This document shows, in pieces, positions 1 to 64,000 of a stretch of DNA of 64,000 bases. Where the stretch lies: positions 35,404,921 through 35,468,920 of the forward strand of contig OY365814.1 of NCBI GenBank assembly GCA_959347315.1, written 5' to 3'. The notes beneath the pieces were generated by a model. That model was not told the origin of the DNA. It saw nothing but the letters and a program-made list of their open reading frames with translations, and did no database searches. Source of the DNA: Bimastos eiseni. Taxonomy: Eukaryota; Annelida; Clitellata; Crassiclitellata; Lumbricidae. Made by a program: the position numbers and the translations under genes. The number at the start of each line of letters is the position of its first letter. Position 1 is the first letter of the stretch.

Positions 1-89
1 ATATGTACCGAGTGAGTATCGTCGGATTCATGCGACTTGGGTTGGTCACCAGTTGGTCCTCCTCCTCACCATTTCATGCATTTTTATGA

Positions 90-365
90 GTAATTAGTCA
101 TTTATATGGGTCACTAGTAATTTATATAAGGGTTAGGGTTAGGGTTAGTAATTTATATGAGTAATTGGTAATTTATATGAGTAATTAGTAATTTATATGA
201 GGCATTAGTAATTTATACGAGTAATTGGTAATTTCTATGAGGCATCAATAATTTATATGAGTTATTAATAATTTATATAAGTAATTGGTAATTTATATGA
301 GTAATTAGTAATTTATATGAGGCATTAGTAATTTATATGAGTGATTGGTAATTTATATGAGAACT
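90..365. repeat. AT-rich minisatellite
   Basis: About a dozen imperfect copies of a 19-20 bp unit of the form TAATTTATATGAGTAATTG, alternating with a GGCATTA variant. No coding potential is seen. Confidence 0.85.
131..149 (+). repeat. short interstitial TTAGGG run
   Basis: Three consecutive GGGTTA units interrupt the AT-rich minisatellite. It is too short to call a telomere relic with confidence, but it has the same strand polarity as the arrays further right. Confidence 0.6.
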
Positions 366-370
366 TACAA

Positions 371-904
371 TCCTCTGATAATGGATTGCAAGGGGACTTT
401 GCACTGTTTTTTTATCCGCTCCCTTTGCCTTGGTGTAAAGAGTGTACCTTACAATTCACGCATAATAATTTATACACACCTACCTAAATCGGCGTTTGCA
501 AAATCTATATAGTTATTATTCGTCTGAATTATACTACCCTCCTCCGCGGATCAGTGATGATTAATAAATTGGCATCGATCTCACGAAATGCAAGTGATGC
601 AGCCGCTTGGACACTTGAAGTAGTCCTCAATGCGTAGCGTGTTCAGTTAGAATGAGTTGCCTCACTATTCAAGCCTTCACCCGATTTCCAAACGCACAGG
701 CCACAGAGAATCGCTGAAACGAAGAAAATGGAAATTGTGTGAATTGGATATTATTTATTGGGAGAATGGAAAGGCAAAAGTTTGGATTGTTTCTAGTAAT
801 TGTTAGTAAACATTTAAAAAATAATTTTCATGATTCTGCTAGAGCCTTTCATTTTGAAGAATGAATAAATAAGACTGTTATAATTAGGCATATATTTTCT
901 CCTA
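371..904. other. no recognisable feature
   Basis: Unique-looking AT-rich sequence. I see no exon-like open frame with splice sites and no repeat structure. Confidence 0.5.
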
Positions 905-1030
905 TTGGTTCTAGGACAATTCGGAGCCGGGACAATTCGGTGTCGGACAATTCGGCGACGTGACAATTCGGCACCGGGACAATTCGGCGTCGTGACAATT
1001 CAGCGTGCGGATAATTTGACGCTGGGACAA
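905..1030. repeat. GACAATTCGGC minisatellite
   Basis: Seven imperfect copies of a 16-18 bp unit with the core GACAATTCGGC. The short open frames across it are by-products of the repeat. The style resembles the GGCGCAGGACGTTTT repeats that form the termini of the element near 33.7 kb, so it may be one end of a decayed non-autonomous DNA transposon. Confidence 0.7.
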
Positions 1031-1194
1031 AAAACCAAATGACCAAAAAACCAACATGTTTGCAGCCCTGCTTCGATGATCCCAAATTTGACACCGAGGT
1101 TTTACAAAGAAATTAAAAAAGATGAATTCAGTAAAATTTGTAATAAAGTTTCGCATTTTAATGTTTGATGTGATGATGTGATGTAAAATTTCGT

Positions 1195-1262
1195 CGACCC
1201 CTGTCCTCGTCACACATCGTCACAAATGACCCCCTCCCCTAAGCGCGTGACGTCATTTATGG
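1195..1262 (-). repeat. solo end of a dispersed repeat (GTCCATAAATGACGTCACGC type)
   Basis: On the minus strand this reads GTCCATAAATGACGTCACGC followed by a G-rich stretch and a TGTGACGATGTGTGACGAGG segment. The same modules occur at 5277-5340, so this is a second copy of that repeat end. The other end was not found nearby. Confidence 0.6.
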
Positions 1263-2814
1263 ACGGTGTCAGTGTAGCTACAAGAATACCGTTACACTCG
1301 GTGCCAGACCATGCGAAAGAACTTACAATACTTCCCTGAAAATAATAGGGGACTTTGTTATGTTTTTTATAATCTCTAACCTCTGTGATAGTTGTGGTAT
1401 GTCAAAGTTTTATTTTTTCATTTGGTGTCACACTAAGAATAAACTCGTTTCAAAGCGATGATGATCCGTTCGGCTGTTCTGGTCTGTTGAATCGTGTCTT
1501 CATTGTGTTTCAGGTAGGAAATTCGACTTCGGAAAGACTTATGGCGACTCTACGAGGTCTTTGGAAGTGTGTTACCACGACAAAAATTGCTATGGAGACT
1601 ACGTGACCTCCAGAGGGTTGCAACCAAATCAGGTCATCTCCTAAGACGACGACATTGGAAATGACGCCAGACACCAGAGCAAACGACGGACCGTCACCCG
1701 AACCTCTTTCCCGTCATAGCTACTCTATATTGGCAAACCTTTTCGCTCACCAGAGTACGCTGCTTTGCAATTATACAGAACATCCATTCTATGCTGTTGT
1801 TGAGAATTTCTACCTTCTTCTTAAGGACCCTATAGTATACAATCATGCCTAATTATGCAAATTTTAGTGTAAATTAATTTGTTTTTTAATTGCATGGCAA
1901 ACTACGTTTTCACGATTATTCGATGACAGAAGGCAAAAGGCTCGACCACATATCGTCTAACAGAACATCGTCTATCCTATATTCCTTCCAGTTGACGTTT
2001 CTCTCATTAGCCTAACTTATGTGACAGCACTCATTAGACATAACTTATGTCTTTAGAGGAAATGGATAATTTGGATTATCTGGAAGTTGTGAAAACGTTG
2101 ATTTCCATCAGTAAGAGTCGCAATTGCAATCTATGTCCAACCCGAATTATTTCTCAAGTTATTGTAATACTTCTTTTCGAATTTATTACAATGTCCACAA
2201 GCTTTTAATCTCTTTTAACATCTCATTGATTTACTAGATTTGTAGAAATTTATTGTTAATTTGTGCGAATAGTCAGTTTGGGTTGAACCCTGCTTTTGCC
2301 TAAATCAGATGGAAAGAAGTGATAGGGCCTATGACTGACAGTGGGGTGAATGTTCTGCGTTTGAAAATGATCCTACAAGGACAGGAAATTTGCAGCTAAG
2401 AGGGTACATCGCCGACCAACGACCACTATCTGAAGCCAGGTATGGCAGCGTAACTCATCATCCGCCCCATTTGTCCCGAGGACCTGTTAGGCACAGGACC
2501 GGAAAGTCCCTATGTAACGCTGTCAATAGTTTTTGGGCGATAATTGGGCTCTAGAAATTTTCACATCCTGTTGACATAACAAGCTGACTAGTTGTGTATA
2601 CGTGAATAAGCTGGTGAAAATGGCAGAGGAGATGGATAAGTTGAAAGATCTGGAAAAAGATGGTCGCATGAAAATGGTGAAGGAGACGAAGAAGGAGGAA
2701 GGTTTAGCTGCATGAGCACCAGCTCCAGCAGACATCTAGATGTATGGAGAGCGTTTTTGCTGTAATCAATAACGACATCCACAATCCCTCTGCAGATAGC
2801 AGGACCGTGTCTGT
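1263..2814. other. no recognisable gene
   Basis: Short open frames only, none with a recognisable domain or a convincing splice context. Confidence 0.45.
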
Positions 2815-2859
2815 GTGTGTGTCTCTCTCACTGGTTCTCTGTCTCTCTCTCACTCTCTG

Positions 2860-2890
<31 letters not shown>

Positions 2891-2945
2891 TTCACTCTCT
2901 CTGTCTCTCTCTCTCTCTCAGTCTGCATGTTCAGCTCTTAGTCTC
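2815..2945. repeat. CT-rich microsatellite
   Basis: Runs of CTCT and CTGT over about 130 bp. The serine/leucine-rich open frames on both strands come from the repeat and are not genes. Confidence 0.9.
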
Positions 2946-2999
2946 TCTCCCAGGGCATATTGTATCCGCAAAATAGAGAACAATGCAAGACGCTCTTCC

Positions 3000-3560
3000 A
3001 TTACTCTGGTCATTTAACTTCCATCTACTATCCAATCATTACGGTCATTTAATTTCCATCTCCTTTCTACTTTCCAATCATTATGGTCAATTAACTTCCA
3101 TCTCCTTTCTACTTTCCAATCATCTGGTCATTTAACTTTCATCTCCTTTCTACTTTCTACTTTCCAATCATCTGGTCATTTAACTTCCTATTCCTTATCT
3201 CCCTACCTATCATCTTATTATTTAACTTCCATCTACTTTCCATTAATCTGGTCATTTAACTTCCATCTACTATCCAATCATTACGGTCATTTAATTTCCA
3301 TCTCCTTTCTACTTTCCAATCATTATGATCATTTAACTTCCATCTCCTTTCTACTTTCCAATCATCTGGTCATTTAACTTTCATCTCCTTTCTAATTTGA
3401 AATCATCTGGTCATTTAACTTCCATCTCCTTTCTTCTTTCCAATCATCTGGTCATTTAACTTTCATCTCCTTTCTACTTTCCAATCATCTGGTCATTTAA
3501 CTTTCATCTCCTTTCTACTTTCCAATCATCTGGTCATTTAACTTCCATCTCCTATATTTC
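3000..3560. repeat. 41-bp minisatellite
   Basis: About 13 imperfect tandem copies of a unit of roughly 41 bp, with cores GGTCATTTAACTTCCATCTC and CTTTCTACTTTCCAATCATC. Confidence 0.9.
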
Positions 3561-3626
3561 ATTGATATTCACAGGTACCTCTCTCGATTTCTGCAATTGT
3601 TCTATTCATGAGAAGCACTGCAGTCA

Positions 3627-3680
3627 TCCACATGCTCCTCCTCCTCCTCCTCCTCCTCATCATCATCATCATCATCGCTG
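3627..3680. repeat. CTC/CAT trinucleotide repeat
   Basis: A run of CTC triplets passes directly into ATC triplets. The acidic open frame on the minus strand is a consequence of this. Confidence 0.8.
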
Positions 3681-3699
3681 TCCTTTGGAATAGCCGCAT

Positions 3700-4630
3700 C
3701 TTCTGCGCATTTCATTAGCAGCGACGACACGACCACACAGCTGCAGCAGCGCATGGGCCGCGGCGTCACTGGCCATCGATGCAATGACACACTAAGCCGA
3801 GGCTGCGCCTGCTGCTGCTAGCGCTGCTTGTGCAGCTGCAACTGCTTCTACTGCTGTTGCTGACTCTCTTTGACGAGCATCTACGATGCATCCATTTTCT
3901 ACGTTGTCCGTGTTTTACGCGACATTAGGCTCGTCATAGTCGTAATTATTATAGTCGATGTTTAGGCGTTTTAGTCCAGCGTTTAATGATATCAACATTG
4001 TCTTGTATTTGGGACGAGGAAGACTCGGAGTTGCTGGTCGACCGAAGGTTGTTCACACGACCGCCATATAAATCTGATCAATGACGATCAATAGCAAATT
4101 CCGTAAGTAGATATATGGCTTGTATCGACTGTCAGTTTAAAACTCAAGATTCAACCGTAACCTTTCCTTGATCTATCTATCTTCGATCATTATATTTGTC
4201 CCTCAATTTGGTCGTTTGGTTTTTCTGCGCCGCCGCCTCTTTTCCAATATAGGCCTTAAAGCTAACATCGGCTTGACCTCCCACATTTTGACCTGTCACC
4301 GAAACGAAACGGCAAGCTGAGCTATTGCGGATTTGATGTGGTATATCGCTGGTGAATAACTTACTTTCCATGACGTGTCTTTTGTAGGTGCAGAGAATAC
4401 ATTGGAGATATGCATTACATTACATTACATTGCAACCAAGGCCTTCTTCCTGTTCATAGACGAAAACCATTTTCTAAACCTTATCCGTCCTCAAATTTCT
4501 TACACTTCAGCGTTCCATCGGTGTATTCTGCTTGGTCATCTCAGCCATAAAGTCTGTGGCTCGCGATATTCTTCCAAGCATTAGGACGGATATTGTGAAA
4601 ATTTTTATTTTGATGTGATGTTTCCTTTCA
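3700..4630. other. upstream region of the receptor gene
   Basis: No coding exon recognised. A good splice acceptor (TTTCCTTTCAG) ends at 4631, about 100 bp before the receptor start codon, so an untranslated 5' exon probably lies somewhere in this stretch. I cannot place it or the promoter. Confidence 0.35.
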
Positions 4631-4732
4631 GCAGAAACGCCGGGACGGACTCATCAAGGTTGTTCTCTGCAGCCATTACAACAATAGGATCATCACCAAC
4701 AAAACACCACCACCAGCAGCAGCAGCTGGGCT

Positions 4733-4951
4733 ATGTGGCGCTGTATGTTGGGCAGTTCTGTGTCAGTCGTCTCTGTTCCGTCTCTGTTGCTATGGATCGT
4801 AACTATGGGCGTGGCCAGTCCGGATGCTAGGCGTCTCTATGACGACAAACTGAAGAAGAATGGATACAACAAACTGATTCGACCGGTGGGAAACACATCC
4901 GACACACTCGTCGTCAAAGTTGGTCTCCGATTGACACAGATCATCGATGTC
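4733..4951 (+). CDS. nAChR coding exon 1 (signal peptide and N-terminus)
   Basis: Encodes residues 1-73. It has a hydrophobic leader ending near GVAS, then a typical mature start (PDARRLYDD) and [12 protein letters not shown], ending at LRLTQIIDV. The donor GTGCGT follows immediately. The exon ends in phase 0 after IIDV, the conserved nAChR boundary. The ATG is the first in frame and directly precedes the leader. Confidence 0.88.
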
Positions 4952-7900
4952 GTGCGTATACCTTTTGGGAAGGGACGGGTGGAGGAGGACGAGGAGGAGG
5001 AGGAGGAGCAGAATGGGGAATATGATGATGAGGAGGAGTATGAGAAGGAGTATGAAAAGGAGGAGGAGTATGAGAAGGAGTATGAGAAGGAGGAGAAGGA
5101 TTGACGGGTGGAGGATTAAGAGTAGCCTTAGGAGAGGGAAGAACGGGGAAGATGGATTAACGCTTCCCGCAGATTCACTCTTCTTCATTGAACCAGTGAT
5201 AAATTTCAACACTTAATTACATGATACCCCTTTCTTACTGACGCTAATCTTAACGCGAATCATTTGCTTTTAAGGGGCGTCCATAAATGACATAACGCGC
5301 CTAGGGTTAGGGTCACATATTTGTGACGATGTGTGACGAGGGGGTCTAAGAAATCACGTCATCACATCAAGCATCAAGATACGCAATTTCGATAAAAACT
5401 TAAACTCGGTTGCCACAATTTGACAGCACTATTTTGATTATTGCAACCTAAATCATTGGATTGTTTACTTTTACGCTTGGTGTCAATTTTTGGGTTGTGT
5501 GAGGCACGCTGAGACAGCCATTCTGCACATATATTTTGGAACGCATAATGAGTGTAATAATTATGCTTTCTAATCATAGGCCTACTTTCTCTGTTTCTTC
5601 GTTCTAGGCCTACTATATAGCTTTAAGTATTTTTAAAACAGAGAGTTTTTTCTTGATAGTTATAAGAGTATTTTTATGTAACATTCTGGATATATGGTTT
5701 TCGAGGTTGGGGGGAAGAGCTTTATGGCATCATATTTGAGGAGTTGAGACTTTTGTAAAGGCGCGTGACGAGGGGACCAGCCAGTCAATCAATCAATGTC
5801 AATTTAATATAGCGCCAATTCCAGGTATCTACTCATAGACGTTCCCGGTCTGACTACGGCTGAAAAAACGGATTTCAATTAAAAGTAAAATGCATTCTCG
5901 GAATTTCTTGCCTTAACTCGCGGGTTCGTTTCGACCCTAATTGGGTCTCCTTTGCATCCTTCTCTCTGCTCTTATTTCGCTCCAACGTAAATTGGTTAAT
6001 TAGTTGTCATTTATCATTTCTTGGCTGTGAAATTGTGTTAATTGTCTATTGTTTGGCCAAATAAATTTATTTGACTTGATTTGATTTGAACTGTAATCTT
6101 CAACTTTAATTTCCTTCAGTTAAAATTACCGAACTCCAAGGATCGTGACACGTCCTCTTTCTTTTCTGAATTTTCTTTATTCACAACATAATATACAGTG
6201 CCTTAACTAGTGTAAAAATTAAAACATAAAACGACCGTCCGTGTCCTTCGGAAGTCAGAGCAGCAACTGTTCGATTACAAGCAATCAACCGTCTAATCAA
6301 TACATTATGTTAGCCACCTCATTCGCCCCTAACCGCCCTTCCAAACAGTCAAATTACTTGCTTGTGCCTTTAGTGTTTAAATAAACAATATTAAACGATA
6401 TTAAACAAACATAGACTGACATGAACTTTCACGTTCACGCAAACAAGCGAGAAAACATAAGCCCATGGCACAGAAATCAGTCTCACTGTCGCACCAGACA
6501 AAAATGGGGATGTGGTCAAAATTCGCCCAAAGATGCGTGACGTTATTCATGGACGGCCCCTTACATAATCACAGTTGGGCTATGGAACTATTTTGCACCT
6601 ACATGTATATCCAAAATTAACTCCTATTCCTGCATTCAATACTTCGGCAGTCGTTTTCAAGTCTGCTAGATCAAGTCCAAATGAGTTCAATATTCTTCTA
6701 CCGTTATTTTGAACATTGATGCTCACGTGGCAACTAACTTTATCCAAGATCTTAACAGGTTAGATATCACACATGTTGCTTACTTACTACTCTGTATAAT
6801 TTAGTGACTGCACTCCTTCACTCCCTTTCTACGTCCCCTCCCCTCCTTTCCTATTGGGCAGAGGCGTCGATCTGTGTTCAATTTTGTAGGAGCTCAAAAT
6901 ATGAAAAATAACTGAAATAAGGTTAGACGTTGACTTGAATGAAAAGGGGTAGCAAATAGAAGGTAATAATGATGAATCTGTATTCAGAGGCGTATATCCC
7001 CTAAGTCATTGGAGCAACTTCCCCGACCATCCGCTTCCATTCGCCGTTCCCACCAAATCCTTTATATAACCCAAGTTAAGACTTTAAAAATACTGGGCGT
7101 TCTCCTTCAAGATAAGCTCAAACTCACCGCTCACATTGACCATCTCACAGCGACTTGGACCTTCTCTTTTTAAGCTATCAGAAAACTTAAACAGATGGTC
7201 TTTCTTTCTCTTCTATTCATAACAAAACCACATTGCCAAAATGTTATATGCTCCTGATTCTTGTGGAGTCTAACCCTAGTTTCTGATATAGTACCCATGG
7301 AATAACTCCTAAAAAATAGCCAACAGCCTAGGTTACATAGAGCAATACTTTCCAACAGTCTCTAAACTTGCCCACATGGCAGACGCCAAACTCCTTTTCT
7401 CAATTTTACACAACCCCAAACCTGTTCTTCATCAACTTCTACCCTCACTCCGTCCTCCATTCACCAATTAAGACCTAGAGCAGAGCCATGTTCTCCTACT
7501 AAAAGACAACTTTAAATTTACCCCACTCCCATGATCAAATGACTGATGATCGGCATGCATTCATTCATTCATTCACTTCCGAAATTTGATACCGCTCTTC
7601 TTCCAACATCGTTTTGCTCAGAAGTGCATACACATGCCTCGACGGCGCAATTGCAGTTGTACTGCAGAGCAATGGTGCCCGAAGGACTTGCTCCTGGCCC
7701 TGCATACCTTTATGCCAAGAATTGTGACTACATCGTGGAAGTGAAAGAATAGCCCATCGGCATTTACAGATGCTTCGCCCTGGTTTCATTTCATTTAGAC
7801 TGCTCAATAACTGCAGAACCATCTAGTTAGACATAAGACTGTCTGTACGTCTGTTGCTTGCCTCTTTCAGGAATTATGCCTACTATGTTTATTTTTTGCA

Positions 7901-10900
7901 CACATTGTATTGGGGGAGAATAAGCAATGCTTGAGCACTCTGGCACAACATTGTGGGTGCTCCAGTTTGCCAGAGCTCCAATGGATCGACGCCTCTGCTA
8001 TTGGATCAATTGAAGTGAAAGCGACTCTCTGCCTTAACCCTGGAAAAGTGAGGTAGTTAGTCACACCCTCAAATGCAGACCTCAAAGTTGGACACGTTCT
8101 ATGCCACTACATCTTTTCCTGCTGTGAACTACGATAGCGGTTTCGATTGTGAGGCTGCAAATGCACAAATAGTTATAATGTCCAGAGCATCTGTTGCCTG
8201 CTTCTTCTGCTTCTATAGAAGCCTTTGACTCTTCGTCAATTGCAAACGTCCGACATACGTCGCCATTCCTCTTGCTACTGTGCATGAGGTTGTTAACTAA
8301 GTTAACCCTACGTCTATTATAGCACAGCGTTAAATTTCAGATTCTATTTGCTCTGCCGTTTTAGTTAAATGTGATTGATGAAAATTTCCTAAGAGTGATT
8401 TTATGTCCCTTTCTAAATTGTCCTAGGACGAGAAGAATCAAATAATGACAACAAACGTTTGGTTGGAACAGGTAAGAATCGGTCGTCGGCTGTGGTTCTG
8501 TCTGGGTTAGAGTTTTTCAATTCATGTGCAACTTGCTATTAATGACTTCTACATATGGTCATTTGTACAGTGATGGAATTCAATTCTGTGCTACATTTGC
8601 ACAGTAAGGGAATTCAATTCTGAAAACTTGTGGCAGAAAAGAAAAGAGAAAATTGAAACAACTGATTCTGACCATCGTTGAACAGAAGAAAACGCGACTG
8701 AAAATATTGTGTCTTTGATCGCTGTGTACTAATCTAGCCTTCACTTAATAGCAGCAGTTACCTTGTTCGGCCAAATACGAATGACAATTACGAATGGTAG
8801 CTGATGACAGACTGCGATATGCCTAAAGAATAGGCACACAGATAATTAATATAGTCAAGGCTACTCGAGCCTTCAATTACATGGCTTTAAATAAGAAAGT
8901 AATTTTCCTTCTACACTGTAACTAAAAGTTCTGCAAGTTTACTTGCAGAAAGAACGTCTTGAATTGCTTATAGTCTGTCTTTCTACAAGAGAAGCGTCGT
9001 GATTTGAATGCATGAAGTTAGATATTCTTCAGCTTAAGCATGCATTAATTTTAATCAATGACTAACTTATGCTAGTTTGAAACTTTCAGAATAGTTAGTA
9101 GCCTATATAGTGCAAGCGACATTATTATTTCGCAACTAGTTCGACAGCTAAGTACGTCAAAATAATGATTTTTCTCAGATCAACATGTTCTTTATTGCTA
9201 GATCTGTCCGCACTGGAGTTTGCTAATATTATGTGATCTTTTCAGAACAATTAAAACACTGTTAATGTTAAATTCACAAACTCGAACAAGTTAAGACTTA
9301 TCACCTTATGTGCATAGAATCGGAAGCTGTAAGAAAGCATAAATCACAAGGGAAATTGCGCAGTGCTACGGTATTACTATAGCCTACAGCAGCTCTCATT
9401 TCGGCCCTGAGCCAATCGAATACGAATATTTTGTATGGCATAATAGCTATAGGATCGATATATGCAGCAGATGAGTTTGTGTTGTGTTCAACCCTTGTAG
9501 CAATGGTATGACTACAAACTGACATGGATTCCAGAGGATTACGGAAGCGTGGAGAGATTATACGTTCCATCGGATGAAATTTGGCTGCCAGATATTGTTC
9601 TCTATAACAGGCAAGAACAGACTTAACGACGACGGATTCTCCTCGTTTTATAGTCTGTCGTACAACAACATCGTCTTTGAAGACGCAGTTTCCTGCATAG
9701 CATAGGCAATGTTAACCTATTAATCAGAGTTTACATTTGGGCTATAGAACTATTTTGCACCTACATACATGTCCGATATGTAATGGCTTCTATTCCTGTA
9801 AGCATTCCTCCGACAACTAGGCCTAATTATAGAACCGTCGTCTGTGGCCGAACCAATACTTGTGTGAGTTCTCAGTTAAATGCGCCGGTTGTCCATATGC
9901 AAGAAATAAAATTCCAAATGACATAGTACGTGTTTCAAATAGTGTTCGTAATTTTTATTTGAAAAATAGTAAAATCGCACGTCAGCATTCATTTCGCCTG
10001 AATTATCACAAGTCAGACAATTATGTGCACCTATCGTCTTCTATTTAACAAGTTAAGTTTACGATTTTCAATCTAAATTGTTTTGCTACATCGCTGCTCA
10101 GTAGCTCTTTATTTATGTATTTAGAGGGAAAGGGTAGCTCGATTAGTCTAAAAGGGATCGCCGAAACCTTTGGGGCCTTTTTTCTTCCCAATTGTTCCCA
10201 ATCCTCTTCATAATCAATGTGTGCATTTTACTCACATGTTCTTCCGTTTTTAATAAAAACATATTGTATTTAATGTACATTATATATATATATATTACAT
10301 ATCTGATGTGCTTTATTAGAGAGAGAGAGAGACAGACAGGCAGACAGACAGACAGACAGACAGAGACAGACAGAGAGAGATTATTTGAGGTTAGTTTTCA
10401 TTTCAGTGCTGACGGAAACTTTACAGTGAAGTTGATGACAAAAGCGACGATACATTCGACGGGTCTAGTGATCTGGAAACCACCGGCCATCTACAAAAGT
10501 CTCTGTCCAATCGATGTCGAGTACTTTCCATTCGATAAGCAACTGTGTACACTAAAGATCGGATCGTGGTCTTACGACGGTTATTCCGTCGACATTAAAC
10601 ACATGGGACTTCCTGACGACGCCAAAGATCTTGACACCATTGAAGATGGTCAGTTCATCATCATCATCGTCAACGTCATCATCACATCATCATTTCCTCT
10701 TACTAATTGTGCTTTCCAAATTTTCTTCCCATTCTTCTGTTTCTCCTCTTCATTTCTCCTGATTTTCTTTCATTCTTCTCTTTCTCCTCTTCATTTCTCC
10801 TGATTTTTCTTCATTCTTCTCTTTCTCTTCTTCATTTCTCCTGATTTTCTTTCATTCTTCTCTTTCTCCTCTTCATTTTTCCTGATTTTCCTTCATTCTT

Positions 10901-13900
10901 CTCTTTGTCCTCTTCATTTCTCCTGATTTTTCTTCATTCTTCTCTTTCTCTTCTTCATTTCTCCTGATTTTCTTTCATTCTTCTCTTTCTCCTCTTCATT
11001 TCTCCTGATTTTCCTTCATTCTTCTCTTTCTCCTCTTCATTTCTCCTGATTTTCTTTCATTCTTCTCTTTCTCCTCTTCATTTCTCCTGATTTTTCTTCA
11101 TTCTTCTCTTTCTCCTCTTCATTTCTCCTGATTTTCCTTCATTCTTCTCTTTCTCCTCTTCATTTCTCCTAATTTTTCCTTCCTTAAGTCTTCTCCGTAA
11201 CTTCCTCCTTTGTGCATTTTCCTTTTGATCATTCTCCCCTTCTCCTGGTTTCATGCTTCTTTTGACCTTCATCTTCTAACATTCACTTCCTTATCATCAT
11301 AATATTATAAAATATTCATACGACGTTTGTTGATCACCCTTCCTTTTCCCCTTCTCCTTTCTGTTCCCCTTCTCCTTTCTTTTCCCCTTCTCCTCCTTTT
11401 TCTTCCTTCTCTACCTTATCCTCCTGCTCTTTCTCTACTTGCTGTTCCTCCTACTCATTCTTCTCATTTTTATCTTTTTCCAAATGCTCCAGATCTCACT
11501 CCTCTTCCTCCTCCCCCTCTTCCTCATATTTTTATTTCAAACTTGAACTTGAAATGGATATTCGTATATGATTTTGAGCTGCAGGGTTAGCTTCTGGTAG
11601 GCCTACTTGTTCGCAGACGGAGGAATCTCCTTTTCTTCCTCTTCCTAGATAAGACAGTATACAAACGATAGCTGACTAAGACTCCATCCTCTTCCTCTTC
11701 TTTTTCTTCCTCTTCCTCCTCCTCCTTCTCGTCGTAATCCTCCTCCTCTTCCGTTTCTCGATTACTTTCTACAGCAATTCTTTGGAATTGTTAGTACGCT
11801 GTGTATGGATAACATACGTTGTTTTGAATGTATGTATTGGAATGAATGTACTATTCCTATTTGCATAGGAATAGATCTGGGCGATTACTACAAGAGCACA
11901 GAGTGGGATCTGCTGTCTGTCCCTGCGAAGAAGTACCAGAAGTTCTATCCATGCTGCTCAGAACCATATCCGGATATCAAGTTCAACATAACCATCCGCC
12001 GTAAAACGCTTTTCCATACAGTCAATCTAATTCTTCCCTGCGTGGCCATCTGCTCCGTTACTCTGCTGGTCTTCTATATTCCAGCGAATTCCGGAGAGAA
12101 GATAACAATGGGAATAACTATATTAAACTCGTTGAACATCTTCTTGCTTCTCGTCGCCGAGATAAATCCTCCGACTTCTCTGGCAACTCCGCTAATCGGA
12201 AAATACCTTCTCTTTACCATGGTGCTTGTAACTTGTTCAATAATTGTCACCGTCTTTGTGTTGAACATTCACTTTCGATCACCATCAACTCACGTCATGT
12301 CGCCCTGGATTCAAGAACTCTTTCTAAACGTACTACCACGACTATTGTTCATGCAGCGACCTCAGACAAAGCGCGTAAAGTTTCCAAAAGTGACTGTCAG
12401 GACTTGCGAAGGAGTCGAAGTTAGAGATTCCTACGGCGGAGGCATCAGTGGGGGCGGTGGCGTCATAGCCAACGCCAGCAGCGATGACGGTAGAGTCTCA
12501 ACACCTGCTGACGGGCACAGAGGAGAAGGAGGAGGAGATAACACGCGAGAAAATTTTGTTTTTGGCGGCGGAACGATATTTAGTTCCCGTGATTACATCA
12601 CCTCGTCCCATCCTTACGAGACATCGTCGTCATCTTATTGCGCGACTGCTGCTGCTGCTGCTGGTCTGGCAGGTGGTTGTGGCTCCCGACAACGAAACAC
12701 TCTGCCAACCACCGTCATGCAGGCAGTCATAGGGGTCAATTTCATAGCAGATCATCTTAAGCAACAGGAAGAATTCAATCGCGTAAGTTCGTCATCTTCC
12801 TACTTCTTGGCCATAATATTTGACGACCATCGCTTCCCTCTGACTTAATCTGTCGCCAGAGAACAATAATTATTCGGGCTCATTCGGCATAGACCTATTG
12901 AAAGGTTGAGACACTTGACGATGGGTCGTTGAGGTCATTGCTTCATTCTTCGCTTTCATCTGAAGTAAGGGCTTCTCATAACTATTAAAATGCCGCTCAC
13001 GCTCCCTTGCATCACACTACCTTGCATCACGCTCCCTTAGGATTAAGTTTAAGGTAGGGCTATCACAATGTTCTTATTTGCAAGTGAACTATCATTGGCG
13101 GGCGGTTAAGCAAGGAGGCAAAGTCCATTGCGAGGCTCAACTGATTGAAGGAGTAGAGGATTGAGAATTGCCATCGACCGACTTTGGTCTGGAAAGATTT
13201 GTTTCTTGAACGGGCGCAATATTAAGTTCATTAAACGAATAAACGAACGAATAAAGCATTTCATTGTGATAGGTGTTCAGTACACTTCACTGTTCACTGA
13301 GGCGGTGGAAGGAATGAGATTATTTGTTCGAAGTTTTAGTTGAGCAGAGTTCCACATGAATGTGCAAGGAATCCAACCTTTCAATAGGTCTAAGCCACAA
13401 AATTTTGTTTCTAAGAATAGTATAGAGCAGAAATTCCAGAGATAAGAGACCATGAATTGCAGGATATAGTCATGAAGGTCTGCACTTATCTTTATTAACA
13501 GCAAGGGAATGAGAGTAAATCAATGGAGGGTGAGAAACATCTAGAAACAATCATTTTGGGGAGATGAGATTCAGAATTTGATGTAACTGCATTTTTCATT
13601 CGATAGCAGGCGGTAGGAACCATTCTGTAGGTCTGCCAACGAGGCTGTTCCCGAAACAGTCGTTTCTTTCCTTGGCCAGTGGCCTTACGGTTGTGGTTGT
13701 GAGCCTTCAGAATAAGGGCGTCAATCCCTACCCTTGAGTGATGGACCCAAGCGTCAGGAAGGCAAGATATTGCCCCTAGGCCTCCAGACACCCTCTTCTG
13801 GACGTCCCTGCTTCAGAGGAGAGTTGACAACAAAATGCTTAAATGACCGTCTAAGGACTCTTTATGGTCTGTCTGGTAAGGAAGAATGTCTTTATGTTTG

Positions 13901-15576
13901 ACACCATGAGTAACTGCATTGGCTGACTCCAACCCTAGTGACGACACTCGTCCTAGCCAAACCTACATAGAAAGAAATTAATTATGAATGTTCATTGTTT
14001 CCTGCAAATGCCATAATATTTGCACCTAAGTTGAAAGCTGCTTTTTATAACAAGGACCACCTGTACTAAACTGAAAATTTGTAAAACGAATTTAATGAGC
14101 TGTCATATACCTATATTACACGTATATTATATATATACATATATGCATATATATAGTTTTATAAGTATACAGTATGTGTATATAGAGCGAATTTAAAGTT
14201 GATAGATAGGGTGACACAACAGTTCGTTCACCGTTTTCAAACTTAAATATCTCGGTCCAAATGAGGAAGATCGCTTAAATATTTTGGAAGCGTATACAGG
14301 ACTTGCATATTAAAAATCTCTGAAAAGTTTTAATCGAACGAGCGTTTAATGACGTGACAACTTACACTGCGGCGCGCGAGTTGCCTCATGCCTGTATGTG
14401 ACGTCAACATTATACACGCCGCTTAATTGAGTGAAAATCGACACTGGATTGTGGAAGACTGGTCTCATGTATTGTTCGCCGATGACTCGCCGTTCAAGGT
14501 GTTTCATGTATAGGCCTACCGAATGCACAAAACGCTACTGTTTGAGGTTCACAGGAGGAGAAAGTTCCTTCCGTCTGCTGCACATTTAGCCCGTAAGGGA
14601 TGCTGTGGGGGTGGGATGACGGTCTCGCAATCCTTCATTTTCTGCCAAAATTGTACAAGACTGGACTCGAAATACTGTATTACTAACAATCTTGAGTAAT
14701 ACGCGAAGTCAGCGTTCGAGAGACAACGGCAGTGTTATGCAACGACAGCTACTTGTTGGAGTACTTTAGCAGGACGGTGCTTGCTGTCTTAGTTATATCA
14801 GCTGTGACGACGAAGTGTCTGGACTACGAATTCCCTTCACGCATGAAGCCGAAGCCACCAAAGCTATCTGGATCTCTCTCCTATTTGAGAACTTGTTGAG
14901 CATTTGTCTCTCAGAGTTTATACAGATCCTGAGTCAAAGAACATTAATTCTCAAACGTCGCCTCCAACGCGAGTGAAGATCGATAGAAGTTGGGACACTT
15001 GAGTCACTGATTCATTATATGTCGTATAGAGTCGGTGCTGTCATTAAGCAGATTTACGAAAATACTGTACGCTAATAGCCTATCTGTAAGACCTATATTG
15101 TGTTATGGTCTACTAGGCCCCCTATTTTGCTTACAGTGATATTATGAGGAACGAACTGTTTCGCATGAAAGTTTTTTTTTCCTAGAAACTGGTCCTCTTC
15201 ACTTGTTTTAATATACAATGGCAATCACTGACCGGATCAAAGCCAAGTTTTTACCATTAGGCCTATCTTTCATTTGACTTATGTTTCCACTGACAAAATA
15301 TCATAAAAAATATCAAGCCCTCCCTGAGAAAACACAGTTTTAAAACTGTGTACGAACTCTTGTGTCACCCTATACACTGCCTCTAAAGTTGGTTTCGGTG
15401 TGACGAATGAATTGTTGCTTTTTCAGGTGAAACAAGACTGGCAGTTCGTGGCAATGGTTTTGGACAGGTTGTTCCTTTGGATGTTCAGTGCAGCATGCTT
15501 AGTGGGAACTTTTGGCATTATCATTCAGGCGCCAACACTCTACGACCTTAGCACTCCAATCCCGCATTCAAGCTAA
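4733..15576 (+). CDS. nicotinic acetylcholine receptor, alpha-type subunit (six coding exons)
   Basis: Predicted subunit of a pentameric acetylcholine-gated cation channel of the plasma membrane. Six exons join in frame to 559 codons: 4733-4951, 8427-8471, 9501-9610, 10407-10648, 11869-12782 and 15427-15576. The 45-bp second and 110-bp third exons match the classical nAChR exon plan. Residues about 1-29 form a signal peptide. The Cys-loop is Cys158-Cys172 with 13 residues between. Vicinal Cys234-Cys235 in loop C mark an alpha-type subunit. Principal-face aromatics are present ([27 protein letters not shown]), as is a loop D Trp (TTNVWLEQ). TM1 is about 253-276, TM2 283-304, TM3 about 313-335 and TM4 about 516-543. 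SGEK before TM2 indicates cation selectivity. Oddities are Asn292 at TM2 position 9', where Leu is usual, and a GC-AG third intron. Exon joins are inferred from splice motifs and frame; the 5' UTR is not resolved. Confidence 0.9.
4985..5105. repeat. GAG/GGA-rich repeat in nAChR intron 1
   Basis: Purine-rich GAGGAG and GAGTATGAGAAG repeats directly after the exon 1 donor. The Glu-rich, Arg-rich and Leu-rich open frames across it are by-products. Confidence 0.85.
5271..6563. mobile_element. candidate non-autonomous DNA transposon (MITE) with terminal inverted repeats
   Basis: The left end TAAGGGGCGTCCATAAATGA (5271-5290) is matched in inverted orientation by the right end at 6535-6563, whose reverse complement starts TAAGGGGCCGTCCATGAATA. 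The terminal inverted repeats run about 29 bp with a few mismatches. Modules just inside the left end recur at 1195-1262. No transposase frame is visible in the 1.3 kb between. It lies in intron 1 of the receptor gene. Confidence 0.6.
7075..7510 (+). pseudogene. decayed LINE reverse transcriptase fragment (CR1/L2-like)
   Basis: Conceptual translation with frame changes shows [20 protein letters not shown] and, further on, [20 protein letters not shown]. These are the segments after the catalytic palm and near the C-terminus of CR1/L2-type LINE reverse transcriptases. Stops and frameshifts are numerous, so it is a dead insertion in receptor intron 1. Confidence 0.6.
7511..8426. other. nAChR intron 1, distal part
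   Basis: No further repeat or exon recognised. Ends in the acceptor TTGTCCTAG at 8426. Confidence 0.5.
8427..8471 (+). CDS. nAChR coding exon 2 (45 bp)
   Basis: Encodes [15 protein letters not shown], residues 74-88, flanked by CCTAG and GTAAGA. It contains the loop D tryptophan of the complementary binding face. The length and sequence match the classical 45-bp nAChR micro-exon. Confidence 0.93.
9501..9610 (+). CDS. nAChR coding exon 3 (110 bp)
   Basis: Encodes QWYDYKLTW through [11 protein letters not shown] (loop A). It is preceded by CTTGTAG and followed by GCAAGA, a GC donor of the minority GC-AG class with the usual AG|GCAAG context. Ends in phase 2. Confidence 0.9.
10048..10310. other. 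nAChR intron 3, AT-rich part
   Basis: AT-rich sequence with a short TATATA run near 10282. Nothing else recognised. Confidence 0.4.
10318..10380. repeat. GA/GACA microsatellite
   Basis: GAGAGA followed by CAGACAGACA repeats immediately upstream of exon 4. Confidence 0.9.
10407..10648 (+). CDS. nAChR coding exon 4 (Cys-loop and loop B)
   Basis: Starts after TTTCATTTCAG, completing the Ser125 codon. Encodes [15 protein letters not shown], the Cys-loop [15 protein letters not shown] (158-172), and [12 protein letters not shown] (loop B Trp). The donor GTCAGT follows in phase 1. Confidence 0.92.
10690..11180. repeat. 39-bp minisatellite in nAChR intron 4
   Basis: About a dozen copies of a unit near 39 bp, built from TTCATTCTTCTCTTTCTCCT and CTTCATTTCTCCTGATTTT. 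Open frames on both strands here are repeat by-products. Confidence 0.9.
11330..11530. repeat. pyrimidine-rich tract
   Basis: CCTTCTCC-type low-complexity sequence in intron 4, with a similar tract at 11690-11760. Confidence 0.75.
11869..12782 (+). CDS. nAChR coding exon 5 (loop C, TM1-TM3, cytoplasmic loop)
   Basis: Preceded by TTTGCATAG and followed by GTAAGT. Encodes Cys234-Cys235 in [11 protein letters not shown]1 ([20 protein letters not shown]), TM2, TM3 ([20 protein letters not shown]), the post-TM3 amphipathic segment ([18 protein letters not shown]) and a long Gly/Ser/Ala-rich intracellular loop ending in the MA helix ([14 protein letters not shown]). The codon for TM2 position 9' (12126-12128) is AAC, Asn. 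Confidence 0.92.
12783..14206. other. nAChR intron 5, proximal part
   Basis: No exon recognised. A short TATATA microsatellite lies at 14110-14155. Confidence 0.5.
14207..15372. mobile_element. decayed mariner-like DNA transposon in nAChR intron 5
   Basis: The ends are inverted repeats of about 33 bp. The left starts TAGGGTGACACAACAGTTCG and the right, on the reverse strand, starts TAGGGTGACACAAGAGTTCG. Both outermost bases are TA, as expected for a TA target. Internally, near 14765, a degenerate QDGA motif of the kind found in mariner-type transposases can be read, and the interior has many stops. About 1.17 kb, non-functional. Confidence 0.65.
15427..15576 (+). CDS. nAChR coding exon 6 (TM4, C-terminus)
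   Basis: Preceded by CTTTTTCAG. Encodes [18 protein letters not shown] and the rest of TM4, then [13 protein letters not shown] and TAA. Joins exon 5 in phase 0, giving [15 protein letters not shown], the usual nAChR TM4 entry. Confidence 0.92.
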
Positions 15577-15589
15577 ACCCACTCTCCTC

Positions 15590-15650
15590 CTCCTTATCTT
15601 GCTCCTCCTCCGCCTCCGCCTCCGCCTCCTTCTCCTCGTCCTCCTATAAC
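15590..15650. repeat. pyrimidine-rich tract after the receptor stop
   Basis: CTCCTCC and CGCCTC repeats in the presumed 3' UTR. No clear poly(A) signal could be assigned. Confidence 0.6.
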
Positions 15651-15839
15651 GAAGCAGATCGATAGGCCTACATGAAATAATTGAGAATCGCATTCATATA
15701 TAGGTCACTGCTAATCATGTAATATCGCTTTGACTGGCATTCATTTTGTCCATTTGTCTCCTTCACTTCCAATGAAGTCGATTTGTGTAAAAGCCGTTAT
15801 TACGAATCGATGCAGGAAACCAAGGTCATAGCCTCCATG

Positions 15840-15892
<53 letters not shown>

Positions 15893-15990
15893 GGGACAGA
15901 CAGACAGACAGGGACAGACAGACAGGGACAGACAGAGAAGGAGGGAGACAGAGAAGGAGGGAGACAGAGACAGATACAGACACAGACCGA
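15840..15990. repeat. CAGA microsatellite
   Basis: About 14 CAGA units followed by interrupted GGGACAGACAGA and GAGACAGA copies. Cys/Leu/Ser-rich frames on the minus strand are by-products. Confidence 0.92.
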
Positions 15991-15999
15991 GAGAGTTAT

Positions 16000-17100
16000 A
16001 ACTCGCGCGACCTGTTTCCAAAATTAATGAATCACCTGCTTGTATGTGCATGGGTTGTACTGATTTTTCGGCTATCTTCCTGTCTTAATAATCTCGTGTG
16101 GATCAAGGTAGACGATTGACGTTTGCTTAAGAAAGATAAATCTGGCCTTTGATAAATACCGAAATGGCCTTCATCACTTAGCCGCCTTTAAATTGTCAAA
16201 TCTATCTATATAATTACCTAAATCACGTGTCTACGTCTGTCTGTGCTGCGTCTGTCCGACAGCGCGTGATTGGACCGTGCGCAAACCCTGGTTGAGTAGC
16301 CTATTTCTGATTCGCGTTTCAAAAACGTTTTATTCACGCCTGTTTGACTCTTTTTGCGGTTATCAAAATTAAATTCATCGTGTAATGTAAGTATATTTGC
16401 AGTTATTAACATGAAATGCACATTTATTGGATGAAACTCGATTTTGAATCGGTTGAATCGCCGTTACTAATGTACGCGTGTAAGCAATGTTGTTCAGAGG
16501 GCGTTTCACGGGTAAACTTTGCGGCGCACGCTGAATTTCGTTGCCTTTGGGGCGCAAGTTGTAGCCTTTCTGTGCAATGGGAACGGGTTGAATCGTGAGC
16601 TATTATATTTGCCGACCCGTGATTCTTCACGGGTTAACTGATGGTATTAAAATCATTACGACTAATATTTCAATTTTGTACACATAAGCACAATTTGTAG
16701 AACTATATAAATAATAAAAAATGAAGACGGTTGTAATTATTGAAGGTCTTGGGTGTCCATTGTCCAATGCAGTCGGAAAAGCGAATGTTAGAAATGTTTC
16801 GGTTCGGCAGTTACTAGACCATGAGCCTCAAAGTGACGTCTAATAGATAGACTATCCCTGAGATATAGTTTGCGCATTTCAAATGGAAGAAAAGTATCTT
16901 CTTTGCAATCATCCTCTTCTTGTTCTTTGTCTCTCTTCTTAGTTCTTATTGTTCTATTATTATCACAGCTTTAGCTTCATTCTGTGATCCTCTCGTTCGT
17001 GTTTCATTTCATTTTCACTCTTCTCTATTTTCTCTATTGAGTGGACTTCTGGAAGTCCATGAGCTGTCCGACGGGTGAACGCTATTTGCCGCTCGGTCAG
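16000..17100. other. no recognisable gene
   Basis: Short open frames on both strands without recognisable domains. Confidence 0.4.
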
Positions 17101-17106
17101 AAACTT

Positions 17107-17200
17107 CATCATAATATTCCTAATCGTAATCGTAATCTCCAAACTTCTAAAGCGCCACTTGAAAGCCAAGCGCAGGGTACCAGCTCATTCACTAGCGCCA
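17107..17200 (+). repeat. dispersed SINE-like repeat, copy 1
   Basis: Contains CTTCTAAAGCGCCACTTGAA and AGCCAAGCGCAGGGTACCAG. The same modules occur at 32805-32890 and, partly, at 35985-36025. The type is not identified. Confidence 0.6.
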
Positions 17201-17449
17201 CATCAAATTTGTTAGGAGTATGGTTATGGTTAGGCCAGGGTTCAACGCAAACACGAAAAAAGCACTGGTCCGAGTAGCTTCCCTACAAAAGACGACCGTA
17301 ATGTATTACAACGTGAGCTCAACAATTGCTATGATGTGGGCTCAACCTATAAAGTATCAATTCAAAGAACTCTTATATCACATACACTCTTGTTAGGGTT
17401 AAAATTAGTTAAGGTTAGGTTTAGGCTTTTGTGTTAAAGCAGTGATGTA

Positions 17450-17640
17450 CAATGATGGGCACTTTTAACTACTGTAGTTATTAACTAGTATTTATAACTA
17501 CTATAGAAGTAGTTGCCTAGTAGTTATAAGTAGTTTTCAAGAAGTAGTTAAAGAAATATAGTTATAACTACTTTTAGCAAGTAGTTTTAAGTTAACTACA
17601 ATATTTCACATTAACTACATTTTTTCCGATATACTAATTA
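17450..17640. repeat. AACTACT/AGTAGTT low-complexity region
   Basis: Many imperfect, partly inverted copies of AACTACTTTTA and AGTAGTTATA. Could be a decayed transposon terminus; no further structure seen. Confidence 0.6.
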
Positions 17641-18399
17641 CAGGAATTTCTGTTACTTCAAAATAAACATGGACATTGCCCATTATAGTCTCATGAGTAA
17701 ATTCGCTGTGTAATTGTTTCATTCAAGTTTGCCCATACTATTGTGAGGAAGTGGGTTTCTCTCAGAGCAATAGAGAAAGCCTAAAGCATTATGCCTGTTT
17801 AATGGCCTACCTGGAGTTTGTGGCAGGATAAGAACTAGAGTAAAGCGGTGAGGTGGTCTAAGAGGGTTTGGGGTTTATGAACCAGGGTTAAAGAATGAGG
17901 AAAGCAGCAAGTACGCGGCTGTCTGACCACCAGTCATTGTGGGCAGCTAGGTTACAAGTGGGTCTGTAAGAGAGGTGACTGTCGAGTCAAGAATGCCAGG
18001 GGTGAGAGACAGACCGACAGAGAGACAGAGACAACGGTAAGAGACTGGGCATTGGCTGGATAAACCAGGTCGAGGAATTCAAGAAGCAGTCAATGCACAC
18101 AGCAAAAGGTGAGATACATGTATACAGTGATATTTTATTGAGCACAGGGAACCATTTTCCAGGCATGGTTATTTGGTGCTCCACCGGATCATTCTAGGCT
18201 TTGTAACTTAAACATTTTTGGAGTTGTAGCAGGTATTAATTGTAATTTATAGTAGTTCTTGGGAGCTATGTCAAGAGTCTCAAGACCTGTCTATTAAAAA
18301 AACACAGTATAATATGGTTTTGGGGAGTTATGTCAAGACCTGTCTAATAAAACAAACTCAGTATAATATGGTTTTAGAAGTTATATCAAGACCTGTCTA

Positions 18400-19320
18400 A
18401 TAAAAAATCGGTCTATCCAGAGGAAGTGGATACACGGATACAACAGATGTTAAAACATGGAATAATCAATCATTCGTCGTGTCCAATGACCAGTCCATTG
18501 GTTGTGGCTAAAAAGAAAGACGGTTCTTTACATTTAGCATGTGATTATCGTTATTTGAATTCGTATACTGTTAAGCAAATATCAAATGCCCAATGTGACA
18601 GATGTACCGAATAGAGTTGATAAGGCTAAGGCCATTTCCGTGTTAGATTGTCGTAGCGCATACTGGACCTGTCCTGTCGAAGCAGAAGATAAGTGGAAAC
18701 AGCATTTGTAATTCCTAGCCGTTTATATGAATTTACAAGCGTCCCATTTGGATTGACTAATTCTTGAAGAATTTTTGTGATGGCTATAAATCTTGTCTTA
18801 TACCAGTTCACTAGTTCACAGAGCCATATGTGAACGATATTGTGGTGTTATCTAATGAATGGAAGTTTATCTAATGAATGGAAGTATCATTTTAAACATT
18901 TAGAGTTGGTCTTGACAAATTGTATTAACAAAATGTGACCTTAAATTTAAAGAAAAGTTTATTTGGTGAGCATGAAGTACAACTCATACAGCATATTGTT
19001 GGATCGAGTCATATACGCATGAATCCACAAAGAATGGAAAGTTTAATTAATATTCTAATACCAAAATCCAAAAAACAGGTTAAAAACTTTTGTTTTTTTA
19101 AATTTCTACCTGGATTTATAATTTTTTCCTAATATTGCTAAACCGCTGACTAATTTCACTAACTAGCAAAAGATCGGGTTTCTTGGAACAAAACATTATA
19201 ACAGGCATTAGATACTTTGAAGAAGGCAGTCAGAGATGATGTTATGCTGTATGTTTTTGAAGTGGAAAAAACTATTTTACTTATATTGTAACAGTAGTGA
19301 TTGCTGTAGCCAGAGGTGTA
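18400..19320 (+). pseudogene. decayed Ty3/Gypsy-type LTR retrotransposon polymerase
   Basis: The first frame reads MLKHGIINHSSCPMTSPLVV then KKKDGSLHLACDYRYLNSYT, the fingers region of Gypsy-type reverse transcriptase. Later frames give KAISVLDCRSAYWTCPVEAE (motif A region), VPFGLTN-like sequence and LNLKKSLFGEHEVQLIQHIV. The frame is broken many times. No LTR or integrase is recognised on either side, so only a polymerase relic remains next to the telomeric block. Confidence 0.75.
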
Positions 19321-19340
19321 ACAAGCGGGGGAAAGAGGGC

Positions 19341-19396
19341 AGTTAGGGTTAGAGTTGGGGTTGGGGTTTGGGGTTGGGATTGGGGTTGGGGTTAGG
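19341..19396 (+). repeat. degenerate TTAGGG/TTGGGG array
   Basis: GGTTAG, GGTTGG and GGTTTG hexamers, G-rich on the + strand, directly abutting the 3' end of the first Penelope-like element. Confidence 0.75.
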
Positions 19397-19456
19397 ATTC
19401 GATCGAAAAAAACAATGATACGTCATTATTTGTTGAGCTCTGGCACAATTTGTTCT

Positions 19457-21680
19457 TCACATCTTCTGGCGCAGGTTGATTCCGTTTTGCTGGCAGGCCA
19501 TCAGGATTCGACGCCAGCAGGATGCCATAAGTCGTAATTTGTCGTCGAGTCTGGTGGGATGGTTCCTGAAAGTAGAAAGCTCAGCGGCAGTAACTTCTTC
19601 TATTGGTGTTATTGAGAGATTACTTATTGAGTGATCGGGCAAGTTGAAATGGTTACCTATAGGTGTGTCTGTGTGATTTGGGATTTCAGATGTGTAATCA
19701 ATAAGTGTTTCTGATATTTGTATGCGGATGCTATTGTCATATTGTTCGTTACAAAGGTTGCATGTAATGAGAAAAACTAAATTTTTGCTATTACAATCCA
19801 GTGGTTTAGTTATTTTGTGTTGTCTGCGTGTGTATGTGCTTGTGAATTTTTGGTGACGTTTATGTGTTTGCAAGCGTTGCACGAGTTTGAGTTGCATCTT
19901 TTGGACCCCTCTGTTTGTTAATATTATTGGTAGTTTTAGTTTTCGGAGGTGCCAATAGTTCGCCTCAATTCCTATTCCTAGAGAATGCTGCTATAACCCG
20001 AATGTTGTTAGAGTTTTGTTGCTGTTGTAACAGTTTTTTCCATTCGTATACTAGTCTTATTGAAAGCGGATTGTAAGGTATTATGATTGGTAATATTTGT
20101 TTGTTAGTAGGTGCGTTCTTTAGTTCATATTCAGCCCATATGTTTCGTTTACTTTGTCTAAGTAGTCTGTGATTATATCCTCGTTGTTTAAGACTGTGAA
20201 AGAGTATGTGGCAGGAGTTGTCGTAATCTATTTAAAATGAAAACCTTTTAAACCTTAGTAATTGCGACTTAAGAATGCCAGTAAATGTGTGTTTTGGGTG
20301 AAATGATGAATGGTGCAGTAGCTGGTGTGTGTCTGTTTCCTTAAAGTATACCCTAGTTTGTAATGTTGTTATGCCGTTTTCCGTAAGTTTGAATATTGTC
20401 GTATCTAAGAAGTTCATTTCCGTGTTGTGGTGTGTAAGAGTAATTGTAATGTCTGGTATTATTGAGTTAAGGAAGTTTTCATATTGTCTTAGTTATTCTA
20501 TTGTGCCGGGCCATATGAAAAAAATGTCATCAAGAAATCTAAAGAAATCAATGGGTTTTATGTAAAAATCGTTGCAGGCTTGTCTGTCAAATTCTATTAA
20601 GTAAATGTTGGCTAAATTAGGAGCGAATGATTTACCCATAGCTGTCCCGAATATCTGTAAGAAGAAGTTGTGGCAGAAAGAGAAGTCATTGTTTTTCATT
20701 GCAATTTCAAGTAGTTCCAATAGCTCTTTGTCAGGTCGTTTGTGATCGGGATACTTGGAGAAGAAGTTCTTGACATTACGGAGGGTGCGGTCGATATTCA
20801 TGTTTGTGTACAGAGAAGTTATATCACCTGTTACTAGTATGTGTTGGTTGTTAATTTTGCGGTTTCTAATTTTTTTTTACGAAATCATATGTATCTTTAA
20901 TGTATGATGGGTGTTTGTTTGCAAGAGGTTTTAAGAATGAGTCTATGTAATCGCTAATCCTACGCGATTCGGTGCCACAGTCACCTACTATGGGACGTCC
21001 TTCTGGCATGTCTGGGAGTGTCCATTTGTTCATTGGTTTATGTATTTTTGGAAGAAGGTAGAATTTTCTGTCGTTGTCTGTACTTTTAGCTGCTAAGATA
21101 GTCATACTGCCTAGTGTTAATATAGTCCTTTTCAAGGAGATTATCTAGGATGTCATTAATTTTCTGTATGGTTTGTAGGGTTTTATAGGGTTATAGTACT
21201 TAGTATTTTTGAGTTGTCTGTCTACTTCTGTAATGTAAGAATTTTTTTTAGTACACAAACCATACCGCCCTTATCTGCAGGTTTTATTAGTATGTCTTCA
21301 TTGTTACGTAGCTTAGTTATGCATTGTTTTTGTGTACGAGTTATGTTTTCATGTTTATTTTTAAAATAATATGCATTATTCTTTATTGGATATTCGTGCA
21401 AAATAATTTCGGTAGTTTCCTGTATCTGGGTGATTAGTTGTTCAGCTGCTAATGATAAATCTTCATCCTCAGGTGCCCAGGTGCTCGGGTCAGTAAATTG
21501 TTTGTCAATTTTATTGTGAGTCTGGTTGTCATCGCCAAAGTAATCTCTTAGTTTAATCAGTCTAATTAACCTGTGTTGTGCTTTTTCTACTTGTGTGATA
21601 TGCATTTTATTGACTGTGGGTATGAATGATAGCCCCAGGTCCAGTAAGTTAGTTTTCATTGTATTAAGTGCATATTTCGA
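19457..21680 (-). pseudogene. PLE ORF2 relic (reverse transcriptase plus degenerate GIY-YIG)
   Basis: Pieces read, in sense order: NLSKYALNTMKTNLLDLGL (start region), LIKPADKGGMVCVLKK, FYLLPKIHKPMNKW and GRPIVGDCGTESRRISDYID, then FGTAMGKSFAPNLANIYLIE (motif B), FFRFLDDIFFIWPGT (motif C), and at the end FLITCNLCNEQYDN...PIGNHFNLPDHSISNLSITP from the GIY-YIG region. At least four frame breaks separate these. Relative to canonical PLE endonucleases, YVGET is lost and the catalytic Arg position reads Thr, but the copy is generally decayed. Confidence 0.85.
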
Positions 21681-21967
21681 CAGGTTAAGTTGTAGTTTGT
21701 ACGTGCAAATGTTGGTTTAGGGTTAGTGTTAGGGTTAGTGTAGCCAGTAGTGTCAGGGTTAGGGTTAGTATTAGGGTTAATGTAATCAATAGGGTTTTGT
21801 TTTAGGGTTAGGGTTAGGGTAAGGGTTAGGGTTAGGGTTAAGGTTAGTGTAGCCAGTAGTGTCAGGGTTTGGGTTAAGTGTAGGGTTAATATAATCAATA
21901 GGGTTTTGTTTTAGTGCCCAAGATTATGATGTATTATTGAATGCGTCTTTATGTTGAGTTGAGTGTA

Positions 21968-22228
21968 TTAGTTTTGTGTGTGTTGTGTTATGTTTTGTAG
22001 GACGCGGAGTTGTGTATCCCTAGTGTAGTGTACTTGATCAGGATGTGTGAAGATGTCATGACTAGCCAAAGGTTTAATGAAGCTGATAGGGTAAGTCTTA
22101 GGAAACTTAGTGTTGATGCGAGTAAGATTATCAGTCCAAGGCTGTGAGAAGGTTGGATTGATGGATGCACCCACCACGGTAAAAGGTTTCACAGACTTAA
22201 TAGAGCAAGCCTCCAAGAATAGATTCAT
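21968..22228 (-). pseudogene. PLE ORF1 C-terminal fragment (SGNH-like domain)
   Basis: 86 codons containing VVGASINPTFSQPW and HPDQVHYTRDTQLRVLQNI, homologous to the last 90 residues of ORF1 in the intact elements, including the DxxH motif (DQVH). It is cut at its 5' side by the truncation of the element at 22256. The frame ends CAA AAC TAA, a degenerate version of the A AAA AAC TAA found in the intact families. Confidence 0.7.
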
Positions 22229-22256
22229 TGCAGGTAGTGTACGAGTAACAAAGTCG

Positions 22257-22684
22257 TTAGGGTTAGGGTTAGGGTTAGGATGAGGGTGAGGCTGAGGCTG
22301 AGGGTTAGGGTTAGGGATTTGGGTTAGGGTTAGGGTTAGGGGTTAGGGTTAGAGGTTAGGGTTAGGGTTAAGGTTAGTGTAGGCAGTAGTGTCAGGGTTT
22401 GGGTTAGTAGTTAATGTAATCAATAGGGTTTTGTTTTAGGGTTAGGGTTAGGGTAAGGGTTAGGGTTAGGGTTAAGGTTAGTGTAGCCAGTAGTGTCAGG
22501 GTTTGGGTTAAGTGTAGGGTTAGTGTAATCAATAGGGTTTTGTTTTAGTGCCCAAGATTTTGATGTATTATTGAGTGCGTCTGTATGTTGAGTTGAGTGT
22601 ATTAGTTTTGTGGGTGTTACGTTATGTTTTGTGGGATGCGGAGTTGTGTATCCCTAGTATAGTGTAGGGTTAGGGTTAGGGTTA
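22257..22684 (+). repeat. TTAGGG mosaic with PLE inter-ORF fragment
   Basis: TTAGGG and variants flank a segment (about 22370-22660) that repeats the ORF1/ORF2 border of element 1, including GCCCAAGATTTTGATGTATT and GGATGCGGAGTTGTGTATCC. A further near-copy lies at 24863-25303, showing duplication within the telomeric block. Confidence 0.8.
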
Positions 22685-23620
22685 CACATGTGAGGGGTGG
22701 GTGCACAGGCACAAGGTCTTCCTCCCCATCGGTCGTGGACGGTTGTCCGTTCTTGTCTTCTTCATTTGTTGTTGTCGTCTTGTTCTTCTTTGTTTTCTTT
22801 CTTCTTGTTCTTCTTGTGGTGTCGTTCTTCTTGTTCTGAAACAGAAATTATTTAAATCTAGTGAGTATCTGCTGTAGGCTTTATGTTTAGTGTAGGCTGC
22901 TACAACTCTATGATTTTTAAATTTAATGTTCTTAGCAATGATCCGTCTCCATTCTCGTATGAGGTGTACTGATATTGGTGAATAAGGTATAACTATAGGT
23001 ATTAGTGGTCTGTCAGTGTCCGTATTGTTTGTTTTGTTTAGATTATATGAGAACCAGATGTCATGTTTAGTTTTTCGTAGTAGTCGCTTACTGTAGCCTC
23101 GTTTGGATAGTGCCTTGAAGAGTGTGTTGCATGTTTTATCAAAGTCCGTTTTAAATGAAGAGAGGCGTTTAAAGCGTATGATTTGTGATTTAAGGATGCC
23201 TGTTGTTGTGTGTGGAGGATGAAATGATGCTACGTGCAGTAGTTGATGAGTGTCCGTTGCTTTAAAGAAGACCTTAGTTAGTAGGGTGGTGTTCGTCTCG
23301 TCGCTGTGTTTAAAGATTGTAGTGCCCAGAAAATCTACTTCAGTGTCGCTTATATTAAGATTGATTTTTATGTTTGGTATGATGGAGTTTAGGAAGGTTT
23401 CAAATTCTTTGAGTTCGGCCAGTGTGCCAGTCCAGATGAAGAAAATGTCGTCCAAGAATCTGTAGTACAGAGATGGTTTTATTTTAAAGCCGTCCATTGC
23501 TTGGTTGTCAATATCTAGTAGATATAAGTTAGCCAGGTTTGGTGCGAAAGTTTTCCCCATTGCCGTCCCAAATACTTTTAGAAAAAGTTCTTGGTCAAAG
23601 TAAAAATCGTTGATTTTCAT
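22682..23620 (-). pseudogene. PLE reverse transcriptase, C-terminal part (EN-less)
   Basis: 312 open codons, 5'-truncated. Visible are FGTAMGKTFAPNLANLYLLD (motif B), YYRFLDDIFFIWTG (motif C, FLDD), EVDFLGTTIFK, the TDTHQLLHVASFHPPHTTTG block and RGYSKRLLRKTKHDIW in the thumb. After VVAAYTKHKAYSRYS the protein runs into a basic Gln/Arg-rich tail and stops at the element's 3' end. There is no cysteine linker and no GIY-YIG domain. The fragment is open but lacks fingers and motif A, hence not functional. Confidence 0.85.
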
Positions 23621-23656
23621 TATAAGTTCAAGTAGAATTATAATTTCTTTGTCTGG
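22685..23656 (-). mobile_element. Penelope-like element 2 (endonuclease-less, 5'-truncated)
   Basis: The 3' end (ACACATGTGAGGGG on the + strand) abuts (TTAGGG)3. The 5' end is truncated within ORF2 at 23656 and followed at once by TTAGGG, the pattern of an incomplete insertion capped by telomere addition. Near the 3' end GTGCACAGGCACAAGG (22701-22714) corresponds to the shared CTGGCACA motif. Confidence 0.85.
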
Positions 23657-23755
23657 TTAGGGTTAGGGTTAGGGTTAGGGTTAGGGTTAGGGGTTAGGGG
23701 TGAGGGGTTAGGGTTAGGGTTAGAGTATAGGGCTAGGGTTAGGGTTAGGGTTAGG
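23657..23755 (+). repeat. TTAGGG array with variants
   Basis: About 16 hexamers with a few GGGGTTAG, GGGCTAG and TATAGGG variants, separating elements 2 and 3. Confidence 0.95.
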
Positions 23756-24862
23756 TCTATGCAGAAAGTTGTGGGGGGTACTGACTCATTCCCTCTCATC
23801 CACGTGCCCGTCTCCATGGGCGGTCCTTTGTTATCGGCTTTTCTTGTTCATAAGGGGGGCAGACGGGAGGAGGTAAGAAGCTGTTTGAGTGTTTTATTTT
23901 TGGTGTAGGCCGCTACGATTCTGTGATGCTTGAACATGGCGGAGCTGGTGAGGAGGCGTTTCCAGTCTCGTATGAGGACCGCGGCTATCGGTGAGTACGG
24001 CATGACGATGGGGAGGAGGGGTCCACTGCTGTTGTTGCTGTTCCTCCGGGTGAAGTTGTTCCAAGTCTCCATCTTCATCCTTCGGACTTTCCTCATGGTA
24101 TACCCCCTCGTTTTGAGTACTTCAAAGAGTATTCGACAGCTGTCGTCGAAGTCCTCTTTGTAGGACGAAAGCCTCTTGAACCGTAGTAGTTGCGATTTTA
24201 GTATGCCTGTGAAGGTGTGAGGGGGTGGTAGGAGAGTGTGTGTAACAGTTGATGGGTGTCTGTACCCTTAAAGTACACCTTGGTCTGTAAGCTAGGTGGT
24301 AGAGTGGATGAATGTTTGATGGCTGTTATATCGAGGAAGTTCACCTCTGTGGGACTCGAGTGGAGTGTGACGCGTATGTCTTGGATGATGGTGTTGAGGA
24401 ATTCGCCATATTCTTTCAATTCTTCTTCCGTCCCAGGCCATATAAAGAATATGTCATCCAGGTACCGTAGGTATAGTCGGGGATGAATCCGGAAGCCTCT
24501 TCTAGTTCTTCTGTCGAAGTCCATGAGGAAGATGTTGGCTAGGCTGGGGGCGAATGACTTCCCATCCCAGTACCATGGATTTGTAAGAATATATTATCCT
24601 CGAACCGGAAGTCGTTGTTATGTAGGGCGAGGTTTATAAGTTTTATGATCTGTTGGTCAGGTCTGGAGAGGTCTGGGTTATTTGCCAATGCTCTTTTAGT
24701 CACTGCGATAGATCGCTTGATGTTCATGTTGGTGTAGAGGGCGCTTACGTCGCCTGTGACTAGGATGTCGGTGTTTTTAACTTTTGGTTGCGGACTTTAG
24801 AGATGAAGTCGTAGGAGTCCTTTACATACGCCTCGTGTTTCATAGATAGTGGCTTGATGAAA
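23756..24862 (-). mobile_element. Penelope-like element 3 (endonuclease-less, 5'-truncated)
   Basis: 3' end against TTAGGG at 23755, 5' truncation at 24862 followed by GGGTTAGGG. The ORF2 remnant spans 23848-24850 in at least three frames, with about 92 bp of 3' UTR. Confidence 0.85.
23848..24850 (-). pseudogene. PLE reverse transcriptase relic (EN-less)
   Basis: In sense order: SDYGVS-region remnants, MNIKRSIAVTKRALANNPDL, a degenerate motif B (IFLQIHGTGMGSHSPPA, frame break), LYLRYLDDIFFIWPGTEEEL (motif C, YLDD), KGTDTHQLLHTLSYHP, RDWKRLLTSSAMFKHHRIVA and AAYTKNKTLKQLLTSSRLPP, then stop. The protein ends where endonuclease-bearing relatives continue into the Cys linker, so it is another EN-less member. 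Frameshifts near 24100 and 24530 inactivate it. Confidence 0.8.
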
Positions 24863-25303
24863 GGGTTAGGGTTAGGGTTAGGGTTAGGGTTAGGGTTAGT
24901 GTAGGGTTAGGGTTAGGGTTAGGGTGAGGGTTAGGGTTAGGGTTAGGGTTAGGGATTTGGGTTAGGGTTAGGGTTAGAGGTTAGGGTTAAGGGTAGTGTA
25001 GGCAGTAGTGTCAGGGTTTGGGTTAGTAGTTAATGTAATCAATAGGGTTTTGTTTTAGGGTTAGGGTTAGGGTTAGGGTAAGGGTTAGGGTTAAGGTTAG
25101 TGTAGCCAGTAGTGTCAGGGTTTGGGTTAAGTGTAGGGTTAGTGTAATCAATAGGGTTTTGTTTTAGTGCCCAAGATTTTGATGTATTATTGAGTGCGTC
25201 TGTATGTTGAGTTGAGTGTATTAGTTTTGTGGGTGTTACGTTATGTTTTGTGGGATGCGGAGTTGTGTATCCCTAGTATAGTGTAGGGTTAGGGTTAGGG
25301 TTA
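24863..25303 (+). repeat. TTAGGG mosaic, near-copy of 22257-22684
   Basis: TTAGGG runs enclosing the same GGCAGTAGTGTCAGGGTTTG and GTAATCAATAGGGTTTTG segments, ending in the same junction with ACACATGTGAGGGG. Indicates a block duplication of about 0.7 kb. Confidence 0.85.
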
Positions 25304-25594
25304 CACATGTGAGGGGTGGGTGCACAGGCACAAGGTCTTCCTCCCCATCGGTCGTGGACGTCCAGTTGTCCGTTCTTGTCTTCTTCATTTGTTGTTGTCG
25401 TCTTGTTCTTCTTTGTTTTCTTTCTTCTTGTTCTTCTTGTGGTGTCGTTCTTCTTGTTCTGAAACAGAAATTATTTAGATCTAGTGAGTATCTGCTGTAG
25501 GCTTTATGTTTAGTGTAGGCTGCTACAACTCTATGATTTTTAAATTTAATGTTCTTAGCAATGATCCGTCTCCATTCTCGTATGAGGTGTACTG
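25304..25594 (-). mobile_element. 3' fragment of a PLE, near-copy of element 2
   Basis: Matches 22685-22956 closely, with a 4-bp indel near 25360, then breaks at GGTGTACTG|TTAGGG. It is a 5'-truncated copy or duplicated fragment capped by telomeric repeats. Confidence 0.85.
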
Positions 25595-25635
25595 TTAGGG
25601 TTAGGGTTAGGGTTAGGGTTAGGGTTAGGGTTAGG
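25595..25635 (+). repeat. TTAGGG array (about 7 copies)
   Basis: Perfect hexamers between the truncated fragment and the 3' end of element 4. Confidence 0.95.
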
Positions 25636-25832
25636 CTGAGTTCAGAGGTGTAGATGGTGCACTGGCACAGAGCGCGTCCTCCGCTGTGTTAGGAGACGGT
25701 GAGTATCTCCCTGCCCAGGTGGGATTAGTAGGGTATATATTTTTTATGTTCGTTTTTTAATGGTTTTTATTCATTTAAAAAGATTTTTTTAGTTATAAGG
25801 TTAGGGTTAGTTTTTAGGGTTAGGGTTAGTGT

Positions 25833-27661
25833 TTATTTTGACCGTGTTAGGATTTGTTTAAGTGTTCGTTGTTTTGTGTAGGCGGCTACAGTTCTATAAT
25901 TTTTGAATTTTTCAGAGTTGGTTATTATTCTCCGCCATTCTCGGACTAAGTGTGTCGATATCGGACAGTAAGGTATTATTATAGGTAGAATTGGTTTGTC
26001 GTTGTCATTTATGTTTTTTTGAGTATAGTTTGTCCAGATATCATGTTTGGTTTTTCTTAGTAATCGTTTGTTGTATCCCCTTTTGCATAGTATTTTAAAT
26101 AGTATATTACATGTTTTATCGAAGTCCTCTTTAAAGGAGGATAGTCTTTTGAATCTTATTATTTGTGATTTTAGAATGCCCCTAGTGGTGTGTGGTGGGT
26201 GAAATGATGTAGTGTGTAGTAGTTGATGTGTGTCTGTGGCTTTGAAGAAAACCTTGGATTGTAGTGTCGTTTCTGTTAAGTTATTGTGTTTGAATATAGT
26301 AGTGTCTAAGAAATCGACGTGTTGTTCGCTTATAGTTAGGTTGACTTTTATGTTGGGTATGATTGAATTTAGAAATAGTTCGTATTGTTTTAGTTCATCA
26401 AGGGTCCCGGTCCAAACAAAGAAGATATCATCTAAGAAACGGTAGAACAGCGATGGTTTTATATGGAACCCATTCATGGCTCGATTATCGAAGTTGAGTA
26501 AGTATAAATTTGCTAGATTGGGGGCGAAACTTTTGCCCATCGCTGTACCAAAAATTTGGATAAATATTTCATTGTTAAACTCAAAGTCATTATTTTTCAT
26601 TGTTAATTCTAGTAGTTTAATTATTTCATCGTCTGGTCTTCCAAGTCTTGGGTTAGCTTTAAATGTTTTTTTGACTACTGCGATGGTTCTGTTTATGTGC
26701 ATATTAGTGTAAAGTGAGGTAATGTCTCCCGTTACAAGTATACAGTTATGTGGGACTTTTTGATTTTTAACTTTTTTTATAAAATCGTATGTGTCTTTGA
26801 TGTAAGATGCGTGTTTATTAGCTAGCGGTTTTATGTAGTAGTCAATGTAGTCGCTTACTCGTCTGGATTCAGTCCCACAGTCCCCTACTATAGGTCGTCC
26901 GTCAGGCATGTCTGGTTTAGGCCATTTTTCGGTTGGTTTGTGTACTTTTGGTAGTAGGTAGAAGTATCTGTCATTGTCTGAATGTTTAGCTTTGAGGTAA
27001 GTGAGTTGTTTATCAGATATTTTGTTTTTTATTCGTAATGTCTTTAGTGTTTCATTTATTCTATCGCATAATTCGAATTTTCTTGTGTGTTCTATTTTTG
27101 TGTAGTACATGTTGTTGTTTAATTGTCTATAAGCTTCGTGCAGGTAAGCTGTTTTATTCATGATGCAGGTAAGTCCGCCTTTATCTGCGGGTTTGATAAT
27201 TATGTTTTCATTTCTTTTTAGGTTAATCATTGTTAGTTTTTGTTCTTTAGATAGGTTTTGTTTAATGTTTTTAGTGTAGTAGTAGGTTTCTTGTTTGAAA
27301 TTGTCCATTGCTTTTGGGTATTTTTTAAGTATTTTCCCTGTTATTGTGTTCAGTTTTGCGATTGTTAATAATGTGTCGTTTGATATTCTGTTATTTGGTG
27401 GTGTCCAGTCACTTTTATTTATGAATTTTTTTTAAAATTGTGTATTGTCAAATTTCTCTCTGTCGTTAAAGAAATCTTTGAGTTTCATGGATCTAATTAA
27501 TTTGTTAAGGGATTCTGTTATTGCTGATGTGTGTAATTTGTTGTAGGTGGGTATAAAAGACAGTCCTAATTGTAGTAGTGTGTTATCTACCTCAGATAAT
27601 GTATAATTTGATAGATTTATTGTGTTATGTTCCAAATATCCGGGTGGATTTATATTACCTG
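25833..27661 (-). CDS. PLE ORF2: reverse transcriptase without GIY-YIG (one in-frame stop)
   Basis: RNA-dependent DNA polymerase of element 4. The open frame continues from the ORF1 stop in the -1 frame. Its first recognisable residues (LEHNTINLSNYTLSE) start with TTG, and no ATG lies between the ORF1 end and this point. A TAA at 27432-27434, beside an A8 run, interrupts it; downstream 491 codons are open. Motifs: NIIIKPADKGGLTCIM, YFYLLPKVHKPTEKW, GRPIVGDCGTESRRVSDYID, VTGDITSLYTNM (motif A), FGTAMGKSFAPNLANLYLLN (B), FYRFLDDIFFVWTG (C) and TDTHQLLHTTSFHPPHTTRG. It stops after AAYTKQRTLKQILTRSK, exactly where the EN-bearing family enters its Cys-rich linker, so endonuclease loss is complete, not a truncation of DNA. 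A single stop makes current activity doubtful. Confidence 0.88.
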
Positions 27662-27671
27662 TTAGTTTTTT
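27662..27671 (-). promoter_or_regulatory. putative -1 ribosomal frameshift site (A AAA AAC TAA)
   Basis: The heptamer AAAAAAC (27665-27671) is in the X XXY YYZ phase relative to ORF1 and is followed immediately by the ORF1 stop. The -1 frame reads CTA ACA GGT AAT ATA and stays open into the reverse transcriptase, which has no AUG of its own here. Confidence 0.7.
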
Positions 27672-29344
27672 GAGTTAGTGTTTCCCAGGGCAGAGAGCAT
27701 ACTCACCATGATCTTCTTCCGTGTTTCTCCTGTGTAGTGGATCATGTCTGGTCCAGCTTTGACTTCTGCAGTGTCGATCGGATGTAGGTAGGATGGTGCG
27801 AACAGTCGTTCCAGCATGGTGTTAATCTCGGTTAGGGAGCGTATGTCTTCCTTCGGGAGCTGTGGATTAATGGCCACACCCGTCACCATGTGTGTGATGT
27901 GCTTCATTCGGCACATTTCTTTCAAAATTCTGGCTTCTAGTGTTGTTTGTTTTAGGTCATGCTGGCGGTGGTTGATGCCACATGATATGATGACTCGGAG
28001 GTTCTTAGGGGCGTCAGGTAGAGTACTTATTGCCTCCATCATGTGGTGGAAGTGTGCCCCAGGTACGGAGTCTACTTGCCATCCTTCAGGTAAGTCCTCT
28101 TCCTTGGTCCTGGACAGGTTTGAGTCTCCTATTATTAAGTGGGTCGTCTGAGCTGGTGCTTTGAGGGTGATTTGTTGCTTGTCGTAGTGGATTGTTATTC
28201 TGTTTTGTCGTCGTTGTTGTAGGGCCGGTTCGGTTGAGGTTGTTGGTTGTCTTCGTGCGGATGGTTCCTCGGAGGTAGACGGTTCTACGGAGGTTGAGGG
28301 TCGAACAACTTCCGCCCAGGTAGGTGTCGGAGATGGTTGTTGGAGCCCTTCTTCGTCCATCCGTTCAGGTAGGTCTTCGATCGGTAGTATTGCATATTGG
28401 TTTGTGGTAAAGGTTGGTGAAGGTGTGTTGTTCGTCTTTCTTTTCTTCGGGTTCTTTGGCGTGGCCCATTGTGTTGTTCGTTCTGTTTGTCTTTCTCTGT
28501 TTCTACCGATGTTCTGTGCAATTTGTTCTATTTGTTCTTGTAGGTTGTCCATCCTCTTGCCGATCCCCTTCTTCAAATGTTTGTAGGTTATCTCGATCGC
28601 TCTGTCCTTGTCGGTGGGATCGAGCTCCGACAGGTTGCGGTCGGTCGTCGAACGTCTCTCTTCGAGGTGTTGCAACACTCGTTGTCGCAGCCGTTCCCCC
28701 GTGGTGGTGAGTATGTCCCTGAGGTCCCTGCGAAGGGCTTCCGTCGTGTCCGGCGGTGTTATATTGTCAGCGAAGGTGAGTAGTTCTTTGTTCAGTGAGG
28801 GAGGAAGTGTGTCCCAGTTCTTGGTATGGTATTGGATCTGGATCGACCGGAACAGCCATTTGAACATATTCTGGAAATCCGGATTGTTCGAGATGGGGTC
28901 CTGGCTAAAGTGCACGTTCCTCCGAGGTTGTTGTTGTGTATCCGTCCTAGGTAGGTGATGTTGTCTGTTGCTGTAGTTGTGTCTGTTGTTTCCGTTGTAA
29001 GCGTTGTTGTTTCTGTTGTTGCTGTTGTTGCGGTGTTGCGTGTAGTTGTTGTACCTGTTGTTGTTGTAGTAGTTTTTGTGTCTGTTGTAGCTGTTGTTTC
29101 CGTTGCTGTAGCTCCGATTACGTGTACCGTACACCCGTCCGTTGTTGCTATTGGTCCGGTGGTTGGAGCTGTTGCTCCTGTTCCGGTAGCGAGGCTGTCC
29201 CGGTCTCCCTCCGGTCCTCGGTTGTTGTTCTCTACTCTGGAACCGTCTGTTCCCTCCACGCGTCTGACCCTGATAAGGGCCGTGGTCATCGCGTCGGTAA
29301 GGGGTCCTACCTCTGTCTCCGCGATATTCACGATACTCTGGCAT
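27662..29344 (-). CDS. PLE ORF1: RG-rich, helical region, SGNH-hydrolase-like domain
   Basis: 560 codons from the ATG at 29344 (MPEYREYRGDRGRTPY); the open frame upstream has only a non-ATG start. The N-terminal 130 residues are rich in Arg, Gly, Asn and Tyr and probably bind RNA. A conserved helical region follows (NPDFQNMFKWLF, NWDTLPPSL, DPTDKDRAIEITYKHL), shared with the 819-aa ORF1 of the tandem family. A Pro/Ser/Thr linker leads to an SGNH-like domain. On the 574-codon frame numbering this has IIGDSN (Ser422), PGAHF, GINH (Asn472) and PDMIHYT (Asp547, His550), the four conserved blocks of GDSL/SGNH hydrolases. It ends NSKN with A AAA AAC TAA. An esterase-like role is inference; such a domain is known in ORF1 of CR1-type LINEs. 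Confidence 0.85.
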   Translation of the reverse strand: MPEYREYRGDRGRTPYRRDDHGPYQGQTRGGNRRFQSREQQPRTGGRPGQPRYRNRSNSSNHRTNSNNGRVYGTRNRSYSNGNNSYNRHKNYYNNNRYNNYTQHRNNSNNRNNNAYNGNNRHNYSNRQHHLPRTDTQQQPRRNVHFSQDPISNNPDFQNMFKWLFRSIQIQYHTKNWDTLPPSLNKELLTFADNITPPDTTEALRRDLRDILTTTGERLRQRVLQHLEERRSTTDRNLSELDPTDKDRAIEITYKHLKKGIGKRMDNLQEQIEQIAQNIGRNRERQTERTTQWATPKNPKKRKTNNTPSPTFTTNQYAILPIEDLPERMDEEGLQQPSPTPTWAEVVRPSTSVEPSTSEEPSARRQPTTSTEPALQQRRQNRITIHYDKQQITLKAPAQTTHLIIGDSNLSRTKEEDLPEGWQVDSVPGAHFHHMMEAISTLPDAPKNLRVIISCGINHRQHDLKQTTLEARILKEMCRMKHITHMVTGVAINPQLPKEDIRSLTEINTMLERLFAPSYLHPIDTAEVKAGPDMIHYTGETRKKIMVSMLSALGNTNSKN

Positions 29345-29403
29345 GATTAAATAGAAGAAGAGAAGACTCGAATCTTCGTCTAACACTCTTTATTAATCAA
29401 AAA

Positions 29404-29460
29404 CTTAATTCTCACGATTCAACGTTTCGGCGATATAGCCTTCATCAGGAATGAGAAACC
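29404..29460 (-). ncRNA. hammerhead-ribozyme-like motif in PLE 5' UTR
   Basis: Sense strand: CTGATGA, then a short stem GGC/GCC with a six-base loop, then GAAA and the palindrome-type ACGTT, with GUU as the expected cleavage triplet. Flanks can pair as stem I: ATTC with GAAT, then TTCTC with GAGAA across a 3-base bulge. An extra A sits after CTGATGA. Stem III is minimal, as described for PLE hammerheads, which may need dimers. Confidence 0.6.
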
Positions 29461-29907
29461 AGAGTAAATCTATCGCTTATATACTGTACAGTGTTTGCCT
29501 CCGCCGTTACGGGGTCACGCGCTGCCCCAGGCGGGCAGGTATGAAAAGTAAACAATAACATCAGCATCTAGTATGGTTCAGTGCGCAGGTGTGTGTGTAT
29601 GTTTGCGAAGTGTCATATGACCGTTAGGATTTTAGCACGCAGGTGAGTGTTTACACAATGCCGTCGGCAGGTATGTGTGTTTGTTATTGCGCAACGTCAT
29701 ATGACCCGTCTTGGTTATATGTAGGCCATTATACGTATGTAGGCCCTTAGAAGTATGTAGGCCCTTGTCCAATGCAACAGTAGGTATGTGTGTATGTGTG
29801 TGTGTTTTTACATTTACATCGAATTATGTAGACTAGTGTCCGTTATGGTGCCAATGCAGATGAGTTTTTTGTACATATACTTATGTAGTTCCGACGCCCT
29901 ATCAGTT

Positions 29908-30240
29908 TTAGGGTTAGGGTTAGGGTTAGGGTTAGGGTTAGGGCTACGGCTAGCGTTAGGGCTAGGGTTAGGGTTAGGGTTAGGGCTAGGTATTCGGGTT
30001 AGGGCTTAGGGTTAGGGTTAGAGTTAGAGATAGTGTAAGGGTTAGGGTTAGAGTTAGGGTTAGAGTTAGGGTTAGAGTTCGGGATAGTGTAAGGGTTATG
30101 GTTAGAGTTGGGGATAGTGTAAGGGTTAGGGTTAGAGTTAGTGATAGGGTCAGTGCTATGGCTAGAGTTAGAAATAGGGTTAGTGATAAGGGTTAGGGTT
30201 AGTGTATAGGGTTAGAGTGAGAGTTAGAGTGAGAGTTAGG
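29908..30240 (+). repeat. TTAGGG array with many variants
   Basis: Five perfect hexamers next to the element, then increasingly variant units (GGGCTA, GAGTTA, GTGATA) towards the right. Confidence 0.92.
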
Positions 30241-31232
30241 AAAAGTAAGTCTTGTAAAGGTGTACTGGCACAATCTTCAGTTCGTGAGTCATTCTAAGCT
30301 CGTCGATTGTTCATGGTGCTGGTTGAGATCGAGCGGTTTGTAAGTCATCAGTTCATGAATCCATTCTAGTTCTCGATGTAATCGTAAGCCACGGTTCTTT
30401 GATTGTTGAATTTGTTCTATCGGTGTTATTGTTAGATCGTGTATAATGTGTCCGTTTTCGTTGAAGTGTGAAGCTAGAGGTGTATCTTTTTAAAGTTTTA
30501 TATTGGACGTGTGGTTAGCTAGTCTTTCCGAGAGCTGTCTGCTGGTTTCTCACACATATTGTTTATTGCATTTTTTACAGTTTATTAGATAGATAATGTT
30601 GCGGCTTTTAAAATCTAAAGTGTCTTTTATCGTATAGGATCTTCTCGTATATTTACTGGCGAATCTTTTTGTCATAGGAAGGTGTTGGCATGTTTGGCAT
30701 CTTTCTGAGTTGCATTTGAAGGCACCAATTGATAGATCATCTTTTATTATGGTTTTAGTCTTTTTGTTAGTAAGCAACTGAGTAAGATTTCTGTGTTTTG
30801 AGTCCCCCGCAATTATCCTATATTCGGAGAAACCTTCCTTAGCAAGTATGTTCCGTTTCCATTCTCTTACTAGGTGTGTTCCAATAGGTGAATACGGTAT
30901 TATGATTGGCAATAGATTGCTGCTATTGTTTGTTTCGTTATCTTTATTTTGTGTGTGGCTGTACCGTATGTCGCTTTTCATTTTTCTGAGATGTCTCTTT
31001 TTGTAGCCTCTTTTCTTGAGATAATTAAATCGGGTGTAGCATGCATGATCGTAGTCTATTTTGAATGAACTGAGTCGCTTAAATCTTAACACTTGAGATT
31101 TCAGAACTCCTCGTGTTGTGTGCGGAGGATGAAAAGATGTCGTGTGAAGGAGTTGGTGAGTATCCGTTTCTTTAGAATAAACTCGTGTCTCTAGGGTGCA
31201 ATTATCGTGTTGTGAGTTGTACAAAATCGCTG
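30241..31232 (-). mobile_element. Penelope-like element 5 (with GIY-YIG, decayed)
   Basis: The 3' end abuts variant TTAGGG at 30240. GTGTACTGGCACAA (30260-30273) is the shared 3' motif. The 5' side is truncated within ORF2 and meets the oppositely oriented element at about 31232, with no telomeric repeat between them. Confidence 0.85.
30305..31224 (-). pseudogene. PLE ORF2 C-terminal part with canonical GIY-YIG residues but stops
   Basis: Open from KETDTHQLLHTTSFHPPHTT through KRGYKKRHLRKMKSDI, EWKRNILAKEGFSEYRIIAG, a Cys linker (CNSERCQTCQHLP) and NIIYLINCKKCNKQYV. Then TGA stands where GGA (Gly of YVG) is expected. Translation past it continues ETSRQLSERLANHTSNI, so the catalytic Arg and following His are present. 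A second stop follows, then SHFNENGHIIHDLTITPIEQ. It is a useful in-window reference for the canonical endonuclease. Confidence 0.82.
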
Positions 31233-31301
31233 TAAAAAAAATTAACGACTAACTCAACAACAAATCCTAGGTAAAATTATACGCACCATCCAAAACATGA
31301 C

Positions 31302-31311
31302 AAAAAACTAA
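31302..31311 (+). promoter_or_regulatory. conserved -1 frameshift heptamer in the inverted PLE
   Basis: ACA AAA AAC TAA, as in the intact copies. The -1 frame (CTA AAT AAC ACA) remains open to ATG AAC CTC of ORF2 despite nucleotide divergence, so the overlap frame has been kept coding. Confidence 0.7.
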
Positions 31312-31374
31312 ATAACACACTTCAAAACACAGAAAATAACTCTCATACACACACTCCTTCAAATTACACTATGA

Positions 31375-31692
31375 ACCTCTCCAAACAGCCTTTAAGCCTG
31401 GATGATACGAGCCTTCTTGATTTAGGACTTGGCTTTATACCCACAACCAATAAACTTTACTTTTAAGGATATCCAAACTAGTTTGAATAAATTAACTAGA
31501 TCAATCAAATTAAGGGATTATTTTAAAGGTAACGATCCAAGCCAAAATGATAGTCAGACCCGAAAAATTAAAAAGAAATTCACAGAACCTAAGACTTGGA
31601 TTCCTAAGGATGAACATTTATCGGAAAACACCCTAGAACTAATCGATAAGCTAAAAGAAACTACAGAAAGCATACTACAAGAGTACACCTAA
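31375..31692 (+). pseudogene. ORF2 N-terminal fragment of the inverted PLE
   Basis: Reads MNLSKQPLSLDDTSLLDLGL, then after a frame change DIQTSLNKLTRSIKLRDYFK to ETTESILQEYT, matching residues 1-104 of the intact 763-aa ORF2. Confidence 0.8.
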
Positions 31693-32105
31693 CTGTCAGT
31701 CATGACCATACATAACGGTCTCCAGAACATACTCAAGCACATACACACGCCGCAAATACACCATAATCAAACAACTAGACTGCCAAAGCACTAACACAAT
31801 CTACCTAATAACTTGTAGCGCCTGCAACAAACAATATATAGACCATACACAAGGTAAAGTAGTAGAAGGCCTATTAGAACACATCCACAATATAACAAAT
31901 AAGCATAATAACCCACTAGCAAACCACTTCAACTCAAACAACCACTCACTAAAAAATATTACAATTATGCCAATAGTCACTGTTGCTGCATTAGAAATGG
32001 CTCTTTTCAGGTGCCGACCATCCTCTCTACAATACCGCATCCTGGATCTACAACAACAATGGCAACAAGAACTGATGACCTACCAGCCTCACGGAATCAA
32101 CCAAC
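31693..32105 (+). pseudogene. ORF2 C-terminal GIY-YIG fragment of the inverted PLE
   Basis: Reads TYSSTYTRRKYTIIKQLDCQ, STNTIYLITCSACNKQYIDH, TQGKVVEGLLEHIHNI and PLANHFNSNNHSLKNI. It shares the noncanonical YIDH and EGLLEH residues with the intact tandem copies, so those changes are a subfamily trait. One stop interrupts the Cys linker. Confidence 0.82.
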
Positions 32106-32219
32106 CACCAGAATACACCACCAGACAACACCACACCACCATACAACACCGGAATCAACTAGCCACAACAACGCACCAACAGACAACCGAGCATCACCAG
32201 ACTACACCAAGCACACAAT

Positions 32220-32460
32220 AGCACCATCCTCCGCCTCCCCTCTCCCCCTCCCACTCCTCGCGCTCCTACTCCTCCTCGCCATCATCATCCTCATCCTCAG
32301 CAGCATCAGCACTTCATCGTCGCCTTCATCATCATCACCCTCACCAGCATCATTCTCACCATCACCACCATCATCATCACATCAGCATCACCATCATCAC
32401 CCTCACCTCCACCACCATTACCGCCATTATCATATCCATCACCACCACCAACCGTAAAAC
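32220..32460. repeat. CAT/CCT-rich simple sequence
   Basis: Low-complexity ATCATC and CCACCA runs, equivalent to the GATGATG-rich 3' UTR of the intact elements but longer. Ser/His-rich frames are by-products. Confidence 0.8.
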
Positions 32461-32470
32461 CGTAATCATC

Positions 32471-32512
32471 ATAACCCTAACCCTAACTTTAACCCTAACC
32501 CTAACCCTTTTT
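32471..32512 (-). repeat. inverted telomeric repeat (CCCTAA on + strand)
   Basis: About six ACCCTAA-type hexamers with one CTTTAA variant, following the 3' end of the + strand element. This is the only telomeric tract in the window with C-rich + strand. Confidence 0.9.
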
Positions 32513-33720
32513 TGGTCAGCTTATGGCCCTCGGAGTAAGTCTCTTCCTATAGGCCGCTAGAGCTTTAATGTCTACATCTAGCGCCTCAGACGTTTCTTTG
32601 TCGCTGTTCCTTATAGCTGTTGACTTTTTAGACGTGTGTCCACACACCGAAGCGCCACCTAGCCTACATATCAGTCAAAATAGAATGAGCATAGCAACAC
32701 AGTAGAACATAATATCGACCCATACGCCATCATTACCCACGATCTCTGGCTCCTTTATTCATCCTCCCTCGGACTATCCATTACACCATTCTTATGCTAC
32801 AACGTATCTGTAATCGTAATCTCAACGCTTCTAAAGCGCCACACGAAAGCCAAGCGCAGGGCACCAGCTTATTCATAAGTGCTGCGTCGAATGAGATTGG
32901 TCGTCCAAAAAAGGTCAGAGTTCGATTTCCAGAGTGCCAGATGAGGCAAGCTATTGCTGTTAAGGCGGTCGAGGATTGAATGGTAGACTAATTATGAAGC
33001 GAGTCTGGGCAAGAGTTCTTGAAAAGGCGAGACTTCAGTTTCGAAAGGATAGTGTGTTGATCTGCTCATTATATTTTATGATCCGACGAATTTCACGATC
33101 GTCGCCCTAATAAAGTCTTTGCTTGAAAATTTACACAGTTAAGGAATCATTTAATAACTTTGAATTATGCCATGAGTAAAGTTGTGGTAGCGCCGGAATC
33201 AACGTTTGAACACAGGTTAGCCACACTTAGTTAATATAAATTATAATAGGCGGGAACTGCTGTGTTTTCTTGAATATGATTACGCCACTAAATGCCATTG
33301 GAAGCTGTATCGATTAATCGCCCATATAAAAAAAGAAAAAGAATCTTCTGTTTGAATTCATAATTCGGAGATCTTCTACAAAAGCTTCGTATGCTACAAA
33401 ATAGTTTTAGTGCTATCGATGCTATTCACAAGTTATGTTTCCTGAGAAATTTGCTACCATCTACCATCCAATCCTCGAATGGTGTGATGGATATAGGCAC
33501 ACATGGATGGAACAATTTCAACAATTCATCGAAATACGTTGTGATTAGGATATTCTAATGACAGTTAACTAAACAATGCGCATCGCTTTTATTGTAGAAT
33601 TATTGTAAAAGACTGATACGTGTTTTTATTGTAGCCTCTCGACTTTTGGTATTGCAACACTGTTTTGTGCAAACTTCAGCCGAAAACGTTAATTATTTAA
33701 AATGCTGTGTCAATGTATCC
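32513..33720. other. no gene recognised; contains SINE-like repeat copy 2
   Basis: The segment 32805-32890 repeats modules of 17107-17200 (CTTCTAAAGCGCCACACGAA, AGCCAAGCGCAGGGCACCAG). A segment at 33497-33580 (CACACATGGATGGAACAATT, CATCGAAATACGTTGT, GACAGTTAACTAAACAATG) recurs at 37228-37327. Confidence 0.5.
33497..33580. repeat. duplicated segment, copy 1 (of 37228-37327)
   Basis: Shares AATTTC-ACAATT, CATCGAAATACGTTGT and ATATTCTAATGACAGTTAAC with copy 2. The two copies flank the NHL-type exon and may mark a local tandem duplication of a gene of this cluster. Confidence 0.7.
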
Positions 33721-33727
33721 TTATAAT

Positions 33728-34310
33728 ATTTCGGTACATGACGATTTGGCGCAGCCGTTTTGGCGCAGGACGTTTTGGCGCAGATCACTGTTACAATAAT
33801 ATTGTATATTATGTATTACATAAATATGTTATATGGCAATCTACACTTTAGTGTCGTAAATTATTCCACAGGGCAAATCAGGTTAAGTCTCGGAATTGTC
33901 TGTAGTATAAAAATCATCGGTGAAAAGAATCATATTTAACTAGAAGCCGGGTCAAAGGATAAAAAGGATACTGTTAAATTAAACCGGGAGCTGGATTGAC
34001 AAAAAGAATCGTGCTTAATTGAAAGCCGGATTGATAAAAATAATCGTGCTTAAATGGAAGCTGGAATGATGAGACATAATGCCATTTAATTTGAAGCAAG
34101 ATTGTAAAATATTGTAACTAAAATGGTTCCACGATGAGTAGAATTCTCATATCCATATCATATCCGCTTCTATTTAAGCATGATTCTTGTCACAATTCCA
34201 GTTCCCAGTTTAGCGTAATAATTATCATCGATCATGCTTCGTGATTCATTATATATTGTATCAGATATCTGCGCCAAAACTTCCTGCGCCAAAACGTCCT
34301 TCTCCGTAAT
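33728..34310. mobile_element. MITE with TTTTGGCGCAG inverted repeats
   Basis: The left end has three GTTTTGGCGCAG-type units (33730-33785). The right end carries the inverted match (CTGCGCCAAAACTTCCTGCG, CCAAAACGTCC at 34273-34303). The paired arms span about 40 bp. The AT-rich interior (GGATTGA-AAAAGAATCGTG-type repeats) has no coding potential. Confidence 0.75.
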
Positions 34311-34489
34311 ATTTTGTTCTCAATTGTGCGACTTCTAAATCTTGCAACATTGCCTTTAGTTGTTTGTGTGTCGTCGACAACCCCACGCAAAATTTAAAAA
34401 TCGGATGACACTGAAGAAAAATCTAGATGCTTTTCAAACTTGCCATGTGTCAAGATGCTAGTATTAAGTCTTGTATCAAGGAAATTGTA

Positions 34490-34600
34490 CAAACTGTACA
34501 TGGTCTCGGTCTCGAGACGTCTCGAGACAGTTTTTTAGCGTCTCGGTCTCGGAAGCCTGCTGTCTCGGTCTCGAGGTAGTGTCTCAAATTTTTGGAAACT
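34490..34600. repeat. GTCTCG-rich low-complexity segment
   Basis: Repeats of GTCTCGAGAC and CTCGGTCTCGA, partly palindromic. Confidence 0.7.
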
Positions 34601-34792
34601 GTCTTGAAGTGAAAGTCTTGTTCTGACTCACCACACTTGCATCACCACGCCATGAAACACAGCCTCATTAATTTAATTAATATGCCAGCTATTCGTGTCA
34701 AGAAATGGAAATCAGATACATATTGTTTCTTATTGTGGACGAGCAAAACAATTTTACGAATTTCAAATATCAATTTGGTTGATCGGAAGAAT

Positions 34793-35667
34793 TCATATGG
34801 ATTCATATAGTTTATGAGAATCTAGAGCGGAACATTTAGACCATTTCCGACTTAAAGTGTAAACAAAAAAATGATCATCTACACATACAATCAGTTGTTT
34901 GTTTTCTTTGTCGTAATGAAACCATGAAGCCATCTGTACTCCTGGTCCTTCCTTTGAACAAAGAATTCGATTCCACTTAAGATCTGAATCCAAAAGAATC
35001 ACTCTTTGATGCATAATGTCAAGCGCAAGCACTCGGTCGTCTGAATAAAGTGATAGATAGACAAACCAACACCTATCTTGTACTTCATTCGAAGGAATAA
35101 AACGACGAATAATCTGTCCATCTTTCGTCAATTGACTCATGGCCTCTGCCATCCAAGTTTCAATCGGGTGAACGACGATGAGATTCCCAACTGATGTTTC
35201 CACTGCATGTGTTGGACATTGGATGTCGCCTGGCAACTGAATGCATCGAATAAGTTTTGCGTCTGATGCGTAGATCTTCAGAATGGACGACGAGAAAGTG
35301 ACCACCAACAAATGACCATTAGTGGACACTGACAGAGATACTGGCTGGTGATCAGTGGTCAGCCATTTGATCATTTTATAGTCGTCATCAGTTTTTATTA
35401 TTATCTTCCAGACGCCAAAACATTTAGCGTCAGGTACGTAGAGACAATTATCATTTTCACTGGATACAATGTCAAAGGGAGCTTTCATCTTTTTAATTTC
35501 GATTGCCGTCTGAAAAGCAAATGGACTTCGATCCCCAAAGACACGAATTACCTTAACATAATACGAACGAATTAGGACGTAGATTTCATTTCGCAATCTT
35601 GTCGCTCCCTGTGCATCGTATCCCGTGTCAATTCTCTCAGCAAAATACATTGATATCGGACATTCTT
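34793..35667 (-). CDS. NHL/beta-propeller-type protein, terminal exon
   Basis: A 3'-terminal exon of about 290 codons, preceded by the acceptor TTGATTTAG and ending in TGA at 34793-34795. Repeated blade-like segments can be seen: NDNCLYVPDAKCFGVWKI, GHLLVVTFSSSILKIYASDA, KLIRCIQLPGDI, VGNLIVVHPIETW, DDRVLALDIMHQRVILLDSD and KQLIVCVDDHFFVYTLSRKW. Spacing of 40-50 residues and patterns such as VILLDSDLKW resemble NHL-repeat propellers of TRIM-like proteins. No catalytic residues apply. The upstream exons were not identified; the nearest candidates are the CARD-type exons at 36668-37870. Function unknown, perhaps a ligand-binding platform. Confidence 0.65.
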
Positions 35668-36400
35668 CTAAATCAAAACAAAACAGTCATTTATGCGTAA
35701 GTGAATCGCTGCTGATAATATCTTTTTATTCATAAATATTTGTTTTCTAATTTTTAATTTCTTGTTTTATGTATCATTATTGGCGTTGTTGTTTTGAATA
35801 TTATAATAATTATAACAATATAAATGATCTCTTAGGCTCTTAGATAATGTCCAAAAAGTATAACTGTTATCATTCTTATTAATTATAATTAAAGTACATC
35901 TGGAGAATGTTTGGTCATTCACATTCTTGTCTTTCATTCAAAACAGAAATGGCACTAAATAAATAAAATCGTTAAATCAAATTGTTATCCTCAAACTGCT
36001 AAAGCGCCTCTCGAAAGCCAAACAAAATTAGCAGCACTTTAAATACTTGCTTGCTGTCCGTTTCACAACCTGTCTCTTCATTAGTAACTGAATATCTTTC
36101 AAATCTGTGTCCTTATTATAAATTGGCCATCTCATCAAAGGTCTCTGTTGCCTATCTGCCTCGTCCACTTGTACGACCTATGTCTTCTTATGTCCCTATC
36201 ACACTAAAAGTAGACTACTTAAACACGATCCATATAGCTTTGTGATACTAATTATACATGTAACTCATGCAAGATACGTCGCTCCATAGATTAAGGTTAT
36301 CTCTGTAACAGTTCAGTATTCCCGATTAATTCATTTTCAGTCAATTAACGGCCTTCTTGTGTCCACTTTTTTCAGCACCCTGCTGATTTGTTTGACCAGC
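35668..36400. other. no gene recognised
   Basis: AT-rich; a partial SINE-like copy (GCTAAAGCGCCTCTCGAAAG) lies at 35998-36020. Confidence 0.4.
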
Positions 36401-36414
36401 GCCGCTTTAATATC

Positions 36415-36610
36415 TCTATGATTCCCCTTGCTCGCACTGTCACCAGACGGAATAGAGCTTTCGCAATTGTTGGTCCCAGTGTTTGAAACAGTCTCCCATA
36501 TGACCTGCGCTCTCTCCCGCGCGACTTCTCTGGCTCTTTCTACAAACTTCTCAAGACTGTCCTCTTTGACTGAGCTTGGGTCGGGAGCGCCTCTGAGTAG
36601 TCAATTTGAA
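36415..36610 (+). pseudogene. 3' end of a CR1-like LINE ORF
   Basis: The frame reads IPLARTVTRRNRAFAIVGPS, stop, NSLPYDLRSLPRDFSGSFYK and LLKTVLFD, the typical C-terminal tail of CR1-type LINE ORF2. One internal stop. No upstream reverse transcriptase is attached. Confidence 0.7.
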
Positions 36611-36667
36611 GAGGCCTTTATTTTATCGCATTTATAGATTTGATAACATAATATTATAATTGTTAAG

Positions 36668-37014
36668 CTATTGCAAGAACTTGCCAACGGTTGTCTTTAA
36701 TTCTGTCCTTATCCTCGTGTAAATTGATGGTTGAATAATTTCAAGGAATAGATCTTCGAGCTGATTCGATTCGTGCAGCTTCTGTAGGTGTTGAAGGGCT
36801 GCTTGTGAACGACACCAGATCCAAACGGCCACAAACCATGTCGTCAATTGAGAGTTAAGGATCTCAATTCCATTATCCTTCAGTTGGCTAATGAGTTCAT
36901 CAGTTCGATGTGACCATGGTTGGGTTCTGTTTAGAAGGTCATCGACCTTCTTATGAAGCATACGAAGCGCTTTCCGTGTTGTAAAAAGAGTTTCCAGTCG
37001 CATTCTTATAACAG
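36668..37014 (-). CDS. predicted terminal exon following the CARD exon
   Basis: Starts after the acceptor TTTGTTTGTAG and ends in TAG at 36668-36670. Encodes about 115 residues (RMRLETLFTTRKALRMLHKK, VDDLLNRTQPWSHRTDELIS, TTVGKFLQ), mostly helical in appearance. Its entry phase (two bases of a codon) fits a one-base exit of the CARD exon at GGAGGAA|GTTCAC. The domain is not recognised. Confidence 0.45.
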
Positions 37015-37227
37015 CTACAAACAAAACTATCGTATTTCAATGGGCAAATATATTTACTCAGACGTAGTTTCAGATAAGTGCAGATGTCTAAAACATATTT
37101 TTATGTGATGGATACGTAACCAATACGGAGTTACATCAAACTGCAACGAAATGCGTAGCCTAATTGAGCACTTTCATGCCATTGTTCAGGCATTTGGAAC
37201 GCGTAATTTTCTGAAACCGCGTGATAA

Positions 37228-37327
37228 AGGCACACATCCTTGGATGGAGCAATTTCTACAATTTCATCGAAATACGTTGTTACTAGGAAGTGCTAAGATA
37301 TTCTAATGACAGTTAACTAAACAATGA
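37228..37327. repeat. duplicated segment, copy 2 (of 33497-33580)
   Basis: Contains CACACATCCTTGGATGGAGC, CATCGAAATACGTTGT and TTCTAATGACAGTTAAC. Confidence 0.7.
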
Positions 37328-37563
37328 GCATTGTTTGCGTCAAAATGTGCAACACCTCATCGTTTTTATTTGGATGTTTGGGGTCAGCATTATTGATGAC
37401 GATAATTTCCTCATGGCAGAATGAAGTGTGGATGAACATGCAACTTATTAGAGGTCTCGGATAATCAATTATGCAAATTATTAGAGGTCTCGGAACAAAT
37501 TTGCACTTACGTAATTCGGTATTAATACTTATCTGGAACAATAATGAAACATTATATTATCTA

Positions 37564-37870
37564 GTATAAGCCTTCATGTGATAACGATGTGAACTTCCTC
37601 CGTTTTCTAGGATTCTTGCCACCGTCTTCTGATTCGTTTCTCGAAGACATTTGAGGAGAGTTGGAAACTTAAAATGGTCAATGGAACTCAGAATCCGCAA
37701 GAGATCGTAGGTTGAACATTGTCGTTGAATGAAGTGACTTTGTCTTTTCGTTATGCAGTTGAGAGACAACAGTGAAGCAATAAACTTATTAGTCGGTTGA
37801 ATATTTTCAATGAGATAATTTGTGTTCTTTCTTATAATGACAGAAATTTCGTTGCGTTTATAATGGTAAT
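37564..37870 (-). CDS. CARD-like death-fold exon
   Basis: Preceded by a strong acceptor (TTTTGTGTCTTTTAG). Encodes about 102 residues with a CARD-type pattern: NTNYLIENIQPTNKFIASLL, SLNCITKRQSHFIQRQ, YDLLRILSSIDHFKFPTLLK and CLRETNQKTVARILENGG. The hydrophobic spacing of six short helices and the VARIL ending fit caspase-recruitment domains, which mediate homotypic assembly in innate immune and apoptotic signalling. The 3' splice choice is uncertain (a weak GTTCAC donor). Its neighbours on the same strand are the F-box-like exon upstream and the helical and NHL exons downstream. Confidence 0.6.
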
Positions 37871-38250
37871 CTAAAAGACACAAAACATCTCTTCTCTACC
37901 ATTGAATGACATCGCAGATCTGTTACATCATAACAAATATCATCATCGGCGAAACAAAGTTTCCTGAAAGTGAATAGAAAAATGTTCTGACTTTGAATGA
38001 ACAGAGAAAAGATGGAGGATCCCTGTGATGTTCTAAGACTTCGGATGATTGCTGAAGTAAAGTTGTGAAGCGTTATAACCTAAAGGATAGGCGATTGATT
38101 AGTTCTGTACCGATTAGGAATAATCAAGCAGCGCAGGGTTGTACTGAATTGTTATTATATCTATCGCTAGCATCCCTTGCATGAGGTCACACGATACTAA
38201 GTCAAATTTATTGATTAGCTCCACAGATTTAATTTTTCAGCCATTAGTTA
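37871..38250. other. no gene recognised
   Basis: Probable intron or intergenic sequence in the CARD cluster. Confidence 0.4.
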
Positions 38251-38658
38251 GGCTCCTTAAATTACATTCTGGAATTTCAAATCTTGATTAAACTCTCCAT
38301 GGATCTGAAAATTTTTTGCGATGTGTAACCATTTTGTTGTTCTGTTCTCGATCATGTGACAAGCATAATACATTGTGACAGTTAAGTAGGCCCGATAGCT
38401 CAATAGCCCAGTTAGGCGGCTGCACCATTCAGACGTTTTACTGCACATTGAAGTCTCAACTCTTTTAGAATTTTTATTTAGATCAACTGTTTTCTGTTTT
38501 CTGCCAGTGTAACTAAAGGTTACAGAAAGGCTAGTCATCCGCAGCCCAAGATAATGGAGACTTGTCGACATCGTACTTTCGGTAGCCTTGCAATGGGAAC
38601 GGCGTTTGGTGTTTGTTATTGACTAGTGCTGAAAATAAAAGTCATGCTTTGGAAATTT

Positions 38659-38853
38659 TCAGGATATCAATATTTCGACTCTCTCTGAAAATAACTGAAT
38701 TGAATAAGCATCGTGCGCCACAGATATAATACCTATTGTCGTTAACAATCTTTGATACACCTTAGTCCAGTGACTCTGACCAATTTGTAAATCGTAAATT
38801 GCTAATGGCTGTGATGACCCACATGTGACCACATTTACAGTTTTTATGAGCAC
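38659..38853 (-). pseudogene. possible propeller-like exon
   Basis: 64 codons (VVTCGSSQPLAIYDLQIGQS, HWTKVYQRLLTTIGIISVAH, SERVEIL) resembling one or two blades of a WD/NHL propeller. The start is GTG and no clear donor follows, so this may be a decayed exon of a gene related to its neighbours. Confidence 0.35.
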
Positions 38854-39062
38854 CGTTCGGTTTCTAACGCATTAGTTAAAATAACTGAAATATTAAAGGC
38901 AGCGCCTTATTAAATGCACTCTGTAAAATTGCTGATCAACCATATGCGTGACGAAAATGACACAGCCATTTTCAGACTATATTAGAATATATTATTAAAA
39001 AACATTCTTTGCAGTACAAGTAAATACGTTAACCAGTAATATTTGGAAGACATCATTATTAC

Positions 39063-39249
39063 CTTTCTGGTAACGTCGGATGGCCTTCTTGAATCGTTTT
39101 CTGATAATTCTTTGATTGAAGCAAACGTCGACTGATATCAGACATCTGATAACTTCTTCGTCTCTCTGCTTTGATGGTGAATTCAATGTCCAATGTAGGT
39201 ATGACTTTTGTAAAATAATATCTATCATTTCCAGCGGAAGATCGTACAA
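39063..39249 (-). CDS. F-box-like internal exon
   Basis: 187 bp between the acceptor TTTGCATTTCAG and the donor GTAATA. Encodes YDLPLEMIDIILQKSYLHWT, RDEEVIRCLISVDVCFNQRI and RKRFKKAIRRYQK. The LPLEMIDIIL start and the CLISVDVCFNQ segment resemble an F-box helix pair, which would suggest an SCF-type adaptor. Too short to be certain. It could be the 5' part of the CARD gene at 36668-37870. Confidence 0.45.
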
Positions 39250-39529
39250 CTGAAATGCAAATGGAATGAACTAACGCTGGAAGACTATAATTGACATTGA
39301 GTAGACGGATATTGTATTTGTTTTTGAATAGTGTGATAGTTCTAGATAAACCCTAGATAAATCCATTGGAGTCATATACCAAGTTATGAGACCAGACTGT
39401 CATATTGCGAATATTTGCCAAGTATTTGTTCGGCAAAAGATTGGCCTGTAACTTTGAGTGGAGCGAGTCTGATAAGGATTTACGGAGAATGTTTGTATGA
39501 AGAGGTTATCAAAAAACGTTGGCACCAAA

Positions 39530-39722
39530 TTATTATCGAATTTGTACATGCTCTGGAGAGCATTTACTTGAGAGGCATGTAGAATATTAACAATGTTAAG
39601 CATGCTAGTAGATGAACTACGTTCGTCACGAAATACTAATAATCATATTATAGGCCTATTACCAATACTCTAAATGTCTCTCAAATAATTGCTCTCCAGA
39701 GCATGTGCGAATTCGACAATAA
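39530..39722. repeat. foldback inverted repeat (about 60-bp arms)
   Basis: Arms at about 39530-39594 and 39664-39722 share, inverted, ATGCTCTCCAGAGCATG and CTCTCAA-TAA segments. The central motif CATGCTCTGGAGAGCATT is itself nearly palindromic. Likely a decayed foldback transposon. Confidence 0.65.
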
Positions 39723-39755
39723 TAGGCTCGCATTAAACTAGTTGCGTAATAAGAC

Positions 39756-39794
39756 AAATTGTGCAGTCTCACCGACGGTGAGACTGCACAATTT
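39756..39794. repeat. 39-nt near-perfect palindrome
   Basis: Two 19-bp arms (AAATTGTGCAGTCTCACCG and its exact complement) separated by one A. It lies between the foldback repeat and an AAACGAAA-rich tract, and may be a transposon terminus or a double-stranded RNA hairpin. Confidence 0.85.
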
Positions 39795-40650
39795 TTTATT
39801 TTCGTTAACAAAAATGAAAACGAAAAATGGCATTTTATGAAAATCAAACGTTTTCGTTAACGAAAACTAAAACGAAACTAAACTGCGGCGTCAACGTAAA
39901 CTAAAACTAAAACAAACTTTGTGCCAACTAAAATTAAAACGAAACGAAAATAGATGCAAGGGAAACGAAAACGATATTTAGCCAGAATAAAAAAATATTT
40001 CTGCTTGAAAATATTCATAACTTAGGCGCGTATTCGTTGTTTGCATGATTTGTACATAACTCTGCATATGAAGTGACGTTATACCATACTGTACCTCTTC
40101 TAAGACACACGTGGAGAATGAGATGTGTCTACTTCCGGTTACCGTTTACCGCGAATTCGAATCCTACATTTTTATTTAGCAAAAATGTATGGTAGGCCTA
40201 CTACCGCGAAAAGTTCACTTAGTTGAATCAGAAATCTTGAAATTTTCATTTCTCTCGCCTTTGCTCTCACGTGTGACGAATCTCATTGGCAGACCGTAAT
40301 AATTATGGTCTACCATTGACTTTCGATTAGGATTAAATTGGAACTAAGGAATTATTGCTAAAGCTAAAATTGATATTAAATTACTAAAGCTGTAACAAGC
40401 ATGCCTATGCTAAGCAATAATTAATTTATTCAAACTTAAATCAGCAACCTAAAACTAAAACTTTATTTGACAAAACTAAAACCAAGTAAAACTATAATTG
40501 ACAAACTAAAACTAACTAAAATTATAATTGAGACATAGGCACTGCAACGAAAACTAAAACTGTAATTGAGAAACAATAGTAACTAAAACTAAGAATGAAG
40601 ACTAACAATCATAACAAAAACTAAAACTAAAATTAAAACATTATTAAAAC
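39795..40650. repeat. AAACGAAAAC/AACTAAAACT low-complexity region
   Basis: Two clusters, 39800-39985 and 40435-40645, of ACTAAAACT and GAAAACGAA units, including the palindrome GTTTTCGTTAACGAAAAC. Probably a decayed hAT-type or other non-autonomous element. Confidence 0.6.
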
Positions 40651-40930
40651 AACATTGCTCACCGTTGTGCTTGACGGACCTTTGTTCTGTTCGTCTTTTC
40701 CATTCAAGTGTTCCCCTTTAAACAGAAATTTTGCAGAAATAATCATTTAATTATTTTCATGACTTTTCCATCACTTTTCATAATTATTTTCCTATAGTTA
40801 TCTAAACTGCTAGTGTTTCAGATCGTTCAATGAGATGTAGGGGACCTACTTACATTTGAATTTACGAAATCGTGTAATAATTGTGTAAAAGGCTGTCAAT
40901 CTGCCCTAGAAGTGGATTGATTGAAGTAAA

Positions 40931-41800
40931 ATGATGGTGGCCATTGGCTCGGGCAATTTAGCATGGGCACCTGTGACATTTGGCGTTCCGCAGGGCTCAG
41001 TCGTATATACAGCTAATTTAACAAAGATCATATGGGCTCTTGAGGCCCGCGTTCATCAATATGCCGACGACTCCCAACTGTGCTTGACATGCCGCCGAAC
41101 TGAGGCACTGGAGTTTGTCTCAAAAATCTCGGAAATTTTGGAGCAAGTGCAGATCTGGATGTACTCCAATCGGCTAAGAATGAACCAAGATAAAACTAAA
41201 TTTATTTTACTGGGCACGAGACAAGCGCGTTCGAGGTTTGACAAAGAGGAAATTAAAGCAGTATTTCCTCACTGGAAGGTTCAACGGGTCGTCCGGGACC
41301 TGGGAGTTCTTCTGGATGAAGACCTGTCCTTGGAGGAACATGCCAGCTTCCTGTGCAGGTCTTGCTATTATCAACTGCGCCAGATTATACGAAATTCGGC
41401 GAAATCTCTCAATTGACGCCGCTATGACTCTTGTCCACTCCTTCGTGCTGACTCGCATGAACTACTGCAACGGTGTTCTTGCGGATCTGCCAAAGTTCCG
41501 GATAAGACGGTTTCAATCCGTTCTCAACTGCGCTGCCTGAGTCGTTGCCAAGCTGCCAAAATACTCGCCTACTTCAAGCTATATGCGTGACACATTGCAC
41601 TGGCTCACGGCCGAGGATAGGATCACATTCAAAATCATCTTCATGGGGCGGACATCAGTGGTCGGCACGGCTCCAGAATACAACAGAGAGCTTTGTCGTG
41701 CATTGGACCATCATTCTGGAACTCTCTTTCTTTACAACTTGAAGGCCTGCTCTGAGTTTCTCGACTATACTCCTTCTAAAAAGAACGGCTAATATTGTTG
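40931..41800 (+). pseudogene. CR1-like LINE reverse transcriptase relic, copy A
   Basis: The frame starts within the palm: FGVPQGSVVYTANLTK, VHQYADDSQLCL (YADD catalytic box), LRMNQDKTKFILLG and VVRDLGVLLDEDLSLEEHAS. After a frame change it reads VHSFVLTRMNYCNGVLADLP and then MRDTLHWLTAEDRITFKIIF. This is the typical CR1/jockey-superfamily order, 5'-truncated and with frame breaks. Confidence 0.82.
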
Positions 41801-41979
41801 AGTATAGGAGATGCATTAGGTTCAGGTTCTAACCAGGTTCTAACCTCAAAAACTGTGACAGCAACTTTAAAACCGATGCACCGTCTGATTTCTAATCACT
41901 GGCGAATAAAGCAGCCATTGTCCTCAGATAGCCCTGTGGGGCCAGCCAGGTCATTCACTAAGACAATCGAAGTACAATT

Positions 41980-42550
41980 AACTAAGTGGAAAGTACGACG
42001 CATTTCCCGTGACATGGGAGTACTCCTGGATGAAGATCTGACCTTGGAGGAACATGTAATTTGAAGCAAGCAGGTCTTGCTTCTACCAACTAAGCCAGAT
42101 TAGAGTCATACGGCGAAATCTGTCAATTGACGCCGCTGTGACTATTGTCCACTCCTTCATGCTGACTCGCCTGGACTACTGCAATGGTGTCCTTGGAGGG
42201 TCTACCAAAGTTCCGGATAAAACAGCTTCAATCCGTTCTCAACTGCATGCGCCGCCGGAGTCGTCGCCAAGCTGCCAAAATGCTTGCATATTTCAAGCTA
42301 TGTTGCGTGACTAGTTGCTCTGGCTCCCAGTTGACGACAAGATCACATTTGGTCGGCGCGGCCCCAGGGTACATATTAGAGCTCTGTGTTCCCGTCTTCA
42401 TCCATCCAGGTCGTCGACCTTTGTGTTTTTTGGATCGTGGGGACTTGATGGTCCCACGCTCCCGTACATAGATGCGGTCGCAACGTGCCTTCTGACGCAG
42501 TGGGCCATCCTAACGGAATACACTCCCATAAAACATCGCAATAGTGCACC
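41980..42550 (+). pseudogene. CR1-like LINE relic, copy B
   Basis: Reads WKVRRISRDMGVLLDEDLTL, then fragments equivalent to copy A (AKMLAYFKLCC, LWLPVDDKITF). Either a second insertion or a tandem duplication of the same LINE 3' half. Broken in several places. Confidence 0.72.
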
Positions 42551-42579
42551 GCTTGCAGCCCAGGAAACATTTTCAAAAT

Positions 42580-43100
42580 TGCCTACATCGCTTACAAGAG
42601 GACAGAATTATTGAGGGGGGAGCTAAGTAGAAGCCTAAAAAAGCGAATGGTCAAAACTCAGGTGTGGAGTTTGGTCCTGTATGGAGCGGAAACATGGACA
42701 ATAAGAAAAGAAGACCAGAAACGATTAGAGGTATTTGAAATGTGGATATGGCGAAGAATGGAAAAAATCAGCTGGACAGAGCACAAGACCAATGAAGAAA
42801 TATTGAGGAAGGTAAAAGAAACGAGATCAATGATAAAGACGATTCGAGAACGACAGAGAAGATGGATAGGACACATAATGAGAGGAGATTCACTACTTAA
42901 AAACATCATAGAGGGGAGAATGGAAAGGGAAAGAACAAGAGGAAGTCCAAGAACAATGCTTTTAGACTGGATGATGGAGAAGGGTGGATACCGAAAAATA
43001 AAAGAAGAGGCTCAACACAGGGAGGAGTGGCGTCATTGGACATATGAACCTGCCTGCAGGCAGAGAACCAAAGAAGAAGAAAATAGCCATATACATACGT
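42580..43100 (+). pseudogene. C-terminal fragment of another non-LTR retrotransposon ORF
   Basis: About 165 open codons: [60 protein letters not shown] and [16 protein letters not shown]. This is the ETW...RRM.KISW...GH..R...GRPR pattern at the C-terminus of many LINE polymerases. No reverse transcriptase core is attached. Confidence 0.75.
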
Positions 43101-43189
43101 GCAATTACGACTGTCAAGACGTAGTTCATCTTCATTTTGTTTCCCTGCATTGTTTCCAAAGCGCAACCACAATGCACTCACGAAATTGA

Positions 43190-44270
43190 TCACAATTCAT
43201 AACAGCAAGACTTTGAATATTTAGTTACTTCGCATGTTGCGAAAAGACAACTCAACGTCGCGACGAGTTGTGATATCGGGCTATAGGGGCTTGTAATAGA
43301 CCGGTAGGAGGGCCAGTTGAAACATCGGCCCGGATTGAGGAGACTCGTCTACGCCCGTTAAACGATGGTCTACACATAGTACACATGCAGCTTGGAGACT
43401 AGACCAAAACTAAGCGGATTTGCAGGTATGTTTTCCATGAAACTACAACACTTGAAAGCAGAGCGTGATCATGATGATGGTGGTGATCGCGTTGATGATG
43501 ACGGTTGTTATGCGGTTGTTGCTGCCTCACTTCAGAAAAATGATATTTTTACAGAGGATATAATTATATAAGTCGGAAGACGTCGCTGAGTGTCCATGGT
43601 TATACGACACGTCACGAGGCAATGCTTCATGCGACGTGTCGCATAAATATAAGAACGTCAAACTGATGCAGTAGCCTACAATGTGCTACTTTTGCACCGT
43701 TTCCAGTGATCTTGATGAGTTTCATGGACACAGTTTCAGCCATTTGTTGAAACCTAAAATTGATCGTTGTTACATCAGAGTGTATAACCTAATTGTTACA
43801 CTCATGCTGAGAGTATAAATTCTGTGATGAAGCCTTATTCATTTGCCATCATTACCTTTCACCCTGAGTTTATCAATTGTCTGAAATCGTCAATGAATTC
43901 TGTTTCAGTGTTAGTAATAAAGAGGTTTGCTTTCACTAACCGTTTCTGTCAGTCGTGGTAAATCCAAATGTACGTTTCTGTTGTTTGCGATTACTTTCGA
44001 TTTCGTTTCGCTTGTCCAATCCTCCTGCGTATGCGCCCATTGTGCTCGCATAGAGAAATTGAATTGATGTCAATTAACTGATCGAAATTTTTACCGTAGA
44101 AAGATATCTACTCTATTATAATTATTAGGGTGTATTTACTGCGTTTTGTATTTGACAAAAGATATACAGCTATGCCAGTGCACAAACAGCTCGCGGCCAT
44201 CTTATTATAGGGCCTACGGCAGCCAGACCAACGCGAACTCGACATTGGCCGGAGAATCAGATCAGGACGA
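43190..44270. other. no gene recognised
   Basis: A GATGATG-rich patch at 43465-43505; otherwise nothing. Confidence 0.45.
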
Positions 44271-44280
44271 CTTGTGTTTA

Positions 44281-44460
44281 TGCTAAGAGGCGACAGGCCG
44301 GTACCACGCCATCCACAGTTGTGCAGTAACAGTCTTATCGATCTGCAAAGCCTGCCTCCGATGCAACTTATGCTAAGAGGCGACAGGCCGGTACCACGCC
44401 ATCCACAGCTGTGCAGTAACAGTCTTATCGATCTGCAAAGCCTGCCTCCGATGAAACAGT
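44281..44460. repeat. two 90-bp tandem repeats
   Basis: 44281-44370 and 44371-44460 differ at only a few positions, for example ACAGTTGTGC versus ACAGCTGTGC. Both begin TGCTAAGAGGCGACAGGCCG. Open frames on both strands run through the duplication; no product recognised. Confidence 0.9.
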
Positions 44461-44819
44461 TCGGTTCTGCTGTGGATTTGCTTAACGGCTGGATGAGGAG
44501 CGTAGGCCTATAATATGGCGACATGCAAGTCAGACAAAGCACACAGAGCCGTTTAAGCCGTGTTTGCGGCATTACTTCAACGGTACACTGCTCATAGATT
44601 GTCCGTCTTCCCGCCTGCTACATTTCCGAAGAAAGCAACCGCGCAAGTCCACCTAGGGACGACGTAGTAGAAAAGTATGAAATGTGCTGGTAAATTGCAT
44701 AATACTGTTTGTGAAATACCATTATTAGATAACTTTATCCCAAGGGCCTTCGCACCTCCTTTTGGACTCCTACTCCACTGAGACGCTGTTACTTTGTCTC
44801 TTTTCTGTCATTTTTCGGT

Positions 44820-44912
44820 GTACACAGCTCACTCTACTGGCCTTGCTCGACGCAAGCGCAGCCTTTGACACTGTTGATCATGATATGTTGCTTAATCCGC
44901 TAGAGATTTAAT
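44820..44912 (+). pseudogene. CR1-like LINE reverse transcriptase palm fragment
   Basis: Reads LLALLDASAAFDTVDHDMLL, motif A of LINE reverse transcriptase (LLDLSAAFDTVDH type). Isolated fragment. Confidence 0.75.
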
Positions 44913-45484
44913 TAGGCCTGCCATTCAGGTGATGACTCAGATTCTGGATACCCTCGAGGTTTGAATGTCGACAAACAGCATGCGATTCAACTCATAATAA
45001 ACCCAATTTATATGCCTAGAGCTTATCTTTGCACCTCATGTTTAATTTGAAGATTCACCAGGCTCTAGTTCCTTTCTTTAAAAATAGCACAATGGTTGAC
45101 TCTCTCTCTCTCTATCTATTTCTCTAAAGTCGAGTTATTTCTCCTGTTAGAATGAATAAATCGTGATGTTAGCTAATACCTCTCCCAATTTTCTAATAAA
45201 ACCTTTCGATGCATTGCATCTAAGAGCGTGGCTTTTCCTTGTTGAAGTCTTTCCAGTTCTTTTATTATCGTTTCCATTTTAAATATTATATAGCTTAATG
45301 ATTATGTGCTTATTACCACCGATGAATATTTTCAACGCTTCTTAAACGTTTTGAACCTCCTCCTAACTGAAAACCTACCTAAAATACTTGTTTAATCCTT
45401 CAGCAGTCTACTCATCATCGATGATCAATCGACCATGAACAAAGAAACATGCCCTCAATCTAGATAAAATGAATTACTTCCTTT
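44913..45484. other. no gene recognised
   Basis: AT-rich sequence immediately before the second telomeric block. Confidence 0.5.
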
Positions 45485-45555
45485 TTAGGGTTAGGGTTAG
45501 GGTTAGGGTTAGGGTTAGGGTTAGGGTTAGGGTTAGGGTTAGGGTTAGGGTTAGG
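45485..45555 (+). repeat. TTAGGG array (about 12 copies)
   Basis: Perfect hexamers ending TTAGG, followed directly by the 3' end of the non-autonomous element. Confidence 0.97.
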
Positions 45556-47184
45556 TAAAAAATCACGAAGTGATTGTTAAGCACGGGCACAATTCATTGA
45601 TGGGAGAATCACAGATGGCGGGATAGATATGATTATATTATAATATGTTATTATATGAAACATGAAACAAGGCTCGCCGACTAGTTGTCAGATTTTCGAA
45701 GAAGTTTACATCGCACACCTTGGTATGTGACAGACAGTTGCGTATGACAGGTATGGTGTCCCACCATGCGGGCGGAACCCCATCCCGCTGTCACGCCAGA
45801 CCTCCCTAACTACTTACTGCATGCCGACGGGCATGTTGTCCCACCATGCGGGTAAGGACATCATCCGCGCTCGCCCACGCAAGGCCCTGAAGATCTACAA
45901 ACGAAAGATTATGCAATCTCGGACTGTGAACGACGTCCTCCTGCGTATGACAGGTATGGTGGGGGGAGAAAATTGTTATGGGGACGACCACCATCAGCGC
46001 CGTCACGCAAGGCTCTGAAATTCAACAGTCAAAGTTAGACCCCTGATGGAACTAAAGCGGGTTCCCTCCTCCTTATTATTAACCAGGCTTGGGACTGGCA
46101 CACTGGCGCTGGAACCTCCTAATTCGGATGGTATGCCAGAGTGGCGGAGTTGCCTACTTTTAGGTCAAGATGTTACAAAAAAGAAGAAAAAAAGGTAAAA
46201 CTCACTTTGTATCGATCGTCCGACTCTTCTCGTTGGCGGCCAGGTTCTAAGTGACATACTATGATTTTGCTATGCTTATTTATACCCTACAATGTTTGCT
46301 TATTGGCTTACACCTTGTTACTGTCTGCCTCCTCCGCGCTGCAACCCAAAGGCCTGCCGGTTGGCTTTGACCAGGGGGCGAGCTAGATCGTCAGACAGAC
46401 AGGTGGGCCGGTCCGCTAACAAGGTTAGGGTTAGTTGTTAGGGTTAGAAAGTTATGTCAATATTTTATCGTACCTATTTATCGTATCAGGTCAGTGGACC
46501 GTATCATAGCACGTTGACATTAAATGTTAGATTATGTGGGCTGTTTTCGCCTCACCGTATTGTATTATAGTTATCCCTAGTTTCTAAGTAACGTATTATA
46601 TCAGACAAGTGGACTGTTTAGTCGCACATATGCATCATTTATGAGAAGTTACGTGGGCTGTTTCGCCGCACTGCCTTACATTATTTTATAGATTATGTTA
46701 GATTATGTGGGCCGTTTTGCCTCACCGCAGACTGTATCGTCGTACGTTTTGCATTATATGTTAGATTATGTGGGCTGTTTCGCCGCACTGCCTTATATTA
46801 TTTTATAGATTATGTTTAGATTACGTGGGCTGTTTCGCCTCACCTTTTTATATTTTAATATAAGCTATATCGCATGTTATGCCTAATATCAGCTATGTCG
46901 CAGTATAATCTAAGCTATATTGCATGTTATGTTTTTTATAATATAGGCTATATCGCATGTTAAGCTATATCGCATGTTAAGCTATATCGCATGTTAGGCT
47001 ATATCGCATGTTAAGCTATATAAGCTAAATCGCATGTTATGTTTTTTATATAATATAGGCTATATTGCATGTTAATTTTTATATAATAAGCTATATCGGA
47101 TGCTATGTTGTTATATGATGACACCCGTTCATCCGTGAATTCCTTGCCCATCAACTCCTAGGCGCTGGCAGGTTTAGGTTTAGG
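45556..47184 (-). mobile_element. non-autonomous telomeric PLE derivative, full copy (1,629 bp)
   Basis: The left (3') end AAATCACGAAGTGATTGTTA, GCACGGGCACAATTC and TTGATGGGAGAATCACAGAT match the 3' end of the 5.8-kb PLEs. The right (5') end CCCGTTCATCCGTG, CCCATCAACTCCTAGGCGCT and GGCAGGTTTAGG match their 5' end. Nothing between encodes ORF1 or reverse transcriptase; the interior holds a GC-rich part and an AT-rich minisatellite. It is apparently mobilised in trans by the PLE. Ends in two TTTAGG hexamers. Confidence 0.82.
46440..47110. repeat. internal minisatellites of the non-autonomous element
   Basis: 46480-46850: imperfect units with GTGGGCTGTTTCGCC and ATATTATTTTATAGATTATG. 46860-47100: about nine copies of AAGCTATATCGCATGTTA. 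Confidence 0.85.
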
Positions 47185-47794
47185 TAAAAAATCACGAAGT
47201 GATTGTTAAGCACGGGCACAATTCATTGATGGGAGAATCACAGATGGCGGGATAGATATGATTATATTATAATATGTTATTATATGAAACATGAAACAAG
47301 GCTCGCCGACTAGTTGTCAGATTTTCGAAGAAGTTTACATCGCACACCTTGGTATGTGACAGACAGTTGCGTATGACAGGTATGGTGTCCCACCATGCGG
47401 GCGGAACCCCATCCCGCTGTCACGCCAGACCTCCCTAACTACTTACTGCATGCCGACGGGCATGTTGTCCCACCATGCGGGTAAGGACATCATCCGCGCT
47501 CGCCCACGCAAGGCCCTGAAGATCTACAAACGAAAGATTATGCAATCTCGGACTGTGAACGACGTCCTCCTGCGTATGACAGGTATGGTGGGGGGAGAAA
47601 ATTGTTATGGGGACGACCACCATCAGCGCCGTCACGCAAGGCTCTGAAATTCAACAGTCAAAGTTAGACCCCTGATGGAACTAAAGCGGGTTCCCTCCTC
47701 CTTATTATTAACCAGGCTTGGGACTGGCACACTGGCGCTGGAACCTCCTAATTCGGATGGTATGCCAGAGTGGCGGAGTTGCCTACTTTTAGTG
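47185..47794 (-). mobile_element. non-autonomous PLE derivative, 5'-truncated second copy
   Basis: Appears identical to 45556-46163, then breaks at CCTACTTTTAG|TG and continues as pure TTAGGG. A truncated insertion capped by telomere addition, joined head-to-tail to the 5' end of the full copy. Confidence 0.9.
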
Positions 47795-48500
47795 TTAGGG
47801 TTAGGGTTAGGGTTAGGGTTAGGGTTAGGGTTAGGGTTAGGGTTAGGGTTAGGGTTAGGGTTAGGGTTAGGGTTAGGGTTAGGGTTAGGGTTAGGGTTAG
47901 GGTTAGGGTTAGGGTTAGGGTTAGGGTTAGGGTTAGGGTTAGGGTTAGGGTTAGGGTTAGGGTTAGGGTTAGGGTTAGGGTTAGGGTTAGGGTTAGGGTT
48001 AGGGTTAGGGTTAGGGTTAGGGTTAGGGTTAGGGTTAGGGTTAGGGTTAGGGTTAGGGTTAGGGTTAGGGTTAGGGTTAGGGTTAGGGTTAGGGTTAGGG
48101 TTAGGGTTAGGGTTAGGGTTAGGGTTAGGGTTAGGGTTAGGGTTAGGGTTAGGGTTAGGGTTAGGGTTAGGGTTAGGGTTAGGGTTAGGGTTAGGGTTAG
48201 GGTTAGGGTTAGGGTTAGGGTTAGGGTTAGGGTTAGGGTTAGGGTTAGGGTTAGGGTTAGGGTTAGGGTTAGGGTTAGGGTTAGGGTTAGGGTTAGGGTT
48301 AGGGTTAGGGTTAGGGTTAGGGTTAGGGTTAGGGTTAGGGTTAGGGTTAGGGTTAGGGTTAGGGTTAGGGTTAGGGTTAGGGTTAGGGTTAGGGTTAGGG
48401 TTAGGGTTAGGGTTAGGGTTAGGGTTAGGGTTAGGGTTAGGGTTAGGGTTAGGGTTAGGGTTAGGGTTAGGGTTAGGGTTAGGGTTAGGGTTAGGGTTAG
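47795..48500 (+). repeat. perfect telomeric array, about 117 TTAGGG
   Basis: 706 bp without a visible variant, G-rich on the + strand, so the chromosome end lay to the right when it was made. It ends TTAG, directly joined to the 3' end of the first 5.8-kb PLE. The Leu-Gly and Val-Arg open frames across it are not genes. Confidence 0.98.
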
Positions 48501-48541
48501 TTATGTATCAAATCACGAAGTGATTGTTAAGCGCTGGCACA
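48501..48541 (-). promoter_or_regulatory. conserved PLE 3'-terminal motif (hairpin plus CTGGCACA)
   Basis: The + strand has AATCACGAAGTGATT, a 6-bp hairpin with GAA loop, then AGCGCTGGCACA. Equivalent CTGGCACA motifs lie at the 3' ends of elements at 19435, 25657 and 30260, with variants at 22701 and 45581, each preceded by a small palindrome (GAGCTC, GTGCAC, GTAC, AGCGCT). Probably the template 3' end recognised by the reverse transcriptase. Confidence 0.6.
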
Positions 48542-48702
48542 ATTCGTTGATGGGAGAATCACAGATGGCGGGTCTGATGGTGATGTGGTGTTGGTGGAGG
48601 TGATCCCGGCGGTGGCGATGGAGGTGGTGGTGATGATGATGATGCTGGAGCGCTGATGCTGTTTGAGGATGAGGATGATGATGTTCGGTTGTTCTGTTGT
48701 GG

Positions 48703-50994
48703 TTAGGTCAGGTGTTGTCTGGTGGTGTAGTCTGGTGGTCGGTTGATCCCGTGAGGTTGGTACGTCATCAATTCTTGTCGCCATTGTTGTTGTAGATCCA
48801 GGAGGCGGTACGGCAGAGAGGACGGTTGGTACCTAAAAAGAACCATTTCCAGTGCAGCAACGGTGACTATCGGCATAATTGTAATGTTTTTTAGTGAGTG
48901 GTTGTTTGAATTGAAGTGGTTTGATAATGGGTTATTATGCTTATTTGTGATATTGTGGATATGTTCTAATAGGCCTTCTACTACTTTACCTTGTGTATGG
49001 TCTATATATTGTTTGTTGCAGGCGCTACAAGTAATTAAGTAGATTGTATTTGTGCTTTGGCAGTCTAGTTGCTTGATTATGGTGTATTTGCGGCGTGTGT
49101 ATGTGCTTGAGTATGTTTTGGAGACTGTAATGTATGGGCATGACTGACAGTTAGGTATGTTACACTTGTTTGAGCCTATGTTCGTATTTTGTTTTGGTTT
49201 TATGGGCCTATTTCTACGTGGAGCAAGTAATTCTTTTAGGTTCCTATTTCTAGAGTAGGCTGGTATTATTCGGTAATGTTTTAGTGTATTGTCTTGCATG
49301 AGGAGTTTTTTCCATTCATAGAATATTCGCATAGATAGTGGATTGTATGGTATGACTACTGGGAGGAGGTTGTTATCAGTTTTTTTAGTTTTAAGATTCT
49401 TTTCACGTCTGGTCCATATGTTGTTTTTAGTTTCCCTTAGCAGTCTTTTGCTATATCCCCTGTGTATTAAACTGTCAAATAGTGTTTTACATGAGTAGTC
49501 GAAGTCCGTTTTATATGAGGATAGTCTTTTAAATCTTAAAATTTGCGATTTCAGGATGCCAGTGAATGTGTGTTTAGGATGAAATGATGAACTGTGCAGT
49601 AATTGGTGTGTGTCTGTCTGTTTAAAATAAACTCTTGTCTGCAGTGTAGTCCTGTCCTGGTCTGTGTTTTTAAAGATTGTTGTGTCAAGGAAGTTAATTT
49701 CAGTGTCATTGTATGTTAAGGTTATTGTAATGTCAGGGATTAAAGAATTTAGAAATGCTTCATATTGTTTTAGCTCCTCCACAGTGCCAGGCCATACAAA
49801 GAAGATATCATCAAGAAAACGGAAGAAGTCAAGTGGGTGAATGTGGAAGGCCTCCATTGCTTTTTTGTCAAATTCTACCAGGTACATGTTTGCTAAGTTA
49901 GGTGCAAAGGTTTTTCCCATAGCTGTCCCAAAAATTTGTAGGAAGAGTTTGTTGCAGAAGGAGAAGTCGTTATTTTTCATTGCTATTTCTAAGAGTTCTA
50001 AGAGTTCGGCGTCTGGTCTATTAGCTTTTGGATTTTTATGGAAGAATTCTTTTACAGTAGTGATAGTTCTATCTATGTTCATATTTGTGTATAGTGCTGT
50101 GACATCGCCTGTGACTAAGATATAGTGTGGTTTTATTGTAATGTTTTTGATTCTGTTTATAAAGTCATAGGTGTCCTTAATGTATGATGGATGTTTATTG
50201 GCGAGGGGTTTGAGGTAGGAGTCAATATATTCACTTATTCGCCTAGATTCTGTCGCGCAATCTCCTACTATAGGACGTCCTTCCGGCATATCCGGTAGTG
50301 TCCATTTATTTATATGTTTATGAATTTTAGGTAGGAGGTAGAATTTACGTTCTTTATCTGTAGGTTTGGCGCTGAGGTACGAATATTGTTCTCGGCTAAT
50401 GTGCTTAGATTTACGTAGCCTATTTAAGATTTCATTTATCCTAGGTATAGTTTCATTCTTAAGAGGCGTTTCAATGATTTTGTAATACTTAGTGTTATCT
50501 AATTGTCTACTTGCTTCTATGTTATATGATTGTTTGTCTAGGACGCATACCATTCCCCCTTTGTCCGCTGGTTTGATTATTATATTTTCATTATTGCGTA
50601 ATCTATGTATTGCTTTTTGTTGATTTTTAGTCAGATTATTAGTCTTATTTCTAAAGGTGTAGGTGTCATTAACTAATGGATATTCATGTAGTATGCTTTC
50701 TGTGGTTTCTTTTAGCTTATCAATTAATTCTAGGGTGTTTTCAGATAAATGTTCATCTTTAGGGATCCAAGTGCTAGGTTCTGTGAAGTTCCTTTTAGTT
50801 TTTCTTGTTTGACTATCATTTTGGCTTGAATCATGATTTTTAAAATAATCTCTTAATTTGATTGATCTGGTTAATTTGTTCAAACTGGTTTCGATGTCTT
50901 TAAAGTAGAGTTTGTTGGTGGTGGGTATGAAGCCTAGTCCTAGATCAAGGAGGCTCGTATCCTCCAGGCTTAAGGGTTGTTTTGAGAGGTTCAT
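48703..50994 (-). CDS. PLE ORF2: reverse transcriptase with altered GIY-YIG domain (unit 1)
   Basis: 763 codons, uninterrupted. Copies element RNA into DNA. N-terminal region 1-130; NENIIIKPADKGGMVCVLDK (135-154); YLLPKIHK (219-226); GRPIVGDCATESRRISEYID (239-258); motif A VTGDVTALYTNM (294-305, Asp297); motif B FGTAMGKTFAPNLANMYLVE (355-374); motif C FFRFLDDIFFVW (390-401, Asp395/396); INFLDTTIFK; thumb to about 590. Cys linker CNIPNCQSC (611-619), then the GIY-YIG fold: IYLITCSACNKQYIDH (651-666) and VVEGLLEHIHNI (671-682). Canonical PLEs have YVGET and an Arg four residues before the His. Here these are Asp665, His666 and Gly674, so nuclease activity is doubtful. ORF2 is entered from ORF1 by a likely -1 frameshift; the ATG at 50994 lies in that frame. 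Confidence 0.92.
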   Translation of the reverse strand: MNLSKQPLSLEDTSLLDLGLGFIPTTNKLYFKDIETSLNKLTRSIKLRDYFKNHDSSQNDSQTRKTKRNFTEPSTWIPKDEHLSENTLELIDKLKETTESILHEYPLVNDTYTFRNKTNNLTKNQQKAIHRLRNNENIIIKPADKGGMVCVLDKQSYNIEASRQLDNTKYYKIIETPLKNETIPRINEILNRLRKSKHISREQYSYLSAKPTDKERKFYLLPKIHKHINKWTLPDMPEGRPIVGDCATESRRISEYIDSYLKPLANKHPSYIKDTYDFINRIKNITIKPHYILVTGDVTALYTNMNIDRTITTVKEFFHKNPKANRPDAELLELLEIAMKNNDFSFCNKLFLQIFGTAMGKTFAPNLANMYLVEFDKKAMEAFHIHPLDFFRFLDDIFFVWPGTVEELKQYEAFLNSLIPDITITLTYNDTEINFLDTTIFKNTDQDRTTLQTRVYFKQTDTHQLLHSSSFHPKHTFTGILKSQILRFKRLSSYKTDFDYSCKTLFDSLIHRGYSKRLLRETKNNIWTRREKNLKTKKTDNNLLPVVIPYNPLSMRIFYEWKKLLMQDNTLKHYRIIPAYSRNRNLKELLAPRRNRPIKPKQNTNIGSNKCNIPNCQSCPYITVSKTYSSTYTRRKYTIIKQLDCQSTNTIYLITCSACNKQYIDHTQGKVVEGLLEHIHNITNKHNNPLSNHFNSNNHSLKNITIMPIVTVAALEMVLFRYQPSSLPYRLLDLQQQWRQELMTYQPHGINRPPDYTTRQHLT

Positions 50995-51053
50995 AGTGTA
51001 TTTTGAGAGAGTGTGTGTGTGAGAGTTATTTTCTGTATTTTGAATTGTGTTTT

Positions 51054-51063
51054 TTAGTTTTTT
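51054..51063 (-). promoter_or_regulatory. putative -1 ribosomal frameshift site (unit 1)
   Basis: ACA AAA AAC TAA: heptamer A AAA AAC at 51057-51063 in slippery phase, with the ORF1 stop next. The -1 frame (CTA AAA AAC ACA ATT) is open for 21 codons up to the ORF2 ATG and onward. No obvious strong downstream pseudoknot was seen. Identical sites at 56853-56862 and 62652-62661. Confidence 0.7.
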
Positions 51064-53513
51064 GTCATGCTTTGGATGGTGCGTACTATTTTACCTAGAA
51101 TTTGTTGTTGTGTTGGTTGTGTGTAGTGCAACATGTCTGGGTCAGTCCTAACCGCCTCCGAGGGTATGGGTGGTATGTATGTGGCCGTAGTTAGGTGTTT
51201 GATACCGTTGTTGATTGCTGTGATGTTGTTATGGTGTTGTAGAGAGAAGTTCGGGCTGGTTGAGACCCCCACTGTGAGAACCACCTTCGCCTTCATGTGG
51301 GCCGTTATCAAGCGTACCTTCAGGGCCTCCAGTGGTCGGGTCAGAGAAAAATCGTCCCTATGGTTGATGCCCAGGGCGAAGATGAGGTGCTCAAGTTGAT
51401 GGTCGGGGAGTGCATGTTGGAGATGTGCAACGTTATAGAAGTTGCCCCCGGACAGGCTTACCAGTTGGAAACCCTCAGGGAGGTCGGTGCCCGTGATGTG
51501 CTTGAAGTTGGAGTCCGCAATGATGAGATGCCGCGTGTCTGCCCTAAGCTGAACCCTCCATTGATCCCTATTGAACCCGCGCAGGTAGGAGAACCGTGGA
51601 GGGGGAGAGAGGGTGGGATTCGGCTGGGGTGGAGATGTGGGTCTCTGAAGGGGTGCCGTAGTAATAGTAGTTTTTGCCAGGGCGGCTGGTTCAGAAGATG
51701 CAATGGACCTGGTGGTCAGGCGTCTAGTGCGTTGAGGAATAGGGTTAGGGTTAGTTGTAGGGTTAGTAAGTTCAGTAGAGGTTCCAGTCAGAGTAATGAG
51801 AGAGTGTGAGGTAAGAGAGCGTTCAGGAAGTAGTTGAGTAGGTGTAGGAAGTTTAGGGTTAGTGGTAGGGTTAGTAGGTACAGTAAGAGTAGGATGAGGG
51901 TGAGTAGATGTAGAAGGTTTAGGGTTAGTAGTAGGGTTAGTAGGTGAAGTCGAAGGCGTGAAGGAGGGTGTAGGAAGTTTAGGGTTAGTGGTAGGGTTCG
52001 TAGGTACAGTAAGAGTAGGATGAGGGTGAGTAGATGTAGAAGGTTTAGGGTTAGTAGTAGGGTTAGTAGGTGAAGTCGAAGGTGTGAAGGAGAGTGTAGG
52101 AGCAGTGGTGAGTTTGGAAGATTTAGGAAGTTTCCTTACCGGAGAAGGAGTGTTATCAGAGTCAGAATCAGAGTCACCAGCAAGTTCAGCAAGGATGTAA
52201 ATGGTAGGAGAGTCAGAGGAAGTATTGTCAGAATTAGGAAGGTCAGGTGAGATGTCAGAAAGATTGAGAGAGCCAGGACAGAAGCGGTTGTGTGTGGGGA
52301 TTGGTTCGGGTGAGGTGCTGATGCAAACTTTCTTGCAAGGGTTGGTCACCTTACGGAATCCTTGAGGATCCGTCCCCTTACCTTTACCTGCCCTACTCCC
52401 TAAGTCCATCACCGTAACTGCCTCACTCTCTAAGTCCATTACCGTACCTGCCTCACTCCCTAAGTCCATCACCGTACCTGTCTCAACCCCTACGTCTCTC
52501 ACTCCTATCCCCGCACCTGTATCTACACCCCTCACTCTTACCACCTTCTCCACCTCCCTGACCACCTTCTCCACCTCCCTGACCACCTTCTCCACCTCCC
52601 TGACTCCTATCACCCTTGCCTCAGCCTGGACCAGGCGTCTGACCTCAGCCTCGGTTACCTTACGGCCGAGGTTGCCAGTGATCTGTTTCACAACCACGTT
52701 GATAATGGCCTCCTTATCCCTTGGGTTGGCCCCCCTGAGAAGAGTGATGGTAGATTGCAGTTGGGAAGAGAAGTGAAGCTGAAGGCGTGCCGTTAGTTCA
52801 GTGCCCGAGTTTTCGAGGATGGAGGAGATGTCCTTGCGGACTGCAGGGGTCGGATATACCGGGTTTATGCTGCAGGCAACCGTTTGCAAATCGCGTTGGA
52901 TGGATCTGGGAAGAGACTGCCAGTTAGATTGTTGCCTGCGCAGTTGGGTGGCGCGGTACAAGGCCTTGCAGATGGTGGAGAAATCCGGGTTGTCAGAGCG
53001 GAGGCGAGGTTCAGAGATTCGAGGTAGTGCAGTAGAGTGCCCTGGTCTGTTGAAGTGAGGGAGTTTCAGAGACATGAGAGGGGGGAGTGATCCTGAAGGG
53101 GGGTTGTGCTGAAGTGGGCGAGACCAGGCCGAGGTGGGAGGAAGTGGTAGTGTAGAGTGAGGAAGTGTAGGGTGAGGAGGAGGTGGTGGAGGAGGTAGAG
53201 TGGGGAGGGAACGAGGTGGTAGGGTTTGGAACAACGGTGGGATGCTATGGGTCATAGATGACGCCATTTTGGAAGAAGGTAGACCCTTCTCCAGCAGGTT
53301 CAAACGACCACTGAAGGTCTCCATGGACTTGTTCATTCTCTCCATGAGCATCTCCATCCGCTGAAAGTCAAAGGTAGGGGGAGGAGGAGGAGGAGGAAAG
53401 GTGAGTGCAGAAGCAGCATTGTTATTGTATTGATACTTGCCCGGTTGTAGGTGTTGTTGGAAGGTGAATCCATTCGTTGGCGGCTGTCGGGTCTGGAACT
53501 GTTGGCGATGCAT
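51054..53513 (-). CDS. PLE ORF1: coiled-coil, helical region, SGNH-like domain (unit 1)
   Basis: 819 codons from an ATG (MHRQQFQTRQ). Pro-rich N-terminus with a short amphipathic helix (MEMLMERMNKSMETFSGRL, 53-71). Conserved region about 172-295 (NPDFSTICKALYRATQL, NWQSLPRSI, ANPRDKEAIINVVVKQITG), homologous to the ORF1 of element 4. Heptad-like VREVEKV repeats 304-326. A Pro/Thr/Asn linker about 470-600 with a duplicated block of about 42 residues rich in NPTTNP, encoded by TTAGGG-like DNA. C-terminal SGNH-like domain 661-819 with IIADSN (Ser668), SGGNF, GINH (Asn717) and DMLH (Asp793, His796). All four SGNH positions are kept. Possibly an RNA-binding and particle-forming protein with an esterase-like domain. 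Its stop lies 59 nt before the ORF2 ATG. Confidence 0.85.
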   Translation of the reverse strand: MHRQQFQTRQPPTNGFTFQQHLQPGKYQYNNNAASALTFPPPPPPPTFDFQRMEMLMERMNKSMETFSGRLNLLEKGLPSSKMASSMTHSIPPLFQTLPPRSLPTLPPPPPPPHPTLPHSTLPLPPTSAWSRPLQHNPPSGSLPPLMSLKLPHFNRPGHSTALPRISEPRLRSDNPDFSTICKALYRATQLRRQQSNWQSLPRSIQRDLQTVACSINPVYPTPAVRKDISSILENSGTELTARLQLHFSSQLQSTITLLRGANPRDKEAIINVVVKQITGNLGRKVTEAEVRRLVQAEARVIGVREVEKVVREVEKVVREVEKVVRVRGVDTGAGIGVRDVGVETGTVMDLGSEAGTVMDLESEAVTVMDLGSRAGKGKGTDPQGFRKVTNPCKKVCISTSPEPIPTHNRFCPGSLNLSDISPDLPNSDNTSSDSPTIYILAELAGDSDSDSDNTPSPVRKLPKSSKLTTAPTLSFTPSTSPTNPTTNPKPSTSTHPHPTLTVPTNPTTNPKLPTPSFTPSTSPTNPTTNPKPSTSTHPHPTLTVPTNPTTNPKLPTPTQLLPERSLTSHSLITLTGTSTELTNPTTNPNPIPQRTRRLTTRSIASSEPAALAKTTITTAPLQRPTSPPQPNPTLSPPPRFSYLRGFNRDQWRVQLRADTRHLIIADSNFKHITGTDLPEGFQLVSLSGGNFYNVAHLQHALPDHQLEHLIFALGINHRDDFSLTRPLEALKVRLITAHMKAKVVLTVGVSTSPNFSLQHHNNITAINNGIKHLTTATYIPPIPSEAVRTDPDMLHYTQPTQQQILGKIVRTIQSMTKN

Positions 53514-54299
53514 TCTCTTCGTTCTTCAGGTTTTGAGTATTCAAAAGTTTTTCTTGTTGTTTTTTATTGTAATTTGAATGACTGATTATATAAGAATAAT
53601 TGAGACAAAAACGACTTTGTTGAGAAACTCAAAAGATCAGTTTCTCGATTTTTACTAGTCTTATTTCTAAACTCCTAACTTAATACAATCGCTATAAATT
53701 CCTAACTTAATACAATCGCTTTACACAAATTTAATCTCTGCACAATTTTAACTCTAACAATGTGACGACGTTTCGGCTAATTCGCCTTCATCAGGTAAAG
53801 AAAGTCTGAAATATTAACCTTATATATACCTTTCTAGGAGGCCATCCCTATGTCTAACTCTAATGAGGCCAGCCTATCCGGTGCTATAGTTTTGTTTGCC
53901 TAACTAATTGTCTAAGTTCGTTGGTTCGTGTCATGTAGGGTTGTTATGCTATACAGGTGAGTGCGGTCTAATTATCCATTCTAGGCCTATACGGAGTTAT
54001 ACAGTTAAGTATCTAACTGTCTAAGTTCGTGTCAGGTAGGGTTGTTATGCTATACAGGTGGGTGCGGTCTAATTATCCATCCTAGGCCTATACGAAACTA
54101 TACAGGTAAGTCAGGCCTAGTTTATATGTTCGGATCGTGTCAGCGGTGACACGAGCTATATACAAATGTTAATGATAACAGGTGAGCGAGTCTTATATTC
54201 AGACGAATTATGTTGCGGTCAGTGTTGTTAGTGTTGTTCCATGTACCCGTTCATCCGTGATTCCTTGCCCATCAACTCCTAGGCGCTGGCAGGTTTAGG
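53514..54299 (-). other. PLE 5' UTR (unit 1) with internal repeats
   Basis: Contains a doubled 20-bp CCTAACTTAATACAATCGCT (53669-53722), the hammerhead-like motif (53764-53795), and two copies of a segment of about 100 bp (from 53911 and from 54024) with GGGTTGTTATGCTATACAGG and GCGGTCTAATTATCCAT. The extreme 5' end carries CCCATCAACTCCTAGGCGCT and TTTAGG. No promoter motif can be assigned. Confidence 0.75.
53745..53815 (-). ncRNA. hammerhead-ribozyme-like motif, unit 1
   Basis: Sense strand CTGATGA, extra A, GGC-loop-GCC, GAAA, CGTC, the same core as in element 4. Stem I pairing is weaker here: two base pairs, then a loop and CUUU/AGAG. Also at about 59544-59614 in unit 2. Conservation between diverged families supports function, but activity is untested. 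Confidence 0.5.
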
Positions 54300-54501
54300 T
54301 TATGTATCAAATCACGAAGTGATTGTTAAGCGCTGGCACAATTCGTTGATGGGAGAATCACAGATGGCGGGTCTGATGGTGATGTGGTGTTGGTGGAGGT
54401 GATCCCGGCGGTGGCGATGGAGGTGGTGGTGATGATGATGATGCTGGAGCGCTGATGCTGTTTGAGGATGAGGATGATGATGTTCGGTTGTTCTGTTGTG
54501 G

Positions 54502-56793
54502 TTAGGTCAGGTGTTGTCTGGTGGTGTAGTCTGGTGGTCGGTTGATCCCGTGAGGTTGGTACGTCATCAATTCTTGTCGCCATTGTTGTTGTAGATCCAG
54601 GAGGCGGTACGGCAGAGAGGACGGTTGGTACCTAAAAAGAACCATTTCCAGTGCAGCAACGGTGACTATCGGCATAATTGTAATGTTTTTTAGTGAGTGG
54701 TTGTTTGAATTGAAGTGGTTTGATAATGGGTTATTATGCTTATTTGTGATATTGTGGATATGTTCTAATAGGCCTTCTACTACTTTACCTTGTGTATGGT
54801 CTATATATTGTTTGTTGCAGGCGCTACAAGTAATTAAGTAGATTGTATTTGTGCTTTGGCAGTCTAGTTGCTTGATTATGGTGTATTTGCGGCGTGTGTA
54901 TGTGCTTGAGTATGTTTTGGAGACTGTAATGTATGGGCATGACTGACAGTTAGGTATGTTACACTTGTTTGAGCCTATGTTCGTATTTTGTTTTGGTTTT
55001 ATGGGCCTATTTCTACGTGGAGCAAGTAATTCTTTTAGGTTCCTATTTCTAGAGTAGGCTGGTATTATTCGGTAATGTTTTAGTGTATTGTCTTGCATGA
55101 GGAGTTTTTTCCATTCATAGAATATTCGCATAGATAGTGGATTGTATGGTATGACTACTGGGAGGAGGTTGTTATCAGTTTTTTTAGTTTTAAGATTCTT
55201 TTCACGTCTGGTCCATATGTTGTTTTTAGTTTCCCTTAGCAGTCTTTTGCTATATCCCCTGTGTATTAAACTGTCAAATAGTGTTTTACATGAGTAGTCG
55301 AAGTCCGTTTTATATGAGGATAGTCTTTTAAATCTTAAAATTTGCGATTTCAGGATGCCAGTGAATGTGTGTTTAGGATGAAATGATGAACTGTGCAGTA
55401 ATTGGTGTGTGTCTGTCTGTTTAAAATAAACTCTTGTCTGCAGTGTAGTCCTGTCCTGGTCTGTGTTTTTAAAGATTGTTGTGTCAAGGAAGTTAATTTC
55501 AGTGTCATTGTATGTTAAGGTTATTGTAATGTCAGGGATTAAAGAATTTAGAAATGCTTCATATTGTTTTAGCTCCTCCACAGTGCCAGGCCATACAAAG
55601 AAGATATCATCAAGAAAACGGAAGAAGTCAAGTGGGTGAATGTGGAAGGCCTCCATTGCTTTTTTGTCAAATTCTACCAGGTACATGTTTGCTAAGTTAG
55701 GTGCAAAGGTTTTTCCCATAGCTGTCCCAAAAATTTGTAGGAAGAGTTTGTTGCAGAAGGAGAAGTCGTTATTTTTCATTGCTATTTCTAAGAGTTCTAA
55801 GAGTTCGGCGTCTGGTCTATTAGCTTTTGGATTTTTATGGAAGAATTCTTTTACAGTAGTGATAGTTCTATCTATGTTCATATTTGTGTATAGTGCTGTG
55901 ACATCGCCTGTGACTAAGATATAGTGTGGTTTTATTGTAATGTTTTTGATTCTGTTTATAAAGTCATAGGTGTCCTTAATGTATGATGGATGTTTATTGG
56001 CGAGGGGTTTGAGGTAGGAGTCAATATATTCACTTATTCGCCTAGATTCTGTCGCGCAATCTCCTACTATAGGACGTCCTTCCGGCATATCCGGTAGTGT
56101 CCATTTATTTATATGTTTATGAATTTTAGGTAGGAGGTAGAATTTACGTTCTTTATCTGTAGGTTTGGCGCTGAGGTACGAATATTGTTCTCGGCTAATG
56201 TGCTTAGATTTACGTAGCCTATTTAAGATTTCATTTATCCTAGGTATAGTTTCATTCTTAAGAGGCGTTTCAATGATTTTGTAATACTTAGTGTTATCTA
56301 ATTGTCTACTTGCTTCTATGTTATATGATTGTTTGTCTAGGACGCATACCATTCCCCCTTTGTCCGCTGGTTTGATTATTATATTTTCATTATTGCGTAA
56401 TCTATGTATTGCTTTTTGTTGATTTTTAGTCAGATTATTAGTCTTATTTCTAAAGGTGTAGGTGTCATTAACTAATGGATATTCATGTAGTATGCTTTCT
56501 GTGGTTTCTTTTAGCTTATCAATTAATTCTAGGGTGTTTTCAGATAAATGTTCATCTTTAGGGATCCAAGTGCTAGGTTCTGTGAAGTTCCTTTTAGTTT
56601 TTCTTGTTTGACTATCATTTTGGCTTGAATCATGATTTTTAAAATAATCTCTTAATTTGATTGATCTGGTTAATTTGTTCAAACTGGTTTCGATGTCTTT
56701 AAAGTAGAGTTTGTTGGTGGTGGGTATGAAGCCTAGTCCTAGATCAAGGAGGCTCGTATCCTCCAGGCTTAAGGGTTGTTTTGAGAGGTTCAT
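54502..56793 (-). CDS. PLE ORF2 reverse transcriptase (unit 2)
   Basis: Protein identical over all 763 residues to that of unit 1, including FLDD in motif C and the altered YIDH/EGLLEH residues of the GIY-YIG domain. Confidence 0.92.
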   Translation of the reverse strand: MNLSKQPLSLEDTSLLDLGLGFIPTTNKLYFKDIETSLNKLTRSIKLRDYFKNHDSSQNDSQTRKTKRNFTEPSTWIPKDEHLSENTLELIDKLKETTESILHEYPLVNDTYTFRNKTNNLTKNQQKAIHRLRNNENIIIKPADKGGMVCVLDKQSYNIEASRQLDNTKYYKIIETPLKNETIPRINEILNRLRKSKHISREQYSYLSAKPTDKERKFYLLPKIHKHINKWTLPDMPEGRPIVGDCATESRRISEYIDSYLKPLANKHPSYIKDTYDFINRIKNITIKPHYILVTGDVTALYTNMNIDRTITTVKEFFHKNPKANRPDAELLELLEIAMKNNDFSFCNKLFLQIFGTAMGKTFAPNLANMYLVEFDKKAMEAFHIHPLDFFRFLDDIFFVWPGTVEELKQYEAFLNSLIPDITITLTYNDTEINFLDTTIFKNTDQDRTTLQTRVYFKQTDTHQLLHSSSFHPKHTFTGILKSQILRFKRLSSYKTDFDYSCKTLFDSLIHRGYSKRLLRETKNNIWTRREKNLKTKKTDNNLLPVVIPYNPLSMRIFYEWKKLLMQDNTLKHYRIIPAYSRNRNLKELLAPRRNRPIKPKQNTNIGSNKCNIPNCQSCPYITVSKTYSSTYTRRKYTIIKQLDCQSTNTIYLITCSACNKQYIDHTQGKVVEGLLEHIHNITNKHNNPLSNHFNSNNHSLKNITIMPIVTVAALEMVLFRYQPSSLPYRLLDLQQQWRQELMTYQPHGINRPPDYTTRQHLT

Positions 56794-56852
56794 AGTGTAT
56801 TTTGAGAGAGTGTGTGTGTGAGAGTTATTTTCTGTATTTTGAATTGTGTTTT

Positions 56853-59312
56853 TTAGTTTTTTGTCATGCTTTGGATGGTGCGTACTATTTTACCTAGAAT
56901 TTGTTGTTGTGTTGGTTGTGTGTAGTGCAACATGTCTGGGTCAGTCCTAACCGCCTCCGAGGGTATGGGTGGTATGTATGTGGCCGTAGTTAGGTGTTTG
57001 ATACCGTTGTTGATTGCTGTGATGTTGTTATGGTGTTGTAGAGAGAAGTTCGGGCTGGTTGAGACCCCCACTGTGAGAACCACCTTCGCCTTCATGTGGG
57101 CCGTTATCAAGCGTACCTTCAGGGCCTCCAGTGGTCGGGTCAGAGAAAAATCGTCCCTATGGTTGATGCCCAGGGCGAAGATGAGGTGCTCAAGTTGATG
57201 GTCGGGGAGTGCATGTTGGAGATGTGCAACGTTATAGAAGTTGCCCCCGGACAGGCTTACCAGTTGGAAACCCTCAGGGAGGTCGGTGCCCGTGATGTGC
57301 TTGAAGTTGGAGTCCGCAATGATGAGATGCCGCGTGTCTGCCCTAAGCTGAACCCTCCATTGATCCCTATTGAACCCGCGCAGGTAGGAGAACCGTGGAG
57401 GGGGAGAGAGGGTGGGATTCGGCTGGGGTGGAGATGTGGGTCTCTGAAGGGGTGCCGTAGTAATAGTAGTTTTTGCCAGGGCGGCTGGTTCAGAAGATGC
57501 AATGGACCTGGTGGTCAGGCGTCTAGTGCGTTGAGGAATAGGGTTAGGGTTAGTTGTAGGGTTAGTAAGTTCAGTAGAGGTTCCAGTCAGAGTAATGAGA
57601 GAGTGTGAGGTAAGAGAGCGTTCAGGAAGTAGTTGAGTAGGTGTAGGAAGTTTAGGGTTAGTGGTAGGGTTAGTAGGTACAGTAAGAGTAGGATGAGGGT
57701 GAGTAGATGTAGAAGGTTTAGGGTTAGTAGTAGGGTTAGTAGGTGAAGTCGAAGGCGTGAAGGAGGGTGTAGGAAGTTTAGGGTTAGTGGTAGGGTTCGT
57801 AGGTACAGTAAGAGTAGGATGAGGGTGAGTAGATGTAGAAGGTTTAGGGTTAGTAGTAGGGTTAGTAGGTGAAGTCGAAGGTGTGAAGGAGAGTGTAGGA
57901 GCAGTGGTGAGTTTGGAAGATTTAGGAAGTTTCCTTACCGGAGAAGGAGTGTTATCAGAGTCAGAATCAGAGTCACCAGCAAGTTCAGCAAGGATGTAAA
58001 TGGTAGGAGAGTCAGAGGAAGTATTGTCAGAATTAGGAAGGTCAGGTGAGATGTCAGAAAGATTGAGAGAGCCAGGACAGAAGCGGTTGTGTGTGGGGAT
58101 TGGTTCGGGTGAGGTGCTGATGCAAACTTTCTTGCAAGGGTTGGTCACCTTACGGAATCCTTGAGGATCCGTCCCCTTACCTTTACCTGCCCTACTCCCT
58201 AAGTCCATCACCGTAACTGCCTCACTCTCTAAGTCCATTACCGTACCTGCCTCACTCCCTAAGTCCATCACCGTACCTGTCTCAACCCCTACGTCTCTCA
58301 CTCCTATCCCCGCACCTGTATCTACACCCCTCACTCTTACCACCTTCTCCACCTCCCTGACCACCTTCTCCACCTCCCTGACCACCTTCTCCACCTCCCT
58401 GACTCCTATCACCCTTGCCTCAGCCTGGACCAGGCGTCTGACCTCAGCCTCGGTTACCTTACGGCCGAGGTTGCCAGTGATCTGTTTCACAACCACGTTG
58501 ATAATGGCCTCCTTATCCCTTGGGTTGGCCCCCCTGAGAAGAGTGATGGTAGATTGCAGTTGGGAAGAGAAGTGAAGCTGAAGGCGTGCCGTTAGTTCAG
58601 TGCCCGAGTTTTCGAGGATGGAGGAGATGTCCTTGCGGACTGCAGGGGTCGGATATACCGGGTTTATGCTGCAGGCAACCGTTTGCAAATCGCGTTGGAT
58701 GGATCTGGGAAGAGACTGCCAGTTAGATTGTTGCCTGCGCAGTTGGGTGGCGCGGTACAAGGCCTTGCAGATGGTGGAGAAATCCGGGTTGTCAGAGCGG
58801 AGGCGAGGTTCAGAGATTCGAGGTAGTGCAGTAGAGTGCCCTGGTCTGTTGAAGTGAGGGAGTTTCAGAGACATGAGAGGGGGGAGTGATCCTGAAGGGG
58901 GGTTGTGCTGAAGTGGGCGAGACCAGGCCGAGGTGGGAGGAAGTGGTAGTGTAGAGTGAGGAAGTGTAGGGTGAGGAGGAGGTGGTGGAGGAGGTAGAGT
59001 GGGGAGGGAACGAGGTGGTAGGGTTTGGAACAACGGTGGGATGCTATGGGTCATAGATGACGCCATTTTGGAAGAAGGTAGACCCTTCTCCAGCAGGTTC
59101 AAACGACCACTGAAGGTCTCCATGGACTTGTTCATTCTCTCCATGAGCATCTCCATCCGCTGAAAGTCAAAGGTAGGGGGAGGAGGAGGAGGAGGAAAGG
59201 TGAGTGCAGAAGCAGCATTGTTATTGTATTGATACTTGCCCGGTTGTAGGTGTTGTTGGAAGGTGAATCCATTCGTTGGCGGCTGTCGGGTCTGGAACTG
59301 TTGGCGATGCAT
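56853..59312 (-). CDS. PLE ORF1, SGNH-like (unit 2)
   Basis: Protein identical over all 819 residues to unit 1. Ends with the slippery A AAA AAC (56856-56862) and TAA. Confidence 0.86.
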   Translation of the reverse strand: MHRQQFQTRQPPTNGFTFQQHLQPGKYQYNNNAASALTFPPPPPPPTFDFQRMEMLMERMNKSMETFSGRLNLLEKGLPSSKMASSMTHSIPPLFQTLPPRSLPTLPPPPPPPHPTLPHSTLPLPPTSAWSRPLQHNPPSGSLPPLMSLKLPHFNRPGHSTALPRISEPRLRSDNPDFSTICKALYRATQLRRQQSNWQSLPRSIQRDLQTVACSINPVYPTPAVRKDISSILENSGTELTARLQLHFSSQLQSTITLLRGANPRDKEAIINVVVKQITGNLGRKVTEAEVRRLVQAEARVIGVREVEKVVREVEKVVREVEKVVRVRGVDTGAGIGVRDVGVETGTVMDLGSEAGTVMDLESEAVTVMDLGSRAGKGKGTDPQGFRKVTNPCKKVCISTSPEPIPTHNRFCPGSLNLSDISPDLPNSDNTSSDSPTIYILAELAGDSDSDSDNTPSPVRKLPKSSKLTTAPTLSFTPSTSPTNPTTNPKPSTSTHPHPTLTVPTNPTTNPKLPTPSFTPSTSPTNPTTNPKPSTSTHPHPTLTVPTNPTTNPKLPTPTQLLPERSLTSHSLITLTGTSTELTNPTTNPNPIPQRTRRLTTRSIASSEPAALAKTTITTAPLQRPTSPPQPNPTLSPPPRFSYLRGFNRDQWRVQLRADTRHLIIADSNFKHITGTDLPEGFQLVSLSGGNFYNVAHLQHALPDHQLEHLIFALGINHRDDFSLTRPLEALKVRLITAHMKAKVVLTVGVSTSPNFSLQHHNNITAINNGIKHLTTATYIPPIPSEAVRTDPDMLHYTQPTQQQILGKIVRTIQSMTKN

Positions 59313-59543
59313 TCTCTTCGTTCTTCAGGTTTTGAGTATTCAAAAGTTTTTCTTGTTGTTTTTTATTGTAATTTGAATGACTGATTATATAAGAATAATT
59401 GAGACAAAAACGACTTTGTTGAGAAACTCAAAAGATCAGTTTCTCGATTTTTACTAGTCTTATTTCTAAACTCCTAACTTAATACAATCGCTATAAATTC
59501 CTAACTTAATACAATCGCTTTACACAAATTTAATCTCTGCACA

Positions 59544-59614
59544 ATTTTAACTCTAACAATGTGACGACGTTTCGGCTAATTCGCCTTCATCAGGTAAAGA
59601 AAGTCTGAAATATT
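59544..59614 (-). ncRNA. hammerhead-ribozyme-like motif, unit 2
   Basis: Exact copy of the unit 1 motif, core at 59563-59594. Confidence 0.5.
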
Positions 59615-60300
59615 AACCTTATATATACCTTTCTAGGAGGCCATCCCTATGTCTAACTCTAATGAGGCCAGCCTATCCGGTGCTATAGTTTTGTTTGCCT
59701 AACTAATTGTCTAAGTTCGTTGGTTCGTGTCATGTAGGGTTGTTATGCTATACAGGTGAGTGCGGTCTAATTATCCATTCTAGGCCTATACGGAGTTATA
59801 CAGTTAAGTATCTAACTGTCTAAGTTCGTGTCAGGTAGGGTTGTTATGCTATACAGGTGGGTGCGGTCTAATTATCCATCCTAGGCCTATACGAAACTAT
59901 ACAGGTAAGTCAGGCCTAGTTTATATGTTCGGATCGTGTCAGCGGTGACACGAGCTATATACAAATGTTAATGATAACAGGTGAGCGAGTCTTATATTCA
60001 GACGAATTATGTTGCGGTCAGTGTTGTTAGTGTTGTTCCATGTACCCGTTCATCCGTGATTCCTTGCCCATCAACTCCTAGGCGCTGGCAGGTTTAGGTT
60101 ATGTATCAAATCACGAAGTGATTGTTAAGCGCTGGCACAATTCGTTGATGGGAGAATCACAGATGGCGGGTCTGATGGTGATGTGGTGTTGGTGGAGGTG
60201 ATCCCGGCGGTGGCGATGGAGGTGGTGGTGATGATGATGATGCTGGAGCGCTGATGCTGTTTGAGGATGAGGATGATGATGTTCGGTTGTTCTGTTGTGG

Positions 60301-62592
60301 TTAGGTCAGGTGTTGTCTGGTGGTGTAGTCTGGTGGTCGGTTGATCCCGTGAGGTTGGTACGTCATCAATTCTTGTCGCCATTGTTGTTGTAGATCCAGG
60401 AGGCGGTACGGCAGAGAGGACGGTTGGTACCTAAAAAGAACCATTTCCAGTGCAGCAACGGTGACTATCGGCATAATTGTAATGTTTTTTAGTGAGTGGT
60501 TGTTTGAATTGAAGTGGTTTGATAATGGGTTATTATGCTTATTTGTGATATTGTGGATATGTTCTAATAGGCCTTCTACTACTTTACCTTGTGTATGGTC
60601 TATATATTGTTTGTTGCAGGCGCTACAAGTAATTAAGTAGATTGTATTTGTGCTTTGGCAGTCTAGTTGCTTGATTATGGTGTATTTGCGGCGTGTGTAT
60701 GTGCTTGAGTATGTTTTGGAGACTGTAATGTATGGGCATGACTGACAGTTAGGTATGTTACACTTGTTTGAGCCTATGTTCGTATTTTGTTTTGGTTTTA
60801 TGGGCCTATTTCTACGTGGAGCAAGTAATTCTTTTAGGTTCCTATTTCTAGAGTAGGCTGGTATTATTCGGTAATGTTTTAGTGTATTGTCTTGCATGAG
60901 GAGTTTTTTCCATTCATAGAATATTCGCATAGATAGTGGATTGTATGGTATGACTACTGGGAGGAGGTTGTTATCAGTTTTTTTAGTTTTAAGATTCTTT
61001 TCACGTCTGGTCCATATGTTGTTTTTAGTTTCCCTTAGCAGTCTTTTGCTATATCCCCTGTGTATTAAACTGTCAAATAGTGTTTTACATGAGTAGTCGA
61101 AGTCCGTTTTATATGAGGATAGTCTTTTAAATCTTAAAATTTGCGATTTCAGGATGCCAGTGAATGTGTGTTTAGGATGAAATGATGAACTGTGCAGTAA
61201 TTGGTGTGTGTCTGTCTGTTTAAAATAAACTCTTGTCTGCAGTGTAGTCCTGTCCTGGTCTGTGTTTTTAAAGATTGTTGTGTCAAGGAAGTTAATTTCA
61301 GTGTCATTGTATGTTAAGGTTATTGTAATGTCAGGGATTAAAGAATTTAGAAATGCTTCATATTGTTTTAGCTCCTCCACAGTGCCAGGCCATACAAAGA
61401 AGATATCATCAAGAAAACGGAAGAAGTCAAGTGGGTGAATGTGGAAGGCCTCCATTGCTTTTTTGTCAAATTCTACCAGGTACATGTTTGCTAAGTTAGG
61501 TGCAAAGGTTTTTCCCATAGCTGTCCCAAAAATTTGTAGGAAGAGTTTGTTGCAGAAGGAGAAGTCGTTATTTTTCATTGCTATTTCTAAGAGTTCTAAG
61601 AGTTCGGCGTCTGGTCTATTAGCTTTTGGATTTTTATGGAAGAATTCTTTTACAGTAGTGATAGTTCTATCTATGTTCATATTTGTGTATAGTGCTGTGA
61701 CATCGCCTGTGACTAAGATATAGTGTGGTTTTATTGTAATGTTTTTGATTCTGTTTATAAAGTCATAGGTGTCCTTAATGTATGATGGATGTTTATTGGC
61801 GAGGGGTTTGAGGTAGGAGTCAATATATTCACTTATTCGCCTAGATTCTGTCGCGCAATCTCCTACTATAGGACGTCCTTCCGGCATATCCGGTAGTGTC
61901 CATTTATTTATATGTTTATGAATTTTAGGTAGGAGGTAGAATTTACGTTCTTTATCTGTAGGTTTGGCGCTGAGGTACGAATATTGTTCTCGGCTAATGT
62001 GCTTAGATTTACGTAGCCTATTTAAGATTTCATTTATCCTAGGTATAGTTTCATTCTTAAGAGGCGTTTCAATGATTTTGTAATACTTAGTGTTATCTAA
62101 TTGTCTACTTGCTTCTATGTTATATGATTGTTTGTCTAGGACGCATACCATTCCCCCTTTGTCCGCTGGTTTGATTATTATATTTTCATTATTGCGTAAT
62201 CTATGTATTGCTTTTTGTTGATTTTTAGTCAGATTATTAGTCTTATTTCTAAAGGTGTAGGTGTCATTAACTAATGGATATTCATGTAGTATGCTTTCTG
62301 TGGTTTCTTTTAGCTTATCAATTAATTCTAGGGTGTTTTCAGATAAATGTTCATCTTTAGGGATCCAAGTGCTAGGTTCTGTGAAGTTCCTTTTAGTTTT
62401 TCTTGTTTGACTATCATTTTGGCTTGAATCATGATTTTTAAAATAATCTCTTAATTTGATTGATCTGGTTAATTTGTTCAAACTGGTTTCGATGTCTTTA
62501 AAGTAGAGTTTGTTGGTGGTGGGTATGAAGCCTAGTCCTAGATCAAGGAGGCTCGTATCCTCCAGGCTTAAGGGTTGTTTTGAGAGGTTCAT
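60301..62592 (-). CDS. PLE ORF2 reverse transcriptase (unit 3)
   Basis: Protein identical to units 1 and 2. Confidence 0.92.
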   Translation of the reverse strand: MNLSKQPLSLEDTSLLDLGLGFIPTTNKLYFKDIETSLNKLTRSIKLRDYFKNHDSSQNDSQTRKTKRNFTEPSTWIPKDEHLSENTLELIDKLKETTESILHEYPLVNDTYTFRNKTNNLTKNQQKAIHRLRNNENIIIKPADKGGMVCVLDKQSYNIEASRQLDNTKYYKIIETPLKNETIPRINEILNRLRKSKHISREQYSYLSAKPTDKERKFYLLPKIHKHINKWTLPDMPEGRPIVGDCATESRRISEYIDSYLKPLANKHPSYIKDTYDFINRIKNITIKPHYILVTGDVTALYTNMNIDRTITTVKEFFHKNPKANRPDAELLELLEIAMKNNDFSFCNKLFLQIFGTAMGKTFAPNLANMYLVEFDKKAMEAFHIHPLDFFRFLDDIFFVWPGTVEELKQYEAFLNSLIPDITITLTYNDTEINFLDTTIFKNTDQDRTTLQTRVYFKQTDTHQLLHSSSFHPKHTFTGILKSQILRFKRLSSYKTDFDYSCKTLFDSLIHRGYSKRLLRETKNNIWTRREKNLKTKKTDNNLLPVVIPYNPLSMRIFYEWKKLLMQDNTLKHYRIIPAYSRNRNLKELLAPRRNRPIKPKQNTNIGSNKCNIPNCQSCPYITVSKTYSSTYTRRKYTIIKQLDCQSTNTIYLITCSACNKQYIDHTQGKVVEGLLEHIHNITNKHNNPLSNHFNSNNHSLKNITIMPIVTVAALEMVLFRYQPSSLPYRLLDLQQQWRQELMTYQPHGINRPPDYTTRQHLT

Positions 62593-62651
62593 AGTGTATT
62601 TTGAGAGAGTGTGTGTGTGAGAGTTATTTTCTGTATTTTGAATTGTGTTTT

Positions 62652-64000
62652 TTAGTTTTTTGTCATGCTTTGGATGGTGCGTACTATTTTACCTAGAATT
62701 TGTTGTTGTGTTGGTTGTGTGTAGTGCAACATGTCTGGGTCAGTCCTAACCGCCTCCGAGGGTATGGGTGGTATGTATGTGGCCGTAGTTAGGTGTTTGA
62801 TACCGTTGTTGATTGCTGTGATGTTGTTATGGTGTTGTAGAGAGAAGTTCGGGCTGGTTGAGACCCCCACTGTGAGAACCACCTTCGCCTTCATGTGGGC
62901 CGTTATCAAGCGTACCTTCAGGGCCTCCAGTGGTCGGGTCAGAGAAAAATCGTCCCTATGGTTGATGCCCAGGGCGAAGATGAGGTGCTCAAGTTGATGG
63001 TCGGGGAGTGCATGTTGGAGATGTGCAACGTTATAGAAGTTGCCCCCGGACAGGCTTACCAGTTGGAAACCCTCAGGGAGGTCGGTGCCCGTGATGTGCT
63101 TGAAGTTGGAGTCCGCAATGATGAGATGCCGCGTGTCTGCCCTAAGCTGAACCCTCCATTGATCCCTATTGAACCCGCGCAGGTAGGAGAACCGTGGAGG
63201 GGGAGAGAGGGTGGGATTCGGCTGGGGTGGAGATGTGGGTCTCTGAAGGGGTGCCGTAGTAATAGTAGTTTTTGCCAGGGCGGCTGGTTCAGAAGATGCA
63301 ATGGACCTGGTGGTCAGGCGTCTAGTGCGTTGAGGAATAGGGTTAGGGTTAGTTGTAGGGTTAGTAAGTTCAGTAGAGGTTCCAGTCAGAGTAATGAGAG
63401 AGTGTGAGGTAAGAGAGCGTTCAGGAAGTAGTTGAGTAGGTGTAGGAAGTTTAGGGTTAGTGGTAGGGTTAGTAGGTACAGTAAGAGTAGGATGAGGGTG
63501 AGTAGATGTAGAAGGTTTAGGGTTAGTAGTAGGGTTAGTAGGTGAAGTCGAAGGCGTGAAGGAGGGTGTAGGAAGTTTAGGGTTAGTGGTAGGGTTCGTA
63601 GGTACAGTAAGAGTAGGATGAGGGTGAGTAGATGTAGAAGGTTTAGGGTTAGTAGTAGGGTTAGTAGGTGAAGTCGAAGGTGTGAAGGAGAGTGTAGGAG
63701 CAGTGGTGAGTTTGGAAGATTTAGGAAGTTTCCTTACCGGAGAAGGAGTGTTATCAGAGTCAGAATCAGAGTCACCAGCAAGTTCAGCAAGGATGTAAAT
63801 GGTAGGAGAGTCAGAGGAAGTATTGTCAGAATTAGGAAGGTCAGGTGAGATGTCAGAAAGATTGAGAGAGCCAGGACAGAAGCGGTTGTGTGTGGGGATT
63901 GGTTCGGGTGAGGTGCTGATGCAAACTTTCTTGCAAGGGTTGGTCACCTTACGGAATCCTTGAGGATCCGTCCCCTTACCTTTACCTGCCCTACTCCCTA
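62652..64000 (-). CDS. PLE ORF1, SGNH-like (unit 3, partial)
   Basis: Open from the window edge to the stop at 62652. Residues corresponding to about 371-819 of unit 1, including the SGNH-like domain and the A AAA AAC TAA end. The upstream start is outside the window; the ATG at 63947 is internal. Confidence 0.85.
   Translation of the reverse strand, partial: GSRAGKGKGTDPQGFRKVTNPCKKVCISTSPEPIPTHNRFCPGSLNLSDISPDLPNSDNTSSDSPTIYILAELAGDSDSDSDNTPSPVRKLPKSSKLTTAPTLSFTPSTSPTNPTTNPKPSTSTHPHPTLTVPTNPTTNPKLPTPSFTPSTSPTNPTTNPKPSTSTHPHPTLTVPTNPTTNPKLPTPTQLLPERSLTSHSLITLTGTSTELTNPTTNPNPIPQRTRRLTTRSIASSEPAALAKTTITTAPLQRPTSPPQPNPTLSPPPRFSYLRGFNRDQWRVQLRADTRHLIIADSNFKHITGTDLPEGFQLVSLSGGNFYNVAHLQHALPDHQLEHLIFALGINHRDDFSLTRPLEALKVRLITAHMKAKVVLTVGVSTSPNFSLQHHNNITAINNGIKHLTTATYIPPIPSEAVRTDPDMLHYTQPTQQQILGKIVRTIQSMTKN

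Follow-up and report, generated by a model that had tools for sequence, protein, structure and literature searches.

Retroelement copies and slippery heptamers in the window

The window, i.e., the whole stretch of DNA analysed here, is the 64-kb terminal part of contig C9 in an assembly of 660 Mb. It carries an array of tandem retroelement units (family F1), a copy of a separate EN-less family (F4) and decayed element copies (Table 1). Matches to AAAAAACTAA occur five times in the window compared with 0.77 expected, and this number was reached in 0 of 100 shuffles. As the sequence-only reading had claimed, ORF1 ends in A AAA AAC TAA, with ORF2 in the -1 frame: at all four minus-strand sites the motif is in frame and terminates a long ORF1, which measures 819 aa at two sites and 560 aa at another and is truncated by the contig end at the fourth.

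The three tandem occurrences listed in that reading are all present. However, the units are identical (5799/5799 bases, and 3702/3702 bases present in the third unit) and thus count as one observation, which leaves only three independent sites in the window, including the decayed fragment at 31302. The claim that the -1 frame is open into ORF2 in every case proved too broad with regard to two window copies. In the 31302 fragment, where only the last part of ORF1 is present, the -1 frame is free of stops as far as the ORF2 AUG, just as had been stated for the overlap in this inverted copy, and stops after 54 codons. The -1 frame of the F4 copy stays open over 79 codons, meets one stop at about 27432-27434 and then resumes in the same frame as reverse transcriptase (RT); this nonsense codon is missing from the sister copies on C13 and C5. 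The earlier list of copies comprised all five heptamer sites and missed a decayed minus-strand copy at about 21400-22400. This copy belongs to subfamily F3b (see below), has telomeric repeats inside ORF1 and leader, carries stops in the -1 leader and lacks a canonical heptamer.

Table 1 Element features in the 64-kb window
Feature	Position	Strand	Remark
Matches to AAAAAACTAA	27662-27671(-), 31302-31311(+), 51054-51063(-), 56853-56862(-), 62652-62661(-)		
ORF1, tandem family F1 (819 aa)	51054..53513	-	SGNH hydrolase-like domain, C-terminal, about residues 655-819; fold predicted on the homologous F4 domain
Slippery heptamer A_AAA_AAC, F1 unit 1	51054..51063	-	ORF1 stop TAA directly after
F1 -1 frame leader, heptamer to ORF2 AUG	50995..51063	-	KKLKNTIQNTENNSHTHTLSKYT; stop-free
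F1 ORF2, 763 aa from AUG	48703..50994	-	RT, presumably Penelope-type, and decayed C-terminal GIY-YIG-like domain
F1 unit 2 ORF1	56853..59312	-	identical to unit 1
F1 unit 2 slippery heptamer and stop	56853..56862	-	
F1 unit 2 ORF2	54502..56793	-	
F1 unit 3 ORF1	62652..64000	-	cut by contig end
F1 unit 3 slippery heptamer and stop	62652..62661	-	
F1 unit 3 ORF2	60301..62592	-	
ORF1, EN-less family F4 (560 aa)	27662..29344	-	SGNH domain, about residues 395-560
F4 slippery heptamer A_AAA_AAC and stop TAA	27662..27671	-	
F4 ORF2, -1 frame	25833..27671	-	no AUG ahead of conserved start; one nonsense codon, about 27432-27434
Heptamer and stop in decayed inverted F1 fragment	31302..31311	+	

Location at contig ends and element families

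A genome search with the EN-less ORF1 yielded at least 81 places, and one with the N-terminal 200 residues of tandem ORF2 at least 83. Among the 81 listed ORF1 places, 49 are no more than 70 kb away from a contig end, an array on C13 accounts for 15, and 17 are internal. All 49 contig-end places point their 3' ends inward, as for elements primed on the chromosome's 3' overhang. Tandem arrangement recurs, with head-to-tail 5799-bp units in the window and a run of 13 consecutive ORF2 places on C2. The 15 ORF1 places of the C13 array, at 133-184 kb, have the opposite orientation to those at the other ends. This array (G000:C13:133000-184000), which is large, consists of F2 and F4 elements and lies towards the left end of C13, may stem from an inversion, a fusion or an assembly error.

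Nine families have a readable ORF1-ORF2 junction (Table 2). They were grouped by the analyst from the very junctions that were scored, and the heptamers in several loci were first spotted by eye. A canonical -1 slippery heptamer is present in the ORF1 frame in 9/9 of these families, with the RT in -1; it is A_AAA_AAC in seven and U_UUA_AAC in two. The F1 copy on C8 retains the heptamer, while its stop is replaced by TAC.

Table 2 Junctions of the nine families and identity to the start of F1 ORF2
Family	Place	Heptamer and following codons	Identity to F1 ORF2 start
F1	window tandem; C2, C8	AAAAAAC TAA	
F2	C9, C13	AAAAAAC TAA	69%
F3	C2, C8, C12, C15	AAAAAAC TAA	53-54%
F4 (EN-less)	C9, C13, C5; diverged copy C3	AAAAAAC TAA	46-47%
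F5	C8	TTTAAAC TAA	45%
F6	C9	AAAAAAC TAA	42%
F7	C7	AAAAAAC TTC TAG	43%
F8	C7	TTTAAAC TAA	
F9	C4	AAAAAAC TAG	45%

An automatic junction scan returned the canonical heptamer in 48 of 59 rows, several of which are repeats of one copy. Four of the 11 non-canonical rows are F3b and one is L002, a relative from outside this genome; in the others (four F2 rows, F1 on C8 and F7) the scan took another in-phase stop. Because of these wrong stops and repeated copies, family counts were taken from individually read junctions. Left out of the nine families were L078, L083 and L085 (ORF1 junction not seen), L079 (telomeric repeats cap the 5' end), L075 (a second F6 copy without ORF1) and F3b (scored as heptamer-less).

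Stop-free long ORF2 copies occur only in F1-F4 and F6, while ORF2 is damaged in the F5, F7, F8 and F9 copies. AAAAAAC was found in 35/35 listed places that have the junction in hand and an ORF2 frame of at least 600 aa, stop-free in the matched part (5 F1, 5 F2, 17 F3, 7 F4, 1 F6), a cut-off that was picked after the list had been seen. Many of these copies are tandem repeats identical to one another, which reduces the independent observations to five families. Three further ORF2 places of at least 600 aa without stops (C6:7604926, C4:46602102 and C5:6984) come without a junction and are outside the 35.

The F3 subfamily F3b reads ACAAAAC, which is not slippery by rule, at six loci (C9:5368, C6 left, C6 right, C17, C1 and C3), and a seventh copy, the one at about 21.4-22.4 kb in the window, gives the same reading at the protein level, with stops in the leader. 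Nowhere in F3b does ORF2 reach 600 aa without a stop; C6 right comes closest with 585 aa, lacking the first 36 residues. On the other hand, damage to a copy does not entail loss of the heptamer, which is kept in damaged copies of F3 (C2), F4 (window, C3, C4, C5, C13), F5, F7, F8 and F9. In the F3 leader (L053-L069), telomeric hexamers are read as Asn-Pro repeats and the length varies by copy, e.g., 53, 57 and 61 residues.

Reading frames on either side of the heptamer

With one copy taken per family, the 247 codons between the heptamer and the conserved start of RT contain no stop in the -1 frame, 27 in the zero frame and 26 in the +1 frame. Shuffled leaders have 14.2 stops on average and were stop-free in 0 of 2000 cases, irrespective of whether F3 with its telomeric hexamers was included. 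In the 450 codons before the heptamer, the zero frame has a single stop (in F8, a truncated copy), while the -1 and the +1 frame have 20 each. The open frame therefore switches register at the heptamer. A random frame between the ORFs and stops in the -1 frame of otherwise intact copies had been named beforehand as observations that would speak against frameshifting. Neither was encountered in the nine families and their 247 leader codons, and among the 35 places with long stop-free ORF2 frames 0/35 lack the heptamer.

As a background, a canonical heptamer stands directly upstream of 37 of 7652 stops in the window (both strands, elements included). The leader shows a modest and mixed excess at third codon positions (F1-F2 4, 9, 12; F4-F8 4, 4, 9; F4-F4b 2, 1, 3; F1 C9-C8 2, 0, 2).

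Proteins encoded by ORF1 and ORF2

The label 'SGNH-type' initially given to ORF1 gains support from structure prediction, in which the F4 domain adopts an SGNH fold. All four catalytic residues S, G, N and H are kept in seven of eight aligned ORF1 domains; L076 (F6) is without S, N and H. Among PDB sequences, the ORF1 profile matches 4c1b (ZfL2-1) best, albeit weakly, with an E value of 0.035. When the SGNH region of F4 ORF1 was compared with 5.8 billion proteins, none of the 200 candidates reached E<=0.001. The idea that the middle domain of ORF1 arose from a gag-like protein was considered and found no support: the helical model is confident, yet there is no PDB match at E<=0.001.

For ORF2, whose RT we take to be of Penelope type, 2795 related proteins were found at E<=0.001, and precomputed annotation places a GIY-YIG domain in many of the 120 matches listed. 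The GIY-YIG score is above the cut-off in L001, just under it in P0003 and lower in P0138. F4 ORF2 terminates ahead of this domain. F1, F2 and F3 (window 48703-50994(-); L087, L088, L089) have a GIY-YIG-like domain without the glycine and the arginine, both presumably functional, that are kept in P0003, P0004 and P0012. At the level of these alignments, it looks as if the endonuclease has been lost in the telomere-bound lineages.

A natural in-frame fusion was sought at C7:4669 (open frame of 1697 aa) and rejected, since the frame in the fetched part (L084) consists of telomeric repeats that translate to Leu-Thr or Asn-Pro. Other long open frames that are candidates for in-frame fusions are C13:163001 (1131 aa) and C5:6984 (2469 aa).

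Relatives outside this genome

Relatives were detected on four contigs from prokaryote assemblies, which by inference represent host or other contamination. Viral contigs gave no relatives with query A1 or the L001 RT, and no relatives were found in phages. L001, which is 35% identical, is endonuclease-bearing: GIY-YIG is above the Pfam cut-off and RVT_1 just below. In its two tandem copies an SGNH-like ORF1 frame is open for 609 codons, with U_UUA_AAC four codons ahead of the stop, and the RT frame is open from 21 codons upstream. The L001 ORF1 recovers the telomeric ORF1s at an E value of 1.8e-9. L002 has its RT in -1 but lacks a heptamer and shows a stop-start overlap, ATGTTAG. In L004 (24%), the RT is in -1 to the upstream frame and none of the ten heptamers searched is present, while the upstream reading of L003 is in the RT frame itself.

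We also examined 149 metagenomic proteins. A leader could be delimited in 62, and KKL occurs in 7 of the 37 leaders of at least 18 aa. Six of these (P0014, P0019, P0022, P0024, P0031, P0139) make up 6/8 of the leaders of at least 18 aa in the close clade, as assigned by the analyst and at the protein level only; the seventh, P0122, is outside that clade. FKP and FKL in the leaders of P0037 and P0070 are too few to weigh.

Translation of the reverse transcriptase

The genome-wide frame, stop and heptamer counts support the interpretation offered by the sequence-only reading, and we consider it very probable (roughly 0.87) that programmed -1 ribosomal frameshifting supplies the RT of the telomeric elements in the form of an ORF1-RT fusion. 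Ribosomes would translate ORF1 with its helical middle domain and SGNH esterase-like domain. Most would proceed past A_AAA_AAC or U_UUA_AAC and terminate at the stop that usually follows directly, while a minority would slip one base back, read the leader (KKL or FKL ...) and enter the RT. The outcome would be much ORF1 protein and little ORF1-RT, like retroviral gag and gag-pol. Slippage, its efficiency and the action of the fusion as a working RT are what we infer from the arrangement of the frames.

In principle, ORF2 could instead be translated separately from its own AUG, either through reinitiation beyond the ORF1 stop or through leaky scanning, in which case the heptamer would be incidental. 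In F1 and F2, an AUG indeed adjoins the NLS motif at the ORF2 start, and the overlap ATGTTAG in L002 is the layout expected for termination-reinitiation, a coupling known in other retrotransposons. However, in F3, F4, F5, F7 and F8 the RT frame contains no AUG between the preceding in-frame stop and the conserved NLS motif, as had correctly been stated for the EN-less family, and the first AUG in the RT frame of L001 is 370 codons downstream. F9 has three AUGs, the nearest 24 codons ahead of the motif, and the two of F6 are both upstream of the heptamer. Furthermore, the residue preceding NLS in relatives is M, I, L or V, the pattern of an internal hydrophobic residue, while close relatives start with MNLS. 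Judging from these start regions, AUG initiation of ORF2 is possible for some families and would be no general solution; a start at a non-AUG codon is a possible variant. Separate initiation also gives no reason for a conserved heptamer followed by a stop-free -1 leader, and we regard it as unlikely.

Another explanation would be that the motif is functionless and that chromosome-end paralogues simply inherited the junction. The nine families are all homologous, and many copies are identical tandem repeats. However, the mean pairwise identity of the nine families, aligned without gaps at the site, amounts to 83% for the heptamer as opposed to 30% upstream and 36% downstream, and the information content of the heptamer plus 2 is 1.69 bits compared with 0.42 upstream and 0.61 downstream. 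The change to TTTAAAC still obeys the slippery rule, and the heptamer-less subfamily F3b is decayed. Mere shared descent is thus a poor explanation that we hardly credit. The exchange between A_AAA_AAC and U_UUA_AAC keeps the slippery rule and alters the amino acids, which argues that it is probably the nucleotide signal itself that is favoured. Equally hard to credit is transcriptional slippage on the A6 run, yielding mRNAs with ORF1 and ORF2 in one frame: A6 is present in 7/9 families, but F5, F8 and L001 have TTTAAAC with runs of at most 3, and a polymerase would need no X_XXY_YYZ phase.

If frameshifting is the true mechanism, it would explain how the RT is produced in families without an ORF2 start codon. 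Its conservation would imply a fixed ORF1:RT ratio together with an ORF1-RT fusion, hence a retrovirus-like particle logic. RT expression in telomeric retrotransposons would become testable by one reporter.

Downstream RNA structure and stop context

Minimum free energy (MFE) folding of the 50, 80 and 120 nt 3' of the heptamer, which covers secondary structure only, revealed no RNA structure downstream in F1-F3, where the values for 80 nt range from 0.0 to -5.3 kcal/mol. In F4-F9 no fold clearly exceeded the shuffles, the lowest z being -2.1, in F8. The absence of a strong downstream pseudoknot, conceded from the outset as a weakness, holds even more strongly than stated: in the tandem family the 80 nt downstream come to 0.0 kcal/mol in terms of secondary structure. 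A stimulatory structure 5-9 nt downstream was not found by MFE folding in the telomeric families. In L001, a 6-nt spacer after UUUAAAC is followed by a hairpin of -22.4 kcal/mol, which corresponds to a z of only about -1 against shuffles of its GC-rich sequence. In the telomeric families, the site would therefore act as a bare heptamer.

The stop adjoins the heptamer in 8/9 families, and a C stands immediately 5' of the heptamer in 8/9. Some plant viruses have slip sites with adjacent stops. It is our conjecture that the adjacent stop and the preceding C may aid slippage in place of an RNA structure. A gag-pol-like -1 frameshift could be ancestral to Penelope-like elements with an SGNH ORF1 and common to dispersed endonuclease-bearing and telomere-dedicated lineages, with the latter needing no RNA structure since the heptamer-adjacent stop and the preceding base would stimulate via a termination pause. 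We put this joint reading forward tentatively and would sooner bet against it than on it.

Comparison with known systems

Penelope-like elements, retroelements related to telomerase, have usually been described with a single ORF. The proposed mechanism is a known one, in an element group where no description of it was found. A literature search pairing Penelope with frameshift or 'slippery' terms gave no paper on frameshifting in these elements by title or abstract; it covered few subscription papers, and a prior description is therefore possible. In the consulted parts of PMC5408684, PMC6431247 and PMC4700185, frameshifts are mentioned only for other elements or as decay.

The sites resemble retroviral gag-pro and gag-pol -1 sites in that the heptamers are the same, the upstream ORF is in excess and the -1 frame adds enzymes, as far as the sources drawn upon describe those sites. 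Passages of PMC5009743 name A_AAA_AAC and U_UUA_AAC among the most shifty sites on mammalian ribosomes, and extracts from PMC3835772 report AAAAAAC in MMTV, BLV and HTLV and UUUAAAC in coronaviruses. In contrast to the retroviral sites, those described here are found in another element class, lack a downstream hairpin in the telomeric families, follow an ORF1 with SGNH and usually have the stop directly after the heptamer.

Athena/Terminon elements of bdelloid rotifer telomeres are similar in several respects. They, too, are RT elements at chromosome ends with tandem and telomeric-repeat-capped copies and GDSL (SGNH) ORFs (PMC5408684 and PMC6431247, in part), and the elements studied here share the chromosome-end location and the missing endonuclease. 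The present elements differ in that the units of about 4-6 kb have two ORFs and the telomeric repeats are TTAGGG; Rfam scans of the window gave no hammerhead match. A frameshift in Athena goes unmentioned in the sections of the same two papers that were available. EN+ Penelope/Poseidon elements share the homologous RT, a C-terminal GIY-YIG in relatives and tandem copies; according to the portions seen of PMC11167929 and PMC3846280, they consist of a single ORF, as opposed to the two ORFs with the RT in -1 reported here.

The SGNH fold in ORF1 is also reminiscent of the ORF1 esterase of CR1/L2 LINEs (ZfL2-1, PDB 4c1b). Parts of PMC3905857 state that a ZfL2-1-type esterase occurs in Penelope-like elements and do not discuss frameshifting. 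Like HeT-A and TART of Drosophila, the present elements are telomere-dedicated retrotransposons. Unlike them, they are not non-LTR elements, and the relevant parts of PMC5009743 name no -1 heptamer between gag and RT for HeT-A/TART; there, HeT-A gag is said to require a frameshift and expression of the TART polyprotein to be unknown.

Repeats neighbouring the tandem array

A search for hammerhead ribozymes gave no Rfam match in the window. Two twister-P1 ribozyme-like matches were recorded at 46064-46151(-) and 47693-47780(-), with 31.8 bits (under the gathering score of 67.2) and an E value of 0.0065. They are 1629 bp apart, and near-identical flanking stretches share that spacing. The same 22-mer occurs in the twister-bearing stretch (45561, 47190) and at the 3' end of each tandem element (48511, 54310, 60109); it holds the perfect hairpin AATCAC-GAA-GTGATT and adjoins telomeric repeats at 45561 and 48511. 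On the basis of this shared motif, the twister-bearing stretch may be a non-autonomous partner that shares its 3' end with the tandem elements. A near-perfect (TTAGGG)118 array, from 47789 to 48500, separates this stretch from the 3' end of the tandem elements.
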